Source of the DNA: Paraglaciecola sp. L3A3
GTDB taxonomy: Bacteria; Pseudomonadota; Gammaproteobacteria; Enterobacterales; Alteromonadaceae
Direction: 5' to 3'
NCBI RefSeq assembly: GCF_009796765.1
Contig: NZ_CP047023.1
Span: 3,827,501-3,891,500, forward strand
DNA: 64,000 nt
The notes beneath the pieces were generated by a model. It worked only from the letters and a program-made list of their open reading frames with translations, did no database searches and had not been told where the DNA came from. Below, piece after piece: positions 1 to 64,000 of the stretch. A program made the position numbers and the translations under genes. Position 1 is the first letter of the stretch. Each line of letters opens with the position of its first letter.

Positions 1-965
1 ACTAAATCTAACGAGTCTTGCACTTTAAATATCCATTCATCGATACCCGGCCAGTTCATATCAAACTTAGTGCGCAGCTGATAAATAGACTCAATTTCTA
101 CGCCATTATTAATCAAAATACGTTTAAGTAATTCTAAATTTGGATGCACATAATGCTTTTGTGGCAACATATCTCCCAACTCACCAGCGTTACCAAAGGT
201 TCCCACCAACATTTCATTGTTTGAGATTAAACCGCCGCCAAAACCAGTAGAAATAAACAGATAAACAAAGTTTTTATAGGTGCGCCCAACTCCGGCAATG
301 CCCTCACCTGCGGCGGCAGCAGAAGCATCGTTTACTACCCAAGTAGGCAAAGAAACGCGAGATGAAATAATTTGCGCAATATCGACTTCAGCCCATTCTT
401 CTAACATATGGTGGGTATTCATTTTTCCATCTGATGAACTGAAAAAACCTGAAATTCCCACTCCCATACCTAATATTTTATCTTGTGAGATATCATGTTG
501 GTCAGTCACTTGTTTTACTAATTCATCTAACTTATCTAATACATGAGGAATTTTCATGTTAGACATAGGTTGTAACAGCGAAGTAATAACCTGCCCTTTA
601 AAATCCATCAGAACTAAAGACAAAGCGTCAAATAAAATTGACACGCCTAATGTGAAGGCAAAGCTTGGATTAGGTTCTAATTCAAAACCTGGCTTACCTC
701 TGGCGTTTGCAGATGTCCGTTCTGATTGTTGTAACACGCCACGTTCAATTAGAGACTTAACACTGCGCGACACTGTTTGTTGAGGGATCCCAGTTACGTC
801 AACAATTCGACTTTGAGTAACATTGTCAGTCCAAAAGACTAGCCGAAGAATTTCTCGTTCGGCGTCTTGAAACAGTTTTTGTCCTTTGCCTAATTCAAAT
901 CCAGCTCGTAATAAACTATCACTGTCTGACGAGAGCATAATCCGATTATTGTTTGAAGACAGCAT
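1..965 (-). CDS. ROK-family transcriptional regulator (partial, 3' end outside window)
   Basis: The reading frame opens with ATG at 965 and stays open to the window edge, so the C-terminus is missing. About the first 80 residues form a winged helix-turn-helix (TQSRIVDVTGIPQQTVSRSV), followed by a ROK/hexokinase-like fold with the phosphate-binding segment GMGVGISG, the VVNDASAAAAGEG segment around the ROK catalytic Asp, and GTFGNAGELGDM. ROK proteins with an N-terminal HTH (NagC, Mlc, XylR type) are sugar-responsive repressors. The cysteine zinc motif that usually follows the GELG segment is not visible, so it may be a zinc-free member. It lies 43 bp downstream of the glycerate kinase on the same strand and is the likely local regulator of the hexosyl-glycerate locus. 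The effector is unknown. Confidence 0.85.
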   Translation of the reverse strand, partial: MLSSNNNRIMLSSDSDSLLRAGFELGKGQKLFQDAEREILRLVFWTDNVTQSRIVDVTGIPQQTVSRSVKSLIERGVLQQSERTSANARGKPGFELEPNPSFAFTLGVSILFDALSLVLMDFKGQVITSLLQPMSNMKIPHVLDKLDELVKQVTDQHDISQDKILGMGVGISGFFSSSDGKMNTHHMLEEWAEVDIAQIISSRVSLPTWVVNDASAAAAGEGIAGVGRTYKNFVYLFISTGFGGGLISNNEMLVGTFGNAGELGDMLPQKHYVHPNLELLKRILINNGVEIESIYQLRTKFDMNWPGIDEWIFKVQDSLDL

Positions 966-1008
966 ACTAATTTAACTTCCTAAATTTATTGTTATGATTG
1001 TGACAAAT

Positions 1009-2268
1009 TTAATTGCCATGAATCATGATAACCCTGAAATCATTGACATTAGTTTGTGTGGGCCCAGTGATGATTAAATCTTCCAATGCTTCAAAAAAGT
1101 GGTAACTGTCGTGATTATCTAAATATTCTTGAGGAGCTAGACCTAATTTTTTCGCATTACTCAAACTAGCCTCATGTACAAATGCGCCAGCCACATCTTT
1201 ACTGCCATCCACACCATCGGTATCACAAGACAATACACTAATGCCTGCTTGTCCTTCCAGTGCAATCGCCATAGCCAAAGCATACTCTTGATTAGGTCCG
1301 CCCTCTCCACAAGCATCTTTTACCGTAACTGTGAGCTCACCACCAGAAAATAATAATAATTGTTTTCCTTCAGCTAATAATGATTTAGCAATTTTGGCAT
1401 GTTGCTTCGCTACATCAGCAGCTTCTCCTTGCTGTTCATAATTTAACACTTGGGTTTGCCAGCCCTGCTGCTGTGCTAATTGAATAGCGCTATCAATAGC
1501 GGTATTAGCATTAGCTACCACAGCATATTCACTTGTTAAATTTTGTTTAATTGGCAAGTCAACAGCAGACTTTAAGACCTTGTCGATGGCGGCATTAAAA
1601 GGCCAATTATATTTGTTTAAAATATCTAAAGCCTGTTTAGCAGTACTATGGTCGATCACCGTAGGCCCTGAGGCAATAATACTAGGATCATCCCCTACCA
1701 CATCAGAAATCACATAGGTATACACTTCACTTTTTGCGACTAAGGCTAAGCCTCCGCCTTTAACTTGAGATAATTGTTTACGTACCACATTCATTTCATC
1801 AATTGAGGCACCACTGCGTAACAAGAATTTATGCACTGATAATTTATCCGCAAATGAAATACCTTCTACAGGCAGACACATAAGTGCCGAACCACCACCA
1901 GAAATCAAAAATATAATCGGAATGTTGGCTGGGTTATTTTTAGCTAGTTCTAACAACGCCTGGCCGGCCTCTAAACTTTTTTCATCGGGTACTGGGTGAG
2001 CCGCATATAAGACTTCAATATTACCTGTAGGTAATTCAGTACCATAACCATATCGAGTGACAACTTTACCAAAACAAGCATCGCCATATTTTTTATAGGC
2101 CGCAGCAGCCATGTCTGCAGCCGCTTTACCCGCACCTATAATACAAACACCTTGGCTCACATCTACCTCATCAAAATAGTCAGGTAAACAGACACTAGGT
2201 AAACAACTAGTTACTCCCTGTTTATACAGGTCTAATAAAAATGCTTTTTCTGAATTCACTGTTAACAC
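1009..2268 (-). CDS. Glycerate 2-kinase, GckA/TtuD (MOFRL) family
   Basis: Predicted to phosphorylate D-glycerate with ATP to 2-phosphoglycerate, feeding lower glycolysis. The 419-residue length fits the family. Visible hallmarks are the N-terminal GAGKAAADMA segment, the glycine-rich nucleotide-binding motif ISGGGSALMCLP near residue 125, a SGGELTV segment, and the C-terminal MOFRL-type TDGVDGSKDVAGAF. The frame starts with GTG only 4 bp after the symporter stop; a second GTG three codons later (2259) has a better-placed AGGTG upstream and may be the true start. In the same operon as the symporter and TonB receptor, it probably consumes the glycerate released by the divergent GH63-type hydrolase. 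Confidence 0.9.
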   Translation of the reverse strand: MLTVNSEKAFLLDLYKQGVTSCLPSVCLPDYFDEVDVSQGVCIIGAGKAAADMAAAAYKKYGDACFGKVVTRYGYGTELPTGNIEVLYAAHPVPDEKSLEAGQALLELAKNNPANIPIIFLISGGGSALMCLPVEGISFADKLSVHKFLLRSGASIDEMNVVRKQLSQVKGGGLALVAKSEVYTYVISDVVGDDPSIIASGPTVIDHSTAKQALDILNKYNWPFNAAIDKVLKSAVDLPIKQNLTSEYAVVANANTAIDSAIQLAQQQGWQTQVLNYEQQGEAADVAKQHAKIAKSLLAEGKQLLLFSGGELTVTVKDACGEGGPNQEYALAMAIALEGQAGISVLSCDTDGVDGSKDVAGAFVHEASLSNAKKLGLAPQEYLDNHDSYHFFEALEDLIITGPTQTNVNDFRVIMIHGN

Positions 2269-2272
2269 CTGT

Positions 2273-3847
2273 TTATAAAAATAGTAATGGAAGTAAGATA
2301 CAAATAACTAGCATAATGCAGAATGCACTCAAAAGAATGATGATATCTTTTTTGGTTAATATTGATTCATTCTTTTCAATTGATTGTTTAGGCTGCATTT
2401 TAACCTCTCCTTTAGAAAACGTACTTAAAGCGTAAGCCACAGCAGCTGTGCTAACAAAACCGATAAAGTTCCACCAGAACCAGAAGATGTTAGGTTGTGT
2501 TAACCAGATAAATATATTGAAACTCACACCAGCAATCAGGCCAATATTAATATGTTTCGCTTGAACACCTTTATTGATAACCCCTAACAAAAACACAGCT
2601 AAAATAGGACCATAAAAGACTGAGCCGACTTTATTAATAGCTTCGATAACGGTTGGCGCGATATCCCCTGCGTAGAAAGACAAGACTAATGTGATTGCCC
2701 CCCAAGTAAGGCCCACGTATTTAGCCTTTTTAAGATAATCTTCAGGAGAATACTGCTTGCCAGTAAGACGGCAATAATCTTCAACGGTAACCGCTGCTAA
2801 TGAGTTGATAGCTGAACTAAGTGATGACATAGCAGCGGCTAAAATGGCCACAACCAAAATACCAATTACGCCATGAGGTAAATAATTCAAAATGAATATT
2901 GGCATCATCCAATCTGGATTTTCTGTGGGTATTTGTTGCATGAAACTAGTCTCTGTCATAGCCAAAGTACCCACTATTAATCCAGAGAAACAATATAATA
3001 ATGTAATGGGAAAACGCACAGTGGCATTGGCCAACATCATATATTTTAGGTCTTTAGTGTTTTTTGCTGCTAACGCACGCTGAGCTTGAGTTTGATCACA
3101 ACCATAATAAGAAGCATACAGTACAAAACCACCAAATATCATAGGTAACAAACCAAATCCATCACCATCAAATCCTAAAGAATCTGGTTTAATAGCCTGT
3201 AATCGACTGGGATCAACTTTACTGATAAATTCGTCGACACCACCCAAGTGATATAAACCAAAGCCAATACAAGCAATCGTTCCCAATACGATAATAATCA
3301 TTTGAATAGCATCGCCGTAAACCACTGCTTTCATGCCACCTTGCAGTGAATACAGCACAGTGATCACACCTGTTACCGCTATGGCTTGCCAAGCTTCAAT
3401 GCCCATAGTGCCTTGCAAAATGAGTGACACAGCAAAAATCATTATGCCTGTTGCAAAAGCGCGGCTAAACTGAAAAACCAAACTAATTAATATACGAGTA
3501 GAACGACCGAATCTTTGTTCTAAATAATCATAAATACTGACAAAACCCGAGCGATATAACACAGGTAAAATTGTACTTAACAACAATAGCATGGCCAAAG
3601 GCACACCCAGTTCGTAAGACAACCAATGTAAGCCACCACCTTCTCGTAAACCGACAAAGGCTGGGGCCGAGACAAAACTAATAGCTGAAAGTTGAGTCGC
3701 CATAACGGAAAGGGTTAATGCCTTCCAACCTAAGTTACGCCCCCCAAGAAAATAATCATCTTTAGTGTTTTGTTGTCTAAAACTAAACCCCATACCCACT
3801 AACAAAACTAGATATATAACGACTATGCTGTAATCAAAAATATTCAT
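2273..3847 (-). CDS. Sodium:solute symporter (SSS/SGLT family)
   Basis: A 524-residue inner-membrane protein with about 13-14 hydrophobic segments and the SSS-family opening (DYSIVVIYLVLLVGMGF, then DDYFLGGRNLGW). SSS transporters couple Na+ entry to uptake of sugars, amino acids or organic acids. The SGLT-like core AAAMSSLSSAINSLAAVTVEDYCR is visible around residues 335-358. It lies directly between the TonB receptor and the glycerate kinase, with only 4 bp to the kinase. It is therefore the likely inner-membrane importer of the glycoside, or of its sugar or glycerate parts if hydrolysis is extracytoplasmic. The hydrolase has no signal peptide, which favours import of the intact hexosyl-glycerate. 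The substrate is inferred from context only. Confidence 0.9.
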   Translation of the reverse strand: MNIFDYSIVVIYLVLLVGMGFSFRQQNTKDDYFLGGRNLGWKALTLSVMATQLSAISFVSAPAFVGLREGGGLHWLSYELGVPLAMLLLLSTILPVLYRSGFVSIYDYLEQRFGRSTRILISLVFQFSRAFATGIMIFAVSLILQGTMGIEAWQAIAVTGVITVLYSLQGGMKAVVYGDAIQMIIIVLGTIACIGFGLYHLGGVDEFISKVDPSRLQAIKPDSLGFDGDGFGLLPMIFGGFVLYASYYGCDQTQAQRALAAKNTKDLKYMMLANATVRFPITLLYCFSGLIVGTLAMTETSFMQQIPTENPDWMMPIFILNYLPHGVIGILVVAILAAAMSSLSSAINSLAAVTVEDYCRLTGKQYSPEDYLKKAKYVGLTWGAITLVLSFYAGDIAPTVIEAINKVGSVFYGPILAVFLLGVINKGVQAKHINIGLIAGVSFNIFIWLTQPNIFWFWWNFIGFVSTAAVAYALSTFSKGEVKMQPKQSIEKNESILTKKDIIILLSAFCIMLVICILLPLLFL

Positions 3848-3935
3848 GGCGTGTAATCACTTAATGTTATTTTATTAATATTGAATGGTTCTTAAATAAG
3901 CACTAAATTGCTCATCTATCATTTAATGCTTATTT

Positions 3936-3961
3936 AAAAACGAGTCACATCCTGTGACCCG
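3936..3961 (-). terminator. Intrinsic terminator after the TonB receptor gene
   Basis: On the minus strand a 9-bp stem (CGGGTCACA/TGTGACTCG, with one G-T wobble) around a 3-nt loop is followed by five U residues. It lies 24 bp downstream of the receptor stop and upstream of the symporter, so it may limit read-through and give the receptor a higher transcript level than the symporter and kinase genes. Confidence 0.7.
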
Positions 3962-3984
3962 TAGTTAACTTCTATTGGTTAAGT

Positions 3985-6429
3985 TTAGAAATCATATCTA
4001 GCTGTTAAGCTGATACGTCTAGGTAAAACCGGGCGTCCAGTGAAAAAGGCACCTTCAGACACCTGACTATTACCTAGACGAGGTGAACCTTCTGTGATCC
4101 CTTCACTATCAAACAAGTTCCACACACTTAGACCTAATCTTAATGATTGGTCATTTTGAAATGCCCATGTATAACCAGAACTTAACACAGCCACTGTATG
4201 ACTATCTAACGTCGCGCTGTTGCTATCGTTAGCAAAAGCTTCACCATAATAATTCACAGCTAAACGAGCATCGACATACCCATCATTGTACGAAACCGCT
4301 ACATTTCCAGTAAATTCTGGTTGTCTAGCAGGTTCATTGCCTGTGTTGGGGCCATCACTAAACTCTGCATCTTGATAGGTAACATTACCTTCTAATACCA
4401 CTTCATCAGATACATTCCAACGAGTAATAATTTCTGCACCTACAGTTTCGGTTGATTGTTCTGTGATTGTTTCAATCAAACCGCCTGTACCATCGTTGGT
4501 AAAATCGACTTGACGTCTATTGTCTAAGTTAGCCATAAATAATGAAGCATCAACATACAAATCTTTCGGGAAAAATTTCAAACCTAAAGCAGCAAGTGTA
4601 ATGTCTTCACCTTCGTAACTTTGTGGCTCGCCATTGTCGTTAAATCTTATGCTTCTTATTTGTGGGAAGAAATACCCTTTTGACGCATTCGCATAAAAGT
4701 TTAAATCTTCGTTGTCCATTTTGTACAACATAGCTGCAGAAAAAGCAGTTTCTGTGGTAGCCACTTCACCATATGTAAAACGTCCATTCCCAGCAACATT
4801 AACCTGTAGATTAGAAGCTAACGTTGAATCATCAGAAACCATCACAGTTTCACTTCCTTCGGCTTTTGAAGTACCTTCAGCACGTTCAACACGCATACCT
4901 AAATCGAAAGCCCACTTATCATTTTCAATTTGGTCTGTAATATAGAAAGCGGTTCTTTTGCTGGTTAAGTTTTTATTGGTGTAACTTGTACCCGGCCCAG
5001 TAATACCATTTTTAGAATAATAAACCATACTGCCATCTTGAGCGGTAAATGAAAGGTCAACTAAACGCGCATTTTTGCCATCACTGAAGTCAGCTAAATA
5101 ACTAGAAATGATGTTGTAATCCATTTGCTGAGCGTGAATAAAGAAAGTACCTATGTTCACTGTATGATCAAAATCACCAGAAGATAACGAACCAGTAAGG
5201 TTAAATTCAGTACTAAAAAAGTCACCATCTCGTTGACGGTCTAATACACGGTTACCAAACAACAAATAATCACTTGGTACCGCATTACCGGTTTCTGACC
5301 AAGTAAAATTAGCTGTACCTAAATCACTTAACAAACCACCGTTTTCCATTCTACCTATATTGGTAATGTACTCATCTTGGGTTTCAGGAATGTTGCCAGA
5401 ACTTAAACCATCGCCGTCCAAGAATAAATTAAACTGGTGATCATAATCGGCGGCTTTAGCTTTACCGCTTAACATCCAAGTATCTGATAATTCTTTCTCA
5501 AAATTAATACCAAACGACCCACCTTCTGTAGCCACACCATTTCGAATGGGTGATTCGTATGTACCGTTAGCTGTGGGGTAACTTAACTCAGCTGCAGCTA
5601 CCGTTTGCGCAACATAAACTGTCTCGCCATCGTTCCCTGTTAATCTGTCACGACTGGCGCCATCTAAAGGTAAAGGAAGAAAAAACTGTACTTTATCGTT
5701 AATTAATTGTCCGTGGAAAGAGATAAATCCATCATCGAACTCTTTACGGATATTACCTCTTAATTGATAACCTTTGGTAGGTAAACCAGTATCTAGAGGG
5801 CCATCGTCATAACGATAAAAACCTGATATTGCGTAATATAAGTTATCAGCGCTAGATAATGCTCCACTATTAAAGAAGTCAGTTCTGACACGACCATCTT
5901 CAGCAATTTCTAATTGCACAGTACTTTCAGGATCATCACTGCCGGTACGTGAAATGTAGTTAATAATACCTGCTACTGAGCCAGGACCAAATAGGTTAGA
6001 TACACCACCACCCACATATTCCACTCTTTCAATACCGATATCAGGGCGAAAATAAACATCTTGGGCTGAAGATGTCATACCTGATTGAAATGCAGGCATG
6101 CCGTCATAATTTAATGGGGTAAATTGAAATTGACCACCAGAAGGCAAACCACGAACAAAAGCATTGGTTGCCACTTCACCGCCGCCACCTTCTACTTTAA
6201 TGCCTGGCACAGACATTAAGATATCGGCTTGGCTAGAGAAGCCAGTATTTGCTATCTCTTCTTTACTGATCAAAGTTGTTTTAGCAGGAGTATTTGCTTC
6301 TGTACGAGCAACACTCGAACCAGTCACAACAATCTGTTCTATATATTCGTCAGTAGACTTTTCTTCTTGAGCATAAGCGGAAGCAGTAAAAACCAATGAC
6401 AAAATGCATGCAATTGGGGTCTTTTTCAT
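3985..6429 (-). CDS. TonB-dependent outer-membrane receptor
   Basis: The frame extends up to 6468, but the ATG at 6429 is preferred. It is preceded by GGAGAG at good spacing and gives a clean signal peptide (MKKTPIACILSLVFTASAYA). The mature protein of about 800 residues begins with a TonB box-like EQIVVTG, followed by a plug domain (DILMSVPGIKV, NAFVRGLP) and a 22-stranded-type barrel ending in ISLTARYDF, with the terminal Phe expected for BAM insertion. It should import an oligosaccharide or glycoside across the outer membrane using TonB energy. It is transcribed divergently from the glycoside hydrolase operon, so its ligand is probably the same hexosyl-glycerate or a larger parent compound. 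No SusD partner is present, as usual for proteobacteria. Confidence 0.92.
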   Translation of the reverse strand: MKKTPIACILSLVFTASAYAQEEKSTDEYIEQIVVTGSSVARTEANTPAKTTLISKEEIANTGFSSQADILMSVPGIKVEGGGGEVATNAFVRGLPSGGQFQFTPLNYDGMPAFQSGMTSSAQDVYFRPDIGIERVEYVGGGVSNLFGPGSVAGIINYISRTGSDDPESTVQLEIAEDGRVRTDFFNSGALSSADNLYYAISGFYRYDDGPLDTGLPTKGYQLRGNIRKEFDDGFISFHGQLINDKVQFFLPLPLDGASRDRLTGNDGETVYVAQTVAAAELSYPTANGTYESPIRNGVATEGGSFGINFEKELSDTWMLSGKAKAADYDHQFNLFLDGDGLSSGNIPETQDEYITNIGRMENGGLLSDLGTANFTWSETGNAVPSDYLLFGNRVLDRQRDGDFFSTEFNLTGSLSSGDFDHTVNIGTFFIHAQQMDYNIISSYLADFSDGKNARLVDLSFTAQDGSMVYYSKNGITGPGTSYTNKNLTSKRTAFYITDQIENDKWAFDLGMRVERAEGTSKAEGSETVMVSDDSTLASNLQVNVAGNGRFTYGEVATTETAFSAAMLYKMDNEDLNFYANASKGYFFPQIRSIRFNDNGEPQSYEGEDITLAALGLKFFPKDLYVDASLFMANLDNRRQVDFTNDGTGGLIETITEQSTETVGAEIITRWNVSDEVVLEGNVTYQDAEFSDGPNTGNEPARQPEFTGNVAVSYNDGYVDARLAVNYYGEAFANDSNSATLDSHTVAVLSSGYTWAFQNDQSLRLGLSVWNLFDSEGITEGSPRLGNSQVSEGAFFTGRPVLPRRISLTARYDF

Positions 6430-6542
6430 AATATCTCTCCAGTACGTGTATGTGTTTATTAAAAACAAATCAACAATCAGTTGTTAAAAGATTGTGTACA
6501 TCAGTTTGATTATTAGTTAAGCACATGAATTCAAACCAATCA

Positions 6543-6607
6543 ACCCATTTTGGGTTTTAATTTTAACTTTTAACTTGATTTATAGATCAACAACACCCAA
6601 AATGGCT
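6543..6607. promoter_or_regulatory. Paired inverted 13-bp boxes in a divergent promoter (candidate operator)
   Basis: ACCCATTTTGGGT at 6543-6555 recurs as its reverse complement with one change (ACCCAAAATGGCT) at 6595-6607. The centres are 52 bp apart, about five helical turns. The pair lies in the 207-bp region between the TonB receptor and the hydrolase start. The geometry suits a dimeric or looping repressor, for example the ROK protein encoded in the same locus. Binding is an inference. Confidence 0.5.
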
Positions 6608-6636
6608 TTAATAATTATTTAACAACTGGTGGAAAT

Positions 6637-7926
6637 ATGAATAATCAAACAGATTTAATTGAAATAGCAAAACAAACACTTATTAAGAATGATCTAGGTG
6701 GTTATACCGTGCCAACTCATGGCCTATATCCTTTTCAATGGAATTGGGATTCGGCCATCACTGCACTAGGTTGGATGAAGTTTGATGAAGCTCGAGCATG
6801 GCAAGAACTTGAACTCCTGTTCAGCGGCCAATGGGACAATGGCATGATCCCTCACGTGCTTTTTCACAAAGAATCAGATACCTACTTCCCTGGTCCTGAT
6901 GTATGGGGTTCTGACAAAAAAGTAAAAAGCACATCTATATCTCAACCACCTGTCTTAGCTAGTGTGATGAAAATCATGTTTGACAGCTGTCAAGACAGAG
7001 CCTTAGTTGATCAAAAAATGGCTGAGTTTATGCCTAAGTTAGTTGAGTATCACCTTTGGTGGTATAGAGAGCGAGATCCTGAACAAACTGGCCTAGTAGT
7101 AAGTTATCACCCATGGGAATCAGGTATGGATAACAGTCCAGCTTGGGACGATGCATTAGCCGCAGTTCCCCCCGTTACTTGGCAATATACAAGATGTGAT
7201 ACCACTCACATCAACGCATCAGAGCGCCCACATAAAGAAGAATACGATAGGTTTTTATATTTAGTGGAGTTTTTCAAAAATCATAATTTTGATAGTAACT
7301 ACATTTATCAGCATTGCCCTTATAAAGTGAATGATATAGGTATCATCGCGATTTTACATAAAGCGACTAAAGACTTAATTGAGCTCTGTAAGCTAGCTAA
7401 TTATGCACATCCAGAACTACAAACATTAGTCGATAATGTAAAATTGACTGAATCTTCAATTAATACTTTGTGGTATGCAGAAGAACAGTATTTTTATAGT
7501 CGTAATGCGTTAACCGACACGCTTTGTAAAGTAAAAACTAATGCTGGGTTATTAACCTTGTATGCAGGGTTAGTCTCGCCCTCTCAAGCTGCAGTACTTA
7601 AACCTTTGGCTAAATCGTGGGCAACAGCATCTACCTATAGCATGGCCTCCACTCATCCGAAGAGTGATAAATACGAACCTCAAAGATATTGGCGCGGACC
7701 AATTTGGTTACACATCAACTGGATGATAGCCGAAGGTTTTGCTGATTATGATGACATTGAATTAGCCGACATGTTAAAAAATGATGCAAAACATCTAATC
7801 GAAAAAACAGGCTATTACGAATACTTTCATGCTGACTCTGGTGCAGGATGTGGTGGTGGTGCATTTTCTTGGACAGCTGCCATTGCACTTTACTGGTTAC
7901 TGGATAACCCAGCAGTAACAAAGTAA
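6637..7926 (+). CDS. GH63-type mannosylglycerate/glucosylglycerate hydrolase
   Basis: The 429-residue (alpha/alpha)6-barrel-type protein resembles the short GH63 enzymes MgH (Thermus) and GgH (mycobacteria), which hydrolyse alpha-mannosylglycerate or alpha-glucosylglycerate to hexose plus D-glycerate. Shared segments, recalled from the family, include NDLGG near residue 18, the WNWDSA motif at 35-40, QWDNGMIPH at 65-73, YFPGPDVWGS at 83-92, ISQPP at 101-105 and SGMDNSPAWDD at 162-172. Asp165 (in SGMDNS) and Glu395 (in GYYEYFH) are candidate catalytic acids. There is no signal peptide, so it should act in the cytoplasm. The neighbouring glycerate kinase explains the second product. Mannosyl versus glucosyl specificity cannot be read from the sequence; the downstream mannose isomerase favours mannose. 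Confidence 0.85.
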   Translation: MNNQTDLIEIAKQTLIKNDLGGYTVPTHGLYPFQWNWDSAITALGWMKFDEARAWQELELLFSGQWDNGMIPHVLFHKESDTYFPGPDVWGSDKKVKSTSISQPPVLASVMKIMFDSCQDRALVDQKMAEFMPKLVEYHLWWYRERDPEQTGLVVSYHPWESGMDNSPAWDDALAAVPPVTWQYTRCDTTHINASERPHKEEYDRFLYLVEFFKNHNFDSNYIYQHCPYKVNDIGIIAILHKATKDLIELCKLANYAHPELQTLVDNVKLTESSINTLWYAEEQYFYSRNALTDTLCKVKTNAGLLTLYAGLVSPSQAAVLKPLAKSWATASTYSMASTHPKSDKYEPQRYWRGPIWLHINWMIAEGFADYDDIELADMLKNDAKHLIEKTGYYEYFHADSGAGCGGGAFSWTAAIALYWLLDNPAVTK

Positions 7927-7974
7927 CGGATTCGGCGATAAATATTTTATACGTCATATATTTTAGGAAATAAT

Positions 7975-8955
7975 ATGCAAAAAGTTATCTGTTTTGGTGA
8001 AGCCCTGATTGACCTTTTATCTAACAAAATAAAAGGTCAAACTGACGAGCATGAAAGTTTTACCAAATACGCTGGCGGCGCGCCGGCAAATGTTAGTGTG
8101 GCATTAGCCAAATTGGGTGGTCATGCCTACTTTGCCGGCATGTTAGGCGAAGATATGTTTGGTCGGTTTATCTTAAACACCTTAAAAAAAGAAGGTGTGA
8201 AAACCGACTATACCTTCTTCACCAAACAAGCGAAAACAGGTTTAGCCTTTGTTTCTTTGGATGATTTAGGAGACCGAAGCTTTGAGTTTTATCGTCCACC
8301 TGCAGCTGATTTATGTTTCACCCCAGAGCATTTCTCAGCTGATTGGTTTAGCGATTTTGGTATATTCCATTTTTGCTCAAACAGCTTAACGGAAGACAAT
8401 ATCGCGAAAACCACTCAAACTGGTATTTCAATGGCGCGAGAAAATAACTGGCTGATTAGTTTTGATGTAAATTTACGGACCAATTTATGGGCCGAAAACG
8501 TCGATCCAAGACAAAGGATCAAACAGTTTATTCCCCAGGCTGATGTGATAAAAGTCGCGATTGAAGAATTGGACTTTATTGCCAATGGTGAAGATCATAA
8601 AACAACTATCGACAATATATTGGCTACCGGCTGCCAACTGGTGATAGTCACAGACGGTCCAAAAACCTTAACTTGGTATAGTCATTTTACTCAGCAAAAC
8701 TTAACCCCAGTCAAAGTTACACCGGTTGATTCTACCGCTGCTGGCGATGCCTTTGTGGGTGGCATTATTTATCAACTCAGTGAAGTACTGAATAATCGAC
8801 AAAGTTTTAAGCAATGGGTAGCTGATGCAAACAAAGTAAATTTAGCATTACAGTTTGCCAGTCGTTGTGGAGCCTATGCCGCCGCCCATGCTGGTGCATT
8901 TCCTTCTTTGCCAGACAAACAATCGATACAAAATTATTTTAAAGAGGAAAAATAA
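7975..8955 (+). CDS. PfkB-family fructokinase
   Basis: A 326-residue ribokinase-fold sugar kinase. Visible features are the N-terminal CFGEALIDLL strand, the PfkB signature GGAPANVSVALAKLGG at residues 34-49, and the C-terminal DSTAAGDAFVGG at 252-263, with Asp258 as predicted catalytic base and the adjacent glycines forming the anion hole. Fructokinases of this group phosphorylate fructose to fructose-6-phosphate. An AGGAAA element precedes the ATG. The stop overlaps the next start by one base (TAATG), which couples its translation to the AGE isomerase. In context it should trap the fructose made from mannose by that isomerase. Other ketohexose or 2-keto-3-deoxygluconate substrates are possible but less consistent with the neighbours. 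Confidence 0.88.
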   Translation: MQKVICFGEALIDLLSNKIKGQTDEHESFTKYAGGAPANVSVALAKLGGHAYFAGMLGEDMFGRFILNTLKKEGVKTDYTFFTKQAKTGLAFVSLDDLGDRSFEFYRPPAADLCFTPEHFSADWFSDFGIFHFCSNSLTEDNIAKTTQTGISMARENNWLISFDVNLRTNLWAENVDPRQRIKQFIPQADVIKVAIEELDFIANGEDHKTTIDNILATGCQLVIVTDGPKTLTWYSHFTQQNLTPVKVTPVDSTAAGDAFVGGIIYQLSEVLNNRQSFKQWVADANKVNLALQFASRCGAYAAAHAGAFPSLPDKQSIQNYFKEEK

Positions 8956-10145
8956 TGAACACACCTAACTTTAAAAGCAAACAGTTTTTAGTCAAACATA
9001 TTCAAGATACTTTAGCGTTTTACGCCCCCAATGTGGATGATCCCAATGGCGGTTTTTATCAAAACTTCAAAGACGATGGTCAAGTATACGATAAAGAGAC
9101 CCGGCACTTAGTCAGCTCAAGTCGTTTTGTGTTTAATTATGCACGAGCCTATTTACAATTTGATCAACAAAAAGATCTTGAACGAGTAAAGTCGGGAATC
9201 GACTTTATCCGCAGCAAACACTTAAATCCCAAGACTGGCGGTTATTATTGGTTGTTGAACGTGCAACACAAACAGTCAACAGTATTAGACGACCATAACC
9301 ATTGTTATGGCTTAGCTTTTGTTTTGTTGGCTTACAGCTGGGCTTATCGTGCAGGTGTTTCAGAAGCTGCTGAATATATACAAGATACATGGCAATTGAT
9401 GGAACAACATTTTTGGGATGCTGAAGCTGGATTATACAAAGACGAAGCTAACGGCGATTTCTCTGTGGTTTCCACATATCGTGGCCAGAATGCCAACATG
9501 CATAGCTGCGAAGCACTTATTGCAGCTTACAAAGCCACCCAAGATAGTAAGTTTCTCGATCGCGCATACTTGTTGGCCGACAATATGATAAATCGTCAGG
9601 CCAAATTAGCTGATGGAAAAATTTGGGAACATTACACTCTAGAATGGCAAATAGATTGGGATTACAACTTAGACGATCCGAAAAACCTATTTAGACCTTG
9701 GGGATTTCAACCCGGTCATCATACAGAGTGGGCTAAGCTATTGCTGATGATCAATCAATACCGGCCGACGTCATGGCTAGTGGAACAGGCAATATTTTTA
9801 TTTGATACCGCCACAGCTGTCGCTTGGGATGAAACCCATGGTGGTTTCTATTATGGTTTTGCCCCAGATTTAACTATTTGTGATGATGATAAATATTTTT
9901 GGGTACAAGCAGAAACCTTTGCCTGCGCAGCATTGTTAGCGGATGCCACCGGTGATGAAAAGTATTGGCAGTGGTACAACAAAACTTGGCAATATGCTTG
10001 GCAACACATGGTTGATCATGAATATGGTGCTTGGTTTAGAATTCTGTCTAGAGACAACCAAAAACTTGAAGATTCCAAAAGCCCAATAGGTAAAACTGAT
10101 TACCACACTATGGGTGCTTGTTATGATGTATTAAGTGTTTTGTAG
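8955..10145 (+). CDS. AGE-family sugar isomerase, probable D-mannose isomerase
   Basis: The 396-residue protein has the (alpha/alpha)6-barrel of the N-acylglucosamine 2-epimerase family. Conserved elements are HLVSSSRFVFNYA (51-63), DDHNHCYGLAF (112-122), RGQNANMHSCEA (176-187) with His183, PGHHTEWAKLL (253-263) with His255, and a C-terminal YHTMGA with His384. The RGQNANMH and PGHHTEWA pattern is typical of the YihS/mannose isomerase branch, which interconverts mannose and fructose, rather than of GlcNAc 2-epimerase or cellobiose 2-epimerase. Following a fructokinase and a mannosylglycerate-type hydrolase, it completes a route from mannose to fructose-6-phosphate. The ATG overlaps the kinase stop and follows AGAGGA. 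Confidence 0.85.
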   Translation: MNTPNFKSKQFLVKHIQDTLAFYAPNVDDPNGGFYQNFKDDGQVYDKETRHLVSSSRFVFNYARAYLQFDQQKDLERVKSGIDFIRSKHLNPKTGGYYWLLNVQHKQSTVLDDHNHCYGLAFVLLAYSWAYRAGVSEAAEYIQDTWQLMEQHFWDAEAGLYKDEANGDFSVVSTYRGQNANMHSCEALIAAYKATQDSKFLDRAYLLADNMINRQAKLADGKIWEHYTLEWQIDWDYNLDDPKNLFRPWGFQPGHHTEWAKLLLMINQYRPTSWLVEQAIFLFDTATAVAWDETHGGFYYGFAPDLTICDDDKYFWVQAETFACAALLADATGDEKYWQWYNKTWQYAWQHMVDHEYGAWFRILSRDNQKLEDSKSPIGKTDYHTMGACYDVLSVL

Positions 10146-10155
10146 TAAGAGTAAT

Positions 10156-10887
10156 TTAATACCCCAATAAAAAAGGCACATAAATAGGCGCAATTACCGC
10201 AGTGATAATTGCGCATAAAATCAAAGCAGTTGAAGCATAAGCCGCGGCAATAGGGAATGGTTTAGCTAAGCTGGCAGTCCCTAACGCATGTGATGCACTA
10301 CCAATTGCCATGCCAATGATTTTTTGTTGCTCATCATGGTTTATGTCCATTTCTTGATGATTGATTTTTAAATCTATGAATCCCAATAAACGTAACCAAT
10401 AGACCCCAAATATACTACCCGACACACCCGCGACTAACACCATGACTGCGGATATAGAAGCAGTACCACCTAGTTCAATACTAGTAGACATAGCAACTGC
10501 AGTGGTTATATTCATCGCGATCATAGAGCCGATCAACCACTGTTCTAAACCTAAAAGTTGAGCAAATAAAGGGATAAGAGTAAGCACACTAAATGACGCA
10601 CAAAAACAAATGCATAAAATCTTCGGCCATTGTGCTTGCAACAAATACCGTTGCTTATACAAAGGATAACCCAAAAGTACTACTGCTGGTTCAAGCAGGT
10701 AGTTTATATACTCTGCACCTTGCATATAATCTTGATAACTTAGCCCTAAGGACATTAACAAGCTAATAATCACAATAACAGATAACAATAAAGGGTTAAG
10801 TAAAGGGCTTTGATACCTGCGCTGCAGAAAAAAACAGCCTAAAAATATCAGCAAAGAAACACCACAAGTAGCAATAATTTCAATCAT
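10156..10887 (-). CDS. lrgB: LrgB/CidB-family membrane protein
   Basis: The 243-residue protein has about 6-7 membrane segments and the LrgB core (AMNITTAVAMSTSIELGG, then GSASHALGTASLAK). With LrgA it forms a two-component membrane system. Family members have been linked to murein hydrolase control and, in other lineages, to export or import of small carboxylates. The plant plastid homologue PLGG1, an LrgA-LrgB fusion, transports glycolate and glycerate. The start overlaps the end of lrgA by 8 bp, so the two are co-translated. The gene converges on the mannose isomerase gene with only 10 bp between stops. A role linked to the neighbouring glycerate pathway is conceivable but unproven. Confidence 0.9.
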   Translation of the reverse strand: MIEIIATCGVSLLIFLGCFFLQRRYQSPLLNPLLLSVIVIISLLMSLGLSYQDYMQGAEYINYLLEPAVVLLGYPLYKQRYLLQAQWPKILCICFCASFSVLTLIPLFAQLLGLEQWLIGSMIAMNITTAVAMSTSIELGGTASISAVMVLVAGVSGSIFGVYWLRLLGFIDLKINHQEMDINHDEQQKIIGMAIGSASHALGTASLAKPFPIAAAYASTALILCAIITAVIAPIYVPFLLGY

Positions 10888-11272
10888 AGTGACGACTAGC
10901 TAGTAATTTTTTACTCAAAAATCCAACAAGAGCAATCATAAAAAAAGTACAGCTCAGTCCCACTAGCAAAATTTTTCCACCGCTGCTCAAGATCAAATCC
11001 CCATATTGCATTACTCCTACTGATACAGGTATAAACACAAAAGACATAAAGCGTAAAATAACAGCCATAGGCTGGTGAAAGACTTTTTCCGGCAACAGCC
11101 CGGTGTTATTGCCAACTGTTAATACAATGGCAAATAACAACATGCCATACAAAGAAGGGGGTAATAAAGGTAAAGGCTGATGTATCAAACGACCTGCCAT
11201 TAAACATAGGGCAACCACTATGGCTACCACACAATATTCTGTTAGGCCTTTGACAAATTTTTTTATATTCAT
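10880..11272 (-). CDS. lrgA: LrgA/CidA-family holin-like membrane protein
   Basis: The 130-residue protein has four predicted membrane helices and the CidA/LrgA pattern (LPPSLYGMLLFAIVLTVG, then a FVFIPVSVGVMQY segment). It is the small partner of LrgB and probably forms a membrane complex with it. The ATG at 11272 follows a TCCTCG/CGAGGA-type ribosome site. No LytTR or LysR regulator gene lies next to it, unlike many lrgAB or cidAB loci. Confidence 0.88.
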   Translation of the reverse strand: MNIKKFVKGLTEYCVVAIVVALCLMAGRLIHQPLPLLPPSLYGMLLFAIVLTVGNNTGLLPEKVFHQPMAVILRFMSFVFIPVSVGVMQYGDLILSSGGKILLVGLSCTFFMIALVGFLSKKLLASRHYD

Positions 11273-11333
11273 TTTACGAGGAAATCTATTTTGTTATATT
11301 TTTAATATGACCAAAGTGCCACTCAATGTCGAT

Positions 11334-11861
11334 TTATTCAAACCATGACAACAGCTTATGTACTGTATTGCCATTACGTGCGGTACAGGTCACGCCTAAA
11401 CTTTTTTCCACTTTTGTCACCAGTTTAGAACGTCCAATTCCTTCTGGGGCATGTAAATAAAAAACATTATCGGTTAACAGGTAAGATTCACTATCCTTTT
11501 TTACTGCCTGTAAAATTGATAAATCAGCATTTTTTGTTGGCTCACTTAAAAAAAACCAATGAATGGTTTTTAATTCAGCTTCTGGAAAAGGGTTATTCTG
11601 CACCGCTTGTTTAAATGTTTGCTGATCTAACAATAATATTTTTGGTGAACAATTAAAGTCCTGTTTTACTTGTTCGACCATTTGTTGTGACAAAACCTGC
11701 AGATTATTCTCAGCATGTTGTACTAACAGATTACCACTTTGAATGTAGCTTTGAATTTGACTACAGCCTATTTTAATCAAGCTTTCTTTTAATGCTTGCA
11801 TTGGGATAATATTATTACCTCCAACATTTATGGCTCTGAACAATACTAGCCAAGTATTCAT
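11334..11861 (-). CDS. DUF1697 domain protein
   Basis: The 175-residue soluble protein matches the DUF1697 pattern as I remember it: an opening WLVLFRAINVGGNNIIPMQALKE, then SYIQSGNLLV and a C-terminal TARNGNTVHKLL. The family is widespread and has no established biochemical role. It overlaps the end of the upstream hydrolase gene by 4 bp (ATGA), so the pair is probably one transcription unit. No catalytic motif stands out and the function is unknown. Confidence 0.85.
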   Translation of the reverse strand: MNTWLVLFRAINVGGNNIIPMQALKESLIKIGCSQIQSYIQSGNLLVQHAENNLQVLSQQMVEQVKQDFNCSPKILLLDQQTFKQAVQNNPFPEAELKTIHWFFLSEPTKNADLSILQAVKKDSESYLLTDNVFYLHAPEGIGRSKLVTKVEKSLGVTCTARNGNTVHKLLSWFE

Positions 11862-12889
11862 TCGTTGTTAGCCAAAAATGTTATTAATTTTTTTAACATA
11901 TCAGCATGTTGAGGGTTCGCAGCGGGTTCATGACAAGATAATTTGTTGCCGTTGGAGCCATAGTTATAGTTAACTTCTTGATACTGAGCCTGATCCAAAA
12001 CCAAGTTTCCATGGCAGACATTAAATTTTTTGTCTATGCCATATAAAATGCTGACACCTTGATTTTTAGCTAAAATATTTTTTATTCCCTTTATTGGAGT
12101 AGTGAAATCATAGGTAGAATGAGCAGCAAAAATAGCGAGATTAAATGGCTTTTTTTCTATTAACTTTCTGGTCGATAAAATGACTTCCATCAACTCAACC
12201 ACGGCAAACCTGGCCACACGAGGATATTTAAATTGATTCGGTCCGTTACTTATATAGTTACCGTCATAAAATTTCAACCACCACTGAATACCCCAAATTT
12301 TAGTTAGAAATTCTACCTCTTCAGTTAATGCTAAGGCACCTGAAAACAACAATAGTGCCCCTAATGAATCTGGGTTTTGTAATGCATACTCAGTGGCCAA
12401 GGCGCCCCCTGTGGAAAAGCCGCCTATAACGACTTGTTGGCCAAGAGGTTTAGACATTTGCATGATATCTGACACATGTTGTCGCCAACGATTAGCTAAT
12501 TCATAGTCTTGCATATCTAAATTAGCATCTTTTTTACCATGCCCAGGCAATAAGGCTACCACGACATTGTAACCTTGTTTATACAAGCCTTTGGCAATAG
12601 ATTTCAGATAAAAAGGAGAGTCACTTAAGCCATGAAATAACACCACCACTTTAGGTGTCACTTTATTGTGATGCATAATAAAAGGTGCATTACCGTCATT
12701 ACGTAACACAGCCGAACAAACTCTAAAAACGTTTAATTCTGGTTGTTGACAGCCCTGAGTTGAACCTAACTCTTGTTGATATATTTTATCGAATTTATCT
12801 AGTTGAGGCTCAATGGATTGCGCGACAACAAAATTAGAAAATATAACTAAAACAAAAAAAGTTATCCGTAAGGCTTTCATATTCAACAC
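11858..12889 (-). CDS. Exported alpha/beta hydrolase (lysophospholipase-like)
   Basis: The 343-residue protein has an N-terminal signal peptide ending near VVAQ (about residue 24). The oxyanion-hole motif HGLSDSP is at 86-92, the nucleophile elbow GGFSTGG has Ser159, a candidate acid lies in the THSTYDFTTP-like segment, and a late His is present (HADMLKK or CHGN). This is the Hydrolase_4/monoglyceride lipase-like arrangement, so a periplasmic esterase or lipase acting on small acyl substrates is likely. Several cysteines (CQQP, RVC, NVCHG, SCHE) suggest disulfides in the periplasm. The exact substrate cannot be inferred. Confidence 0.8.
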   Translation of the reverse strand: MLNMKALRITFFVLVIFSNFVVAQSIEPQLDKFDKIYQQELGSTQGCQQPELNVFRVCSAVLRNDGNAPFIMHHNKVTPKVVVLFHGLSDSPFYLKSIAKGLYKQGYNVVVALLPGHGKKDANLDMQDYELANRWRQHVSDIMQMSKPLGQQVVIGGFSTGGALATEYALQNPDSLGALLLFSGALALTEEVEFLTKIWGIQWWLKFYDGNYISNGPNQFKYPRVARFAVVELMEVILSTRKLIEKKPFNLAIFAAHSTYDFTTPIKGIKNILAKNQGVSILYGIDKKFNVCHGNLVLDQAQYQEVNYNYGSNGNKLSCHEPAANPQHADMLKKLITFLANNE

Positions 12890-12978
12890 TTATTGAAATA
12901 AAGTAAAACAAAGGCTATGAATACCAAGCCTAAACTATTTTGATAATTATAAATATAAATCATCCCGATTCACAGATA

Positions 12979-13002
12979 TAAAAAATGGCGCCGAAGCGCC
13001 AT
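12979..13002 (-). terminator. Intrinsic terminator of the peroxiredoxin gene
   Basis: On the minus strand the 7-bp GC-rich stem ATGGCGC/GCGCCAT closes a TTCG tetraloop and runs into a U-rich tract. It lies about 20 bp after the peroxiredoxin-glutaredoxin stop codon. Confidence 0.85.
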
Positions 13003-13020
13003 CTTTAAAAAAACAATTAA

Positions 13021-13761
13021 TTAAGCAAAGTAAGCGGCTAAGTCGTCAGACCCACCAATCAACTTGCCACCGATAAATACTTGAGGCCAAGACTCATTAC
13101 CAGATAAAGCTTTTAGTGTAGTAAATGATACTTCTTTACCCATCACTAATTCTTCATACTCAAAACCTTTATCAGCTAACAATGCTTTGGCTTTGGCACA
13201 GAATGGGCAACCTGGTTTAGTTAAAATAACGGTTGCTTCACTAGGTTTTGCTTCCGGTGCAACATAAGCCAACATAGTATCAGCGTCAGACACTTCAAAG
13301 GGGTCGCCTGGTAAATCAGGTTCGATAAACATTTTGTCTACCACACCATCTTTTACCAACATAGAATAACGCCAGCTACGTTTTCCAAAACCGATTTCAG
13401 ACTTATCAACTAATAAACCCATACCTTCGGTGAATTCACCATTACCATCAGGAATAAGTGTCACGTTATCAGATTCTTGATCTTCAGCCCAAGCGTTCAT
13501 AACAAAGGTATCGTTTACAGACATACAAATAATGTCGTCAACACCGTTTGCTTTAAATGTTTTAGCCAGTTCGTTATATCTTGGTAAATGAGTAGATGAA
13601 CAAGTTGGGGTAAATGCACCTGGTAAAGAGAATACTACAACAGTTTTACCTTTAAATAATTCATCTGTAGTACGACTTACCCATTCATCGTTGGCACGAG
13701 TAGCAAAAGTAACTTGTGGTACTGCTTGGCCTGACTTGTCTGTAAAATTAGGATTAGACAT
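13021..13761 (-). CDS. Peroxiredoxin-glutaredoxin fusion (hybrid Prx5/Grx)
   Basis: A 246-residue two-domain protein. Residues 1-165 form a Prx5-type peroxiredoxin with the peroxidatic Cys54 in [14 protein letters not shown]. Residues 175-246 are a glutaredoxin with CPFC at 185-188 and the GSDDLAAY glutathione-site segment. Such fusions reduce H2O2 and alkyl hydroperoxides directly with glutathione; the Haemophilus homologue PGdx is the known example. It is monocistronic with its own terminator, follows a TCTCC/GGAGA-type ribosome site and has a 118-bp upstream region. No OxyR gene is adjacent and no clear operator was identified. Confidence 0.95.
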
Positions 13762-13879
13762 ATTTTCTTTTCTCCAATTAGTTGGTTGTTTGTTTTCAGT
13801 GAGGAAAGAATAGGCTTAAATTCGCAGAAACAAAAACGATTAAAACAGATTCTTTAAATCGATTTTTACGATTAAGATT

Positions 13880-14110
13880 TTATTCTTTGAAAAAGTCTTC
13901 TGATTGAGCACTGAGCATAGCTTCAATATCTTCTATGTCTGGTAAATCAGTCATTTCTTGATCTTTATTGGCGCCACTTGGAATTGATTTTTGTTCATCA
14001 GCCCATTCACCAAGATCAATTAGCTGACAAGTTTTACTACAAAATGGACGATGTTCGCTAGTTTCACACCATTCCACCTCTTTTTTACAATTTGGGCAGT
14101 TAACTAACAT
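13880..14110 (-). CDS. yacG: DNA gyrase inhibitor YacG
   Basis: The 76-residue zinc protein has four ligand cysteines, Cys5, Cys8, Cys24 and Cys28 (CPNC and RPFCSKTC), followed by the invariant [10 protein letters not shown] helix. YacG binds GyrB and inhibits gyrase supercoiling in E. coli. The position directly after zapD in a zapD-yacG pair is conserved in gammaproteobacteria. The acidic C-terminal tail is typical. Confidence 0.95.
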
Positions 14111-14119
14111 ACAAACTCT

Positions 14120-14872
14120 CTAACAACTGGCTAATTTAAATTGTACTGTTGATTCGACACCTGTACTGCCTTCAACAGTGGGGGTAAATAGAGTAAATCT
14201 TATGGCATAACGATATTTATTACCCGACAACATAGGGTAATAACCACCATCGGTATCACTTAACACGCGGATTAACTCATTTTTATCTTCAGCGATACCT
14301 TGATGAAAACCTTTCTCAGCAGTAATAGAAGTAAAGCGCCCTCTTTCCCGTAAAAAAGATAAAGTCATTTCCATCGCTTGTTGCACAGGTACCAATTCTT
14401 GTAACCAAGTACATACTGTTTGCTGTTTAAAATTTAAAGGTTGCTTGAGCCAATAATACAAATTAGGTAAATCAAAACTACAAGTACCACCTGGTATGGA
14501 AAATCGTTGACGAATTGAAGATAAAAATTTGTCTTCTTTAAGTTCGGAGCCAATTTTTTTATTACCTTTAAGAGCTTCTCTCAAGCGTAATATCTTTTGC
14601 AACGCCGCCTGTAGGGCATCGTTATCAATATTTGGATGTTGTGACCAAATCACTAAGTTTTTTTCATGTAACTCAATATCTTTCAGCACATCATTGCGCA
14701 AGTCTATGCGCTCTAACAGATCGAGCAAGGTGAATAAACAATCTAGAAAATTAATGTACTGCCAGTCTTCAGTCGCCTGTTTGGCTTGCTCTAGCTGCAT
14801 AAATAACTGCTCAAGTCTAAGGTAGGTACGCACCTTTTCATTGAGTGGAAATTCGTAAATAGCTTGAGACAT
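14120..14872 (-). CDS. zapD: Cell division protein ZapD (YacF)
   Basis: The 250-residue protein starts YEFPLNEKVRTYLRLEQLF, the hallmark of the ZapD/DUF1342 family. It has the helical-bundle middle and the FSCFTPT-type beta region near the C-terminus (RYAIRFTLFTP). ZapD cross-links FtsZ protofilaments and aids Z-ring assembly. It lies 9 bp upstream of yacG and downstream of coaE, the usual order. The intergenic distance to coaE is 101 bp. Confidence 0.95.
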   Translation of the reverse strand: MSQAIYEFPLNEKVRTYLRLEQLFMQLEQAKQATEDWQYINFLDCLFTLLDLLERIDLRNDVLKDIELHEKNLVIWSQHPNIDNDALQAALQKILRLREALKGNKKIGSELKEDKFLSSIRQRFSIPGGTCSFDLPNLYYWLKQPLNFKQQTVCTWLQELVPVQQAMEMTLSFLRERGRFTSITAEKGFHQGIAEDKNELIRVLSDTDGGYYPMLSGNKYRYAIRFTLFTPTVEGSTGVESTVQFKLASC

Positions 14873-14973
14873 AAAAACAATTACTCTGTGTTACGGGTCA
14901 ACCACAAACTGCGGTTTGGATTATCAATACAGGTATTGTAAAGAATTTTTAGTTAAATCATAGGGGCAATGAC

Positions 14974-15579
14974 TTAAGCTTTTTCAGCAAGCAATAAATA
15001 TTGTTGATGCAATCGCTCAACTTGGGGGCTTAATGCGTCTAATCCTAGGTTATTATCAATCACATCATCGGCCACAGAAAGGCGTTTTTTGCGACTGACT
15101 TGTGCTGCCATAATGGCTTTGATTTGTTGTTCGTTACTTTTGTCACGCAACACCGCTCTAGACAATTGCAGGGCTTCATCCACATCAACAATTAACACGC
15201 GGTCAACTTGTGTATGCAAATTATTTTCTACCAAAAGAGGCGCACTTAATAAACAATAAATGGATGTGGCTTGTTCAGTTTGAGCTTTCATGGTTTGGCG
15301 AATAATAGGATGTAACAAATTATTTAACCAAGTTTTCAACTCAGGAGCTGCAAATATAATATTTCTAAGTTTCGCGCGATCTAGAGTATTTTCGGCATCT
15401 AAAATTGTTACACCAAATTTATCAACAATCTGTTGCAATGCCTTTGAACCAGGCTCAACCACTTGCCTCGCCACCAGATCAGCATCTATGACTTGTATTC
15501 CTTTTGCGGCGAATAAATCAGTAACAGTAGTTTTACCACTACCAATACCACCACTTACTCCAACAATAAAACGACTCAT
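14974..15579 (-). CDS. coaE: Dephospho-CoA kinase CoaE
   Basis: CoaE catalyses the last step of coenzyme A synthesis, ATP-dependent phosphorylation of dephospho-CoA. The Walker A loop GGIGSGKTTV lies at residues 9-18 and the family motifs DADLVAR and LSAPLLVE follow. The open frame extends upstream to 15636, overlapping pilD, but the ATG at 15579 gives the canonical N-terminus (MSRFIVGVSGGIGSGK) and leaves a 10-bp gap after pilD, so I use it. The resulting 201-residue protein fits the family. Confidence 0.95.
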   Translation of the reverse strand: MSRFIVGVSGGIGSGKTTVTDLFAAKGIQVIDADLVARQVVEPGSKALQQIVDKFGVTILDAENTLDRAKLRNIIFAAPELKTWLNNLLHPIIRQTMKAQTEQATSIYCLLSAPLLVENNLHTQVDRVLIVDVDEALQLSRAVLRDKSNEQQIKAIMAAQVSRKKRLSVADDVIDNNLGLDALSPQVERLHQQYLLLAEKA

Positions 15580-15589
15580 ACTAAATGAC

Positions 15590-16483
15590 CTAAAGTAATA
15601 ACCATTGCCAATAGAGATCAACAAACCAGTCGCCATATAATAAAGTTAACCAACCCGCTATAGCCAAATAGGGACCAAAAGGAATCGGTTGGCTTTTGTC
15701 TTTGCCTTGCAACGACAATAAACTTATACCGATAATAGCCCCCACAAAAGAAGATAATAAAATCACCACAGCTAAATGCTGCCAGCCCACCCAAGCACCT
15801 AAAGCAGCTAATAACTTAAAGTCCCCGTAGCCCATGCCTTCTTTACCGGTTATTAATTTAAAGGCCCAATATATACTCCACAAACAGAGATAACCCAAAG
15901 CGGCACCAATAATTGCATCTTGAGTAGAAACAAAGGGGCTTTCGATACTAATTAATAGACCTATCCATAATAAAGACAAGGTTAATTGATCCGGTAACAA
16001 CATAGTATCTAAGTCAATAAAAGTCATCGCTATTAGCAACCAAGTGGCCAAGACAGCGGCAAATCCAGCTAAACCAAAACCAAAATGCCAAGCAGCTAGA
16101 GCGGATAATAATCCCGTTGCTAACTCCACCATAGGATAACGAATAGAGATTGGATTTTTACATTGGCTGCACTTACCTTTTAAAAACAACCAGCTAATCA
16201 CAGGAATATTTTCCCATGCTCTAATTTTGTGTTGGCACTTAGGACATGTTGAATCAGGTTTAACTAAATTGAAGACTTGATCATTGCTAGTAGGCTCAGC
16301 AAGCTGAGTTGAATTTTTTTGTGCTAAATATTGATCACACTCACTTTGCCATGCTCGTTCCATCATCACAGGTAAGCGATAAATCACGACGTTAAGGAAA
16401 CTCCCCACAAGTAGACTTAAGACAAACACAAAACCGATAAAAAAGGTGGGAGAATCAGCCATTAATTGCAACATTTCGGACAT
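15590..16483 (-). CDS. pilD: Prepilin peptidase PilD
   Basis: The 297-residue bifunctional inner-membrane protease cleaves the leader of type IV prepilins and type II secretion pseudopilins and N-methylates the new N-terminus. Seen here are the N-terminal methylase/zinc region with Cys80, Cys83, Cys105 and Cys108 (CPKC...CSQC), the aspartic protease motifs TFIDLDTMLLPD and GYGDFKLLAALGAWVG, and about eight membrane helices. It is followed by coaE in the standard pil-coaE arrangement. Confidence 0.96.
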   Translation of the reverse strand: MSEMLQLMADSPTFFIGFVFVLSLLVGSFLNVVIYRLPVMMERAWQSECDQYLAQKNSTQLAEPTSNDQVFNLVKPDSTCPKCQHKIRAWENIPVISWLFLKGKCSQCKNPISIRYPMVELATGLLSALAAWHFGFGLAGFAAVLATWLLIAMTFIDLDTMLLPDQLTLSLLWIGLLISIESPFVSTQDAIIGAALGYLCLWSIYWAFKLITGKEGMGYGDFKLLAALGAWVGWQHLAVVILLSSFVGAIIGISLLSLQGKDKSQPIPFGPYLAIAGWLTLLYGDWFVDLYWQWLLL

Positions 16484-16521
16484 AGTTCAACTTATTAAAA
16501 AAACAATAATGAAAGAAGTGT

Positions 16522-16563
16522 AGCTTGCCAGAAAAGACCAGAAGAGTCACTAAACGGCAAGCT
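16522..16563. repeat. Inverted repeat between pilC and pilD
   Basis: AGCTTGCC at 16522-16529 is repeated as GGCAAGCT at 16556-16563 within the 131-bp gap between pilD and pilC. Degenerate GCGAGTCT/CTCCGAG words follow. It may be a weak transcript hairpin or a remnant of a dispersed repeat; there is no U-tract, so a terminator is unlikely. Confidence 0.35.
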
Positions 16564-16614
16564 GCGAGTCTCTAGCTCCGAGCAAATTACAACAAAGTCA
16601 CGAGTATCTCGTAT

Positions 16615-17829
16615 TTAAATAACATTACCCATTTCAAATATGGGTAAATACATAGCCACAATCAAACCACCAATCACTACACCTAATACAGCCATAATCA
16701 TGGGTTCTAACAAACTGGTTAAACCATCAACCATGTCATCCACTTCAGCTTCGTATATGGTGGCAATTTTACTTAACATCTCATCTACTGCTCCAGCTTC
16801 TTCTCCTATGGCGATCATTTGCACCACCATCTCGGGAAAAGTCCCAGTAGAGCGCATCGCGACATTCATTTGCACTCCACCTGCTACTTCTTTTTTCACA
16901 AATAAAATAGCATCTCTAAATACTGCATTACCTGCTGCTCCCGCAGCTGAGTCTAGCGCGCCAATTAAGGGTACACCTGCAGCAAAAGTTGTTGATAAAG
17001 TACGAGTAAAACGTGCCACTGATGCTTTTTTTAATATTTCCCCAATAACCGGTATTTTTAATATTTTTTTATCTACCGAATCCCGTAACTTAATAGACTT
17101 TTTATGGGCTCGTGCAAATAAAGTGCCTCCGATAAACAACCCTGCCCCAACAAACAAACCGTAATCCTGCATAAATCGAGAGATAGATAAAACAAATTGG
17201 GTAAAGGCTGGTAACTCTGCGCCAAAACTGGCAAAAATTTCTTCAAATTGAGGAACCACAAAAATTAACAGAATAGTGGTCACAATAAACGCCACAACGA
17301 TGACCGCTATGGGGTAAAACATGGCTTTTTTAATTTTTGATTTAAGGGCTTCGGCTTTTTCTTTATATAAGGCAATACGATCATATATAGTTTCGAGGGC
17401 ACCTGATTGCTCCCCCGTTTCGACTAAGTCACAATATAAATCATCGAAATAATCTGAGTGTTTACGAAGAGTAGTAGAAAGTGGATTACCTGCTTTGACT
17501 TCAGAACCAATCTCGCCTAATAGCTTACGCATATTCACATTAGAATGGCCACCGGCAATCATATCTATGGTTTGAATTAAAGTAACACCAGCGCTTAACA
17601 TAGTGGCCATTTGCCGAGATAACACAGCAATATCTGCTGGTTTAATTTTTTCACCACCTTTACCAAACAAAGGTTTAGCTAACTTTTTCACTCTTTTAGC
17701 AGAAATCCCCTGCCGTCTAAGCTGGTTTTTAGCTTCCAGCACTGACATAGCAGAAATTTCACCTTTTACCGCCTGCCCCCGTTTATTGGAGCCTTGGTAG
17801 GTATAGGTTGTGGGAGTAGTCGCAGCCAT
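16615..17829 (-). CDS. pilC: Type IV pilus inner-membrane platform protein PilC
   Basis: The 404-residue protein has two tandem GspF/T2SSF domains (residues about 65-190 and 265-390), three hydrophobic membrane segments and the conserved DLYCDLVETGEQSGALE and MIAIGEEAGAVDEML repeats. The N-terminal TYTYQGSNKRGQAVKGEI is typical of PilC. It forms the platform on which the PilB and PilT motors act. The gene that normally precedes it, pilB, is absent here: only 78 bp separate pilC from pilA. Confidence 0.96.
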   Translation of the reverse strand: MAATTPTTYTYQGSNKRGQAVKGEISAMSVLEAKNQLRRQGISAKRVKKLAKPLFGKGGEKIKPADIAVLSRQMATMLSAGVTLIQTIDMIAGGHSNVNMRKLLGEIGSEVKAGNPLSTTLRKHSDYFDDLYCDLVETGEQSGALETIYDRIALYKEKAEALKSKIKKAMFYPIAVIVVAFIVTTILLIFVVPQFEEIFASFGAELPAFTQFVLSISRFMQDYGLFVGAGLFIGGTLFARAHKKSIKLRDSVDKKILKIPVIGEILKKASVARFTRTLSTTFAAGVPLIGALDSAAGAAGNAVFRDAILFVKKEVAGGVQMNVAMRSTGTFPEMVVQMIAIGEEAGAVDEMLSKIATIYEAEVDDMVDGLTSLLEPMIMAVLGVVIGGLIVAMYLPIFEMGNVI

Positions 17830-17857
17830 AATATGTCACACTATCGTAAGTTAGAAT

Positions 17858-17884
17858 CAAAAAGGCCCGGATATACCGAGCCTT
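17858..17884 (-). terminator. Intrinsic terminator downstream of pilA
   Basis: On the minus strand the 9-bp stem AAGGCTCGG/CCGGGCCTT (one wobble pair) around a 5-nt loop runs into TTTTTGATT. It lies between pilA and pilC, so pilA is probably transcribed mainly on its own, as is common for the abundant major pilin. Confidence 0.8.
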
Positions 17885-17907
17885 ATATTTATTAACTAGT
17901 TAACCTA

Positions 17908-18348
17908 TTAACATAGGGTAGTTGGGTCACAAGTCGCACCCCAAGTTAGGTTACCACTACCAGATACTGTAGGAGTTAAAGTGAAACTAGCAGGAGTCGT
18001 GGCATCAGGACCATCGATTGCTGAATCTGTTGGTGCTGTAGCTTTAATTATGCCATTTTCAGTAGCAAGACCCACTATACCAGCAGCAGCGGTAATATCT
18101 TTTGGAACACCATTAGCTTCCGCATCACAATCAGCTAAATCATTGCCCATTTGTACACAAATCTCTACCGCTGTTTTTGCAGCAGAAGTGGCATTCGTCA
18201 CTTCAGTAAAACGCGCTTTTTCTGTATAAGATTGATAAGCAGGTAAAGCAATCATTGCCAAAATACCGATAATAGCCACAACAATCATTAATTCGATTAA
18301 AGTGAAGCCACCTTGTTTTTTTACTTGTTTCATTTGAGTCATGTTCAT
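17908..18348 (-). CDS. pilA: Type IV major pilin PilA
   Basis: The 146-residue prepilin has a short leader ending KKQGG, then [27 protein letters not shown], the class IVa pilin signature with Phe+1 and Glu+5. Cleavage by PilD is expected between Gly and Phe. The C-terminus has a small disulfide loop (CDPTTLC), and an additional Cys pair lies in the middle (VEICVQM, ADCDAE). GGAGAT upstream supports the ATG at 18348, although Met6 would also give a normal leader. It is preceded by a strong sigma70-like promoter and followed by its own terminator. Confidence 0.95.
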
Positions 18349-18430
18349 GGGTATATCTCCAACACGTTTGTGTAAATTAGTTTGTTACTATTTGTCTAAC
18401 AATTAAGACGTTGTTTTTGAATTCCTAATC

Positions 18431-18458
18431 AGTATAGAAGGAGATGAGCATCTGACAA
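18431..18458 (-). promoter_or_regulatory. Predicted sigma70 promoter of pilA
   Basis: Reading the minus strand, TTGTCA (18458-18453) and TATACT (18436-18431) are separated by 16 bp and match the -35 and -10 consensus at five of six positions each. They lie about 83 bp upstream of the pilA start. A sigma54 -24/-12 pair, common at pilA genes with PilSR control, was not found here. Confidence 0.55.
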
Positions 18459-18549
18459 GTATGCGGGGGTATACCTAAGTCTAAGGCGCTAAAGACATCA
18501 TTTTTATAATGCCTTTAGATATCACTGTTTTATTTGCGAGGTTTTAACT

Positions 18550-19392
18550 TTATTTTATTAATAGTAATGATAAATCAATAGCTTGCACATGTTTGGTTAA
18601 GGCGCCTGATGAAATAAAGTCAACACCTAAAGCGGACAACTCTTGCAGTCTTTCTTTGGTAATATTGCCTGACACTTCCAATTTACATTGACCGTTATTG
18701 ATGGCAACCGCTTCCTCAACCATAGCTAAACTAAAGTTATCTAACATCACAATATCGGCTTTTGCTTGAATAGCTTGTTGTAATTCAGTCAGTGATTCCA
18801 CTTCTACCTCTACGGGTAATTCACTGTGATTTGTCCGAGCTTTATCTACTGCCGCCTGAATCGAACCACAAGCCATAATGTGATTCTCTTTAATTAAGTA
18901 GGCGTCAAACAGTCCAACTCTATGATTTTGTCCACCACCACAAGTCACAGCATACTTCTGTGCTAAGCGCATACCAGGAATAGTTTTTCGGGTGTCTAAT
19001 AATTTTGTTTTAGTGCCGACTAATTCTTTTACACAATCTGCCACAACAGTAGCTGTACCAGACAAGGTCTGTAAAAAATTAAGAGCAGTACGCTCGCCCG
19101 TCAAGATTTGTCGGGCATTACCACTTATAGTCACTATACTTTGATTGGCTTTTAACTGTTGCCCATCTTTAACTAACCATTGTAATTGAATATTTGGGTT
19201 TAATTGGGCAAACGTTTCTGTGACCCAAGCAGATCCCGCCAGCACACAATCTTCTCGAGTAATTATTTCTGCCGTGATCTTATGCTCTTTGTCGATCAAG
19301 TTAGCGGTAATATCCCCCTCATCAGGGTGTTTACCGGCTAAATCTTCAGACAGGGCTATTTGTACCGCTTGTTTAATATGATTTTCTAACAT
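18550..19392 (-). CDS. nadC: Nicotinate-nucleotide pyrophosphorylase (quinolinate phosphoribosyltransferase)
   Basis: The 280-residue enzyme converts quinolinate and PRPP to nicotinate mononucleotide in de novo NAD synthesis. Conserved features are ITREDCVLAG, the ERTALNFLQTLSGTAT helix, LDTRKTIPGMR, KYAVTCGGGQNHR, KENHI, VEVEVESL, DIVMLDNFS and the ISSGALTKH phosphate-binding loop. It sits next to pilA, as in many gammaproteobacteria. A hairpin-like imperfect repeat follows it at about 18489-18518. Confidence 0.97.
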   Translation of the reverse strand: MLENHIKQAVQIALSEDLAGKHPDEGDITANLIDKEHKITAEIITREDCVLAGSAWVTETFAQLNPNIQLQWLVKDGQQLKANQSIVTISGNARQILTGERTALNFLQTLSGTATVVADCVKELVGTKTKLLDTRKTIPGMRLAQKYAVTCGGGQNHRVGLFDAYLIKENHIMACGSIQAAVDKARTNHSELPVEVEVESLTELQQAIQAKADIVMLDNFSLAMVEEAVAINNGQCKLEVSGNITKERLQELSALGVDFISSGALTKHVQAIDLSLLLIK

Positions 19393-19444
19393 GTTGACTC
19401 TTGAATAATTGGTTGTAAGTTAAAAGTAGCTGCAGACATTAGGT

Positions 19445-19948
19445 TTATAGGTTACGTAATACTAACCAATCACCCTTTTGGCTAAATTCTAATTGTTTAA
19501 GGGCACTCATACCTAACAATATTTGATCACTTTGCATACCTGGGTTTAAGTGAGCGGCAACATTATTAAGCTGAATATCACCTATAGATAAACGTTGAAT
19601 ATTGGTCTGCGCGACTTGCACTCGGCCATTAGCCGTTTGCACCCAAGATGCGCGGCCTTGTTCTAAGGCTAATTGTTCAGCTAAATGCATAGGCACAGAT
19701 ACTTGTGTTGCACCTGTGTCCAATAAAAACACCACTGGCTGGCCATTTATAGCTCCACCACTGACATAATGCCCAGCACGATTTTGTTCTAGCCGTACTT
19801 CTGTCACACCCGAAACGCTAGAACTAAGCGGCTCTGAATTAGGGTTAAACTGTTTAGCTAATTGCTCATCGAATATAAAAGTTAATAAGGCCAAACCTAT
19901 CAACCAAGCCATGATCAACATGCCTTTACCCATTTTATTTTGCTGCAT
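19445..19948 (-). CDS. Retropepsin-like aspartic protease, TIGR02281 type
   Basis: The 167-residue protein has one N-terminal membrane anchor (about residues 10-26) and a single-domain clan AA protease. The catalytic triplet is FLLDTGAT with Asp77-Thr78-Gly79, followed by VSVPMHLAEQL and the LLGMSALKQLEF hydrophobic-Gly motif. Such proteins act as homodimers. The family is common in proteobacteria, and to my knowledge its substrate is not established. The active domain should face the periplasm. It lies 14 bp downstream of the di-heme peroxidase gene in the same direction, suggesting a two-gene unit. Confidence 0.85.
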   Translation of the reverse strand: MQQNKMGKGMLIMAWLIGLALLTFIFDEQLAKQFNPNSEPLSSSVSGVTEVRLEQNRAGHYVSGGAINGQPVVFLLDTGATQVSVPMHLAEQLALEQGRASWVQTANGRVQVAQTNIQRLSIGDIQLNNVAAHLNPGMQSDQILLGMSALKQLEFSQKGDWLVLRNL

Positions 19949-19962
19949 TCATTATTTTCCGA

Positions 19963-20958
19963 TTAATTAGGCATAGAGGGTTTTTCAATATAAGTGACTG
20001 GTATGTCGCCAGTAAGCGCTTGAAAAAAAGTATGGATAGCTAAAGCGTCATTGATTGGCATATCTATACCTAACTCATACCGTGACATCTTTTTCGCTGC
20101 ATCCCACATTCGTTTTGATGAACCATCATGAAAATAGGGAGCTGTTTTTTCAACATTACGCAGGGTAGAAACACGAAAAAACATTTTATGACTGCTTTGT
20201 TTAGTGTCGTGATATAAACCTAAATCTTGCTGATTTGGCCATCTTTCTTTGACCCCCATTTTCTGGATCATCCTACCACCAAAGTTAGTACCAGTATGGC
20301 AAGAATGACAATATTGCCTATCAAACAATAAACCTCCTGTTAATTGCTCACTGGTTAAAGCACTATCGTCACCCTGCATAAATTTATCTATCGGCGCTGG
20401 GGTAACCAGTCCGATCAAGAATGCTTCTAAGGCCTGACTAATTTGAGGCTCTGTCAGTAATGAAGTATCAAATGCATTTTTAATTAAAGGCTGATAGCCT
20501 TTGATATTGTTAATTCGGTCAACAATCTGTGTCAGGTTACTGTTAGCCATTTCTTTGGAATTGAGCAAAGCATGATTAATATACGCAGCAAGTGACTGGT
20601 ATTGCCCAGTCCAACCAAAAATCTCTAATCCCGCTCTATTATATATACTCGGCACATCTCTACTGGCTTTATTTTCTGCTTTTAATTGTAAAAAATAGTC
20701 GCCATTAGTGCCGTACTTATTTAAGTCATGACAGCCATTACAGGAATATTCTTTACTTTGAGATAAGCGAGGGTCGTAAAATAATGTTTTTCCCAATAAG
20801 ACTTGAGCTTGATTTTGCGGATTATCATTATTTAACAATTGGATAGGGCTAAAAAAGTGTTTAAACAATTGTCTTAACGTTTCCGCATCGCCGGCATTTC
20901 CACTAGCCGGAAATTGCCCAAGAAGAAAGACCAAAACAATGATTGTCAATTTATACAC
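19963..20958 (-). CDS. Di-heme cytochrome-c peroxidase (CcpA/MauG superfamily)
   Basis: The 331-residue protein has a signal peptide (cleavage near SGNAG) and two c-type heme sites, Cys73-Cys76-His77 (CNGCH) and Cys217-Cys220-His221 (CHSCH). Around these is the family pattern LGKTLFYDPRLS...CNGCHDL, RDVPSIYN, and FRVSTLRNVEKTAPYFHDG near the C-terminus. Such periplasmic enzymes reduce H2O2, or in the MauG branch modify protein side chains, using cytochrome c electrons. Its partner could be the adjacent aspartic protease, but no substrate can be named. Confidence 0.92.
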   Translation of the reverse strand: MYKLTIIVLVFLLGQFPASGNAGDAETLRQLFKHFFSPIQLLNNDNPQNQAQVLLGKTLFYDPRLSQSKEYSCNGCHDLNKYGTNGDYFLQLKAENKASRDVPSIYNRAGLEIFGWTGQYQSLAAYINHALLNSKEMANSNLTQIVDRINNIKGYQPLIKNAFDTSLLTEPQISQALEAFLIGLVTPAPIDKFMQGDDSALTSEQLTGGLLFDRQYCHSCHTGTNFGGRMIQKMGVKERWPNQQDLGLYHDTKQSSHKMFFRVSTLRNVEKTAPYFHDGSSKRMWDAAKKMSRYELGIDMPINDALAIHTFFQALTGDIPVTYIEKPSMPN

Positions 20959-21091
20959 AATTATCTCTTCTATATTATTGATGGCTGCTTTTATTATTCA
21001 AGACAACAAAGTTAACGCCAAGTAAGTTTACTCTGTGAAATTTAGACCACTTTGTTATGATACAGCGATTACCTACTAACTTATTGAACTT

Positions 21092-21631
21092 GTGATAAAA
21101 AAATTTATTTTAACACATGCTGAATATTACCCAACTTCTCATTGGGATGAACGACCTATTGATTCAGTTATATCTCTCTTAGTGATCCATAATATATCTT
21201 TACCACCAAATGAATTTGGCGGAGACTATATCAAGTACTTTTTCACTGGAAAATTAGATCCCCAATTACATCCTTATTTCCAAGAAATTTATCAATTACG
21301 TGTTTCAGCTCATTGTTTAATCAAGCGTGATGGTACAGTGATTCAATTTGTGCCTTTTGACAAAAGGGCTTGGCATGCTGGCTTTTCCAGTTTTCAAGGC
21401 GTGAATAGATGTAATGATTTTTCTATCGGAATTGAAATGGAAGGTACTGATCATATTCCTTACACCGATGACCAATACCATAGTTTACAACAAGTGACCT
21501 TGGCATTAATGCAAACTTATCCTGCTATTAATATTGCTAGAATTGTCGGCCATAACGATATCGCCCCCGGACGTAAAACCGATCCTGGTGTGGCCTTTGA
21601 CTGGCCAAGATATAGAGTACTATTAACTTAA
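21092..21631 (+). CDS. ampD: 1,6-anhydro-N-acetylmuramyl-L-alanine amidase AmpD
   Basis: The 179-residue cytoplasmic zinc amidase of cell-wall recycling cleaves L-Ala-peptides from anhydroMurNAc and so keeps AmpR effector levels low. Zinc ligands His33, His154 and Asp164 align with those of E. coli AmpD; the motifs are VIHNISLPP, WHAGFSSF, GIEMEGTDHIPYTD and GHNDIAPGRKTDPG. The start is GTG at 21092. It is followed 66 bp later by ampE, as in the classical ampDE operon. Confidence 0.96.
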   Translation: MIKKFILTHAEYYPTSHWDERPIDSVISLLVIHNISLPPNEFGGDYIKYFFTGKLDPQLHPYFQEIYQLRVSAHCLIKRDGTVIQFVPFDKRAWHAGFSSFQGVNRCNDFSIGIEMEGTDHIPYTDDQYHSLQQVTLALMQTYPAINIARIVGHNDIAPGRKTDPGVAFDWPRYRVLLT

Positions 21632-21697
21632 TCACAGCTAATGATATAATCTACAACGCCCCTAAAATTAACTATTAATTTAACAAGAGAAACCACC

Positions 21698-22522
21698 ATG
21701 ACTTTGATCAGCTTATTACTAGTTCTGCTAGTGGAGCGAGTCACCACTAAATCTAGATATTGGCAAGCCGAGTTTTATTCTACTAAATACGCGACCACCA
21801 TAGAATCGAGTAAATGGCTAAATTCCTCATCTAAATCTTGGGCACTTATTATATTTATTTTGCTGCCTGTTTTAATTAGTTATTTTGTGATCCAAGAATT
21901 TACAGGAGGCTTAGTCGAGTTAGTCCTGAGTACTGCCGTGCTTATGATATGCGTGGGTTGCCCAAATGTTAGAGCCACGTACAAATGTTTTTTAGAGGCT
22001 GCAAACCGTGGTGACTTACAAGCTTGTAGCATGTATGAAGAACAAATCAAAAATGGTGCACAAGACCAAACCTCTTTTGGACAGAACCTCGTTTGGCAAA
22101 ATTATCGTCATTATACTGCTGTGATTTTATGGTTTGCAGTATTCGGTGCTGCGGGTGCGATTCTTTATGTACTGGTTCGCGATCTAGAATCCCACTTTAG
22201 CAAACAAAACACTGCCGCTGCGCCTCAAGCGCAACTGATGTTGAACATTTTAGATTGGTTACCCGTTAGGATCACCGCTTTTGGCTTTTTAGTTATTGGT
22301 CATTTTTCCAATGCATTTTCTACTTGGTTAGGCTATTTACCCGACCCTGCAGTACCTGCAAAAACGCTGTTATTAGAAGTATCAAAAAAGGCCGAAGAAA
22401 TAGAACCAGATGAAAATGACTGCACCGAAGAACCTTGCACTTTAGTTCGTTTGGCTAAACGAAATGTGATGTTTTTGTTAGTTGCCATTGCTATTTTGAC
22501 ACTTTCAGGCTGGATTAACTAA
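21698..22522 (+). CDS. ampE: AmpE inner-membrane protein
   Basis: The 274-residue protein has four or five hydrophobic segments, including the opening LISLLLVLLVERV and the C-terminal VMFLLVAIAILTLSG. The FGQNLVWQNYRHYTAVILWF segment is the AmpE/CbiB-like core. AmpE is encoded after AmpD and has been proposed as a sensor in beta-lactamase regulation, but its biochemistry is unsettled. A clean AAGAGA ribosome site precedes the ATG. pdhR follows 194 bp later. Confidence 0.93.
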   Translation: MTLISLLLVLLVERVTTKSRYWQAEFYSTKYATTIESSKWLNSSSKSWALIIFILLPVLISYFVIQEFTGGLVELVLSTAVLMICVGCPNVRATYKCFLEAANRGDLQACSMYEEQIKNGAQDQTSFGQNLVWQNYRHYTAVILWFAVFGAAGAILYVLVRDLESHFSKQNTAAAPQAQLMLNILDWLPVRITAFGFLVIGHFSNAFSTWLGYLPDPAVPAKTLLLEVSKKAEEIEPDENDCTEEPCTLVRLAKRNVMFLLVAIAILTLSGWIN

Positions 22523-22655
22523 GTGGTATGACCTCAAGGAATTTTCTCTGAAGGCCTTTATAACCAGGGCCTGATAAAAACCGATTAAAAATAAAATAGG
22601 ACTTTTACAATTTTAATATTTACCCGAGAGAAAATGTCTACTAAGCTATCGGGCT

Positions 22656-22673
22656 AAATGGTCTTACCAATTT
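22656..22673. promoter_or_regulatory. PdhR operator upstream of pdhR
   Basis: AAATGGTCTTACCAATTT on the plus strand reads AAATTGGTAAGACCATTT on the minus strand. It fits the known PdhR palindrome (TTGGTnnnACCAA type, consensus as remembered from E. coli AATTGGTaagACCAATT). It lies about 45 bp upstream of the pdhR start, where pyruvate-responsive autoregulation of pdhR-aceEF-lpd is expected. Confidence 0.85.
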
Positions 22674-22716
22674 ACCAAGTGACAATTATACATGCTTGAT
22701 ATGACGGGAATATTAA

Positions 22717-23472
22717 ATGCGCCAAGTGCAATCTAGAAAACTATCTGACGACATTATGGAGCAATTAGAATCCATGATGTTAGACGGTAGATTAGCATCT
22801 GGGCAAAAACTCCCTCCTGAACGCTCATTAGCCGAACAATTTGCAGTCTCCAGACCCTCTGTAAGAGAAGCAATCCAAAAACTTGAAGCCAAAGGTTTAG
22901 TTAATCGTAAACAAGGTGGCGGCACATTTGTTTGTGACAGTATTCTGGCTGGATTATCAGATCCTTTATTTGATTTGATGTCAAAAAATCTAGATAGCCA
23001 ATTTGATCTATTAGAGTTTCGTTTAGGCATAGAGGGTATGGCTGCTTATTACGCAGCGATGCGCGGAACTCCCAGCGAATTAAAAGAAGTACAAACTAAA
23101 TTCGATGCTGTGGGTTTGGCACAAATAGAAAATAATTTCAGTCTCGAAGCTGAAGCTATTTATGATTTTTTAATGTCTATCTGTCATGCCTGCCACAACT
23201 CAGTTATATTGCATATAGTCAGAAGTATGGCAAGTATATTTACAAGTAATGTAGAGCAGAATATAACAATATTGGCTAAACGCCCCGATATGTTCCATAA
23301 GATGCGCGATTATCGAAAAAAATTATTACAGGCAATTTTAGCTGGAAAACCACAAAAAGCGTGGAGCGAAAGCCATAATTACCTCACATTAATTGAAGAA
23401 GAATTATTGTTACTGACACAGGAACAAAATTCTATGCAGCGTTTGATTGGTCGAATGCAGCGACATCAATAA
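22717..23472 (+). CDS. pdhR: Pyruvate dehydrogenase complex repressor PdhR
   Basis: The 251-residue GntR/FadR-subfamily regulator has an N-terminal winged helix (KLPPERSLAEQFAVSRPSVREAIQKLEAKGLVNRKQGGGTFV at about 30-71) and a C-terminal all-helical FCD effector domain with a His-rich metal/ligand region (SICHACHNSVILHIV). It represses the pdh operon and is released by pyruvate. The operator at 22656-22673 lies just upstream and aceE starts 101 bp downstream, the classical arrangement. Confidence 0.96.
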   Translation: MRQVQSRKLSDDIMEQLESMMLDGRLASGQKLPPERSLAEQFAVSRPSVREAIQKLEAKGLVNRKQGGGTFVCDSILAGLSDPLFDLMSKNLDSQFDLLEFRLGIEGMAAYYAAMRGTPSELKEVQTKFDAVGLAQIENNFSLEAEAIYDFLMSICHACHNSVILHIVRSMASIFTSNVEQNITILAKRPDMFHKMRDYRKKLLQAILAGKPQKAWSESHNYLTLIEEELLLLTQEQNSMQRLIGRMQRHQ

Positions 23473-23573
23473 GTTTTATCACTTATTTAACAGTAAAAAA
23501 CACGATGACTAGTGTTAACTTTTTGGTCATTTAACTATTTATAAATAACAACATTGGAGACTAAATAAATATT

Positions 23574-26249
23574 ATGTCTGAGCTCCCTAACATTGATATT
23601 GATTCGTCAGAAACCCAAGAGTGGTTGGAATCATTGGAAGCGGTTTTGGAAAATGAAGGTCCAGAACGTGCCCATTTCCTTTTAGAGAAGTTAATTGATC
23701 AAGCTAGAAGAAGTGGTACTCACCTACCCTTCGACGCAAAAACAGCTTATGTAAATACTATCCCAACGTCACAAGAGCCGAAAATGCCCGGTGACAGAGC
23801 AGTGGAATCACGTATTCGTGGTGCCATTCGTTGGAATGCACTGATGATAGTATTACGTGCCTCTAAGAAAGATTTAGATCTTGGTGGTCATATTGGTAGT
23901 TTTGCCTCATCAGCTATGTTGTACGATGTAGGTTTTAACCATTTCTTTAAAGCGCCTAATGCAGAAAATAGCGGTGACTTTATTTTCTCACAAGGTCATA
24001 TATCGCCTGGTATTTATGCCCGTTCTTTTGTTGAAGGTAATTTATCTGAAGATCAACTTAATAACTTCCGTCAAGAATGTGATGGCGAAGGTTTACCTTC
24101 TTACCCGCATCCTCATTTGATGAAAGACTATTGGCAGTTCCCAACTGTATCTATGGGCTTGGGTCCATTACAGGCTATTTACACTGCTCGTTTCTTAAAA
24201 TATTTGACCGACCGTGGTATTAAAGATTGTTCAGGCCAACGTGTTTATTGTTACTTAGGTGATGGTGAAACAGATGAGCCAGAATCATTAGGCGCTATTG
24301 GTTTAGCTTCACGTGAAGGTTTAGATAATTTATGTTTTGTTATTAACTGTAACTTACAGCGCTTAGATGGTCCGGTACGTGGTAACGGCAAAATCATTCA
24401 AGAGCTTGAAGGTACATTCCGCGGCGCTGGCTGGGAAGTATGTAAAGTTATTTGGGGTAGTTACTGGGATGCATTAATCGCCCGTGATACATCAGGTAAA
24501 CTTTTACAGTTGATGAGCGAAACAGTCGATGGTGAATACCAAAACTGTAAAGCTAAAGGCGGAAAATATACCCGCGAAAACTTCTTTAACAAATATCCAG
24601 AAACTGCTGCACTAGTAGCAAATATGTCTGATGCAGACATCTACCGCTTAAATCGTGGTGGTCATGATCCGATTAAAGTCTTTGCTGCTTATCAAAAAGC
24701 CATGGACACTAAAGGTCGTCCAACTGTTATCTTAGCAAAAACTGTTAAAGGATTTGGTTTAGGCGCTTCTGGTGAAGCATTAAACATTGCACACAACGTT
24801 AAGAAAATGGACGTTGATTCAATTAAACAATTCCGTGACCGTTTCAGTATTCCTGTTGCTGATGCTGATATTCCAAACTTACCTTACTTTAAGTTTGCTG
24901 AAGATTCAGTTGAATACAAATACATGAAAGAGCGTCGTGAAGCCTTAGGTGGTTCATTACCACAAAGACGCATGCAAGCTGAAGAACAACTTGAAATGCC
25001 TGAGTTATCAATTTTTGATGCTATTTTAAAAGGCTCAGGCGATCGTCAAGTTTCTTCTACTATGACTTTTGTTCGTGTACTTAATAGCTTATTAAAAGAT
25101 AAGAAAATCGGTAAACGTATCGTGCCAATCATTCCAGATGAAGCACGTACATTTGGTATGGAAGGTTTATTCCGCCAAGTCGGTATATACGCCAGTGAAG
25201 GACAAAAATACGTTCCTCAAGATGCTGACCAAGTGGCTTATTATCGTGAAGATAAAAAAGGACAAGTATTACAAGAAGGTATTAATGAACTAGGTGCAAT
25301 GGCTTCTTGGGTTGCTTCTGGTACGTCTTACTCAACGTGTAACGCGACCACTATTCCTTTCTATATCTACTACTCAATGTTTGGTTTCCAACGTGTAGGC
25401 GATTTAGCATGGGCAGCAGGCGACAGCCAAGCACGTGGTTTCTTATTAGGTGCAACTGCCGGCCGTACCACCCTAAATGGTGAAGGCTTACAACACCAAG
25501 ATGGTCACTCACATGTGCAAGCTAACTTAATCCCTAACTGTGTCACTTATGACCCAACTTACGGATACGAAGTAGCGGTTATCGTGCAAGACGGTTTACG
25601 TCGTATGTACGGCGAAAACGAAAATGTTTTTTACTACTTAACATTGATGAACGAAAACTATCAACACCCTGCAATGCCAGAAGGTGATGATATTGCTGAG
25701 CAAATCATTAAAGGTATCTACAAGTTAGAACGTGTAGAAGCGAAAAAATCTAAATCTAACGTTCAATTAATGGGCTCAGGTACTATCTTAAATGAAGTAC
25801 GTAAAGCAGCTCAAATATTGAGTGCTGATTACAATGTATCTTCCGATGTTTACTCTGTGACTTCATTCAATGAATTAGCCCGTGAAGGCCAAGACGTTGT
25901 TCGTTGGAACATGTTAAACCCAGAAGCCAAAGAACAAACTGCATACATTAGCCAAGTTATTACTAAAGACGCAGGTCCAGCTATTGCGGCAACTGATTAT
26001 GTTAAAGGTTACTCTGACCAAGTTCGTGCTTTCATCGATACTGAATATCGTTGTTTAGGTACTGACGGTTTTGGTCGTAGTGATAGCCGTGCCAATCTTC
26101 GTACTCACTTTGAAGTTAATGCTGAATATGTGGTAGTTGCCTCATTATATGAGCTAGCTAAGCGTGGCGAAATTGAGAAGAGTGTTGTAGCTGAAGCGAT
26201 TAAACGCTTTGACATCAATACTGAGAAACTTAATCCACTTTACGCATAA
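23574..26249 (+). CDS. aceE: Pyruvate dehydrogenase E1 component, homodimeric
   Basis: The 891-residue thiamine diphosphate enzyme decarboxylates pyruvate and acetylates the E2 lipoyl groups. The length and the homodimeric E1p pattern fit: FFKAPNAENSGDFIFSQGHISPG, the ThDP motif YCYLGDGETDEPESLG ... VINCNLQRLDGPV (around 220-260), and GATAGRTTLNGEGLQHQDGHS in the second half. The ATG at 23574 is preceded by TTGGAGACT. It is followed 26 bp later by aceF. Confidence 0.98.
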   Translation: MSELPNIDIDSSETQEWLESLEAVLENEGPERAHFLLEKLIDQARRSGTHLPFDAKTAYVNTIPTSQEPKMPGDRAVESRIRGAIRWNALMIVLRASKKDLDLGGHIGSFASSAMLYDVGFNHFFKAPNAENSGDFIFSQGHISPGIYARSFVEGNLSEDQLNNFRQECDGEGLPSYPHPHLMKDYWQFPTVSMGLGPLQAIYTARFLKYLTDRGIKDCSGQRVYCYLGDGETDEPESLGAIGLASREGLDNLCFVINCNLQRLDGPVRGNGKIIQELEGTFRGAGWEVCKVIWGSYWDALIARDTSGKLLQLMSETVDGEYQNCKAKGGKYTRENFFNKYPETAALVANMSDADIYRLNRGGHDPIKVFAAYQKAMDTKGRPTVILAKTVKGFGLGASGEALNIAHNVKKMDVDSIKQFRDRFSIPVADADIPNLPYFKFAEDSVEYKYMKERREALGGSLPQRRMQAEEQLEMPELSIFDAILKGSGDRQVSSTMTFVRVLNSLLKDKKIGKRIVPIIPDEARTFGMEGLFRQVGIYASEGQKYVPQDADQVAYYREDKKGQVLQEGINELGAMASWVASGTSYSTCNATTIPFYIYYSMFGFQRVGDLAWAAGDSQARGFLLGATAGRTTLNGEGLQHQDGHSHVQANLIPNCVTYDPTYGYEVAVIVQDGLRRMYGENENVFYYLTLMNENYQHPAMPEGDDIAEQIIKGIYKLERVEAKKSKSNVQLMGSGTILNEVRKAAQILSADYNVSSDVYSVTSFNELAREGQDVVRWNMLNPEAKEQTAYISQVITKDAGPAIAATDYVKGYSDQVRAFIDTEYRCLGTDGFGRSDSRANLRTHFEVNAEYVVVASLYELAKRGEIEKSVVAEAIKRFDINTEKLNPLYA

Positions 26250-26275
26250 TAGTGGCTAGATAAGGAATCTTATAC

Positions 26276-28261
26276 ATGTCTGATATTCAAAAAATTCTAG
26301 TCCCTGATGTAGGTGGCGAAGAAGTTGAGATCATTGAAATTTGTGTTGCCGTAGGCGACACATTAGAAGCGGATGAAGGTATTATCACTGTTGAAACTGA
26401 TAAAGCATCAATGGATATACCTGCACCATTTGCCGGCGAATTAACCAGCCTTTCTGTTGCCGTTGGTGACAAAATAAAAGAAGGTGACGTGATTGGTGAG
26501 ATCATGGCTGCAGGCTCAGCAGCGCCTACGGCTGAAGAACCAGCAGAAGAACCTGCAGTAACTGCAGCCCCGGCTCCAGTTGCAGAAGCTCCAACAGTGG
26601 CGGCTCCAGCAGCAACTGGTGGCAGCGAAGTAATAGAGGTAGCCGTGCCAGATATTGGTGAAGACGGCGAAGTTGATGTAATCGATGTCCTAGTTGCAGT
26701 TGGTGATGTGATCGAACAAGAAGATGGTCTGATTACATTAGAAACTGACAAAGCCACTATGGACGTGCCTTCAACTCACGCAGGTACTGTGAAAGAAGTC
26801 TTTATCAAAAACGGGGACAAAGTTAAACAAGGGACACTTGTTATTAAACTTGAAGTGGCTGGCAGTGCACCAAGTGCATCTGCGGCACCTGTTGCTGAAG
26901 CTCCGGCTCCAACTGCAGAAGCTGCTCCTGTCGCTCAAACTGCAGCGCCTGCTTCAGTAGCAACGCCAAGCGAGTTAATTGAAGTAGCGGTTCCTGATAT
27001 TGGTGAAGATGGTGAAGTTGACGTAATCGACGTATTGGTTGCGGTAGGTGATGAAATTGAAGCCGAAGACGGGTTAATTACTTTAGAAACTGATAAAGCG
27101 ACTATGGACGTTCCGTCTACTCATGCTGGTACAGTGAAAGAGGTATTTATCTCCACTGGTGATAAAGTTAAACAAGGGACACTTGTTATTAAACTTCAGA
27201 CCAAAGCTGGTGAAGCAATTGCAGCACCTGTTGCTCAAACTGAAGCACCTGCTCCGGCAGCAGCCCCCGCTCCGACGCCAACAGCGAAAGCAGCACCAGT
27301 GGCACCATTAGCAAGTGACTTTAAAGCATCTGGTAAAGTTTACACTTCTCCTGCTATTCGTCGTTTAGGCCGTGAGTTTGGAGTAGATCTTAGCTTAGTA
27401 AAAGGTACGGGGCGTAAAGGCCGTATCTTAAAAGAAGATGTACAAGCATATGTTAAAGCTGCGTTAGCCGCACCAAAAGCAGCCGCTAGCGGTAATGCCG
27501 TGGTTGGCGACAATGTTTTACAAATTGCCACTGTTAAACCAATTGATTTTAGTAAATTTGGTGAAATTGAAGAAAAACCATTAGGTCGAATTCAAAAGAT
27601 TTCTGGACCATTCTTACATCGCAACTGGGCAACGATTCCACATGTTACCCAGTTTGATGAAGCGGATATCACAGATATTGAGGACTTCCGTAAAGAGCAA
27701 AATGCTTATCATGCAAAGAAAAAGACTGGCTTAAAAATTACGCCGCTTGTATTTGTAATGAAAGCGGTAGCTCGTGCGTTAGAGAAATTCCCTAGCATGA
27801 ACTCTTCATTGTCTGAAGATGGCGCTAGCTTGATCCTTAAGAAATACATCAATATTGGTATCGCGGTAGCGACACCTGGTGGCTTGGTTGTTCCAGTTAT
27901 CAAAGACGTTAACAAAAAAGGCATTGAAGAACTTTCTCAAGAGTTAATTGTTATTTCTGGTAAAGCCCGTGACGGCAAGCTTAAAGCGACCGACATGCAA
28001 GGCGGTACATTTACTATTTCTAGCTTAGGTGGTATTGGTGGTACAGCATTTACGCCAATCGTAAATGCGCCAGAAGTGGGAATTTTAGGTGTTTCTAAAT
28101 CAGATATGAAACCTAAGTGGAACGGTACTGAATTCGAACCACGCTTAATGGTACCGTTAAGTTTATCTTACGACCATAGAGTGATTGATGGCGCTGAAGG
28201 TGCAGCTTTCTCAACTGAGGTTGCTAATAACTTAACTGATTTACGTAGATTAGTACTTTAA
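26276..28261 (+). CDS. aceF: Dihydrolipoamide acetyltransferase (PDH E2) with three lipoyl domains
   Basis: The 661-residue E2 core of the pyruvate dehydrogenase complex has three lipoyl domains with target lysines Lys43 (ETDKASMD), Lys159 and Lys274 (both ETDKATMD), joined by Ala/Pro-rich flexible linkers. Then come an E1/E3-binding domain (SPAIRRLGREFGVDLSLV, about 355-390) and a CoA acetyltransferase domain ending with the catalytic SYDHRVIDGAEGA. Lipoyl domains 2 and 3 share an exact 33-bp DNA repeat (26819-26851 and 27164-27196), a sign of recent internal duplication or gene conversion. Confidence 0.98.
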   Translation: MSDIQKILVPDVGGEEVEIIEICVAVGDTLEADEGIITVETDKASMDIPAPFAGELTSLSVAVGDKIKEGDVIGEIMAAGSAAPTAEEPAEEPAVTAAPAPVAEAPTVAAPAATGGSEVIEVAVPDIGEDGEVDVIDVLVAVGDVIEQEDGLITLETDKATMDVPSTHAGTVKEVFIKNGDKVKQGTLVIKLEVAGSAPSASAAPVAEAPAPTAEAAPVAQTAAPASVATPSELIEVAVPDIGEDGEVDVIDVLVAVGDEIEAEDGLITLETDKATMDVPSTHAGTVKEVFISTGDKVKQGTLVIKLQTKAGEAIAAPVAQTEAPAPAAAPAPTPTAKAAPVAPLASDFKASGKVYTSPAIRRLGREFGVDLSLVKGTGRKGRILKEDVQAYVKAALAAPKAAASGNAVVGDNVLQIATVKPIDFSKFGEIEEKPLGRIQKISGPFLHRNWATIPHVTQFDEADITDIEDFRKEQNAYHAKKKTGLKITPLVFVMKAVARALEKFPSMNSSLSEDGASLILKKYINIGIAVATPGGLVVPVIKDVNKKGIEELSQELIVISGKARDGKLKATDMQGGTFTISSLGGIGGTAFTPIVNAPEVGILGVSKSDMKPKWNGTEFEPRLMVPLSLSYDHRVIDGAEGAAFSTEVANNLTDLRRLVL

Positions 28262-28266
28262 TTGTT

Positions 28267-28300
28267 GAGAGGTAATAACACAGTTATTACCTCTCATTTT
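28267..28300 (+). terminator. Hairpin with U-tract between aceF and lpd
   Basis: A perfect 13-bp inverted repeat (GAGAGGTAATAAC / GTTATTACCTCTC) around a 3-nt loop is followed by ATTTTT. It starts 6 bp after the aceF stop. It should act as an intrinsic terminator or partial attenuator, reducing read-through into lpd, which may therefore have its own promoter in the remaining 72 bp. Co-transcription at a lower level is also possible. Confidence 0.75.
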
Positions 28301-28372
28301 TAGAATAAACAGAATTTACACAGTAACTTATTTCATTAACTTACTGGTTCAAATAACAGAATTGAGGTTCAC

Positions 28373-29803
28373 ATGAGCGATATTAAAACTCAAGTAGTAG
28401 TATTAGGCGGCGGCCCTGGTGGTTACTCAGCAGCGTTCCGTGCAGCAGATTTAGGTTTAGATGTAGTATTGGTCGAAAGCCGCGAAACGCTTGGTGGTGT
28501 GTGTTTAAATGTAGGATGTATTCCTTCTAAAGCATTATTACACGTAGCTAAAGTGATTGACGATGCAGAAGCCATGGCTTCTCATGGTGTAACGTTTGGT
28601 AAGCCACAAATCGATTTAGATAAAATTCGTGGTTGGAAAGAAAGCGTAATTAGCCAGTTAACCGGTGGTTTAGGTGGCATGTCTAAAGCACGTAAAGTAA
28701 CAACTGTTTTTGGCTACGGAAAATTCACTTCAGACAAAACGGTTGAAGTAAAAGGTAATGACGGTAGCACTTCTATTATTACTTTTGATAACGCTATTAT
28801 CGCTGCGGGTTCTTCTGTTGTTGATTTACCTTTCATCCCAAATGACGACCCTCGTGTTATCGACTCTACTGGCGCTTTAGAACTTAAAGATGTACCAGAA
28901 GAAATGTTAGTACTAGGTGGCGGTATTATCGGCCTAGAAATGGGCACCGTCTATAAAGCCTTAGGTTCTAACGTTTCTGTAGTTGAATTTGCTGACCAAC
29001 TAGTGCCAGCAGCAGATGCTGATATCGTTAAAATTTACACTAACTACAACAAGAAAAAATTCAACATTATGTTGTCTACTAAAGTTGTTGCAGTAGAAGC
29101 TAAAGATGATGGTTTATACGTTACTTTTGAAGGTAAAAACGCCCCAGAAGGTCAAGTACGTTATGACAAGATCTTGGTGGCTGTCGGTCGTAAACCAAAC
29201 GGTAAACTAATCGACGCTGAAAAAGCAGGCGTTGCGGTTGATGAGCGTGGTTTTATTAACGTAACCAACGAATTACGTACTAATGTTAACCACATATTTG
29301 CTATCGGTGATGTAGTTGGTCAACCTATGCTTGCTCACAAAGCAGTTCACGAAGCACATTGTGCGGCTGAAGTAATTTCTGGTAAAAAACACGTATTCGA
29401 CCCACGTTGTATTCCTTCAATTGCTTATACCGATCCAGAAATGGCTTGGGTAGGTATAACTGAACGTGAAGCAAAAGAGCAAGGTTTAAAAATTGAAGTG
29501 TCTAACTTCCCTTGGGCTGCTTCTGGTCGTGCCATTGCTTCTGCCCGTACTGAAGGTAAAACCAAAATGATCTTCGACAAAGAAACTGGCCGTGTACTGG
29601 GTGGTGCCATTGTTGGTATCAACGCGGGTGAAATGTTAGGTGAAGTTTGTTTGGCCGTTGAAATGGGCGCTGATGCTGAAGATGTGGGTTTAACTATCCA
29701 TGCTCACCCAACGCTTAACGAATCAATTGGTTTAGCCGCTGAAATATTCGAAGGTTCAATCACTGATTTACCGAATGCAAAAGCTGTCAAAAAGAAAAAG
29801 TAA
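28373..29803 (+). CDS. lpdA: Dihydrolipoamide dehydrogenase (E3)
   Basis: The 476-residue FAD disulfide reductase is the E3 subunit shared by the pyruvate and 2-oxoglutarate dehydrogenase complexes. Seen are the FAD motif VVVLGGGPGGYSAAFRAADLG, the redox-active disulfide Cys44/Cys49 (GGVCLNVGCIPSK), an NAD motif MLVLGGGIIGLEMG, FAIGDVVGQPMLAHKA and the C-terminal base HAHPTLNES. AGGTTC precedes the ATG, and a strong terminator follows. Confidence 0.98.
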   Translation: MSDIKTQVVVLGGGPGGYSAAFRAADLGLDVVLVESRETLGGVCLNVGCIPSKALLHVAKVIDDAEAMASHGVTFGKPQIDLDKIRGWKESVISQLTGGLGGMSKARKVTTVFGYGKFTSDKTVEVKGNDGSTSIITFDNAIIAAGSSVVDLPFIPNDDPRVIDSTGALELKDVPEEMLVLGGGIIGLEMGTVYKALGSNVSVVEFADQLVPAADADIVKIYTNYNKKKFNIMLSTKVVAVEAKDDGLYVTFEGKNAPEGQVRYDKILVAVGRKPNGKLIDAEKAGVAVDERGFINVTNELRTNVNHIFAIGDVVGQPMLAHKAVHEAHCAAEVISGKKHVFDPRCIPSIAYTDPEMAWVGITEREAKEQGLKIEVSNFPWAASGRAIASARTEGKTKMIFDKETGRVLGGAIVGINAGEMLGEVCLAVEMGADAEDVGLTIHAHPTLNESIGLAAEIFEGSITDLPNAKAVKKKK

Positions 29804-29830
29804 TCACTCTTTTTCTGGAAAAATAAATCT

Positions 29831-29856
29831 AAAAGGGCCGAAAGGCCCTTTTTTTA
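29831..29856 (+). terminator. Intrinsic terminator after lpd
   Basis: AAAAGGGCC, the loop GAAA and GGCCCTTTT form a perfect 9-bp stem running into TTT, 27 bp after the lpd stop. It closes the pyruvate dehydrogenase operon. Confidence 0.93.
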
Positions 29857-30144
29857 TTAAATTATTTTTCACTGAATAGGGTTCACACTTAGCCATCCAT
29901 CACTTTTTTCGAATATACCCATATCTTCCTATCTCGCTATTTTTCAGCAGCAAAAAAGATTCATATAAAATCGCGAACTAAGGCAACGTCTTTCCTGAAC
30001 TTTACACTCCTTTACCTTATGTTTACGTTGCGTCTGTTTTTATTAAGTATTATCAAAATATCCATTGAACATATTATGAAAAGTTTATTTTTAAAAATAT
30101 TTGCTGCGACTCAACTTTAAAACTTAACCAAAAATAAGAAAATT
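29857..30144. other. 288-bp intergenic stretch, no gene seen
   Basis: AT-rich spacer between the lpd terminator and the FG-GAP lipoprotein gene. Apart from a short inverted word (GCAACGT near 29974 and ACGTTGC near 30025) I see no open frame, RNA-like structure or operator. It presumably holds the promoter of the downstream gene. Confidence 0.5.
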
Positions 30145-31740
30145 ATGCTTACTAAAATACTTTTTTTACCCATTCTTGCTATAGGGATAGGATTACAAGC
30201 TTGTGGTGGTTCAGATACCCCTGTACTCCCCGAATCTTCAGCACCATCAATACCACCTGTTGTTAGCCCCCCAGAACCAATAACACCTGAACTATCCGAA
30301 GACCAATTTCAGGCATTTGAACCTATTGAGTATGTTCATATTGTTAGCGGCGAAAGCGGCCTCAATGCTGATTTAGATAGCGGCGATCGATTTGGTAGAG
30401 ATCACGACCGAGCTGGAGACATAAATGGTGATGGTATACCTGATTTAGTTGTGGGCGCACGTTCTGATGACGATGGTGCAACTGATGCCGGCGCTGTTTA
30501 CATTTTGTTTATGAATGAGGATGGCAGTGTTCATTCAAATCAAAAAATCTCTATGCTAGAGGGAAGCTTTTCAGAAATATTAGTAGCAGGAAGCTTTTTT
30601 GGTTATGGCGTTGCTGGAATTGGAGACTATAACGGTGATGATATTCCCGATATTGCGGTTTCAGCACCTTCAGGTGTGGTGCCTGCTATTTATATTCTCC
30701 ACCTTGAGCGCAGTGGCCACGTTAAATCTATGGTGAAAAACACCGATATTATTGCCCAAGGCCTAAGTGCCGTGGGCGACCTAAATCAAGATGGTCGAAT
30801 TGATTTGGTTGCTGCGGAGCCGAATGCCAAAAATGGTGGTGTCATCCACTTATTATTTTTCAATCAAGACTCTAAGCTCATAGTTGATGATATTGTGACT
30901 ATAGGTGAAAACATGGCTGGTTTTAACAATGGCTTAAATAACAATGATACTTTTGGCGGCAGAGAGTCTGCCTTATTAGGGGACTTAGATAATGATGGCA
31001 CCCAAGAATTAGCTGTTGGGGCATTTCAATCTGATAACGGCCTTGGAGCAATTTGGATTTTATCTTTAGATAATGAAACCCACCATGTTGTAGACAAACT
31101 AAAAATAGCACCAGGGCTGGCAGGTTTTAACGAAACTATAGCCATTAATTCAAATCCGAATGGAACGACTGGAGGGCATTTTGGCCATGCAATGGTAGCC
31201 GCTGGAGATTTAAACGGTGATGGTATACCTGATTTAGTAACAGGTGCTAACCAACATAATAATGGCGTAGGCTATATTCTTTATTTAAATGCAGATAAAA
31301 CCATTAAAACATTTACCCGCCTAAATGAAACAGAAGGAGGTTTTATATTACCTTTAGACACAGATGAACGTTTTAGCCGCTCAATGTCAATTGTGCGAGA
31401 CTATAGCGATGACGGGTCTATAACAATTAATATGGGAGGTGGTGCCGGTGGCACTGGTTCGATATATGCTTTGAAATACCGAGCTTGTAGCATTACACCA
31501 CAACAACAAAATACTTTTTGGAACGAAGGGAATACTTTGTTTTCCAATTGGAGTCATAGCACCCAAACTGTTACAGAGCCATTAAGTTTTGAGCAATGCC
31601 AATTAAAAGCATTTGAGTATAACGGCACTCACATTACAGCTAAAGCAGCAGATGGTAGATGTATTATTAAAGATGAAAGCGCCATATTATTAACCAGTGA
31701 TGAGGGCAGCCAAGCCTATATTCGTCAATGCCCAGAATAA
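30145..31740 (+). CDS. FG-GAP/integrin-alpha repeat lipoprotein
   Basis: The 531-residue protein begins with a lipoprotein signal (GIGLQACGG, lipidated Cys20) and a Pro/Ser-rich spacer. About seven blades of a predicted beta-propeller follow, at least five carrying calcium-binding loops (DINGDGIPDLVVGA, DYNGDDIPDIAVSA, DLNQDGRIDLVAAE, DLDNDGTQELAVGA, DLNGDGIPDLVTGA). The C-terminal 100 residues carry several cysteines and look like a separate small domain. Such proteins are surface-attached Ca2+-dependent adhesion or scaffold proteins; the ligand is unknown. It is a single-gene unit flanked by terminators, with a weak ribosome site (AAGAAAATT). Confidence 0.85.
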   Translation: MLTKILFLPILAIGIGLQACGGSDTPVLPESSAPSIPPVVSPPEPITPELSEDQFQAFEPIEYVHIVSGESGLNADLDSGDRFGRDHDRAGDINGDGIPDLVVGARSDDDGATDAGAVYILFMNEDGSVHSNQKISMLEGSFSEILVAGSFFGYGVAGIGDYNGDDIPDIAVSAPSGVVPAIYILHLERSGHVKSMVKNTDIIAQGLSAVGDLNQDGRIDLVAAEPNAKNGGVIHLLFFNQDSKLIVDDIVTIGENMAGFNNGLNNNDTFGGRESALLGDLDNDGTQELAVGAFQSDNGLGAIWILSLDNETHHVVDKLKIAPGLAGFNETIAINSNPNGTTGGHFGHAMVAAGDLNGDGIPDLVTGANQHNNGVGYILYLNADKTIKTFTRLNETEGGFILPLDTDERFSRSMSIVRDYSDDGSITINMGGGAGGTGSIYALKYRACSITPQQQNTFWNEGNTLFSNWSHSTQTVTEPLSFEQCQLKAFEYNGTHITAKAADGRCIIKDESAILLTSDEGSQAYIRQCPE

Positions 31741-31875
31741 TACATTGGCAAATTGGTCAGATATCAACGGCTCAATATTGAAAGCCTCATCATTACAAGT
31801 AACCGAATGATGGGGAAACATATAGGGAGTATCAAAAATTTTGGTGAGATTGGATAATACTGATATTTTACTCTG

Positions 31876-31900
31876 AAGGCCGCTAAAAGTGGCCTTTTTT
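31876..31900 (+). terminator. Intrinsic terminator after the FG-GAP gene
   Basis: AAGGCCGCT and AGTGGCCTT pair over 9 bp (one G-T wobble) around a 3-nt loop and run into TTTTG. It lies 136 bp after the stop codon. Confidence 0.85.
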
Positions 31901-31947
31901 GTATTATACTTTCATGGTCAATCACATTTTTGCATTGAGATTACCCT

Positions 31948-32193
31948 TTGAAGCAAATTGAAATCTTTGAAATCAACAGCCCCTGCATAGGTGTTTGTCA
32001 GTCAGGTCCCAAAGGGTTCTGTTTGGGCTGTTTCCGTTCAAGGGAGGAACGATTACACTGGAATTCATTAGAACAAGATGTGCAAAGTAAAATAATTAAA
32101 GCTTGTGGATTAAGGAAAAAACGAGCGAAACAACAAAAAACTAATAAAAAGAAAACGCCAGATAATACACAACAGTTTGATATATTTGATTAA
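31948..32193 (+). CDS. DUF1289 domain protein
   Basis: The 81-residue protein matches the DUF1289 pattern of a four-cysteine cluster: SPCIGVCQSGPKGFCLGCFRSREER. The four cysteines probably bind zinc or an iron-sulfur cluster. The tail is strongly basic (KKRAKQQKTNKKK). The start is TTG at 31948, as no in-frame ATG precedes the cysteine motif. Its role is unknown. It is a single gene between the FG-GAP lipoprotein and the HDOD gene. Confidence 0.85.
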   Translation: MKQIEIFEINSPCIGVCQSGPKGFCLGCFRSREERLHWNSLEQDVQSKIIKACGLRKKRAKQQKTNKKKTPDNTQQFDIFD

Positions 32194-32287
32194 ATTGACT
32201 TAAAAGTAATAAAGCCTGAGCGTTTTTAATAAAAGGCTCTCTATTTATGTAACAGATGTTTATACTAAATCCTTATCATCACTAACA

Positions 32288-33148
32288 TTGGTTGCCATGC
32301 CTTCAATAGATCCCAAAAATATTGCCAAAGTTGCCAGTCATTCTTTTGCATTACCTGATATATGCACTCGTATACGTGCCATGTTAGACGACAAGAAATC
32401 AGATCTTGATGACATCAGCAACTTAATTGCATTAGACCCCTCGCTATCATCAAAGTTACTAAAATTAGCCAATAGCCCTTTATTTAGATTTGAATCACAA
32501 ATAGATTCACTAAGTAAAGCGATTAATATTATCGGCGGTGAAGCTCTATATAACTTATTAATGATTGAAACGGCCAGTTCAGCTTTTAAACATTTCAGTT
32601 CTGATGTTATCGATCTAAAGCGTTTTTGGTTACAAAGTATTTATGCCGCATTAGTAGCCAAACATTTAGCTAAAATCGTTAAGATTAGAGGCAGTGAACG
32701 TTTTTTCTTATTAGGACTATTACACAATTTAGGAGAATTATTAGTCGCAATAAATTCACCTGATTTAGCCATCCAGTGCAATCAATACAATAAACAAATC
32801 ACCCCATGGAAATTACAACATCAAGTCTTAGGGTTTAACTATACGAACTGTAGCTCAAACTTACTAAAATATTGGAATCTTCCGACCCAGGTATATTTAC
32901 CTGTTGAATATGCACATAATGAAAATAAAGCCATAGAAAGTAGAGAAGCCGCGATTGTATTTATCGCAGTAAGAGCCGGCATTGCCATGTCTAATGACCA
33001 TCTCTATTCAATCAATGAGCTAATCCCCCCTACTGTGACAAATCAACTACAACTGGACCAAGAAGGCTTGGAAGATGCGATAAAATACGCTCTGATGGAA
33101 GCGAAAAGTGTACTCGCTGTGATGAAACCAACTTTTCATAAGCCATAG
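32288..33148 (+). CDS. HDOD domain signalling protein
   Basis: The 286-residue protein is essentially one HDOD domain: SFALPDICTRIRAML, DDISNLIALDPSLSSKLLKLANSPLF, IIGGEALYNLLM and FFLLGLLHNLGELL. HDOD proteins are HD-GYP-like but lack the catalytic metal site and act as adaptors in stress, motility or c-di-GMP-related signalling. The frame opens with TTG at 32288; the ATG at 32297 three codons later is an equally plausible start. No fused effector domain is visible. Confidence 0.9.
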   Translation: MVAMPSIDPKNIAKVASHSFALPDICTRIRAMLDDKKSDLDDISNLIALDPSLSSKLLKLANSPLFRFESQIDSLSKAINIIGGEALYNLLMIETASSAFKHFSSDVIDLKRFWLQSIYAALVAKHLAKIVKIRGSERFFLLGLLHNLGELLVAINSPDLAIQCNQYNKQITPWKLQHQVLGFNYTNCSSNLLKYWNLPTQVYLPVEYAHNENKAIESREAAIVFIAVRAGIAMSNDHLYSINELIPPTVTNQLQLDQEGLEDAIKYALMEAKSVLAVMKPTFHKP

Positions 33149-33214
33149 ATTATAATTTACTATCAACATTCAGCTTTAAACGCTGTATAATTAATTTTTT
33201 TTGACAGTTCAGTC

Positions 33215-34015
33215 TTGCTTCTTGATATGAAAACAATATTTTTCCTAATCTGCTTATGTCTGCCTTTATGTGCTAGCGCAAAACCTAACTTTATGCGCTC
33301 TTTGTACATGGCGGATAAACGCAATTATAAAGCAGATGATGAATTATCTATGGTAGGCGAACTAGGCATTATTGTCGCAAGCGGTAATACTAATGCGTCT
33401 ACATTAAAAGCTAAAATCAATGCCAGCCAAGAACTAGAAGCCTGGAGTTACCAAGTTATTGCGGATACATTATATAAACAAAGCCAAAAAACAGTGAATG
33501 GAGAAAAAGTTACCGCGACTTCAGCACACAACCTGTTCATCTCTACTCAAGCAGATTACAAATTACTCGATCCCGATAACCGTATTTTCATGTATGCAGA
33601 GTATGAAAAAAAGCGTTTTAGTGGTTTTCGCTATCAAACAGCTATAGCTGCAGGCTGGTCATCTAGGTTGTGGCATACAAAAACTAGCGAACTTAAATAT
33701 AGTGTAGGGCCTGGATATGCGACATCTAAATTAAAAGAAAATAGTAGCCAAGATTTACAAGAAGGCATCATAGCTAGGGCTGCAATGGAATATAAACGAA
33801 AGTTTACCCATCAAGCGACCTTTTTACAGTTCATTAGTACTGAAATAGCAAATAACTTCACCAAAACCAAATCTGAAACGTCTTTATCTACAAAAATTAA
33901 TGGCGCTTTAGCAATGAAACTTAGCTTAGTGATGAACCATGACACAGGCGCTAGCGGCAGTCGTAAAGACTTAGATACGCAAACAGCCGTCACCTTGATG
34001 TATCAATTCTTTTAA
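33215..34015 (+). CDS. DUF481 outer-membrane beta-barrel protein (first of a tandem pair)
   Basis: The DUF481 barrel is described as a salt-induced outer-membrane protein (YdiY-like). The frame begins at TTG 33215, but the ATG at 33227 gives a good signal peptide (MKTIFFLICLCLPLCASA) and is the likely start. Typical motifs are ELGIIVASGNTNASTLKAKINASQE, FMYAEYEKKRFSGFRYQ, GPGYATSK and the terminal DTQTAVTLMYQFF ending in Phe. It is a clear paralogue of the next gene, with about 150 bp between them. The function is unknown. Confidence 0.9.
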   Translation: MLLDMKTIFFLICLCLPLCASAKPNFMRSLYMADKRNYKADDELSMVGELGIIVASGNTNASTLKAKINASQELEAWSYQVIADTLYKQSQKTVNGEKVTATSAHNLFISTQADYKLLDPDNRIFMYAEYEKKRFSGFRYQTAIAAGWSSRLWHTKTSELKYSVGPGYATSKLKENSSQDLQEGIIARAAMEYKRKFTHQATFLQFISTEIANNFTKTKSETSLSTKINGALAMKLSLVMNHDTGASGSRKDLDTQTAVTLMYQFF

Positions 34016-34167
34016 AAAATCATTAGGAATACCCCCGACGCACACTTATTACTAATAGTTAGTATAAGACTAAAGAGTAGAAGAAATAATTTTTATACTT
34101 AGGTAAAATGCGGCAAATTGAATTCAATCATAAAATTTAAACACACATGTTTAATAAGGAAATATAA

Positions 34168-34887
34168 ATGAAAGCATCGTTATTATTAATCGGCTTAGTA
34201 GCTTCAGGTCAGGCTCTAGCGGCTGAAGAAAAGCCTTTCTCTATGGACGGGGAGTTTGGATTTATTGCCACCTCCGGTAATACAGAAACCACATCTATGA
34301 AAGGTAAACTATCAGCTCACCAAGAACTTGAAATGTGGAGTAATGATTATAAGTTTGAAAGCCTATATAAAAAAGATGAAGTGAATGATGTTTCACAAAC
34401 GACTGCGCAAAAGTACTTTTTATCAGCTCAAGGCAACTATAAATTAACTAACCCTGACCATCGAGTATTTGGCTTCGCATCGTATGAAGATGATAGATTC
34501 AGCAGCTTCGATTACCAATCAACCATTGCTGGCGGTTGGTCACAAAAATTATGGCAAGATGACAGCAGTAAATTCGATTACAGTATCGGTCCTGGTTATT
34601 CTTTTGCAAAACGTCAAGATGGCACTAGTGAGAACGGTGTTATTGTTAGGGGCGTAGTGAACTATGAATTAAAGTTATCTAAAACAGCTAACTTTAAACA
34701 ATTAATCAGTACAGAAGTAGGTAGTGATAATACTAAATCGAAGTCTGAATCTTCGATATCAGCTAAAATAAGTGATGGTTTTTCACTTAAAGTATCTTTG
34801 GTATTAGATCACAACTCAGATGTTGCTGATACTAAAAAGAATCTTGATACACAAACAGCTGTGACACTTGTTTACACTTTTTTCTAA
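34168..34887 (+). CDS. DUF481 outer-membrane beta-barrel protein (second of a tandem pair)
   Basis: The 239-residue paralogue of the preceding protein has a signal peptide (LVASGQALA) and the same succession of motifs: EFGFIATSGNTETTSMKGKLSAHQE, GFASYEDDRFSSFDYQ, IGPGYSFAK and DTQTAVTLVYTFF. It is probably an outer-membrane barrel induced by osmotic or membrane stress, judging from remembered family descriptions. It has AAGGAA before the ATG and its own 152-bp upstream region, and is followed by a strong terminator. The duplicate may be differently regulated. Confidence 0.9.
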   Translation: MKASLLLIGLVASGQALAAEEKPFSMDGEFGFIATSGNTETTSMKGKLSAHQELEMWSNDYKFESLYKKDEVNDVSQTTAQKYFLSAQGNYKLTNPDHRVFGFASYEDDRFSSFDYQSTIAGGWSQKLWQDDSSKFDYSIGPGYSFAKRQDGTSENGVIVRGVVNYELKLSKTANFKQLISTEVGSDNTKSKSESSISAKISDGFSLKVSLVLDHNSDVADTKKNLDTQTAVTLVYTFF

Positions 34888-34905
34888 GCACTAATTTGTA
34901 TCTTA

Positions 34906-34933
34906 TTGGCAGTGATTTTCACTGCCAATTTTT
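34906..34933 (+). terminator. Intrinsic terminator after the DUF481 pair
   Basis: A perfect 10-bp stem, TTGGCAGTGA / TCACTGCCAA, around a TTT loop is followed by TTTTT. It lies 18 bp after the stop. Confidence 0.92.
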
Positions 34934-34976
34934 CTCACCAACTTTACCCTTGTATCAGCCTATTCAGGCTAAAAAA

Positions 34977-36191
34977 TTACCAACGAAATTGCACAACCGC
35001 TAAACTTTGTTGTTGATTTATTTCTAGTTGTTGATTGAGTGATCTACGATTTTCAGCACTATTCTGATTAATATGCTGCTCTAAACCAATTTGCCAGTTT
35101 TTATCTACATTATATCGCCAAGCCAAAGTCACAGCTTTGCCATCACTATTATTAGGATCCCAAGGGGTCGAATCATCCTCTCGCACTTTAAAATATTCAG
35201 CTCGTAGACTTAGCCGATGTTGAGCAATTTTATGGCTTAGCATTAGATAACTGGAATCAAAATTAACATACACTACCCTAGGCCCCATAGATGTAGACCC
35301 TGACAACCACTGAGCAATTAAACGAGTGTCCCTAGACAGCTTATGTTGCAGCGCTAAAGAGTGGAATTTAGTCCTCCAACCGTACAGTCGTTCATCACTC
35401 ACCGCTAATGGATCGGCCTGATTATCATAGTAATAATAACGTAAGCTCGTTTGATTATAATAATCTAGATGAGCACCAATATAAAAACCTACATGACCAT
35501 CTAACTCGTGTGAAGGTTCAACATAATTTGGATGAAAGACTTGATCTTCATCGACAACACTTGGATATGCAGCAAATGGGACCTTATCATTATTTAAGCT
35601 TTGCCTGTCATGCAAAGCAAAACCTCGCCAACTAATGACAGTTCCTAAAGGATCATTCCCTTGATAAGCCGCACTATGTAACTCCCATGAAAAAGCGCTT
35701 TTTCTAGCGCGTCCAGGGCTATACAAAGTAAATTCTAGGCCGGGAGTACGTAACTCCTCTCCTATCCAACTATTAATCGCTGACTGAGTATAGGTAAAAG
35801 GAGATAACCAACCTGTATCAACATTTTCTAGAGACATTTTTGGATAAAAATATCCGCCACGAGCTCGCCAACGAATTTCACTCCGACTCAAAGGTTTATA
35901 GATTACTTCAGCTTGGGAAATCCCAAAATTTTGCTCACCTAATTGATAATAATTTGCGACTAAGTTGTAACTCAGTCCATTGGAGTATGTATCAGAAAAT
36001 TTAATTAAAGCTTGTTGTACATTCAGACCATTTTCAGAATAAGCTAAAATCCCAGTGTCTTCTTCTAACCAAGATTTTTGTTCATCAGCTAAAACATAAT
36101 TGACTTGGACTAAACCCGTTATTTCCACGGCATAACTTTTAAAACCAAGGCAAGCCAAACATAAATAAATGCTAGTGTGACACAATCTCAT
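34977..36191 (-). CDS. Predicted outer-membrane beta-barrel (porin-like) protein
   Basis: I do not recognise a named family. The frame opens at 36224, overlapping the GGDEF-EAL gene, but the Met at 36191 starts a signal peptide (MRLCHTSIYLCLACLGFKSYA) and avoids the overlap, so I prefer it. The mature protein of about 380 residues alternates short amphipathic strands with polar turns and ends in VVQFRW, an aromatic C-terminus as for BAM substrates. It is the last gene of a three-gene unit after a cupredoxin-like protein and a GGDEF-EAL protein, so it may be a porin or surface component tied to that signalling module. Confidence 0.65.
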   Translation of the reverse strand: MRLCHTSIYLCLACLGFKSYAVEITGLVQVNYVLADEQKSWLEEDTGILAYSENGLNVQQALIKFSDTYSNGLSYNLVANYYQLGEQNFGISQAEVIYKPLSRSEIRWRARGGYFYPKMSLENVDTGWLSPFTYTQSAINSWIGEELRTPGLEFTLYSPGRARKSAFSWELHSAAYQGNDPLGTVISWRGFALHDRQSLNNDKVPFAAYPSVVDEDQVFHPNYVEPSHELDGHVGFYIGAHLDYYNQTSLRYYYYDNQADPLAVSDERLYGWRTKFHSLALQHKLSRDTRLIAQWLSGSTSMGPRVVYVNFDSSYLMLSHKIAQHRLSLRAEYFKVREDDSTPWDPNNSDGKAVTLAWRYNVDKNWQIGLEQHINQNSAENRRSLNQQLEINQQQSLAVVQFRW

Positions 36192-36198
36192 AATACGA

Positions 36199-38541
36199 TT
36201 AACCTGAAACTCTATTTTGTACAAAGTTTACATACCACTGATTAAACTGGGCAACTGGTAAGGCTTTACTCAAATAAAACCCTTGAGCTTTAGTACAACC
36301 AAATATTTCTAATAAATTCAGTGTATCAAGATCTTCAACACCTTCAGCCACTGTTTTTAAACCTAAATTTTTTGCTAGAGAAATAATTGTTTTTACCATA
36401 ACCTGATCGTCTTTATTTGCTGCCAGATCTAAGACAAATGCTTTATCGATTTTTAATTCATGAACCGGCATTTTTTTCAGTTGTGCCATAGATGAATAGC
36501 CTGTACCAAAGTCATCGATAGACAAAGTAATCCCCATAGTTTTTAATACATTCAACGCTTTAAATGCATTCTCGGGGTTACTCATTACAGCACTTTCTGT
36601 CACTTCAAGTGTTAACAAATCAGCAGTTAAATTATAACGGGTCAATAGTTCTGCAATGTATGTTGGCAAACACATATCCACTAAATCCATAGCAGAAATA
36701 TTCACGGCCACACCTAAATTCATCCCCTGTGATTGCCAAATACTTACCTCTCGACACGCCACATCTAGCGCCCAATTAGTCACATTTCTAATCGCACCTG
36801 TTTGCTCTGCCAAAGGAATAAATTCATCGGGTGAAACAAATCCATGCTCAGGATGTATCCAACGGATCAAACATTCAACAGTGTTAATTGCATTACCATC
36901 AAATGATAACTTAGGTTGATAATATAATTGCAATTGTCCCTCTTTTAATGCTCCTTTCAGTTCAGACATTAAGTTAAGACGCATTACAGAATATTTGTTT
37001 AAGGAATCTGTATAGACTGCATATCGATAATGCTGCTCTTTGCAGCTGTACATAGCAATATCAGCACATTGCAATATACCTTGATACGTAGTGGCATCGT
37101 CTGGGTAAACGGCTGCACCAATACTGCAATCAATATCTAAAACCAATTCACCGAGCCTAAAAGATTGTTCAAAAAGCGCAACTAAATCAATGGCCGCTTT
37201 TTCAGCATATTTTGCACTTTGATTATCTAGTACCACTGCAAACTCATCACCACTTAATCTGGCAAAAAAAGGATTATGCGCTGTATATAAAGCTAAACGC
37301 TGAGAGATTAGTTGTAACAAGGTATCCCCTGTTTCATGGCCAACTGTATCATTAATTTCTTTAAATCTATCCACATCTAAAGTTAATACAATAAAATGAT
37401 TATCAACTTGTTTATTAATCAGATTAGCTAGATGTTGATTGAACTGTAACCTATTTGGCAAACCTGTTAATTCGTCAAAAAATGCTAATGCATTAATTTC
37501 TTTTTCCCTGTCAAAAATACCATCTTGCATATCACTAATGGCTTTTGAAAGAGACTCCACTTCGCGGGCATTAGAAGTAGGAAACGTATCGCTATATTGT
37601 CCCTTACTTATATTTGTAGCCACACGACTTAGCTCTTCTAAAGGACGAGTAATACCACGAGAGACAAGAACAGCAGCTAACCATGCGAGAAGTGCGGCTA
37701 AAATCAAAACTAAAAACAGCTCATTTCTTAATGTTTGATTAGACAAATAAGCATCAGCTTCATTTTTAGCCAAAATCAAATATACAGGTGTTTTTAACCA
37801 TTCTCCCAATTCCGACGTAGTGTAAAGATAAGTTTCACTCGCTAAGGTTTGTTTACCTATGTTTTCCTGTTCACTTAAGGGTTCCAAAGCTTCGCCCAAA
37901 AAGGTAGTCGCAATATTTAATTTATCGGCAAAATCAAACACAGCGACGTGCATGTTAGTGAGTTCAACTAGCCGGTCGCCAAATAAGGTTTCAGCTTTTA
38001 CTCCTGTCACTATCCAACCATTGATTTTGCCCGATAATTCAACAAATCTAACAGGCATAGCTTTCATTAAATAAAATATTCCATCATGCCTATACCAATG
38101 TATTCCGTCGGTAGACAACATTTTGGCGACATCAGCAGCAAGTTGGCCTGATTGATTAGAACTAGCTAAAATTTCGGAATTAGGATTGAGCACCCAATAA
38201 ATATCTGTTTTCCATCTATTTTTCTGAAAATTATCCATAGCAGAGCGTAATGAAGAAGGATCTTGAACTGCCGAAGCTATCAATTTTTTGGTGGTAAAAT
38301 CCTTAGCCACAGGTTCTAAATCAGCTTCTAATGCCTTAGCTCTGTTTTGAATACGTTCGACGACTACTTCTCTGGCGGTGCTAAATTGAGAGTCTAATTG
38401 TGCAGTAAGGTGATTATATGTGGTTTGCCAGACAATGGTTAAGGTCACAACTACTATTATGCTTAACACTAATAAAAAAAATAGCGCTATACGTTTTTGC
38501 AATGAAGTAGTTGATTGCTTCAATTTATTTATAGTCCCCAA
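36199..38541 (-). CDS. Membrane GGDEF-EAL protein with periplasmic sensor and HAMP
   Basis: A 780-residue c-di-GMP enzyme. It has a membrane helix at about 18-40, a periplasmic sensor at 41-270 of CHASE/dCache-like size, a second helix at 273-293, HAMP at 294-345, GGDEF at 350-510 with the active-site variant SGDEF (430-434), and EAL at 525-775. The first EAL motif reads ECL (556-558), while the DDFGTGYSSM and KIDKAFV motifs are intact. Both synthesis and hydrolysis look possible. The start overlaps the upstream cupredoxin-like gene by 17 bp. The sensor may read a signal passed by that periplasmic copper-type protein. Confidence 0.9.
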   Translation of the reverse strand: MGTINKLKQSTTSLQKRIALFFLLVLSIIVVVTLTIVWQTTYNHLTAQLDSQFSTAREVVVERIQNRAKALEADLEPVAKDFTTKKLIASAVQDPSSLRSAMDNFQKNRWKTDIYWVLNPNSEILASSNQSGQLAADVAKMLSTDGIHWYRHDGIFYLMKAMPVRFVELSGKINGWIVTGVKAETLFGDRLVELTNMHVAVFDFADKLNIATTFLGEALEPLSEQENIGKQTLASETYLYTTSELGEWLKTPVYLILAKNEADAYLSNQTLRNELFLVLILAALLAWLAAVLVSRGITRPLEELSRVATNISKGQYSDTFPTSNAREVESLSKAISDMQDGIFDREKEINALAFFDELTGLPNRLQFNQHLANLINKQVDNHFIVLTLDVDRFKEINDTVGHETGDTLLQLISQRLALYTAHNPFFARLSGDEFAVVLDNQSAKYAEKAAIDLVALFEQSFRLGELVLDIDCSIGAAVYPDDATTYQGILQCADIAMYSCKEQHYRYAVYTDSLNKYSVMRLNLMSELKGALKEGQLQLYYQPKLSFDGNAINTVECLIRWIHPEHGFVSPDEFIPLAEQTGAIRNVTNWALDVACREVSIWQSQGMNLGVAVNISAMDLVDMCLPTYIAELLTRYNLTADLLTLEVTESAVMSNPENAFKALNVLKTMGITLSIDDFGTGYSSMAQLKKMPVHELKIDKAFVLDLAANKDDQVMVKTIISLAKNLGLKTVAEGVEDLDTLNLLEIFGCTKAQGFYLSKALPVAQFNQWYVNFVQNRVSG

Positions 38542-39205
38542 ACTCGTCTAAATTTTCATACTCCAGCAAGTTGGGTAATAAAGCTTTATTTAAAATAATG
38601 TTATGTTTTGATTTTTTATCATCAACTAACACTTTAGTCGCTAAAGCCTCGATATCTTCTTGGATTAATGGACTCCATATCTTTATAGTATATTCCCCAA
38701 GTGGCAGATCAAACTTCACCTTACCGTTTCTATCTGATTTCGAAAAATATTCAGTATCGACTATAAAAATGTAGCCAAGCATCCAATCATGTACATTACA
38801 ACCCAACTCTACTACACCGCTTTTCGAAAATAACAAAGGATCAGCTTGTAGGTCCTTGTAAAGTTGTAATTCAAAAGTTTTAGCTGCAGAAAAAGAATAA
38901 ACGTGATGTTTGATAGAATCAGAATTAGGAAATTTTACTTGTGTATCTTTTTGTATCGCTAATATGTGGGGGGAAAATTGTGTGTCAATTTGATCCATTA
39001 TTGCAATATCGGAGGGTGGCACAACCTGCTTTTTTATACTTGGCTCCATATATACAACTACATTAGGAACACCTTTACCAAGTTGATTAATCACATTAAC
39101 AATAATTTCTTTAGCGTAATTATTAACACTAAAAAGTACCAAAAACAGACCCAATAAGACTTTAAGCATAATGTTCCAATTTGAAAAATATATACGTCTA
39201 TTCAT
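38525..39205 (-). CDS. Periplasmic cupredoxin-like protein (annotated elsewhere as methylamine utilization protein)
   Basis: A 226-residue exported protein; Met13 (39169) starts the better signal peptide (MLKVLLGLFLVLFSVNNYA). Candidate type 1 copper ligands follow the plastocyanin order: His100 or His101 (SIKHHVYSF), Cys136, His139 and Met142 (GCNVHDWM). The C-terminal part resembles a small carboxypeptidase-regulatory beta-sandwich (DRNGKVKFDLPLGEYTIKIWSPL). Proteins of this kind are often labelled methylamine utilization proteins, but no mau genes are present. It is co-transcribed with the downstream GGDEF-EAL gene, suggesting redox or copper sensing rather than amine oxidation. Confidence 0.75.
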   Translation of the reverse strand: MNRRIYFSNWNIMLKVLLGLFLVLFSVNNYAKEIIVNVINQLGKGVPNVVVYMEPSIKKQVVPPSDIAIMDQIDTQFSPHILAIQKDTQVKFPNSDSIKHHVYSFSAAKTFELQLYKDLQADPLLFSKSGVVELGCNVHDWMLGYIFIVDTEYFSKSDRNGKVKFDLPLGEYTIKIWSPLIQEDIEALATKVLVDDKKSKHNIILNKALLPNLLEYENLDEFGDYK

Positions 39206-39344
39206 ATTTTATTATGAACAATATAAAGCATTCACTCAGAATCAGCGATACTCCGTTTAATAGACAGTCGATCTAAGATTAATCATTCAATTAAAAACAA
39301 TATTCAGCATTTTAAATGCCAATGCCGTTTAAACAAAACAGCTT

Positions 39345-42300
39345 TTACTCTTTCAGTTGGTTAAGCACTTTATTTGCTGCATCTTTTTGTTCTTGAGTCC
39401 CTTTTTGGATAATTTCATCGAGTAGTTCTTTAGCAGAACTTTCTTCACCTATTTCGATATAAGCATGAGCTAAATCTAATTTAGCGCCAAGACCTTCATC
39501 AGCATCGACGTCTATCATTTGTAAGTCATCATCTACACTCACAAAGGGTTCTAATGGCATATCTAAATCAAGTGCTTGTTCTTCATCTTGCTCACCAGAC
39601 ATACTTTCGTTCAATAACGCCTCAACATCAAGGAAGTCATTAGACTCAAGCTCACTTATTTCTGGTACTTCTTGAGGGGAATCATCCAACAAAGAAGTAA
39701 TATCGATACCCGTATCGAACTCATCCTCGTCTCGGTCAACCGTATTATCGATAGATTCCAACATTTCATCAAAGCTAGACTCTTCTAATTCATGTAATAA
39801 TTCTGAATCATTATCGTCTTCAGTTTCTGCTTTACTGTCGTCTAACCAGTCTCCTAGACCTGGCAAATCATCCAACTCATCAACGGGATATATATTATTT
39901 TCTGAAGGCTCTTTATCAAATTGCCCTAAAGCTTCATCAAGGGCAAGGTCATCAAAATTGGATATATCAGCAATATCATTGGCTTTTTCAGGCTGTTTTT
40001 TAGCTTCACTTTTTTCTTCTGAGAAAAAGTCACTTGCGGCAGCACCAAACTCTAAATCATCTAACGAACCTATAGAATGACTCTCATTTGACGTTAGATC
40101 TTCTAATACCTCATCTAATTCTTCTTTTTCAAAGTCTTCTAAGGCTTTTTCGAGCTGATCTTCATCTAAAGCGCTTTCAACTGATTCAAGTTCATTAAGC
40201 TCAGCGGGATCAAGCTCAAAGTCATCGGGATCAAGGTCATCGGCTTCTGCCCTGCCTTCTGATTCCTCTTCAACTGCTGGCTCAGCTTCAACTGTTGGCT
40301 GATCTTCAACACCTGGTTCCTCTTGAGCTGAAGACTCTTCTTGGGCTGAAGGCTCTTCTTCGACTTCTGGTTCTTCTTGGGCTGAAGGCTCCTCTTCGAC
40401 CTCTGACTCTTCTTGAGCTGAAGGCTCTTCTTCGACTTCTGGCTCTTCTTGGGCTGAAGGCTCTTCTTCGACCTCTGGCTCTTCTTGGGCTGAAGGCTCT
40501 TCTTCGACTTCTGGTTCTTCTTGGGCTGAAGGCTCTTCTTCGACCTCTGACTCTTCTTGGGCTGAAGGCTCTTCTTCGACTTCTGGTTCTTCTTGGGCTG
40601 AAGGCTCTTCTTCGACCTCTGGCTCTTCTTGGGCTGAAGGCTCTTCTTCGACTTCTGGTTCTTCTTGGGCTGAAGGCTCTTCTTTGACCTCTGGTTCTTC
40701 TTGAGCTGAAGGCTCAGCTTCAACTGTTGACTCTTCTTGGGCTGAAGGCTCTTCTTCGACCTCTGGTTCTTCTTGGGCTGAAGGCTCTTCTTGGGCTGAA
40801 GGCTCAGCTTCAACTGCTGACTCTTCTTGGGCTGAAGGCTCTTCTTCGACTTCTGGTTCTTTTTGGGCTGAAGGCTCTTCTTCGACCTCTGGGTCTTGTT
40901 CCGCTGAAGGCTCATTCTCGACTACCGGTTCATCTTCAACTACTGGCTCTTGATCAGCTGAAGGCTCTGCTTCGACTGCTGGCTCAACTTCAACTGTTGG
41001 CTCAGCTTCAACTGCTGGCTCAGCTTCAACTGCTGACTCTTCTTGGGCTGAAGGCTCTTCTTCGATCTCAGATTCTTCTTGGGCTGAAGGCTCTTCTTCG
41101 ACGAATGGCTCAGAAAGCTCGTCCAATACTTCATTTAATAAATCATCATCCACTTCATCAGCCAAATCATCTAACTGCTGAATTCCGTGTTGTACATCTT
41201 CGGGCGCGACATCTTCGTCTTCATCATCGTCCGGCAGCATAGAGCGCATTTGTTCAACTTGTTCTAACTCATCAATTAAGTTACCAGTAACTTTGTCTAA
41301 CTCTTCATTTGTCGCAGAAATTTCTTCATCTAATTTTTGTAGTGCGTCTTCATTGATTTCTTCTGAGTCATCCACTAAAGGATTTTCAGGTAAGTCAATT
41401 TCTTTAGAACCCTCAAGTAATTCATCAATGCTAATTTCAGGTTGTTCGTTTTCATCTTCAACCTGCTTAATTGCTAAATCATTACTATCATCGCCTGATG
41501 CCAACGAATCACCTTCTGTAGGATCCATTTCATCCACATCATGAATCAGCATGTCTACACTTTCTTCGGTGACAACATCTTCTTCAGCAGTTATTTGTTC
41601 GTCAACAGCATTATCATCGGTCAATTCTGTTAACAGATCATCGTCTTCATCTTCACCAAACAAGTCATCCAACACGTCTTGTTCTATAACACCGGCATTA
41701 TCTTCATCCAATAAAGCATCGTCTAATTCATCAAATACTTCTGCATCTTCACTCAGCAACTCATCGATTTGGTCTTCATCTAATGCCTCTTCTAGTTCAT
41801 CAGCTAGTACATCATCCAAAACATCATCTTCACCAAATAAATTATCATCATCTAGTTCGTCTTCTTCAAGCTCATCAGATAATTCGGCACTCAATGCATC
41901 TGATAGATCATCCATTTCTGCTGTATGTTTATCTAATGTGATGTCATGCTCAAAATCTTCTTCAGATTCCACATCAATATTGGCTGACTTTCTTTTCACT
42001 AACCAATATGCAAAACCTGCGAGTAAAAATATAACGGGTAACATAGATAGCAGAATTAGATTAAGGGGATCATCTAACCAAGAGGTTTCTTGTTGTTTAA
42101 TTTGCGTTTCTTTTTCAGATTGTTGTAATCGTGCCTGAGCTAATAATTCTTCAACACTTTTGTCAATTTGTTCAACTTTCTCACTACTTTTTTCCCCCTG
42201 AGTACGCATATTGGTAAGATCTGCATCTACCTTCGCTAAACGTTCAAATAACTTTTTATTCTCATCAAGGATTGACTGAACGCTACTAATCGATTCGGCA

Positions 42301-42860
42301 AATTGTTTCCTGATGGCCATAAATTGGCGATTTTGTGCCTCATTAATATCACCTAATTTCTGTTCGAGTAATTCCTTAGTTTCAGTCAGTTCTGTTTGAC
42401 TAGCCGCAGCAACTTCGATAGCTGCAGCTGTTTTGTCGGCTGGTTTACCTGATTGATTTGATTGCCAATTTTGAGCGTCAGAGTCCGCTCGTTTAAAAGC
42501 TTGTTGTTTATTAACCCTTTGTATATAACTCTCAGAGGGTAATCTCAGAATAGCTCCGTCTTTTAGCAGATTAAGATTATTCTCTTCAAATGCATCCGGG
42601 TTAAGCTCAAAAATGGCTTGCATAACCTGATAGATTGATAAGGATTGGTTTTCTCGATAACGTTGGGATATCTGCCATAAAGTATCCGAGGACTCAATTG
42701 GACCATAGGTCATCCCAGAAAATTGAGTACCAGTACCTTTCGGACCTTTAATCCTAACATTTTGAAAATCAGCGGCATAAACGGTAAAAGCGAAGAAGGT
42801 TAATATCGCAACCAGCCTCACCGCTATTTTTCGCAAATTCATAGAGTTCCTTGTATTCAA
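39345..42860 (-). CDS. fimV: FimV/HubP-family polar hub protein with long acidic repeat
   Basis: The 1171-residue protein has a signal peptide (cleavage near VYAADF), the FimV N-terminal periplasmic LysM-like region (YGPIESSDTLWQISQRYREN...LPSESYIQRVN) and a coiled-coil segment at about 150-250. One membrane helix (LILLSMLPVIFLLAGFAYWLV, about 265-285) is followed by a very acidic cytoplasmic region and a C-terminal FimV TPR-like domain (LDLAHAYIEIGEESSAKELLDEII). FimV/HubP organises cell poles, type IV pili and chemoreceptors. The acidic region contains a tandem 12-residue repeat. It lies downstream of the envelope operon rather than directly after asd. Confidence 0.9.
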   Translation of the reverse strand: MNTRNSMNLRKIAVRLVAILTFFAFTVYAADFQNVRIKGPKGTGTQFSGMTYGPIESSDTLWQISQRYRENQSLSIYQVMQAIFELNPDAFEENNLNLLKDGAILRLPSESYIQRVNKQQAFKRADSDAQNWQSNQSGKPADKTAAAIEVAAASQTELTETKELLEQKLGDINEAQNRQFMAIRKQFAESISSVQSILDENKKLFERLAKVDADLTNMRTQGEKSSEKVEQIDKSVEELLAQARLQQSEKETQIKQQETSWLDDPLNLILLSMLPVIFLLAGFAYWLVKRKSANIDVESEEDFEHDITLDKHTAEMDDLSDALSAELSDELEEDELDDDNLFGEDDVLDDVLADELEEALDEDQIDELLSEDAEVFDELDDALLDEDNAGVIEQDVLDDLFGEDEDDDLLTELTDDNAVDEQITAEEDVVTEESVDMLIHDVDEMDPTEGDSLASGDDSNDLAIKQVEDENEQPEISIDELLEGSKEIDLPENPLVDDSEEINEDALQKLDEEISATNEELDKVTGNLIDELEQVEQMRSMLPDDDEDEDVAPEDVQHGIQQLDDLADEVDDDLLNEVLDELSEPFVEEEPSAQEESEIEEEPSAQEESAVEAEPAVEAEPTVEVEPAVEAEPSADQEPVVEDEPVVENEPSAEQDPEVEEEPSAQKEPEVEEEPSAQEESAVEAEPSAQEEPSAQEEPEVEEEPSAQEESTVEAEPSAQEEPEVKEEPSAQEEPEVEEEPSAQEEPEVEEEPSAQEEPEVEEEPSAQEESEVEEEPSAQEEPEVEEEPSAQEEPEVEEEPSAQEEPEVEEEPSAQEESEVEEEPSAQEEPEVEEEPSAQEESSAQEEPGVEDQPTVEAEPAVEEESEGRAEADDLDPDDFELDPAELNELESVESALDEDQLEKALEDFEKEELDEVLEDLTSNESHSIGSLDDLEFGAAASDFFSEEKSEAKKQPEKANDIADISNFDDLALDEALGQFDKEPSENNIYPVDELDDLPGLGDWLDDSKAETEDDNDSELLHELEESSFDEMLESIDNTVDRDEDEFDTGIDITSLLDDSPQEVPEISELESNDFLDVEALLNESMSGEQDEEQALDLDMPLEPFVSVDDDLQMIDVDADEGLGAKLDLAHAYIEIGEESSAKELLDEIIQKGTQEQKDAANKVLNQLKE
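40317..41103 (-). repeat. 36-bp tandem repeat inside fimV
   Basis: The word GCTGAAGGCTC (plus strand) recurs exactly every 36 bp from 40345 to 40777, thirteen phases in a row. An 18-bp step follows and then further more degenerate copies up to about 41100. In protein it encodes EEPSAQEEPEVE, 12 residues per unit, with minor variants (EES, VKE). Near-identity of neighbouring units suggests ongoing expansion and contraction by slippage or recombination, always in frame. Confidence 0.95.
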
Positions 42861-43171
42861 AATATTTAAATTGCTGTTTTGGCTATTAATTCATGAGTAG
42901 CAGTACTTGGGAGGCGCCACTAATAATTCTCAGCTAAGTTCTCATTATCATAAACAATAAATTGTCAGAAAATTGACTATTTGCCATAACGTAGCAATTC
43001 GTATTCCAAATTGACTGCTGGAGTAAATTCTTTTGAAACTATAAACTAGATGGGCTATTTGATCTAGAATACTTATACTAACTCCATTAAATAAATGTAC
43101 ACTCAGCGAGAATTTAAAAGCGCATAATCAAGGCGCTAAAATGAGCTCTTTAAATCAACATCAAGCATTTA
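42861..43171. other. 311-bp intergenic region between the envelope operon and fimV
   Basis: No gene is seen. It contains a degenerate copy of a dispersed repeat (43074-43150, listed separately) and presumably the fimV promoter near 42865-42960. It separates fimV from the last gene of the eight-gene operon. Confidence 0.5.
43074..43150 (+). repeat. Dispersed repeat end, copy at the fimV side of the envelope operon
   Basis: Starting TATACTAACTCC and containing TACACTCAGCGAGAATTTAA (43098-43117), this stretch matches without gaps about 30 of 39 positions of a plus-strand copy at 55416-55454. It also resembles the inward-reading right end of the element at 55458-55722, with near identity over the CACTCAGCGAGAATTTAAA core and a following AAGGCGCT word. 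It looks like a partial or decayed copy of the same element. Confidence 0.7.
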
Positions 43172-44137
43172 TCAGTCGAGTACTATTATAACTGCGGGTT
43201 TAGCAAAAAAATGATGAGAAGCCAGATCTAATAAACGGTCTCCGTTTTGTTTATTGAGAATAATAGCAGTGGCATTATCAACTTGGCTCGCACCTTTAAT
43301 TAAAAGCGGGTTGTCACCCACAATTGGGTGATTTAGAGCAAACTCTAAACTACGGGAAAAAAGTGAAAGTAACTTTCCAGATTTCACTATGCTATTTTTG
43401 TCTTTACTTGCAGGATAAATAGTTGCGCCGTCAGGATGCTGAATATTTGGCGCTAAGGATGGCAAAAATCGATGCCCTCTTACATCAATAATTAACCCGG
43501 TGGGTTGAGGTTCTGTTCGAGCATTGGTTAAGGCTGAATTTTCTAATAATACGCTCTCCTCCAATTTACTCACTCGCTGATCTAAACGCTGTAAATCTGG
43601 GCTCCAAGGTAAACTAGTTGTTAGCTCATTTTGTTCCGCATAGGCAGTGGAAATGATGCTATTGAAAAACCTATTAATAAACAAAGACACTGAATGTTCA
43701 GTCTGTACTTCATTTTGATAGATACTATTTGATAACTGACCTGAAACAAAGACCCCCATAGTGACCTTGCAGGTATTATCTTCCCCCATATCTCGGCTGA
43801 GAATACGAGCCCCTTTTATGACGCCTTCAACAGCACTTTTGACAATATCATATTCTGCAGCATGGTGAGAAACACTGGTAGAAACCGTTACTCTAACTCC
43901 ATTTGTGGCTTCAATTAAATTACGCTGAGCATCAGTTACCGCAGCTCGACAGGCCAATAAACGCCCTACCTCTATGCGCTTCCCTTCAGGAGCCACACCA
44001 AATCCCTCGGCGGTGACCATACCCGAACTCCAATTCATATTGCTAGTTGTCGTCAGCCATTCAGTATAAATACCAGCTTGTTGAGCAAATATGGATGAGC
44101 TAAAAAACAACGCTAAAATTAAAATATATCCTTTCAT
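43172..44137 (-). CDS. Exported LPP20/FlgP-like protein (operon gene 8)
   Basis: The 321-residue protein has a signal peptide (MKGYILILALFFSSSIFAQ). Residues about 38-135 have the LPP20/FlgP-type pattern: ITAEGFG-like VTAEGFGVAPEGK, then ACRAAVTDAQRNLIEATNGVRVT, a VKSAVEGVIKGARIL helix and CKVTMGVFVSG. In the FlgP outer-membrane ring family this domain assembles into rings. The C-terminal half (about 210-321) has PTGLIIDVRGHRFLPSLAPNI and KPAVIIVLD and is not recognised. It is the last gene of the operon, starting 2 bp after the preceding stop. The exact function is unknown; a periplasmic or outer-membrane structural subunit is likely. Confidence 0.7.
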   Translation of the reverse strand: MKGYILILALFFSSSIFAQQAGIYTEWLTTTSNMNWSSGMVTAEGFGVAPEGKRIEVGRLLACRAAVTDAQRNLIEATNGVRVTVSTSVSHHAAEYDIVKSAVEGVIKGARILSRDMGEDNTCKVTMGVFVSGQLSNSIYQNEVQTEHSVSLFINRFFNSIISTAYAEQNELTTSLPWSPDLQRLDQRVSKLEESVLLENSALTNARTEPQPTGLIIDVRGHRFLPSLAPNIQHPDGATIYPASKDKNSIVKSGKLLSLFSRSLEFALNHPIVGDNPLLIKGASQVDNATAIILNKQNGDRLLDLASHHFFAKPAVIIVLD

Positions 44138-44139
44138 TT

Positions 44140-46056
44140 TTAATACCTTACCTTACCTAAAACACTCATTGGAGAAGCTGCGGGCAGCCAATTATTATCG
44201 CTGGCTTCCACTTGATAAATTGACGAACTCTGAATATGAAACGGAAAGTTTTCTGTAAATTGGCTACCTTCTATATTCACTCTAGCTTGATCGGTTATTA
44301 TCAATCCACTAGTGTTACTGCCACTTAAAAAACAATTTCTAATATGTACTTGAGCCATATTAGCCACAGTTATTGCTGAATACTGGCTATTAGTAATAGA
44401 ACAATCAACAATTGCAGGGCTTCCTTTTATGACTTCAATACCTATACCAGCGTTTTCAATATTAACGCTATTTAATTCAACATGCTCGTTGCTATCTAGG
44501 CTTATAAAAGTAGGGGCAGTGATAATTTTCGATAAAGGCTGAAGTTGAATAGGTAAACCGGCAAAAGTGAATAAACTACCTTGAATGTGCAAGTTTCCCG
44601 CATTGGTAAATTGAAATTCAGTACCCGGCTCTATATACAAGCCACTGCCTGCTACTTGGGTGACTTTTTTATCGACAATATATGGACCTTCACTTTTTAG
44701 TAAAATAAACTGGCCGTCTATAGTGCTAGGTAATCTAGATTTTTTTATAACTGTGGCGCTGTACATACTTGCTAAAGGATAAACAACTTTATTTATGAGT
44801 GTTTCTTCACTTTGATTTCCAGCCTTGTCTATGGCGACAATACTTAGTTTTATCGGGGCAAACGCTTTTAAAGTATGCTCCCAAACAAACTCAGTCTGAT
44901 AAGTTTCAAATAACTGTCTACGAATTTGCCCTTCAATCAAAATGACTTGATAAAGTAAATTCGGCTCACTATTTTGCCAAGTTAACGTCACTCTATCTGG
45001 GCTAACTTTGTCCTGTAGTAAAGTCACTGGTTTAGGTGCTTCATTATCAAAACTTAGTAAACCAACTGAGCTAATATACTTGCTAGTCATGCCAGAACTA
45101 TCACGCAATATTCCAGTTAACATTCGCTCAGAAGCATTCCAACTGTGATCAACAGAAATACTTGTGGTATAGATCCCAGGTTGTTGCTCTATTAAAGGAA
45201 AAACTTGATTAATACCTTCAATCGTTACACTTGCAAGTTTGTTAGCTTCACCTTTAATTCCCACTCGAAGCACATCACCATATTTTAATACTTGCTCAAT
45301 ACCATCATGTAACACAGTCTCGATGTAGGAATAGTTAACTTCTTGAAACTTGGTGGGTTGTGGAAATTCATTAGCTATTTTTCGACCCAACTTATCTGCC
45401 ACAGCTAATAAATTTTCATCATTAAGATGCCAAGCGGTAACCGCAATATTGTATAACAAGCCGAGAGCATTGACTGATACTCCCCCCTCTCTGGAAATCT
45501 CTTCAAATTCCTTCGACCAGATTGCCTCTCCCTTAACATTAACTAAGGTAATTTTTACAGCAAAAGTGATCTGCGCATAAATTCCGACATATAATTTATC
45601 GTAATCCAGCACCTCAACAAATAATAAGCCATCCACATCCAATAAATTGGTCAATAACTCTGCATTTTTAGGTGTCAATTCTTGCTCATTCGAAAGTATC
45701 GCTAATCGATTATCGATATCTTTGATATGTGAAAATCTATAATTTGAACTAGCTAAATGTCCATATAGGGTGCTACGCAAAGTTTGTGATGCTTCTTGTT
45801 CACTTGTACTATTTTTAAAAGGTAAGATGGCAATCGATTGAGGTAATGAAGGTTTAATTTCGGCTTCAAGTACTTCAGCGACAACAGTGACTTCTTCAAT
45901 TTCTGGTAGCTCTTTATCCTCTAGAACTGAATTTATTTCATTCGTTTTATTACTAACAGCTAAAGGCTCAACTTGATTCACACTGCCGCAACTGACGATA
46001 AACACGGTACATAAAACAATGAAACTTAGATTTAACAGATTTCTAGATATAGGCAT
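44140..46056 (-). CDS. GNA1162-like lipoprotein with FN3-like and beta-helix domains (operon gene 7)
   Basis: The 638-residue lipoprotein has the lipobox VFIVSCGS (Cys23). Residues about 70-230 resemble the GNA1162/DUF799 and CsgG-related fold (SIAILPFKNSTSEQEASQTLRSTLYGHL, then VDGLLFVEVLDY). An FN3-like module follows at about 335-420 (APKPVTLLQ...VTLTWQNSEPN). The C-terminal region has parallel beta-helix character, with rungs such as GIGIEVIKGSPAIVDCSITNSQYSAITVANMAQVHIRNC. The mix of an outer-membrane-ring fold with a surface-type beta-helix is unusual. Probably anchored in the outer membrane; the function is not known. Confidence 0.65.
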   Translation of the reverse strand: MPISRNLLNLSFIVLCTVFIVSCGSVNQVEPLAVSNKTNEINSVLEDKELPEIEEVTVVAEVLEAEIKPSLPQSIAILPFKNSTSEQEASQTLRSTLYGHLASSNYRFSHIKDIDNRLAILSNEQELTPKNAELLTNLLDVDGLLFVEVLDYDKLYVGIYAQITFAVKITLVNVKGEAIWSKEFEEISREGGVSVNALGLLYNIAVTAWHLNDENLLAVADKLGRKIANEFPQPTKFQEVNYSYIETVLHDGIEQVLKYGDVLRVGIKGEANKLASVTIEGINQVFPLIEQQPGIYTTSISVDHSWNASERMLTGILRDSSGMTSKYISSVGLLSFDNEAPKPVTLLQDKVSPDRVTLTWQNSEPNLLYQVILIEGQIRRQLFETYQTEFVWEHTLKAFAPIKLSIVAIDKAGNQSEETLINKVVYPLASMYSATVIKKSRLPSTIDGQFILLKSEGPYIVDKKVTQVAGSGLYIEPGTEFQFTNAGNLHIQGSLFTFAGLPIQLQPLSKIITAPTFISLDSNEHVELNSVNIENAGIGIEVIKGSPAIVDCSITNSQYSAITVANMAQVHIRNCFLSGSNTSGLIITDQARVNIEGSQFTENFPFHIQSSSIYQVEASDNNWLPAASPMSVLGKVRY

Positions 46057-46074
46057 AATTTCTCAATTCAAACT

Positions 46075-47556
46075 CTAATCAAAATGGGTATATTGCTGTT
46101 TTCTAGCAAGAATTTTGCGTAAATAATTTTTAGTTTCTTCGGCAGGTAAGTTTGCCATTAACTGCTCGTATGTTTGTTGAGCTTGCAAGTTATTGATTTT
46201 TTGTACGGCTAAATTGATACTTTTTTTACCAGTAAATGTTTTAGCCAAATTGCCTACACCTGTGTTGTAACTTGCCAACATACAATACAATTTGCTTTGT
46301 TGATTTTTGATCCCACGCAGATAACGTTTAGATAAAAGATGTAAATAAGTTGTGCCAAGTAATAAATTATTATTTTGATCAAACAAATAGGCAGGGCTAA
46401 CGATTTGTTTTTTACCATACAAAAACTCGTAAGCGTCTACTCCAGCAGTATTGGGCACCAACTGCATTAAGCCAAAAGCCGGCACTGGTGACATCGCCAT
46501 TGGATTAAAACTCGATTCAGTTTCAATTAAGGCCAAAATCAGTGATACATCCAATTGATACTTGTTGGCTAATGAACTGACTGTATCTAATTTACCTTCA
46601 ATAAGGTTTTTCTGATAATTGTTTAAATAGGGAATAGTTAATACTAAACGCTTAACAGATTGCTTAGTTTGTAACACTAATGTTGGAGCATTTATAACCA
46701 AGGCATTTTGTGCAGAAACATTAATAGATTTAGTAATATCCGTTTTGATATTCTCAGTTATATTCACGGCTGGATTATCTAATATTTCTTTGGCAGCTAA
46801 GTCTGTAGACTGAAGAATAAGACTGGGTTCGATTATATTTTTTGCTTTTAAAAATTTGCTGTTTTGAATGTCTAAATTAACTGCTGCTGGTTTAGAATTA
46901 TGATTGCGAAAAGATGATTGCGCTAGTTCAGCATCCTCCGCAGACTGAGAAATATTATCTACAGATAGGTTTTCAATTATTTTAGCTGTATCAGCCGCTA
47001 ATATTTGTTCAACGTCAACATAGGGTTCACTTTTTATTTGCGGTTGAATAAGGCTGAGTTGAGCCAAATCGGTCTGTTTTAACTCTTGTTGTAAGCTTTG
47101 TTGAAAAACATCAACTTGTTGTAATTGCGATTTGTCACTTTTTGCTATCTTCGCTGCAAAAGACTGTAATTGAAGTAAACTTTTTGCAATATCACCGTCG
47201 ACAATAGTTTCAACTTGATACACGCCACCTTTGAAATCAAAAGTGGCTCGAGTAGAAAACGACTCATCATAAGTTGTCCAACTTTGTGCTGCAGGTAAAA
47301 TAATATCTTCGTGCCAATTAACAGATATCTTCTGAGTCAGGCCTTTATAAGCTCTATCTACTGCATTTTTGACTTGTATAAAACGTGTTTCAAGAACTTT
47401 ATCTTGTTGCTCAAAATGTTGCTCTAATTGGGCATCCAAGGCATCAAATTCATTATCTAAATCATCAATACTTTGAGCTTGGGTGAAATTAATGCAACCT
47501 TGACTGAGCAAGGCAACCAATCCAACAAATTTGCCGAATTGTTGATATCTATTCAT
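46075..47556 (-). CDS. MltC-like lytic transglycosylase (operon gene 6)
   Basis: The 493-residue exported protein has a signal peptide ending near FTQA-QS. A DUF3393/MltC-N-like region at about 60-130 (WHEDIILPAAQSWTTYDESFSTRATFDFKGGVYQVETIV) is followed by a linker of about 200 residues and a C-terminal SLT domain (about 330-490). The SLT domain has the catalytic Glu in LALIETESSFNP, then AFGLMQLVPNTAG and ASYNTGVGNLAKTF. Such enzymes cut glycan strands to make 1,6-anhydroMurNAc and often open the wall for trans-envelope machines. Its start overlaps the previous stop by 4 bp (ATGA), so it is translationally coupled. Its presence supports a wall-spanning assembly. Confidence 0.85.
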   Translation of the reverse strand: MNRYQQFGKFVGLVALLSQGCINFTQAQSIDDLDNEFDALDAQLEQHFEQQDKVLETRFIQVKNAVDRAYKGLTQKISVNWHEDIILPAAQSWTTYDESFSTRATFDFKGGVYQVETIVDGDIAKSLLQLQSFAAKIAKSDKSQLQQVDVFQQSLQQELKQTDLAQLSLIQPQIKSEPYVDVEQILAADTAKIIENLSVDNISQSAEDAELAQSSFRNHNSKPAAVNLDIQNSKFLKAKNIIEPSLILQSTDLAAKEILDNPAVNITENIKTDITKSINVSAQNALVINAPTLVLQTKQSVKRLVLTIPYLNNYQKNLIEGKLDTVSSLANKYQLDVSLILALIETESSFNPMAMSPVPAFGLMQLVPNTAGVDAYEFLYGKKQIVSPAYLFDQNNNLLLGTTYLHLLSKRYLRGIKNQQSKLYCMLASYNTGVGNLAKTFTGKKSINLAVQKINNLQAQQTYEQLMANLPAEETKNYLRKILARKQQYTHFD

Positions 47557-47990
47557 TTATTAGCCGTTTTTTGTTGCTGTATAAAAGACTCCAATTCAGC
47601 TACTGTAGAGCGTTGTAAACAAGGCTCTGCTTCTTTCGTTACACAAATTGCCATCACTACTTCAACTGATATGCTCTGCTCATCAGCTGTCACAGTGTGA
47701 TTTTTTTCAAATGCACCATTCAAAAGCGACTTAACTCTAGTGGCAACTATATCACTACTTATTTCATACTCTTCCATAGTGGTACCGCCGGTTAAACGTA
47801 CCCCTTTCAGTTGTTCAGCTAAATTTCTTTGTGCGTCGACTGTTGCCGCCCGTTTAGCCATCATTTTGGCCTGAGCCTTAATTTTAAAGACACTCAAATC
47901 CACTGTACCAAAACCACTGGCAGTAATTAATCCTTTTTCTGCATAAGCAAAAGGAGAACTCAATAACAGCATAATTAAAAAGATTCGCAT
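47553..47990 (-). CDS. Small exported LPP20/FlgP-like protein (operon gene 5)
   Basis: The 145-residue protein has a signal peptide (MRIFLIMLLLSSPFAYA) and a single LPP20/FlgP-type domain: LITASGFGTVDLSVFKIKAQAKMMAKRAATVDAQRNLAEQLKGVRL, then VATRVKSLLNGAF and SVEVVMAICV. It shares the AATVDAQRNLxExxxGVR core with operon gene 8. FlgP homologues form an outer-membrane-associated ring around sheathed flagella, so a ring subunit is a reasonable guess. Two C-terminal cysteines (AICVTKEAEPCLQ) may form a disulfide. AGGAAATT precedes the ATG. Confidence 0.75.
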   Translation of the reverse strand: MRIFLIMLLLSSPFAYAEKGLITASGFGTVDLSVFKIKAQAKMMAKRAATVDAQRNLAEQLKGVRLTGGTTMEEYEISSDIVATRVKSLLNGAFEKNHTVTADEQSISVEVVMAICVTKEAEPCLQRSTVAELESFIQQQKTANK

Positions 47991-47991
47991 A

Positions 47992-48351
47992 TTAATTTCC
48001 TTTTTTTGCTGCTTTCAACTGAGTCACTAATTGACCGGCTAAATCAATACGCACGCCTTCCTCAATTGAACTCACTAATTGATCAATAACATCTACTTTA
48101 AATGCACTGGCTAATAAGTATTTTTTGGCTTGTAATAATTCTTTTCTGCAAGCTAATGGGGCGTATTCCATAGCATCTCTAAAGCTAGTGTTGGCTAAAA
48201 TCACTCTGCCATTTTCAAAAACACAAGTTTCATACTTCTTTTTAATTTGCTGCAACTCTTGGCTATTTAAAGGCTGTGATGTCTGACTTTGATTTTCAGC
48301 CCATGTAGATGCTGAGTAAAAAAGCATAATAATCAAACAATTTAATTTCAT
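47992..48351 (-). CDS. Small exported protein of unknown function (operon gene 4)
   Basis: The 119-residue protein has a signal peptide (MKLNCLIIMLFYSASTWA). The mature part is mostly helical with two cysteines (YETCVFENGR and APLACRKEL) and a C-terminal helical stretch (DVIDQLVSSIEEGVRIDLAGQLVTQLKAA). I recognise no family. It is sandwiched 9 bp after the FN3 gene and 1 bp before the FlgP-like gene, so it is very likely a functional part of the operon, perhaps a small periplasmic adaptor or chaperone. AGGAAT precedes the ATG. Confidence 0.7.
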   Translation of the reverse strand: MKLNCLIIMLFYSASTWAENQSQTSQPLNSQELQQIKKKYETCVFENGRVILANTSFRDAMEYAPLACRKELLQAKKYLLASAFKVDVIDQLVSSIEEGVRIDLAGQLVTQLKAAKKGN

Positions 48352-48360
48352 GAAGTATTC

Positions 48361-51300
48361 CTATTTATCTTCTACCAAGATATTGACTTGGTCGGAAGGC
48401 GAGCTTTCAAGTAAGTCCGTATCCACCGCAATGATGTAATAACAGTAACTTTTGTCAGCTTCTATATTTTTGTCAATGTAACTTAATACTGGGCTATTTA
48501 CTGTTGCCAGTTTACGCTCTCTACCACATGTTTTACCGCGATAAATATCATAATGTTTGATGTCAGGCTCTAAGTTAGCTTGCCAATTTAACGCGGCAAT
48601 GGCATTTTCTTGAACAACAGAAACCCCGCCGACCTTGCTCGGGATAGCTTTAGTAGTCGCTGCAATGATAGAGCTTTTAGGACCTTCAACTTTAAAGCTG
48701 TTGAAGGCCGAAATACGATACTGATATAAGGAGCCATGCTCTAACTTAGAAAAAAATCCACCTTCATCAACATAACTGTTTTCGTTAACTTTGAGCGTAC
48801 TCAATTCTTCGAGCTCTCCATCTTTTTCTAACCGGTATACCTTATAACCTGCAACATCGGGGTCATTAAGAGGAGTCCAACTTAAACTGACTTTTTTCAC
48901 TTGTTGACTAACTGCTAAAAAGTGTTGCGGTGCCCGTGGCAGTGCTTTAGTTCGCACTTCAATTATATTTGATGTGCCGAGTTTTTGTTGTTTATGAAAC
49001 GCAGTCACCTGATAGAAATAGCGCTTTTCATCCAATAAATTTTTATTATCTAAATAATGACTCTGATTCGTGGTTTCTATATTTTGCCAAGTAATATTGT
49101 TCTCAGATCTTTGGATCAGATAAGATTCTACTTGTTTGTTGTTTGTCCAGTTGATTGAATTTTGTCGTAACAAATCTTGTTTACTGACGGTAAGCTTTAT
49201 ATCCAAAGGACTAAAACCTGTTTCTACATCTGAATCTTCGCTACTTAATAAATCCTTGTCTAATAAATTAACTTTGTATTCAAATGAAGCAAAAGGCAAT
49301 AATTCCAGATCAACATATTGGGTCAACTTGGCATCAATTTCAGCAATTAAAGACCAATCAACTTCATGCTTCCAACGCCTATAGATAAGCGCATTTTTTA
49401 GGTCTGTTTCTGCCCCCGTTTTCCAATTCAATAAAACTTGGTGTTCTTTAGTTTGTACCGTTAAATCAGTAGCTCTATTGGGCAATGCTTTTGAATGAGC
49501 TTCAATTGATGGGCCGATAGGTCCAACTTCATCGTAAATATTTCGACTTGCAATAGCATATCGGTATATCTGGCCATGGCTAATGCCCCCGGTATCCACC
49601 GAGTCGATATAAGTGCTGGCTTCTACTACTGGGATTTCTGCAATTAGGTTATAAGAAGTAAAATTATCAAGCTGGCTTGCTCTATACAGCAAATAACTTT
49701 TCAAATCGGGGTCATTTGTAGCAGCCCATGTTAAAGTCAATTTTCCTGCCTCACCACTTTTAGCAATAAGCGATTCTGGAGCAGGTATATCCTTTGTTTT
49801 CATAGATATTAAATTGGATTCAGAAACAACTTGGCCTTGATATATAATTGATAATTTATATTCGTATACCAAGTCGTCAAGTAAACCTAACTTATCAGTA
49901 TAGGATGTAGTTTGGCCCTCAAATTCAGTAATTAAAGACCAAGGCTGCCCTTTTTCTCGCCTCCATAACTGTAAGCTATCAGCCACAGAAATAGCTGGCC
50001 AAGCTAGATTAACTTGTCTAAGAATACCATCTGGTTGAGGAATAAAGTCCACTGAGTTTTGGGTCATCACTGGCTCTGACTGAACGGCAACACTTTGCAA
50101 ATTGTCTTGGTCGATAACCGTCACTCTATATTCGACTGTCCCTTTAGGTAATAATTGGCTATCAAGATAATAAAGTGATTGTCCGTCAATAGTGGCCAAA
50201 GCTTGCCATTGAAAATGCTGCCAACGCCTTTCCAGAAAATAACTAGAGGCGCGCTGCTGAGCATTTGCAGTCCAGCTCACTCTCACCTGCTCGGAACCGA
50301 TTTGAGTATTTACTGCTAATACTGCTTTGGGCGCAGGTTTGGTACTTGCTCTCAAAACAGGACTTAACTCTCCAGAGCTACCCTGCAAATTGATAGCGGC
50401 AACCGCATAATAATAATCTTTATTGTCTGCATCTAATGAAGTATCAACATAGCTATTTGCTTTTGTATCAATCACTTCATCTAACTTATATAAACGTATA
50501 TCGGCTTGATCGGTATAATCAGCGCGAAAAATTGCATAACCTTTTAATGCCGCATCGTCATATGGCTGCCAACTAATTTGTACTTTTCTGGCTAATCCAC
50601 TTTTAACTTTAACCTGCAAAGGAGCCGGTAAAGGGCCTCTGCTACTCAAGGTAATGGCAGTACTCATTGAAGAGGAAGAGTAGCGATCAAAAACACTTAA
50701 GGCGTACTGAAAACGTTGGCCGTCTGCTGTAAATTCAGAATCAATATATTCAGTCTGAGTTATACCTTGAATTGTTTTTATACGTCGCCATTCAGTGGCA
50801 CCTTGATGGTCGCGCCGATACAGATGATACCCTGCTCCTGATGATGCCGCTTTCCATTTGAGTAATACCTGACGGACGCCAAAATACCCAGTATTAATTA
50901 ATTCAGTTGGGATGACAGGGCTATGATCATAAATACTTGAAACATTACCAAGACCATCCAGATTAACGGCTCTAACAGCATATTCAACCGGACCGTTTAT
51001 TGCCTCTGATTGTAAATCGACAATTTTGTACTGTTTAATACTGCTACTTTGCATATCAGCTGATTTGGCATCAGGTATTGGCCCTTCGATTGTATTCACC
51101 ACAATCCAAGCTTGGCCTTTTTCACGTCTAATCAATTGATAATGAGTGATATTCTTTTCTGCATTTTGAGCTGATGGTAAAAACTCTATTTCAATCCCTT
51201 TAATCAACTGCGTAACAGACAATACTGCGGGGGGAGCTAAGTCTGACACTTCCTCAACTGCCACTGCAACCTGAGTAATTGTTTTACTTCTAAACTCTTC

Positions 51301-52068
51301 ACCTGCTTCATTGAGCAATGATATTTGGTAGTAAACATTACCATTAAGATCTTGTATTGGATCATAGTATTCAGTATCTATAACACTAGTCAGATAGCTA
51401 AAAGGCCCCTGCTTTTCGCTTGCTCGAAACACATTAAAACCTAGACTTTCAGGCGCAAAAGTCTCAAGTTGCCAACTTAACTTCACCTGCCCATTTATCA
51501 CAGATGCTGTCATATTTGCTAACCAATTAGCTTCATCTTGATTTTCACTGCCTTGTGATGAAATAGTCAGGTAAGACTGAATAGCGGTATCAATCGCGAC
51601 ACCAATTTCAGTACCGCGATTTAACACATCTTGTTGATTAATAAAACTAAAAGACCAGTTAGCTATTTGTTGCTGTGAATCTGTCGCCACTAAAGCAATA
51701 TCACTGACGATAGAGCCCTTCTGCCGAGATACTGTGCCTATCACTACAAAGTTAACATCAAGCGCAACGCCAGCATTGATAGCCTGTTCAAGCTCAAAGC
51801 TTTGAACAATTCTATTACGCATCAAAGTGGCTTCCATTTCACGTTGATTCAACAAACTTAAATTAGCCTTTTTACGTAATTCATTACGCACAGCATATAC
51901 AACATCATTTTCGATCCCTACCACATCCATACTGGTGGCAGTGAATTGAAATATCGCTATATTTTGCTGCTTTGCAGTGGCGACATTCATCGCCCCTAAG
52001 GTAAGCAATATAAAATATATGAGTGAGGAAACACTCAGAATTTTATTTTTGATTAACGCAAGTTTCAC
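48361..52068 (-). CDS. CsgG/FlgO-like protein with about eleven FN3-type repeats (operon gene 3)
   Basis: The 1235-residue exported protein starts with GTG and has a signal segment of about 33 residues. Residues about 35-185 form a CsgG/FlgO-type domain (NIAIFQFTATSMDVVGIENDVVYAVRNELRK, then LLNQREMEATL and VNFVVIGTVSR). Then come about eleven tandem fibronectin type III-like units of 90-100 residues, each recognisable by a buried Trp strand (VKLSW, VLLKW, VQISW, VRVSW, LTLTW, VLLNW, VSLSW, AALNW) and a GYxIYR-like strand. Together these suggest an outer-membrane ring domain with a long extracellular or periplasmic stalk. No named homologue is known to me. Confidence 0.75.
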   Translation of the reverse strand: MKLALIKNKILSVSSLIYFILLTLGAMNVATAKQQNIAIFQFTATSMDVVGIENDVVYAVRNELRKKANLSLLNQREMEATLMRNRIVQSFELEQAINAGVALDVNFVVIGTVSRQKGSIVSDIALVATDSQQQIANWSFSFINQQDVLNRGTEIGVAIDTAIQSYLTISSQGSENQDEANWLANMTASVINGQVKLSWQLETFAPESLGFNVFRASEKQGPFSYLTSVIDTEYYDPIQDLNGNVYYQISLLNEAGEEFRSKTITQVAVAVEEVSDLAPPAVLSVTQLIKGIEIEFLPSAQNAEKNITHYQLIRREKGQAWIVVNTIEGPIPDAKSADMQSSSIKQYKIVDLQSEAINGPVEYAVRAVNLDGLGNVSSIYDHSPVIPTELINTGYFGVRQVLLKWKAASSGAGYHLYRRDHQGATEWRRIKTIQGITQTEYIDSEFTADGQRFQYALSVFDRYSSSSMSTAITLSSRGPLPAPLQVKVKSGLARKVQISWQPYDDAALKGYAIFRADYTDQADIRLYKLDEVIDTKANSYVDTSLDADNKDYYYAVAAINLQGSSGELSPVLRASTKPAPKAVLAVNTQIGSEQVRVSWTANAQQRASSYFLERRWQHFQWQALATIDGQSLYYLDSQLLPKGTVEYRVTVIDQDNLQSVAVQSEPVMTQNSVDFIPQPDGILRQVNLAWPAISVADSLQLWRREKGQPWSLITEFEGQTTSYTDKLGLLDDLVYEYKLSIIYQGQVVSESNLISMKTKDIPAPESLIAKSGEAGKLTLTWAATNDPDLKSYLLYRASQLDNFTSYNLIAEIPVVEASTYIDSVDTGGISHGQIYRYAIASRNIYDEVGPIGPSIEAHSKALPNRATDLTVQTKEHQVLLNWKTGAETDLKNALIYRRWKHEVDWSLIAEIDAKLTQYVDLELLPFASFEYKVNLLDKDLLSSEDSDVETGFSPLDIKLTVSKQDLLRQNSINWTNNKQVESYLIQRSENNITWQNIETTNQSHYLDNKNLLDEKRYFYQVTAFHKQQKLGTSNIIEVRTKALPRAPQHFLAVSQQVKKVSLSWTPLNDPDVAGYKVYRLEKDGELEELSTLKVNENSYVDEGGFFSKLEHGSLYQYRISAFNSFKVEGPKSSIIAATTKAIPSKVGGVSVVQENAIAALNWQANLEPDIKHYDIYRGKTCGRERKLATVNSPVLSYIDKNIEADKSYCYYIIAVDTDLLESSPSDQVNILVEDK

Positions 52069-52083
52069 AATTAATCAATCAAA

Positions 52084-54075
52084 TTAATTAGTATTAAAAC
52101 GATAGCGAGCTAAAATATTATTTATCCTGTTTTTAGCTTCAATAGTGGTTGGAGAAGCCGATACAGACTTCAATTTTTCGTTATAAATTGCGTAAGTATA
52201 ATATTCAACAGCAATATCTAATTCAGCTCTACGTTCACGATCTTGTCCTTCGTTGAAATAATAAGTTTCAAGTTGTTGCAAAGGTCGTAATACTTCACCG
52301 GCCATATGCTCTACAATTTGTTCGGTTAATTGCTGCATTATTTCAGTGTCTGTAGGTACTTCCATAGGGTCAAACTTAATGCCTGCATCCTGTACTCCTG
52401 CATTCGATGTATCTTCAATTTGAATTTTTCGTTCAATGGTATCGACCCGCGTATTCTCGCCAGTCAGAACATTGACAATACGAAATGACAGTTGTAAAAA
52501 ACCTACTTTTTTAGTTTGAGTAACATCGTATTCTTTTTCACCATACTCTGGAACCATGATTTTAGCTAAGGGAGCGGCTCTTAGCTCCTTTTTCGAGGGG
52601 TCAGGATTCACCGCTTTCCAGTTTAAGTATTCAATATTGTCTTCAATTTTTTTACCTATTTCGTAACGAATTGTTTTAGTGCTTGAAGCTGTATTTTCAT
52701 CAACTTTATATAGCAATACCGACCCCATAATCGCGTAATCGATACCATATATTCGCCCCATTTCCTTGGCAGTTGTTTCGGAGACCACGCCAATTTGTCC
52801 AAGCTTCATCTCTTCAAGAATAGATTTTAAATTTTCTCTTTCTAATATTTTAATATCACTACTGGCGTTATTGAAAAGTCGTGAAATTAAGTTATTTGCC
52901 ACTATAACCCCGGCATCATCACTACTTGAAGGGCTATTAAAATCAAAAACAGCAATAGAGCGACGGGCTCGACCGTAAATATTATCTTCAACTGTGCGTA
53001 TTTTAGTGAACAAATCAGGATATGCGGGGTTAATCTCATTGATAGTTTTTAACAATACTAACGCGATAGCATATCGGCCATTTTGCTTATATGTATCAGC
53101 TGTGTACTCTGCTTGTTGAGATAAAGAGTCACGTAGGTTTTCAAGTTTGCTAGTATCTAATGCATTTAAATTTTTCAACTCTAAATACAAAGATTTTGCT
53201 TCAATCAAACGACCTTCAGTCATTGATTCAAGAATTGAATTCGCAATAAACTGTGCTTGTTTTTGTTTTGCAGTTACTAATAAATCTCGACATTGGTTGT
53301 TACCCGTTCTGTAACTGAGAGCCATCTCGCAGTTTTTAATCACCTCACTCCAATCACTAGTTTGTTGGGCGATTTTAACCTTAGCTAAAAAATATTCTTG
53401 ATTGTCATTGCGCTCAACTTTCTTTAACAGACTAAGTGCAATTGGATTATTCGGGATGACATTTAATAAATCAGACAGGTGTTGTCTGGCCAAAGCAAAT
53501 TGATCATTTTTTATTGCCGTATTAGCCTGTCCCAAATAATATTTATTTGCCTCGGTAACACTGGTTTTTAGACGGCTTTGTACATCTTCATAATTTTCAA
53601 AACGGCTAGCAATATCACTTAGCAAGCTATGAGCTTGGCCCCAGTTTTTAGTGTCCATTGCCATTTTGGCCTTTTCATACACTTCACTTAACTGGCTATA
53701 TAAATCACTTCTTTTAGTATTTATTAAGTCCGTAGCTTGGACCATACTATTATTTTTAATGCCCACTTTTTCAAGATCTTTAATTAAAGATTCAGCCTCG
53801 TCCAGCTTAGCTTTAGTCGCGTCTCCTGTTAGTAATTGGTTAACTTTTTTTAGGTTCACTTGTATATATCGTGCTTTTACATCGGCTAATTTGGCCACAT
53901 ATTTTTCATTATCTGGATCTTGGCCAACAGCTTGTTTCAGATAAGCAATCGCCTCATCGAATTGATTGACACTCGCTAATTGAATTGCTGTATCAAACTC
54001 CTTCGTTCCTGACGTTGTAGAACCACAGCCACTAAGAGCAATTAAGATAGCTGAAGTGATAAGAGCTTTTTTCAT
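52084..54075 (-). CDS. CsgG-like lipoprotein with TPR-like N-terminal region (operon gene 2)
   Basis: The 663-residue lipoprotein has the lipobox ALSGCGS (Cys17). Residues about 25-370 are helical, with TPR-like pairs (FDEAIAYLKQAVGQDPDN and several A/L-rich helices). Residues about 375-620 look CsgG-like: RRSIAVFDFNSPSSSDDAGVIVANNLISRLF, then LERENLKSILEEMKLGQIGVV, GIDYAIMGSVLLYKV, and LQLSFRIVNVLTGENTRVD. CsgG forms the curli export pore. A late helical tail (about 625-655) carries another TPR-like motif. It probably forms an outer-membrane oligomer; whether it is a pore cannot be told. AGGAAAACC precedes the ATG. Confidence 0.75.
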   Translation of the reverse strand: MKKALITSAILIALSGCGSTTSGTKEFDTAIQLASVNQFDEAIAYLKQAVGQDPDNEKYVAKLADVKARYIQVNLKKVNQLLTGDATKAKLDEAESLIKDLEKVGIKNNSMVQATDLINTKRSDLYSQLSEVYEKAKMAMDTKNWGQAHSLLSDIASRFENYEDVQSRLKTSVTEANKYYLGQANTAIKNDQFALARQHLSDLLNVIPNNPIALSLLKKVERNDNQEYFLAKVKIAQQTSDWSEVIKNCEMALSYRTGNNQCRDLLVTAKQKQAQFIANSILESMTEGRLIEAKSLYLELKNLNALDTSKLENLRDSLSQQAEYTADTYKQNGRYAIALVLLKTINEINPAYPDLFTKIRTVEDNIYGRARRSIAVFDFNSPSSSDDAGVIVANNLISRLFNNASSDIKILERENLKSILEEMKLGQIGVVSETTAKEMGRIYGIDYAIMGSVLLYKVDENTASSTKTIRYEIGKKIEDNIEYLNWKAVNPDPSKKELRAAPLAKIMVPEYGEKEYDVTQTKKVGFLQLSFRIVNVLTGENTRVDTIERKIQIEDTSNAGVQDAGIKFDPMEVPTDTEIMQQLTEQIVEHMAGEVLRPLQQLETYYFNEGQDRERRAELDIAVEYYTYAIYNEKLKSVSASPTTIEAKNRINNILARYRFNTN

Positions 54076-54084
54076 TGGGTTTTC

Positions 54085-55149
54085 CTAATTCTTTGCACTA
54101 ATTGAAATTTCTGAACCTTTAAAAACACTAACTTCGAAGGGTACATTGCCATCACCACTGAGCTGTTTTAATTGCTCATATAGTTGTTCTGGCCACCCTT
54201 GATATTGCGCAAAAAAACTAGTTTTAGACGCTTCTTTATTTTGAATTTTTAAGCCATTAAGTCCTACTACTAAGTTTTTTAGTGATGATTCCATAGCTTG
54301 CAATTGATCAGTATTATTTGCTAACAAATGAATCATGACTGTTTGTGAAGTGTCATTTAACCACACCACTTTAGTATCTAGATTGATTCGTTGGGCCACT
54401 CTATAGGATAGATCGACAGCCATTTTTCGAAATGCGCTCAAACTATTAGAACCCGCTGATTTAGCAGACTCAGCCGAACTAGAAAGAGCAATTCCCGTTT
54501 GTGCATTGAGTAATTGACTAGAAATAGAAAGCTGATTAGAACTCAGTTCCATTCCTTGAAATTGGCTTTTTGCAACGATAGCAGAAATGTTAGAACGAAT
54601 AATAAATGTAGGTGAAACAGAAGAGTTAATAGCAGTATCGATAACAGTAAAACCAATTTTTTGCAGGTTTTTTGTTAACTCAGTGACAAAAAAAGAGTAA
54701 CTTGTTAGAGCATGCTCCCCCTGATTACTGGCCAGAGCAATTGCAATAGAAGGTTGTTTATACCATTTATATTTTTTAAGTTGTTGATTAACGCTAGTTG
54801 TCGCTTTTTGCTCATCAATAAACGCTTTAATATTAACTTGATAAGTATCTTCATCTATTTTTTTTTCGTTAATAATTGTATAGCGATCGAGCTGACCTTT
54901 GGCTGTGGAGTATATTTTCTCTGAGGCAAGCATGAAGTTATTAGTTTCTGTTCTGGCACTAATATAACTACCCAATAGTTGTTCTACAGCGATCCGTTTA
55001 GCGTCTTCTATAGCATTTTTACGGGCATCAGCAACATTATTATCTATGATGGCGCCAAGACCTTTAACCTCAATATCACGAGCAGCAACTGAGAAACTAA
55101 TATTGATAACACAGACAAATAAAAATACTAATTTGAAACTATTCAACAT
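54085..55149 (-). CDS. Exported FlgT-N/LPP20-like protein (operon gene 1)
   Basis: The 354-residue protein has a signal peptide (cleavage near SVAARD). Residues about 24-115 carry the FlgT N-terminal-type pattern: IEVKGLGAIIDNNVADARKNAIEDAKRIAVEQLLGSYISARTE, then a YTIINEKKIDEDTYQVNIKAFID strand pair. In Vibrio FlgT this domain belongs to the H-ring around the flagellar basal body. The second half (about 130-354) has alternating helices and strands, possibly another ring-type domain. It is the first gene of the operon; AGGGATTAG precedes the ATG. It is probably a periplasmic ring component. Confidence 0.7.
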   Translation of the reverse strand: MLNSFKLVFLFVCVINISFSVAARDIEVKGLGAIIDNNVADARKNAIEDAKRIAVEQLLGSYISARTETNNFMLASEKIYSTAKGQLDRYTIINEKKIDEDTYQVNIKAFIDEQKATTSVNQQLKKYKWYKQPSIAIALASNQGEHALTSYSFFVTELTKNLQKIGFTVIDTAINSSVSPTFIIRSNISAIVAKSQFQGMELSSNQLSISSQLLNAQTGIALSSSAESAKSAGSNSLSAFRKMAVDLSYRVAQRINLDTKVVWLNDTSQTVMIHLLANNTDQLQAMESSLKNLVVGLNGLKIQNKEASKTSFFAQYQGWPEQLYEQLKQLSGDGNVPFEVSVFKGSEISISAKN

Positions 55150-55457
55150 TCTAATCCCTTAATCCATTTGCATTTTTTGATAATGTACATACATTCATCA
55201 AGGCAAGATTTAGAGATTATCAGCTGTTATTAAAAAGATACACTTTTTTACAAATTAATTAGCTAAAACACGACTAAAAAGCTATCTCAGCTTCAAAAAC
55301 ACCTCCCAACGCCCCATTATAGAGCAGCGCACCATAAAGTGTACCAATAAACATACACCCTAAATTCATTAACAATTTGTCACAAATTCTCTAGCTATTT
55401 TTCATTTCAGATATAATACCAACTCCAACAAATAATTAATCGCTCAGCTAGAATATT
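55150..55457. other. Upstream region of the eight-gene envelope operon
   Basis: About 300 AT-rich bases hold no open frame. The operon promoter should lie here, but no pair of near-consensus -35/-10 hexamers stands out. The degenerate repeat copy at 55416-55454 is at its distal end. Confidence 0.4.
55416..55454 (+). repeat. Dispersed repeat end, plus-strand copy upstream of the envelope operon
   Basis: A 39-bp stretch beginning ATACCAACTCC and ending CTCAGCTAGAAT aligns without gaps to 43075-43113 with about 30 identical positions. It abuts the complete element that starts at 55458. Together with the copy at 43074 it makes direct repeats on both sides of the eight-gene operon. Confidence 0.6.
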
Positions 55458-55722
55458 ATACCAATCCATATTGATAAGTGATCTCTCAGAATGCATCCAG
55501 CGGTTTTTGAACAAGGCGTCGGTTTGCAGGAATGGTTGTTCCCTTTCAAATACCGAGAACGCAGGGCAAAAGCCGCTGGGGCATTCCTTTCAGGCGAGTT
55601 TTAAATGAGCTTACTCTGTGTTGCTCGAACTCAAAAGAGCACCACTATTCCTTCATTCAAGCGCCTTAATTAAGCTCATTTAAATTCTCGCTGAGTGCAC
55701 ACTTATCAATGCGGATTGGTAT
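55458..55722. mobile_element. MITE-like element with inverted ends
   Basis: The left end ATACCAATCCATATTGATAA is repeated at the right end as the reverse complement of ATACCAATCCGCATTGATAA, followed in both by an AGTG...CTCAG word. The element is about 265 bp, non-coding, and its interior can form several hairpins. It is about 300 bp upstream of the operon start and 78 bp downstream of the asd stop. The ends resemble dispersed repeats I remember from Alteromonadales genomes. A two-base TA target duplication is possible but not certain. Confidence 0.75.
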
Positions 55723-55734
55723 TATTAATAGGCA

Positions 55735-55768
55735 CATAAAAAAACCGGAAATCAAAGATTTCCGGTTT
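55735..55768 (-). terminator. Intrinsic terminator of asd
   Basis: On the minus strand a perfect 12-bp stem (AAACCGGAAATC / GATTTCCGGTTT) around a 3-nt loop runs into a TTTTTT tract. It lies about 32 bp after the asd stop and shows that asd is not transcribed into the envelope operon. Confidence 0.93.
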
Positions 55769-55799
55769 AAGATACTAATGTTTTAAGAACAACTAATCG

Positions 55800-56816
55800 T
55801 TACATATAATCGCGTATAAGTACTTCAGCTATCTGTACACTATTTAGTGCTGCACCTTTACGTACGTTGTCAGAAACAACCCACATATTAATACCATTTG
55901 GGTGAGAAATATCATTTCTAACACGACCCACAAATACAGCGTCTTTACCGCTAGCATCACCCACTTGGGTGGGGAATTCTTCTCTATTTGCTCTAAGCTC
56001 GATACCAGGGGCATCAGCTAACAGGGCTTTAACCGCTTCAGCATCGATAGGTGAACGCGTTTCCAAATGAATCGCTTCACCGTGACCAAAAAATACTGGA
56101 ACACGCACAGCGGTAGCATTAACTAAAATGCTTTCATCACCTAGTATTTTCTTAGTTTCCCACACCATTTTCATTTCTTCTTTGGTGTAGTCATTGTCAG
56201 TAAATACATCAATTTGTGGGATAACATTAAAAGCGATTTGGCGACTAAAAGCGTCGACTTTCACTTCTTTGCCACTTAATAACGCTGCTGTTTGATTGGC
56301 TAATTCATCCATTGCAGTTTTACCTGCTCCAGATACACCTTGGTAAGTTGATACGTTAATACGATCAATACCAACAGCATCTTGAATGGGTTTCAAGGCA
56401 ACCATCATCTGAATAGTTGAGCAATTAGGATTAGCAATAATATTACGATTACGGAAATCGGCTAATGCTTCAGGATTAACTTCTGGCACAACTAAAGGGA
56501 TATCAGGTTCGTAGCGATAATGTGAGGTATTATCAATAACCACACAACCCGCTTCTGCCGCCATAGGGGCAAATTTAGCAGAAACATCACCACCGGCAGA
56601 AAAGAAACCAATTTGAACCTGACTCCAATCAAACTCATCAGCATTCAAAACTGTAATTTCCTTTCCCTTGAAGGTCACCTTACCACCGGCAGAACGTGCA
56701 CTCGCTAATGGATAAAGTTTATTGACCGGAAATCCTCTCTCTTCAAGAATTTCGATCATATGTTGTCCTACTAATCCAGTAGCACCCAACACAGCGACAT
56801 CAAAGGCCCGAGACAT
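55800..56816 (-). CDS. asd: Aspartate-semialdehyde dehydrogenase
   Basis: The 338-residue NADP enzyme converts aspartyl phosphate to aspartate semialdehyde for lysine, threonine, methionine and diaminopimelate synthesis. Features are the NADP loop VAVLGATGLVGQ (residues 8-19), ASARSAGGKV, the catalytic Cys132 in IANPNCSTIQMMVAL, YQGVSGAGK and the RVPVFFGHGEAIHLET motif with the active-site His. It follows pdxB with 64 bp between and has its own terminator. fimV, often found right after asd or its usg paralogue, is displaced by 13 kb. Confidence 0.96.
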   Translation of the reverse strand: MSRAFDVAVLGATGLVGQHMIEILEERGFPVNKLYPLASARSAGGKVTFKGKEITVLNADEFDWSQVQIGFFSAGGDVSAKFAPMAAEAGCVVIDNTSHYRYEPDIPLVVPEVNPEALADFRNRNIIANPNCSTIQMMVALKPIQDAVGIDRINVSTYQGVSGAGKTAMDELANQTAALLSGKEVKVDAFSRQIAFNVIPQIDVFTDNDYTKEEMKMVWETKKILGDESILVNATAVRVPVFFGHGEAIHLETRSPIDAEAVKALLADAPGIELRANREEFPTQVGDASGKDAVFVGRVRNDISHPNGINMWVVSDNVRKGAALNSVQIAEVLIRDYM

Positions 56817-56880
56817 GTTTACATTACTCCTAAAAAATTAAATTATATGGTTTTTTACTACTATTTTTATTCTCTAGGGT

Positions 56881-58002
56881 TTACCCCAAGAATCCTAGGC
56901 CGTAGATTGCCTTCGAATGAGGAAAATTTCCAGCATTAACCTTAATTGCTGAAAACTCTCTTCTTATAGGATAGTGTTTTCGGATATATCTAAATTGTTC
57001 TCCACTATCCACTAACTGCCGAAATTGGCTATCATCTTGTTCAATATTATAGACATTGAGTACTAAATCTCGAATAACATGCCAATATTCATCTTTATTG
57101 TTTATTGCTATTTCACTAGGTTCAGCCACAGGTAAATAGTCACTTAACTTTTTATTAGGCTGAATATTCAATTGTTGGCATAAGGCTAGGTAAAGCATTT
57201 CTGTGCCTCTGGCTTTACCTTCAATAGTATGACCCGCTATATGTGCAGTGGCTAAGGCCACATGGTCGATAAGTTGTAAATTAATATTGGGTTCACTTTC
57301 CCACACATCTAAAACCAAATTTAATTTATGACCGGCTGCAAATAACTCCACCGCCCCTTGATTATCTAACACTTCGCCGCGACAGGCATTAATCAACACT
57401 TGGTTTTCTGTTAGTTGAGATAAACGGTTTTTATCGAACATATTTTCAGTTCTGTACCGCCCTTCTTTAATCCAAGGCACATGTACGCTGATCACGTCAC
57501 ATTGCATAATATCTTGCATAGCAACAAAATCTCTTGGATCACCAGTATCTTGTAAAGGTGGATCACATAGTTTGTACTGAATGCCCAAGGCCGACAAATG
57601 TTTAGCTAAAGCGGTACCTACATGGCCAGCACCAATAATACCGATAGTTTTTTCAGCCACTTGCCAATCTAGCTTGTTAGCCATAACAAACAAAGTACTC
57701 AACACATACTCAGCTACAGCCACGGCATTACAGCCACCGGCAGATACAAAAGGAATATTACGTGTTTGCAGATAAGCTTGGTCCACATGATCTGTGCCAG
57801 CAGTAGCCGTACCTACAAATTTGAGCTTATCAGTAGAATGTAATAATTCATGATTCACTTTAGTCGTTGAACGCACTAACAAAACATCAGCATCGGCAAT
57901 CATTTCGGGATTAATAGTTTTGTGTGAAAAGACAATGCTTTCACCCAAATCAGAGAAAAACTCAGCCGCATAAGGCATACTGTCTTCGTAATATATTTTC
58001 AT
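56881..58002 (-). CDS. pdxB: 4-phosphoerythronate dehydrogenase
   Basis: The 373-residue D-2-hydroxyacid dehydrogenase of the DXP-dependent vitamin B6 pathway oxidises 4-phosphoerythronate. Family features are MKIYYEDSMPYAAEFF, FVGTATAGTDHVD, the NAD loop IGIIGAGHVGTAL, NACRGEVLDN, WESEPNI and the PdxB-specific HIAGHTIEGKARGTEML with the catalytic His. A C-terminal dimerisation extension (about 290-373) is present. The pdxB-asd order is typical of gammaproteobacteria. Confidence 0.96.
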   Translation of the reverse strand: MKIYYEDSMPYAAEFFSDLGESIVFSHKTINPEMIADADVLLVRSTTKVNHELLHSTDKLKFVGTATAGTDHVDQAYLQTRNIPFVSAGGCNAVAVAEYVLSTLFVMANKLDWQVAEKTIGIIGAGHVGTALAKHLSALGIQYKLCDPPLQDTGDPRDFVAMQDIMQCDVISVHVPWIKEGRYRTENMFDKNRLSQLTENQVLINACRGEVLDNQGAVELFAAGHKLNLVLDVWESEPNINLQLIDHVALATAHIAGHTIEGKARGTEMLYLALCQQLNIQPNKKLSDYLPVAEPSEIAINNKDEYWHVIRDLVLNVYNIEQDDSQFRQLVDSGEQFRYIRKHYPIRREFSAIKVNAGNFPHSKAIYGLGFLG

Positions 58003-58143
58003 ATTGATTGGAAAAGTAGAAAAATTATGGGCGGCATTATGCCACAGCAGCTGTATATGGGAAGACTACGGATTATTTAATAATTGGCTTGAAAAGAAAG
58101 TAGACACAAATAATATGTGATTAAAAAAAGAGAAGGTTAAAAA

Positions 58144-58341
58144 CTACACACTTAGATTAACCAACAATAATAATATACCAATCAAACCTAAAACAAATAA
58201 CACTCCAACAATTGCAAAAGGTACTATAGTCGGTTGCTCAAAATCATTTTTATAATTTTCGCTACTTTGCACACCTAGGACACTTGCCGCAACACTTTTA
58301 AATACTTGCCACCATGACGCTTTTTTTGGGGAGCTTTGCAT
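58144..58341 (-). CDS. DUF2970 small membrane protein
   Basis: The 65-residue protein fits the DUF2970 pattern: WWQVFKSVAASVLGVQSSENYKNDFEQ followed by one membrane helix (IVPFAIVGVLFVLGLIGILLLLV). The family is common in gammaproteobacteria and has no known function. The helix is near the C-terminus, so the N-terminal part is probably cytoplasmic. It precedes pdxB in the same direction, 141 bp upstream. Confidence 0.85.
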   Translation of the reverse strand: MQSSPKKASWWQVFKSVAASVLGVQSSENYKNDFEQPTIVPFAIVGVLFVLGLIGILLLLVNLSV

Positions 58342-58594
58342 AAAGTTTACTCGTTATAAAGACATAAAGTCATCATATCGCTATATTCGTTTAAAATATA
58401 CCCAGAACTTAAAGCTGCCATTTGTATATTGAAATAAATATCTGTAACAGCGAAACGTCCAAAGGTAATTGAAGCCTTATAACTTACCCATGTAGTCTTC
58501 TGACACACAATTAAAATCATTTACTTTTAGGAATTTTCTGTCTTTTAGTGCTAACGGAAATCTTTAATAAAAAGTCATTTCGAAGGAGAGCTGA

Positions 58595-59428
58595 GTGAAA
58601 CGTTATTTAACAAAAAATATGGTAGCCCTACTTGTTGCGTGTGGGACGCTAGTAAGTTGTTCTTCAGAACAGAAAACATCACTTTCTAGCGACAAATCTA
58701 TATCGTCAAGCCCAATCATAAAGATAGAGAAATTTGTGGCTTACACCCAAAAATTCAATGACACCACTACCCTTAAACAAAATCATGCCACGGGTCATAT
58801 TGGTGACTTTTTCTTTACTCATTGGAAAGATGGCGGCTCCACATCCTTAACCATGAAAACCAACGGCGAGTTTAATGTCAGCTGGCAAGGTGGTGGCTAC
58901 AATTATGTAGGCGGCCCAGGCTGGCATTATGGTGACAAAAATAGAGTGATTGGCTACCGATTTGATACTGATAGTGGGGCTAATTTTATTACTGTTTACG
59001 GATGGGGTTATGACAACACTATGCCTGCTGATGATCCGGCACACTTAGTTGAATATTATATCTTACAAAGATGGACTGACGCCTACGAGCCAAGCCAAAA
59101 TGGTACTTTTGGCAAAACCTTTATCAGTAACGGTATTGAATATTCTACCTACCGAACCTTACGTGAAGAAAAACCATCAATTAATAGTACTTCAACATTT
59201 TACCAATATTGGAGTAAACCTAAACAACCTCTCCCACTTGGCAAAGAGCGACAAATAATTTTTGCTGACCATGTTAAAGCCTGGGCAGACAGCGGTTGGG
59301 CACTCCCCAACATGAATAACTTCAATGCCAGTGATGACCCAACATATCAAGTCATGGCGGTGGAGGTATTTAATCCACCAGCAGATGGTACCGCATCCGG
59401 CCGTGTATGGGATGCAAGATTAGACTAA
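58595..59428 (+). CDS. GH11 endo-1,4-beta-xylanase lipoprotein
   Basis: The 277-residue protein starts with GTG after GAAGGAG. It has a lipoprotein signal (GTLVSCSS, Cys22) and a GH11 jelly-roll: DFFFTHWKDGG, GEFNVSWQGGGYNYVGGPGW, ITVYGWGYD, the nucleophile Glu153 in VEYYILQRW, TFYQYWSKPK and the acid/base Glu257 in YQVMAVEVF. GH11 enzymes are strict endo-xylanases. Lipid anchoring suggests attachment to the outer membrane, possibly the cell surface. The QRW and MAVEVF motifs differ from the usual VE(S/N)W and MATEGY, so it is a divergent member. There is no xylan utilisation cluster next to it. Confidence 0.9.
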   Translation: MKRYLTKNMVALLVACGTLVSCSSEQKTSLSSDKSISSSPIIKIEKFVAYTQKFNDTTTLKQNHATGHIGDFFFTHWKDGGSTSLTMKTNGEFNVSWQGGGYNYVGGPGWHYGDKNRVIGYRFDTDSGANFITVYGWGYDNTMPADDPAHLVEYYILQRWTDAYEPSQNGTFGKTFISNGIEYSTYRTLREEKPSINSTSTFYQYWSKPKQPLPLGKERQIIFADHVKAWADSGWALPNMNNFNASDDPTYQVMAVEVFNPPADGTASGRVWDARLD

Positions 59429-59460
59429 GTCATTTTATCGTTGACCATTTTCAGATACAA

Positions 59461-59486
59461 AAAAGCCGACTTTCGTCGGCTTTTTT
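59461..59486. terminator. Bidirectional terminator between the xylanase gene and fabB
   Basis: AAAAGCCGAC, the loop TTTC and GTCGGCTTTT form a perfect 10-bp stem with A and T runs on both sides. It can terminate both the xylanase transcript and the convergent fabB transcript, which ends at 59502. Confidence 0.9.
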
Positions 59487-59501
59487 AAACTTGGATAAAG
59501 G

Positions 59502-60716
59502 TTATGCCTGATACTTCTGCATAACAAGCGTACAGTTAGTACCACCAAAACCAAAACTATTTGACATAACAGTTGTCAATTCAGCTTGGCGAGTTTCAGT
59601 TACAACATCCATACCTTTTGCTTCTTCATCTAAAGTTTCGATATTAATAGAAGGGGCAATAAAGTCATTTTCCATCATCAAGATAGAGTAGATAGCTTCA
59701 TTTACTCCAGCAGCACCAAGAGCATGACCAGTCATTGACTTAGTCGCACTGAAAGCAGGAGTCTTTTCACCAAATACTTGTCTGATAGCCCATAGTTCTT
59801 TCACATCACCAACAGGGGTAGACGTTCCATGAGTATTAATATAATCGATTGGTTTATCTACACCTTGCATCGCTTGTTGCATACAACGAACAGCACCTTC
59901 ACCAGAAGGAGCCACCATGTCAGCACCATCAGATGTAGCGCCATAACCAACAATCTCACCATAAATTTTAGCGCCACGAGCAAGGGCATGTTCTAGTTCT
60001 TCAACTACCACCATACCACCACCACCAGCACCAACAAATCCATCTCGATTAGCATCATAAGTACGAGAGGCTTTAGTTGGATCATCGTTATACTTAGTAG
60101 ACATTGCACCCATAGCATCAAATTCAGCAGACAAGGTGTAATGTAGCTCTTCACCACCACCAGCAAAAATAATATCTTGCTTGCCTAATTGAATTTGCTC
60201 TAAGGCATTACCAATACAGTGAGCACTGGTTGAACATGCAGAACTGATTGAATAGTTCACACCTTTAATTTTAAATGGTGTGGCTAAACAGGCAGACACT
60301 GTGCTACCCATACAACGTGTCACCATATATGGCCCAATACGTTTTACGCCTTTTTCACGTAAAATATCGATAGCCTCAACTTGGTTCTTTGAAGATGCTC
60401 CGCCTGAACCAGCAATAATGCCAGTTCTGACGTTAGACACCATATCTTCTGTCAAACCTGAATCTTCAATGGCTTGCTGCATAGCAATATATGCATAACC
60501 TGCTGCTTCACCCATAAAACGTAAAATTTTACGATCTATGTGATCTTTAATATCTAAATCAACTTTTCCCCAAACTTGGCTACGCATGCCAGCTTGCTCG
60601 AATTCTTCAGAAAAAGTGATCCCCGAGCGACCTTCCCTTAAGGATTCTGTCACTTCATTTTTATTGTTACCAATGCTAGATACTATACCTAATCCAGTAA
60701 TTACTGCTCTTCTCAT
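59502..60716 (-). CDS. fabB: 3-oxoacyl-ACP synthase I
   Basis: The 404-residue condensing enzyme of unsaturated fatty acid synthesis has the thiolase-fold Cys-His-His triad: the nucleophile Cys in [12 protein letters not shown] (near 163), [11 protein letters not shown] (near 298) and [12 protein letters not shown] (near 333). FabB-type residues around these match the E. coli enzyme. The gene diverges from mnmC with a 200-bp region containing a FabR-like palindrome. The fabB/mnmC neighbourhood is conserved in gammaproteobacteria. Confidence 0.97.
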
Positions 60717-60782
60717 GATTAACCCTTCAGGAAAAATTTGCGCACATTTTAATGATTTTCAACAGACAAGTGGTCTGCTTTG

Positions 60783-60800
60783 AGCGTACAAGTGTTAGCT
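60783..60800. promoter_or_regulatory. FabR-like operator upstream of fabB
   Basis: AGCGTACAAGTGTTAGCT is an imperfect palindrome that closely follows the FabR (YijC) site as I remember it from E. coli fabA and fabB. It lies 67 bp upstream of the fabB start. A nearby CAGACAAGTGGTCTG (60763-60777) is another small palindrome that could be a FadR-type half site, with weaker support. Confidence 0.65.
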
Positions 60801-60916
60801 TAAATGAAAATTAAAAAAAAGCCAGTAACAAGTATGCCTCTTATACATCATTTCGTATCTTAAACTATACCAATTTTGATAAGATAGGTAATTTCTACCA
60901 TATTTAAGGGTAAGCA

Positions 60917-62929
60917 TTGAGCATCACTAACGCAAATATTGAATTTAATGAAAATGGAGCACCTTTAGCCACTGAATTTGGCGATATTTATTTTTCTGAT
61001 GCAGGAGCCTTTGAAGAAACCCAACACGTATTTTTATTAAACAATGGATTACCCGATCGTTGGCAAACATTCCAAGGCAAGTATTTCACTATTGCCGAAA
61101 CAGGATTTGGTACTGGACTTAATTTTTTGATTACCCTCAAATGTCTTGAGCAGTTTTTCGAGCAACAACCTAGTAGTCGGTTAGCCTTACACTTTATCTC
61201 AATTGAAAAATACCCAATTAGTCTAGCTGACTTACAACAAGCATTAACTGTTTACCCCGCCTTAAAAAATTACTCTGACGAACTACTTGCTCAGTATCCT
61301 CTTCCGATAGCAGGCTGTCATCGACTGTTTTTTTTACAGGGTCGAGTAACTTTAGATTTATGGCTAGGTGACGTACATCAAGTTTTACCACAAATAGAAA
61401 ACAAACCTCAAGGCTTAATAGACGCTTGGTTTCTCGATGGTTTTGCGCCAAGTAAAAATCCCGACATGTGGACTCAAAGTTTATTTAATCAGATGGCCAG
61501 ATTAGCCAAAGACAATTGCACCTTTGCCACTTTTACCGCAGCAGGGCATGTACGCAGAGGCTTAATTGAAGCCGGATTTGACGCGAAGAAACGACCAGGA
61601 CATGGCCGTAAACGTGAAATGTTGGCAGGACAAATTAATAAAACAGAAAATAACTCGGCACCCTACCCTTATTATATTCGCTCTAGTTATGTGGACACGT
61701 CGGAAACCACCAGGCCAAATAAAACACCTCGCATAGCCATAATTGGCGGCGGCTTAGCCGGAGCAAACTGTGCTTATGCATTAGCCAATAAAGGCTTAAC
61801 AGCCAGCATCTATTGTAAAGAAAATGCCTTAGCGCAAGGGGCATCAGGTAACCCGCAAGGCGGCTTTTATCCGCAACTCAATGCAGAAGCTGGGGTATCC
61901 AGTCAGATTCAAGTCGCTGGGTTTAACTATGCAGCTCGAGTGTACAAAAAAATATTAAATGACGGGCATCCATACCCTCATCAGTGGTGCGGCACTTTAC
62001 TGGTAGCGTTTAACGAAAAAGTAAGCAGCCGCTATCAAAAGTTAGTTGATAACAAAACATGGCCAGAAGATCTGATACATTGGGTTGATGAAAAACAAGC
62101 ATCACAAATCGCCAATATTCCTTTACCTTATGCTGGGTTATTTGTGCCAAGTGCTGGCTGGCTCAATCCCGCTGGCGTTATCCAAGCTCTGGTGAATGCG
62201 GCTGAGGCTGATGTCTATGTGAACAAATCACTACTAAGCCTAAATAGACAAGACAAGGTATGGCAATTATCTTGGTCTGATGGCAGTCAAACAGAAACTG
62301 ATATTGTTATATTAGCCACAGGTAGCGACAGTGTAGATAATGCTTATTTAGCTGACTTGCCACATAGATTAGTGCGTGGACAAGTAGAAGCAATTCCCAG
62401 TAATGCGCCGCTAAGTCAATTAAAGACTGTTCTTTGTCATAAAGGTTACTTAACTCCAGCTTGGCAACAAACACACGCTTTAGGATCGACCTATATTAAA
62501 GGCGATAGAAATTGCGATTATCGTCAGGAAGAACGAAGCACTAATTTAGCTATGCACCAAAAAGCTTTAGCTAACTGCGAATGGGTACAAGATATCCAAA
62601 CCAATAACTCAGGTCGTGCGGCCATTAGAGCCAGCACACCAGATCACTTACCTATGGTAGGTGCGGTACCCAACATACAACAACAAAAAATCGAATATCA
62701 AGATCTCTACAAGGCCTTACCAGCAAAACGTTACCCACAACCGACTGACCATCAAAATTTATTTATGTTGGTCGGCTTAGGCTCTAGAGGATTAAGCACA
62801 GCACCTTTATGCGCCGAAATATTAGCCAGTCAAATCAGCGGCCAAGCCCTACCGTTAGCAAATAACTTGTTAAACGCACTTAACCCAAACAGATTCTTGA
62901 TAAGGGGCCTGATCCGCAGAGAAATTTAA
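60917..62929 (+). CDS. mnmC: Bifunctional tRNA mnm5s2U biosynthesis protein MnmC
   Basis: The 670-residue two-domain enzyme makes 5-methylaminomethyl-2-thiouridine at wobble U34. The N-terminal methyltransferase (MnmD, 1-250) has FTIAETGFGTGLNFL and DAWFLDGFAPSKNPDMW. The C-terminal FAD oxidoreductase (from about 270) has IAIIGGGLAGANCAYAL, ALAQGASGNPQGGFYP and GLGSRGLSTAPL. The start is TTG at 60917 after a TTAAGGG element. It is divergent from fabB, the conserved arrangement. Confidence 0.96.
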   Translation: MSITNANIEFNENGAPLATEFGDIYFSDAGAFEETQHVFLLNNGLPDRWQTFQGKYFTIAETGFGTGLNFLITLKCLEQFFEQQPSSRLALHFISIEKYPISLADLQQALTVYPALKNYSDELLAQYPLPIAGCHRLFFLQGRVTLDLWLGDVHQVLPQIENKPQGLIDAWFLDGFAPSKNPDMWTQSLFNQMARLAKDNCTFATFTAAGHVRRGLIEAGFDAKKRPGHGRKREMLAGQINKTENNSAPYPYYIRSSYVDTSETTRPNKTPRIAIIGGGLAGANCAYALANKGLTASIYCKENALAQGASGNPQGGFYPQLNAEAGVSSQIQVAGFNYAARVYKKILNDGHPYPHQWCGTLLVAFNEKVSSRYQKLVDNKTWPEDLIHWVDEKQASQIANIPLPYAGLFVPSAGWLNPAGVIQALVNAAEADVYVNKSLLSLNRQDKVWQLSWSDGSQTETDIVILATGSDSVDNAYLADLPHRLVRGQVEAIPSNAPLSQLKTVLCHKGYLTPAWQQTHALGSTYIKGDRNCDYRQEERSTNLAMHQKALANCEWVQDIQTNNSGRAAIRASTPDHLPMVGAVPNIQQQKIEYQDLYKALPAKRYPQPTDHQNLFMLVGLGSRGLSTAPLCAEILASQISGQALPLANNLLNALNPNRFLIRGLIRREI

Positions 62930-62973
62930 CAGCAGATAAAAGCAGTAGATGGGAGATAGGTACTAGAAAACAG

Positions 62974-63325
62974 CTAAAAGTTTACCAAGACCTTTATTCT
63001 GATTTGGTCGATTAGGTTATGACATGTGGCACGCAGTTCGCTTAGTGGTTGGTACAGGCATTCACGCCTTGGCTGGAGTAGTCAACAGGCCATTGACTTC
63101 CTAGCTGCGCGCACTGCTAAGTAAGTTGAATGTTAAATACCCCCCTATATTTCATGGCCCGGCCAAGCTTTATCGTACAAAATGGGCGAAATTAAAATTC
63201 GTCAATTACGTCATAAAGCAGAAAAAGAGCTAGGAAATAAATTTTCTATACCTAGCTTTCACGACACAGTTATTGGCTAAGGGTCGTTACCGATGGCGGC
63301 CTTAAAAGACATCATGAACGATTGA
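62974..63325 (+). pseudogene. Remnant of a DUF885 family protein
   Basis: Fragments in different frames read like the C-terminal part of a DUF885 (metallopeptidase-like) protein: YQDLYSD at 62983, then a shift to FGRLGYDMWHAVRLVVGTGIHA (from 63003), another shift to WSSQQAIDFLAARTAK, and later PGQALSYKMGEIKIRQLRHKAEKELGNKF (near 63160-63250), FHDTVIG and LPMAALKDIMND before TGA at 63323-63325. At least three frameshifts or stops interrupt it and the N-terminal three quarters are missing. It fills most of the 449-bp gap between mnmC and the SGNH hydrolase. Confidence 0.8.
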
Positions 63326-63378
63326 ATTACCCAACAAAAATAACGATAGCAGCATTAATAACTATAATTTGAGAAAAA

Positions 63379-64000
63379 ATGACAAACAGTAAAACACCAC
63401 TATCAGTAACAGCAACTGAACGTAACGAAGACTGGTGGCAACAACGCCACCAGCAAAAACTAGCTGAGAAACGAGCCTTAAACAATGATATTGATTTGGT
63501 ATTTTTAGGCGACTCTATCACCCATTCTTGGGAAGACACTGGCCTAGCCACTTGGCAAAAACACTATGCCCATTTAAAAGCGCTCAACTTAGGTTATTCT
63601 GGTGATCGTACCGAACACTTATTGTGGCGTGTACAAAATGGCGAGATAGACGATTTGTCGCCCAAGTTGATAGTGTTACTTATTGGCACCAACAACGCAG
63701 GCCATAGAGTCGAAGCGCATGAAGACACAGCGGCTGGAGTGAAAGTAATTATCCAAGAGCTGCGTCATCGCTTGCCTAACAGCAAAATTTTAGTACTGGC
63801 GACCTTCCCTCGCAGTAAAAGCTTAAACGCCCCTATGCGCAAAAGAGTAAACGCAACCAATGCGTTAGTGCAACATTTTGCCGATAACAAACACATATTT
63901 TGGTTAGACATAGGTCAAGAATTCTTAACCAGTGACGGTATAGTATTAGACACAGTCATGCCTGATTTTTTACACTTAGCGCCAAAGCAATATCAAGTAT
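63379..64000 (+). CDS. SGNH/GDSL-family esterase (partial, 3' end outside window)
   Basis: The frame opens with ATG at 63379 after TTTGAGAAA and runs open to the window end (about 207 residues). The four SGNH blocks are present: LVFLGDSITHSW with the nucleophile Ser, LGYSGDRTEHLLW with the conserved Gly, LIGTNNAGH with the Asn, and DTVMPDFLHL with the Asp-x-x-His pair. There is no N-terminal signal peptide in the visible start. The spacing resembles GDSL esterases of the platelet-activating-factor acetylhydrolase type, which often remove acetyl groups from glycans. A carbohydrate esterase role fits a polysaccharide-degrading organism but is unproven. Confidence 0.88.
   Translation, partial: MTNSKTPLSVTATERNEDWWQQRHQQKLAEKRALNNDIDLVFLGDSITHSWEDTGLATWQKHYAHLKALNLGYSGDRTEHLLWRVQNGEIDDLSPKLIVLLIGTNNAGHRVEAHEDTAAGVKVIIQELRHRLPNSKILVLATFPRSKSLNAPMRKRVNATNALVQHFADNKHIFWLDIGQEFLTSDGIVLDTVMPDFLHLAPKQYQV

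Follow-up and report, generated by a model that had tools for sequence, protein, structure and literature searches.

A Paraglaciecola operon of flagellar-ring-type, FN3 and wall-cutting proteins is joined to an MCE lipid transporter in some relatives

Introduction

A 64,000-nucleotide stretch of the Paraglaciecola sp. L3A3 genome (hereafter the window) carries at 43172..55149, on the minus strand, a compact row of genes, g1–g8, for proteins that resemble parts of flagellar rings and of the curli pore. Do these proteins build one machine and, if so, which? A sequence-only reading had proposed a possible undescribed outer-membrane ring, secretion or appendage system. In some relatives this block of ring- and pore-related genes occurs together with a lipid transporter, which points to an envelope-crossing machine not described before.

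Results

All eight ORFs were present, separated from g1 to g8 by 9, 15, 9, 1, −4, 18 and 2 bp, and each product carried a predicted N-terminal export signal, judged by eye. The proposed operon of exported proteins is therefore real and closely spaced head to tail. Where two stop-start contacts had been ascribed to it, there is a single true overlap (4 bp, g5/g6), and at two other junctions the genes nearly touch, with gaps of 1 and 2 bp. The operon lies between asd and a FimV-like gene, with pdxB and a GGDEF/EAL gene also as neighbours, and the same site was without it in all 14 same-genus genomes examined. It is an insertion bracketed by inverted repeats: the left copy of a dispersed repeat (43070..43144, plus strand) was 76% complementary over 75 nt to the right copy (55653..55727, minus strand), which falls between asd and g1. 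The 19-mer core of this repeat occurred twice in the window against 0.03 expected, and in 21 copies genome-wide at up to one mismatch. Asd is separated from the operon by a terminator-like hairpin 3' of asd (55742..55768, minus strand) with a stem of 12 pairs and then a T-rich tail. It is no more than a consensus match: 11 sites of this kind were found against 8.3 expected.

Three of the proteins were related to components of flagellar rings. The first gene, g1 (54085..55149, 354 aa), encodes an exported protein whose FlgT_N domain barely passed the Pfam cut-off (E 8.4e-07; 29.9 against 28.8 bits), and its family profile matched the solved FlgP-type chain 9hmf_C at E 6.9e-5. As single sequences, g5 (47553..47990, 145 aa) and the last gene product, g8 (43172..44137, 321 aa, with a C-terminal domain resembling Treponema Tp0624), scored 17.1 and 18.3 bits for Pfam LPP20, both under the 25.9-bit cut-off. 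The g5 family profile matched 9hmf_C at E 8.4e-12 and a chain of 8z5n named FlgP at E 1.1e-10, while that of g8 and g8c, an additional gene of some relatives, matched a solved FlgP-type chain at E 1.9e-18. On this profile evidence, g5 and g8 are FlgP-family proteins. A hairpin insert correlates with ring oligomerisation in the FlgP-type family (PMC12222027). This insert was kept in 16 sampled g1, g5, g8 and g8c sequences and was gapless against the genome's own FlgP, in an alignment that held no non-ring-forming control; the predicted g8 structure was poor over the insert. By this sequence criterion alone, g1, g5 and g8 may form rings.

The same relationships could mark g1, g5 and g8 as a paralogous flagellar accessory set, providing extra H-ring or basal-disk parts by which the motor is altered in certain conditions. 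FlgH was found in 16 of the 17 genomes that carry the cluster, and the one without it is an assembly of 78% completeness; this would suit such a role. However, the flagellar FlgT and FlgP genes of this genome lie at 1.556 Mb, near FlgH (1.567 Mb) and 2.3 Mb from the operon (3.87–3.88 Mb), and a scan of 27 window ORFs gave no match to any flagellar family beyond the operon's own, bearing out the claim that flagellar genes were absent nearby. With the cluster present in only 4 of 22 same-genus genomes, and partnered elsewhere by a transporter (below), we regard a flagellar accessory role as quite improbable.

The second gene product, g2 (52084..54075, 663 aa), is a TPR lipoprotein, as had been read from the sequence: TPRs were detected and Cys17, within a lipobox-like motif, was invariant in 18 of 18 aligned rows. 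Its C-terminal domain is of the FlgT-M/TolB-N/PelC/CsgG type, with a Pfam CsgG match at 40.8 bits (cut-off 20.8; E 2e-10). By Foldseek the best CsgG chain (9.9e-5) ranked 15th, with TPR proteins above it, and the predicted structure contained strands of 31–33 residues (447–479 and 505–535) that had neither consistent hydrophobic alternation nor a clear barrel pattern. The exported g3 (48361..52068, 1235 aa) matched fn3 in Pfam (E 3.8e-16), and an iterated profile counted 11 FN3 repeats, in agreement with the earlier estimate of about eleven; 8 were counted in the 12 copies of the Catenovulum/Alteromonas/Colwellia group, and 4 in a copy linked to type VI secretion genes. At E<=0.1, the N-terminal domain of g3 matched LpoB in 7, FlgO in 3 and TolB_N in 3 of 17 family members, the window copy itself giving no match in this comparison. 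Of the two proteins called CsgG/FlgO-like, g2 was therefore upheld, whereas the g3 N-domain is weakly closer to LpoB, FlgO and TolB_N than to CsgG. The other domain calls stood (FlgT_N in g1, FlgP in g5 and g8, MltC-like in g6, GNA1162-like in g7), and the resemblance to FlgP, FlgT and CsgG survived profile searches for g1, g2, g5 and g8.

Of the remaining proteins, the small exported g4 (47992..48351, 119 aa) had no credible Pfam match and falls in no known family. Its C43 and C68 were invariant in 13 of 13 aligned sequences, and among its 127 homologues at E<=1e-5 a Pfam domain was found in none of the 120 matches listed. The exported lytic transglycosylase g6 (46075..47556, 493 aa) exceeded the Pfam cut-offs for SLT (3.8e-22) and Mltc_N (6.5e-06). 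Against the NCBIfam MltC model it reached E 1.3e-46 but 159.4 bits, under the equivalog cut-off of 375, so that it was rejected as a true MltC and is called MltC-like. The lipoprotein g7 (44140..46056, 638 aa; Cys23 invariant in 10 of 10, within a lipobox-like motif) passed the cut-offs for GNA1162-like (1e-08) and Beta_helix (3.6e-10), and its family profile matched GNA1162 (4hrv) at 4e-4 and a chitinase chain at 1.6e-7, over a region that is presumably FN3-like.

FN3 domains and beta-helices are frequent in surface proteins, and together with the apparent export of all eight products and the CsgG matches of g2 (by Pfam and Foldseek), the 11 FN3 repeats of g3 and the beta-helix of g7 would suit a secretion pore or surface appendage, in which g2, perhaps with g3, forms a CsgG-like pore that exports g3 or g7 as a fibre or adhesin. 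Curlin, CsgE and CsgF had no Pfam match among the eight operon proteins. We consider a pore or appendage of this kind unlikely.

The same eight genes in the same order were found at three further loci (L016, L018 and L019), a recurrence that exceeds chance. The cluster occurred in 20 of 395 family genomes, 17 of which, the window genome included, make up the set with full-length g2. Genes were present or absent in blocks. In three Catenovulum-group genomes with orthologous flanks, a g2 remnant devoid of CsgG was all that was left, while Colwellia-type copies (G792, G908) had g1–g8 plus g8c without MCE genes. One genome (G1027) had g2–g3 at the head of a type VI secretion cluster, directly upstream of tssA-tssB-tssC-tssE-tssF and with a TssK gene farther on in that contig. 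Two P. arctica genomes had only g1-g2-g4 at the locus, divergent from genes for a PP2C phosphatase and an FGE-domain Ser/Thr kinase; this arrangement is conserved, since the kinases were 72% and the phosphatases 65% identical between the two. That the cluster proteins form one unit is thus well supported, with these exceptions, and the earlier one-machine interpretation is supported in part.

The G1027 and P. arctica arrangements are what might be expected of an envelope accessory module for type VI secretion or kinase/phosphatase signalling, acting as a periplasmic scaffold or sensor and not as a transporter, and both P. arctica genomes also encode TssK, on other contigs. Yet TssK was found in just 5 of the 20 genomes searched and was absent from the window genome (G000) and from all three genomes with the 14-gene version described below; tss genes stood beside g2–g3 only in G1027 among the loci examined; and no such kinase or phosphatase was among the window-flank ORFs scanned. 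A role of this kind is very improbable.

An MCE/Mla-type ABC lipid transporter (MlaE-MlaF-MlaD) lay within the cluster in 8 of the 17 full-length-g2 genomes, a partner that argues against a flagellar accessory set. Three of the genomes (G1090, G1080, G978) had a collinear 14-gene version, which is carried by species such as Marisediminitalea aggregata and Alteromonas lipolytica. At locus L026 the Pfam matches were MlaE 3.2e-32, ABC_tran 4.5e-10 and MlaD 4e-11; the cluster MlaD combines a single MCE domain with a long helical tail and also matches Mce4_CUP1, under the cut-off. A divergent MlaE (E 1e-28 to 1e-34) was present in 8 of 20 genomes searched, inside the cluster in all 8, and the operon-type MlaD (E<=1e-120) was found in 8 of 395 family genomes, each of which had the cluster. 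A second, independent Paraglaciecola locus combined MCE, an MltC-like enzyme and LPP20-type proteins. By Pfam, none of the window operon's eight genes encodes MlaE, MlaF or MlaD, and the single MlaE of this genome lies at 4.63 Mb. The window genome is one of nine in the 17 whose cluster has no MCE genes, and lipid transport therefore is not the whole story for those genomes. The transporter in the relatives' clusters had not been foreseen in the sequence-only reading.

It could still be that the operon serves wall or envelope maintenance, with g2, g3 and g7 as LpoB/TolB-like regulators, g6 as a wall remodeller and the FlgP-like proteins linking outer membrane and wall while forming no conduit. 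This would explain the MCE linkage only in part, and a patchy spread (20 of 395 genomes) and long FN3 arrays fit poorly with housekeeping; we judge it decidedly unlikely.

Discussion

We favour the interpretation that the operon encodes one outer-membrane-associated ring-and-stalk complex, that this complex when complete docks on a dedicated MCE transporter, and that the window has its outer-membrane-side form. We hold it tentatively, as plausible but somewhat short of probable. The building blocks would be FlgP/FlgT-type (SHS2) and CsgG/FlgT-M/TolB-N-type proteins, with g5, g8 and g1 forming stacked or concentric periplasmic rings beneath the outer membrane. These rings may be anchored by the two lipoproteins, g2 and g7, with the TPR superhelix of g2 serving as a docking arm, and g3 would be a long FN3 spacer that spans the periplasm or reaches the surface. 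Local opening of the wall by g6 would let the complex through. In the 14-gene form of three relatives, docking on the MlaE permease, the MlaF ATPase and the long MlaD would create an envelope-spanning route for lipids or other hydrophobic cargo; the window version would act at the outer-membrane side without an MCE unit. Ring assembly, wall passage, a lipid cargo and the power source of the window version are points that we infer, and lipid transport by the cluster is likewise put forward as no more than a possible function. A more specific proposal is an undescribed lipid-transport machine that joins MCE and an outer-membrane ring across the envelope, the ring being made of the protein families found in flagellar H-rings and basal disks, and that includes an FN3 spacer and an enzyme to cut the wall. 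Alteromonadaceae and related bacteria would have acquired, lost and pared down this machine as a module, with the window retaining its outer-membrane half; this we consider possible but doubtful.

What appears to be new is the gene system, since by sequence all proteins but g4 can be placed in known superfamilies. No description of the combination of MCE, ring, hydrolase and FN3 genes was found in the open-licence papers searched. For every known system considered, the window set lacks one or more of the defining features tested. It shares with the GNA1162 lipoprotein the N-terminal domain of g7, which has in addition an FN3-like region and a beta-helix. With MltC it shares the SLT catalytic domain and Mltc_N region of g6, which differs in its long extra linker, its sub-equivalog score and, by eye, a non-lipidated signal peptide. 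Type VI secretion is set apart by the lack of TssK in the window genome. PelC, TraT and CsgG are ring-forming, and g2 shares their domain superfamily and lipoprotein nature; unlike the curli channel, it carries an added TPR superhelix, and the pore hairpin pattern is not evident.

The flagellar H-ring, T-ring and basal disk (FlgP, FlgT and FlgO, in Vibrio and Campylobacter) are resembled through the FlgP homologues g5, g8 and g8c, the FlgT_N domain of g1, the FlgT middle-domain fold in g2 and the hairpin insert kept in the sampled g1, g5, g8 and g8c. Unlike these structures, the cluster contains no other flagellar genes, includes a wall hydrolase, an FN3 array, a beta-helix lipoprotein and, in some relatives, MCE, and resides in a genome with separate flagellar FlgT and FlgP genes. 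If the favoured interpretation is true, flagellar-type outer-membrane ring proteins also work in a machine other than the flagellum, a point relevant to the evolution of flagellar rings. The MCE transporters (Mla, PqiB, LetB/YebT and mycobacterial Mce) are matched by the MlaE-MlaF-MlaD set of 8 of the 17 clusters and differ from the window version, which has none of the three; we know of no locus in which MCE genes accompany FlgP/FlgT/CsgG-type or FN3 proteins and a transglycosylase. How lipids pass between MCE proteins and the outer membrane is, for most systems, poorly understood, and a cluster in which MCE is paired with ring proteins of the FlgP/FlgT and PelC/TolB types, a wall hydrolase and a stalk would offer a genetically defined outer-membrane partner.

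Results

All eight open reading frames of the proposed outer-membrane operon were found where the sequence-only reading had placed them (G000:C1:3827501-3891500 in the complete 5.31-Mb genome), all on the minus strand, from g1 (54085-55149), first in transcription order, to g8 (43172-44137), the last, with intergenic gaps of 9, 15, 9, 1, -4, 18 and 2 bp from g1 to g8. Because a terminator-like hairpin stands 3' of asd (55768-55742; consensus match only), the operon is probably transcribed separately from that gene. Its neighbours include what we read as pdxB, asd and a FimV-like gene, together with GGDEF/EAL and other genes. The FimV-like protein (1171 aa, 39345-42860), which had no Pfam match to FimV, contains many near-identical acidic repeats (EEPSAQEE type) in one long array, and the open reading frames listed on both strands at ~40166-41242 appear to be shadows of it.

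All 14 of the other genomes of the genus that were examined (L076-L089) have asd between pdxB and the FimV-like gene, the latter immediately after asd, and the operon was therefore most likely inserted between asd and the FimV-like gene. Among these 14 are G004 and G014, both of which carry g genes elsewhere. Inverted copies of a 75-nt repeat flank the operon (43070-43144 and 55653-55727). The 19-mer core of this repeat was counted twice in the window (0.03 expected) and, allowing <=1 mismatch, 21 times genome-wide (reversed control, 0). This dispersed repeat is possibly MITE-like.

Most of the domain families proposed earlier were recovered. Pfam matches above the curated cut-offs were obtained for g1 (FlgT_N), g2 (TPRs and CsgG), g3 (fn3), g6 (SLT and Mltc_N; an MltC-like enzyme) and g7 (GNA1162-like and Beta_helix), while LPP20 fell below the cut-off for g5 and g8 as single sequences. 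A joint family profile of g8 and g8c, a FlgP-family gene found in clusters of relatives, matched 9hmf chain C (1.9e-18) and the 8z5n chain named FlgP (4.9e-11), as did the g5 profile (8.4e-12 and 1.1e-10, respectively), and these matches settle the FlgP assignment of g5 and g8. Chain C bears the name 'Lipoprotein, putative' and is here taken to be FlgP. The g1 profile matched it weakly (6.9e-5). The data statement of PMC12222027 identifies 9HMF as the C. jejuni motor's periplasmic scaffold. The g3 N-domain came closer, though only weakly, to LpoB, FlgO and TolB_N than to CsgG: these gave weak matches in 7, 3 and 3 of 17 family members, and none of the three matched the window copy. The number of FN3 repeats in g3 was 11 in the window copy and in L016; the two Glaciecola copies had 10 and 11, the 12 copies from the Catenovulum/Alteromonas/Colwellia group had 8 each, and the G1027 copy had 4. 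No credible Pfam match was found for g4, in which two cysteines are invariant in 13/13 alignment rows, nor any Pfam domain in the 120 listed of its 127 homologues (E<=1e-5); one homologue among the matches listed was named Halieaceae.

A sample of 395 genomes of the family yielded g2 homologues in 20 (4/22 within the genus), three matching over the TPR part only and 17, the window's own included, at full length. Identity was 74% to a Paraglaciecola MAG, the closest named relative, and 54-57% to Glaciecola and P. arctica. At E<=1e-30 the protein collection held 362 homologues, and the 120 listed came from Alteromonas, Marisediminitalea, Aestuariibacter, Paraglaciecola, Glaciecola, Catenovulum, Colwellia, Pseudoalteromonas, Rheinheimera and entries named only at higher rank.

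The order g1-g2-g3-g4-g5-g6-g7-g8 was shared by the window, L016, L018 and L019. G1090, G1080 and G978 were collinear as g1-g2-g3-g4-g5-g6-g8c-tprTM-lipoTPR-mlaE-mlaF-mlaD-g7-g8, thus including genes of an MCE/Mla-type ABC lipid transporter (MCE), and L025 and L027 followed this order as far as mlaD, where the sequence examined ends. In G864, g1-g4 diverged from g5-g6-g8c-tprTM-mlaE-mlaF-mlaD-g7-g8, with an unassigned gene at the lipoTPR position between tprTM and mlaE; in G792 and G908, g1-g4 diverged from g5-g6-g8c-g7-g8, without MCE. Four Catenovulum loci read g5-g6-g8c-tprTM-(lipoTPR position)-mlaE-mlaF-mlaD-g1-g2-g3, lipoTPR being recognised by profile in one of them, and g4, g7 and g8 were not seen within the stretches examined. 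In three further Catenovulum-group genomes (L056-L058), the flanks were those of the full cluster: genes we read as regulator-like and outer-membrane-protein genes were shared with 4/4 full-cluster loci, and presumed thiolase-like and FadB-like genes with 3/4. At the position of the 11-gene cluster in other genomes, these three had only a 428-430-aa TPR lipoprotein that resembles g2 but has no CsgG-type domain. The block was mostly gained and lost together, the exceptions being P. arctica and G1027, which have parts only.

A divergent MlaE (E 1e-28 to 1e-34) was present in 8 of the 17 full-length-g2 genomes, inside the cluster in 8/8, and no such MlaE was found in the clusters of the other nine. 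The L026 transporter genes scored 3.2e-32 (MlaE), 4.5e-10 (ABC_tran) and 4e-11 (MlaD). Operon-type MlaD at E<=1e-120 occurred in the identical 8 of 395 genomes, and four more matched weakly. One of these four, G010, is another Paraglaciecola; it gave a weak MlaD match (1.1e-69) and no g2 match. In this second, divergent Paraglaciecola locus (L097 9895-17475), lipoTPR-mlaE-mlaF-mlaD is followed by genes for an LPP20-type protein whose weak match (0.0022) is below cut-off, a protein of unknown family, an SLT-bearing MltC-like enzyme (2.1e-24) and another LPP20 protein (1.6e-09), an independent joining of MCE, MltC-like and LPP20-type genes. A papain-family protease gene lies ~3 kb beyond (L098 1780-3003). 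In the g2 tree, the window paired with L016 (98/99); together with P. arctica, Glaciecola and G1027 they make up a clade of six rows (100/100) in which no cluster includes MCE. The remaining twelve rows included all MCE-bearing clusters and the two MCE-less Colwellia-type clusters. This tree is unrooted, with two long branches flagged, and is compatible with either gain or loss of MCE in the window's branch.

Parts of the set were also found in other settings. In G1027 (L055 8994-18910), the tssA, tssB, tssC, tssE and tssF genes in a type VI secretion cluster are directly preceded by g2 and a short g3. Two P. arctica genomes carry g1-g2-g4; transcribed divergently beside it are genes for a PP2C phosphatase and for a Ser/Thr kinase that bears PEGA and FGE-sulfatase domains (L014 15440-18952; Pfam on L014), and the copies at L020 5165-8611 are 65-72% identical to these. 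In P. arctica BSs20135 (L020 8926-9974; L015) g1 is broken into two open reading frames, and it is a single frame in the other genome.

Discussion

These data show a set of proteins, apparently exported and for the most part inherited together, in which FlgP/FlgT-type and CsgG-superfamily domains occur alongside an FN3 array and a wall enzyme; in 8 of 17 genomes MCE accompanies the set. Judged by family membership, the FlgP/FlgT-type proteins would form rings, g6 could open a passage through the wall, the FN3 array may span the periplasm, and MCE, where present, would transport lipid. Against an MCE-coupled machine count the more than half of clusters that lack MCE, and the type VI linkage in G1027 and conserved kinase/phosphatase neighbourhood in P. 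arctica, which place parts of the set in other contexts. None of the window's eight genes encodes an inner-membrane or ATP-driven component, and the product of this version would therefore be either a passive outer-membrane structure or one whose partner is encoded elsewhere, for example the single MlaE system of the same genome at 4.63 Mb.

The operon is not part of the flagellar locus. FlgH is present in 16/17 cluster-bearing genomes, the exception being an assembly that is 78% complete, so lack of flagella gives no contrast among the hosts. As the sequence-only reading had stated for flagellar genes, no flagellar family beyond those of the operon itself was matched among the 27 window open reading frames scanned. 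The FlgT and FlgP genes of the genome map to 1.556 Mb, and FlgH maps to 1.567 Mb.
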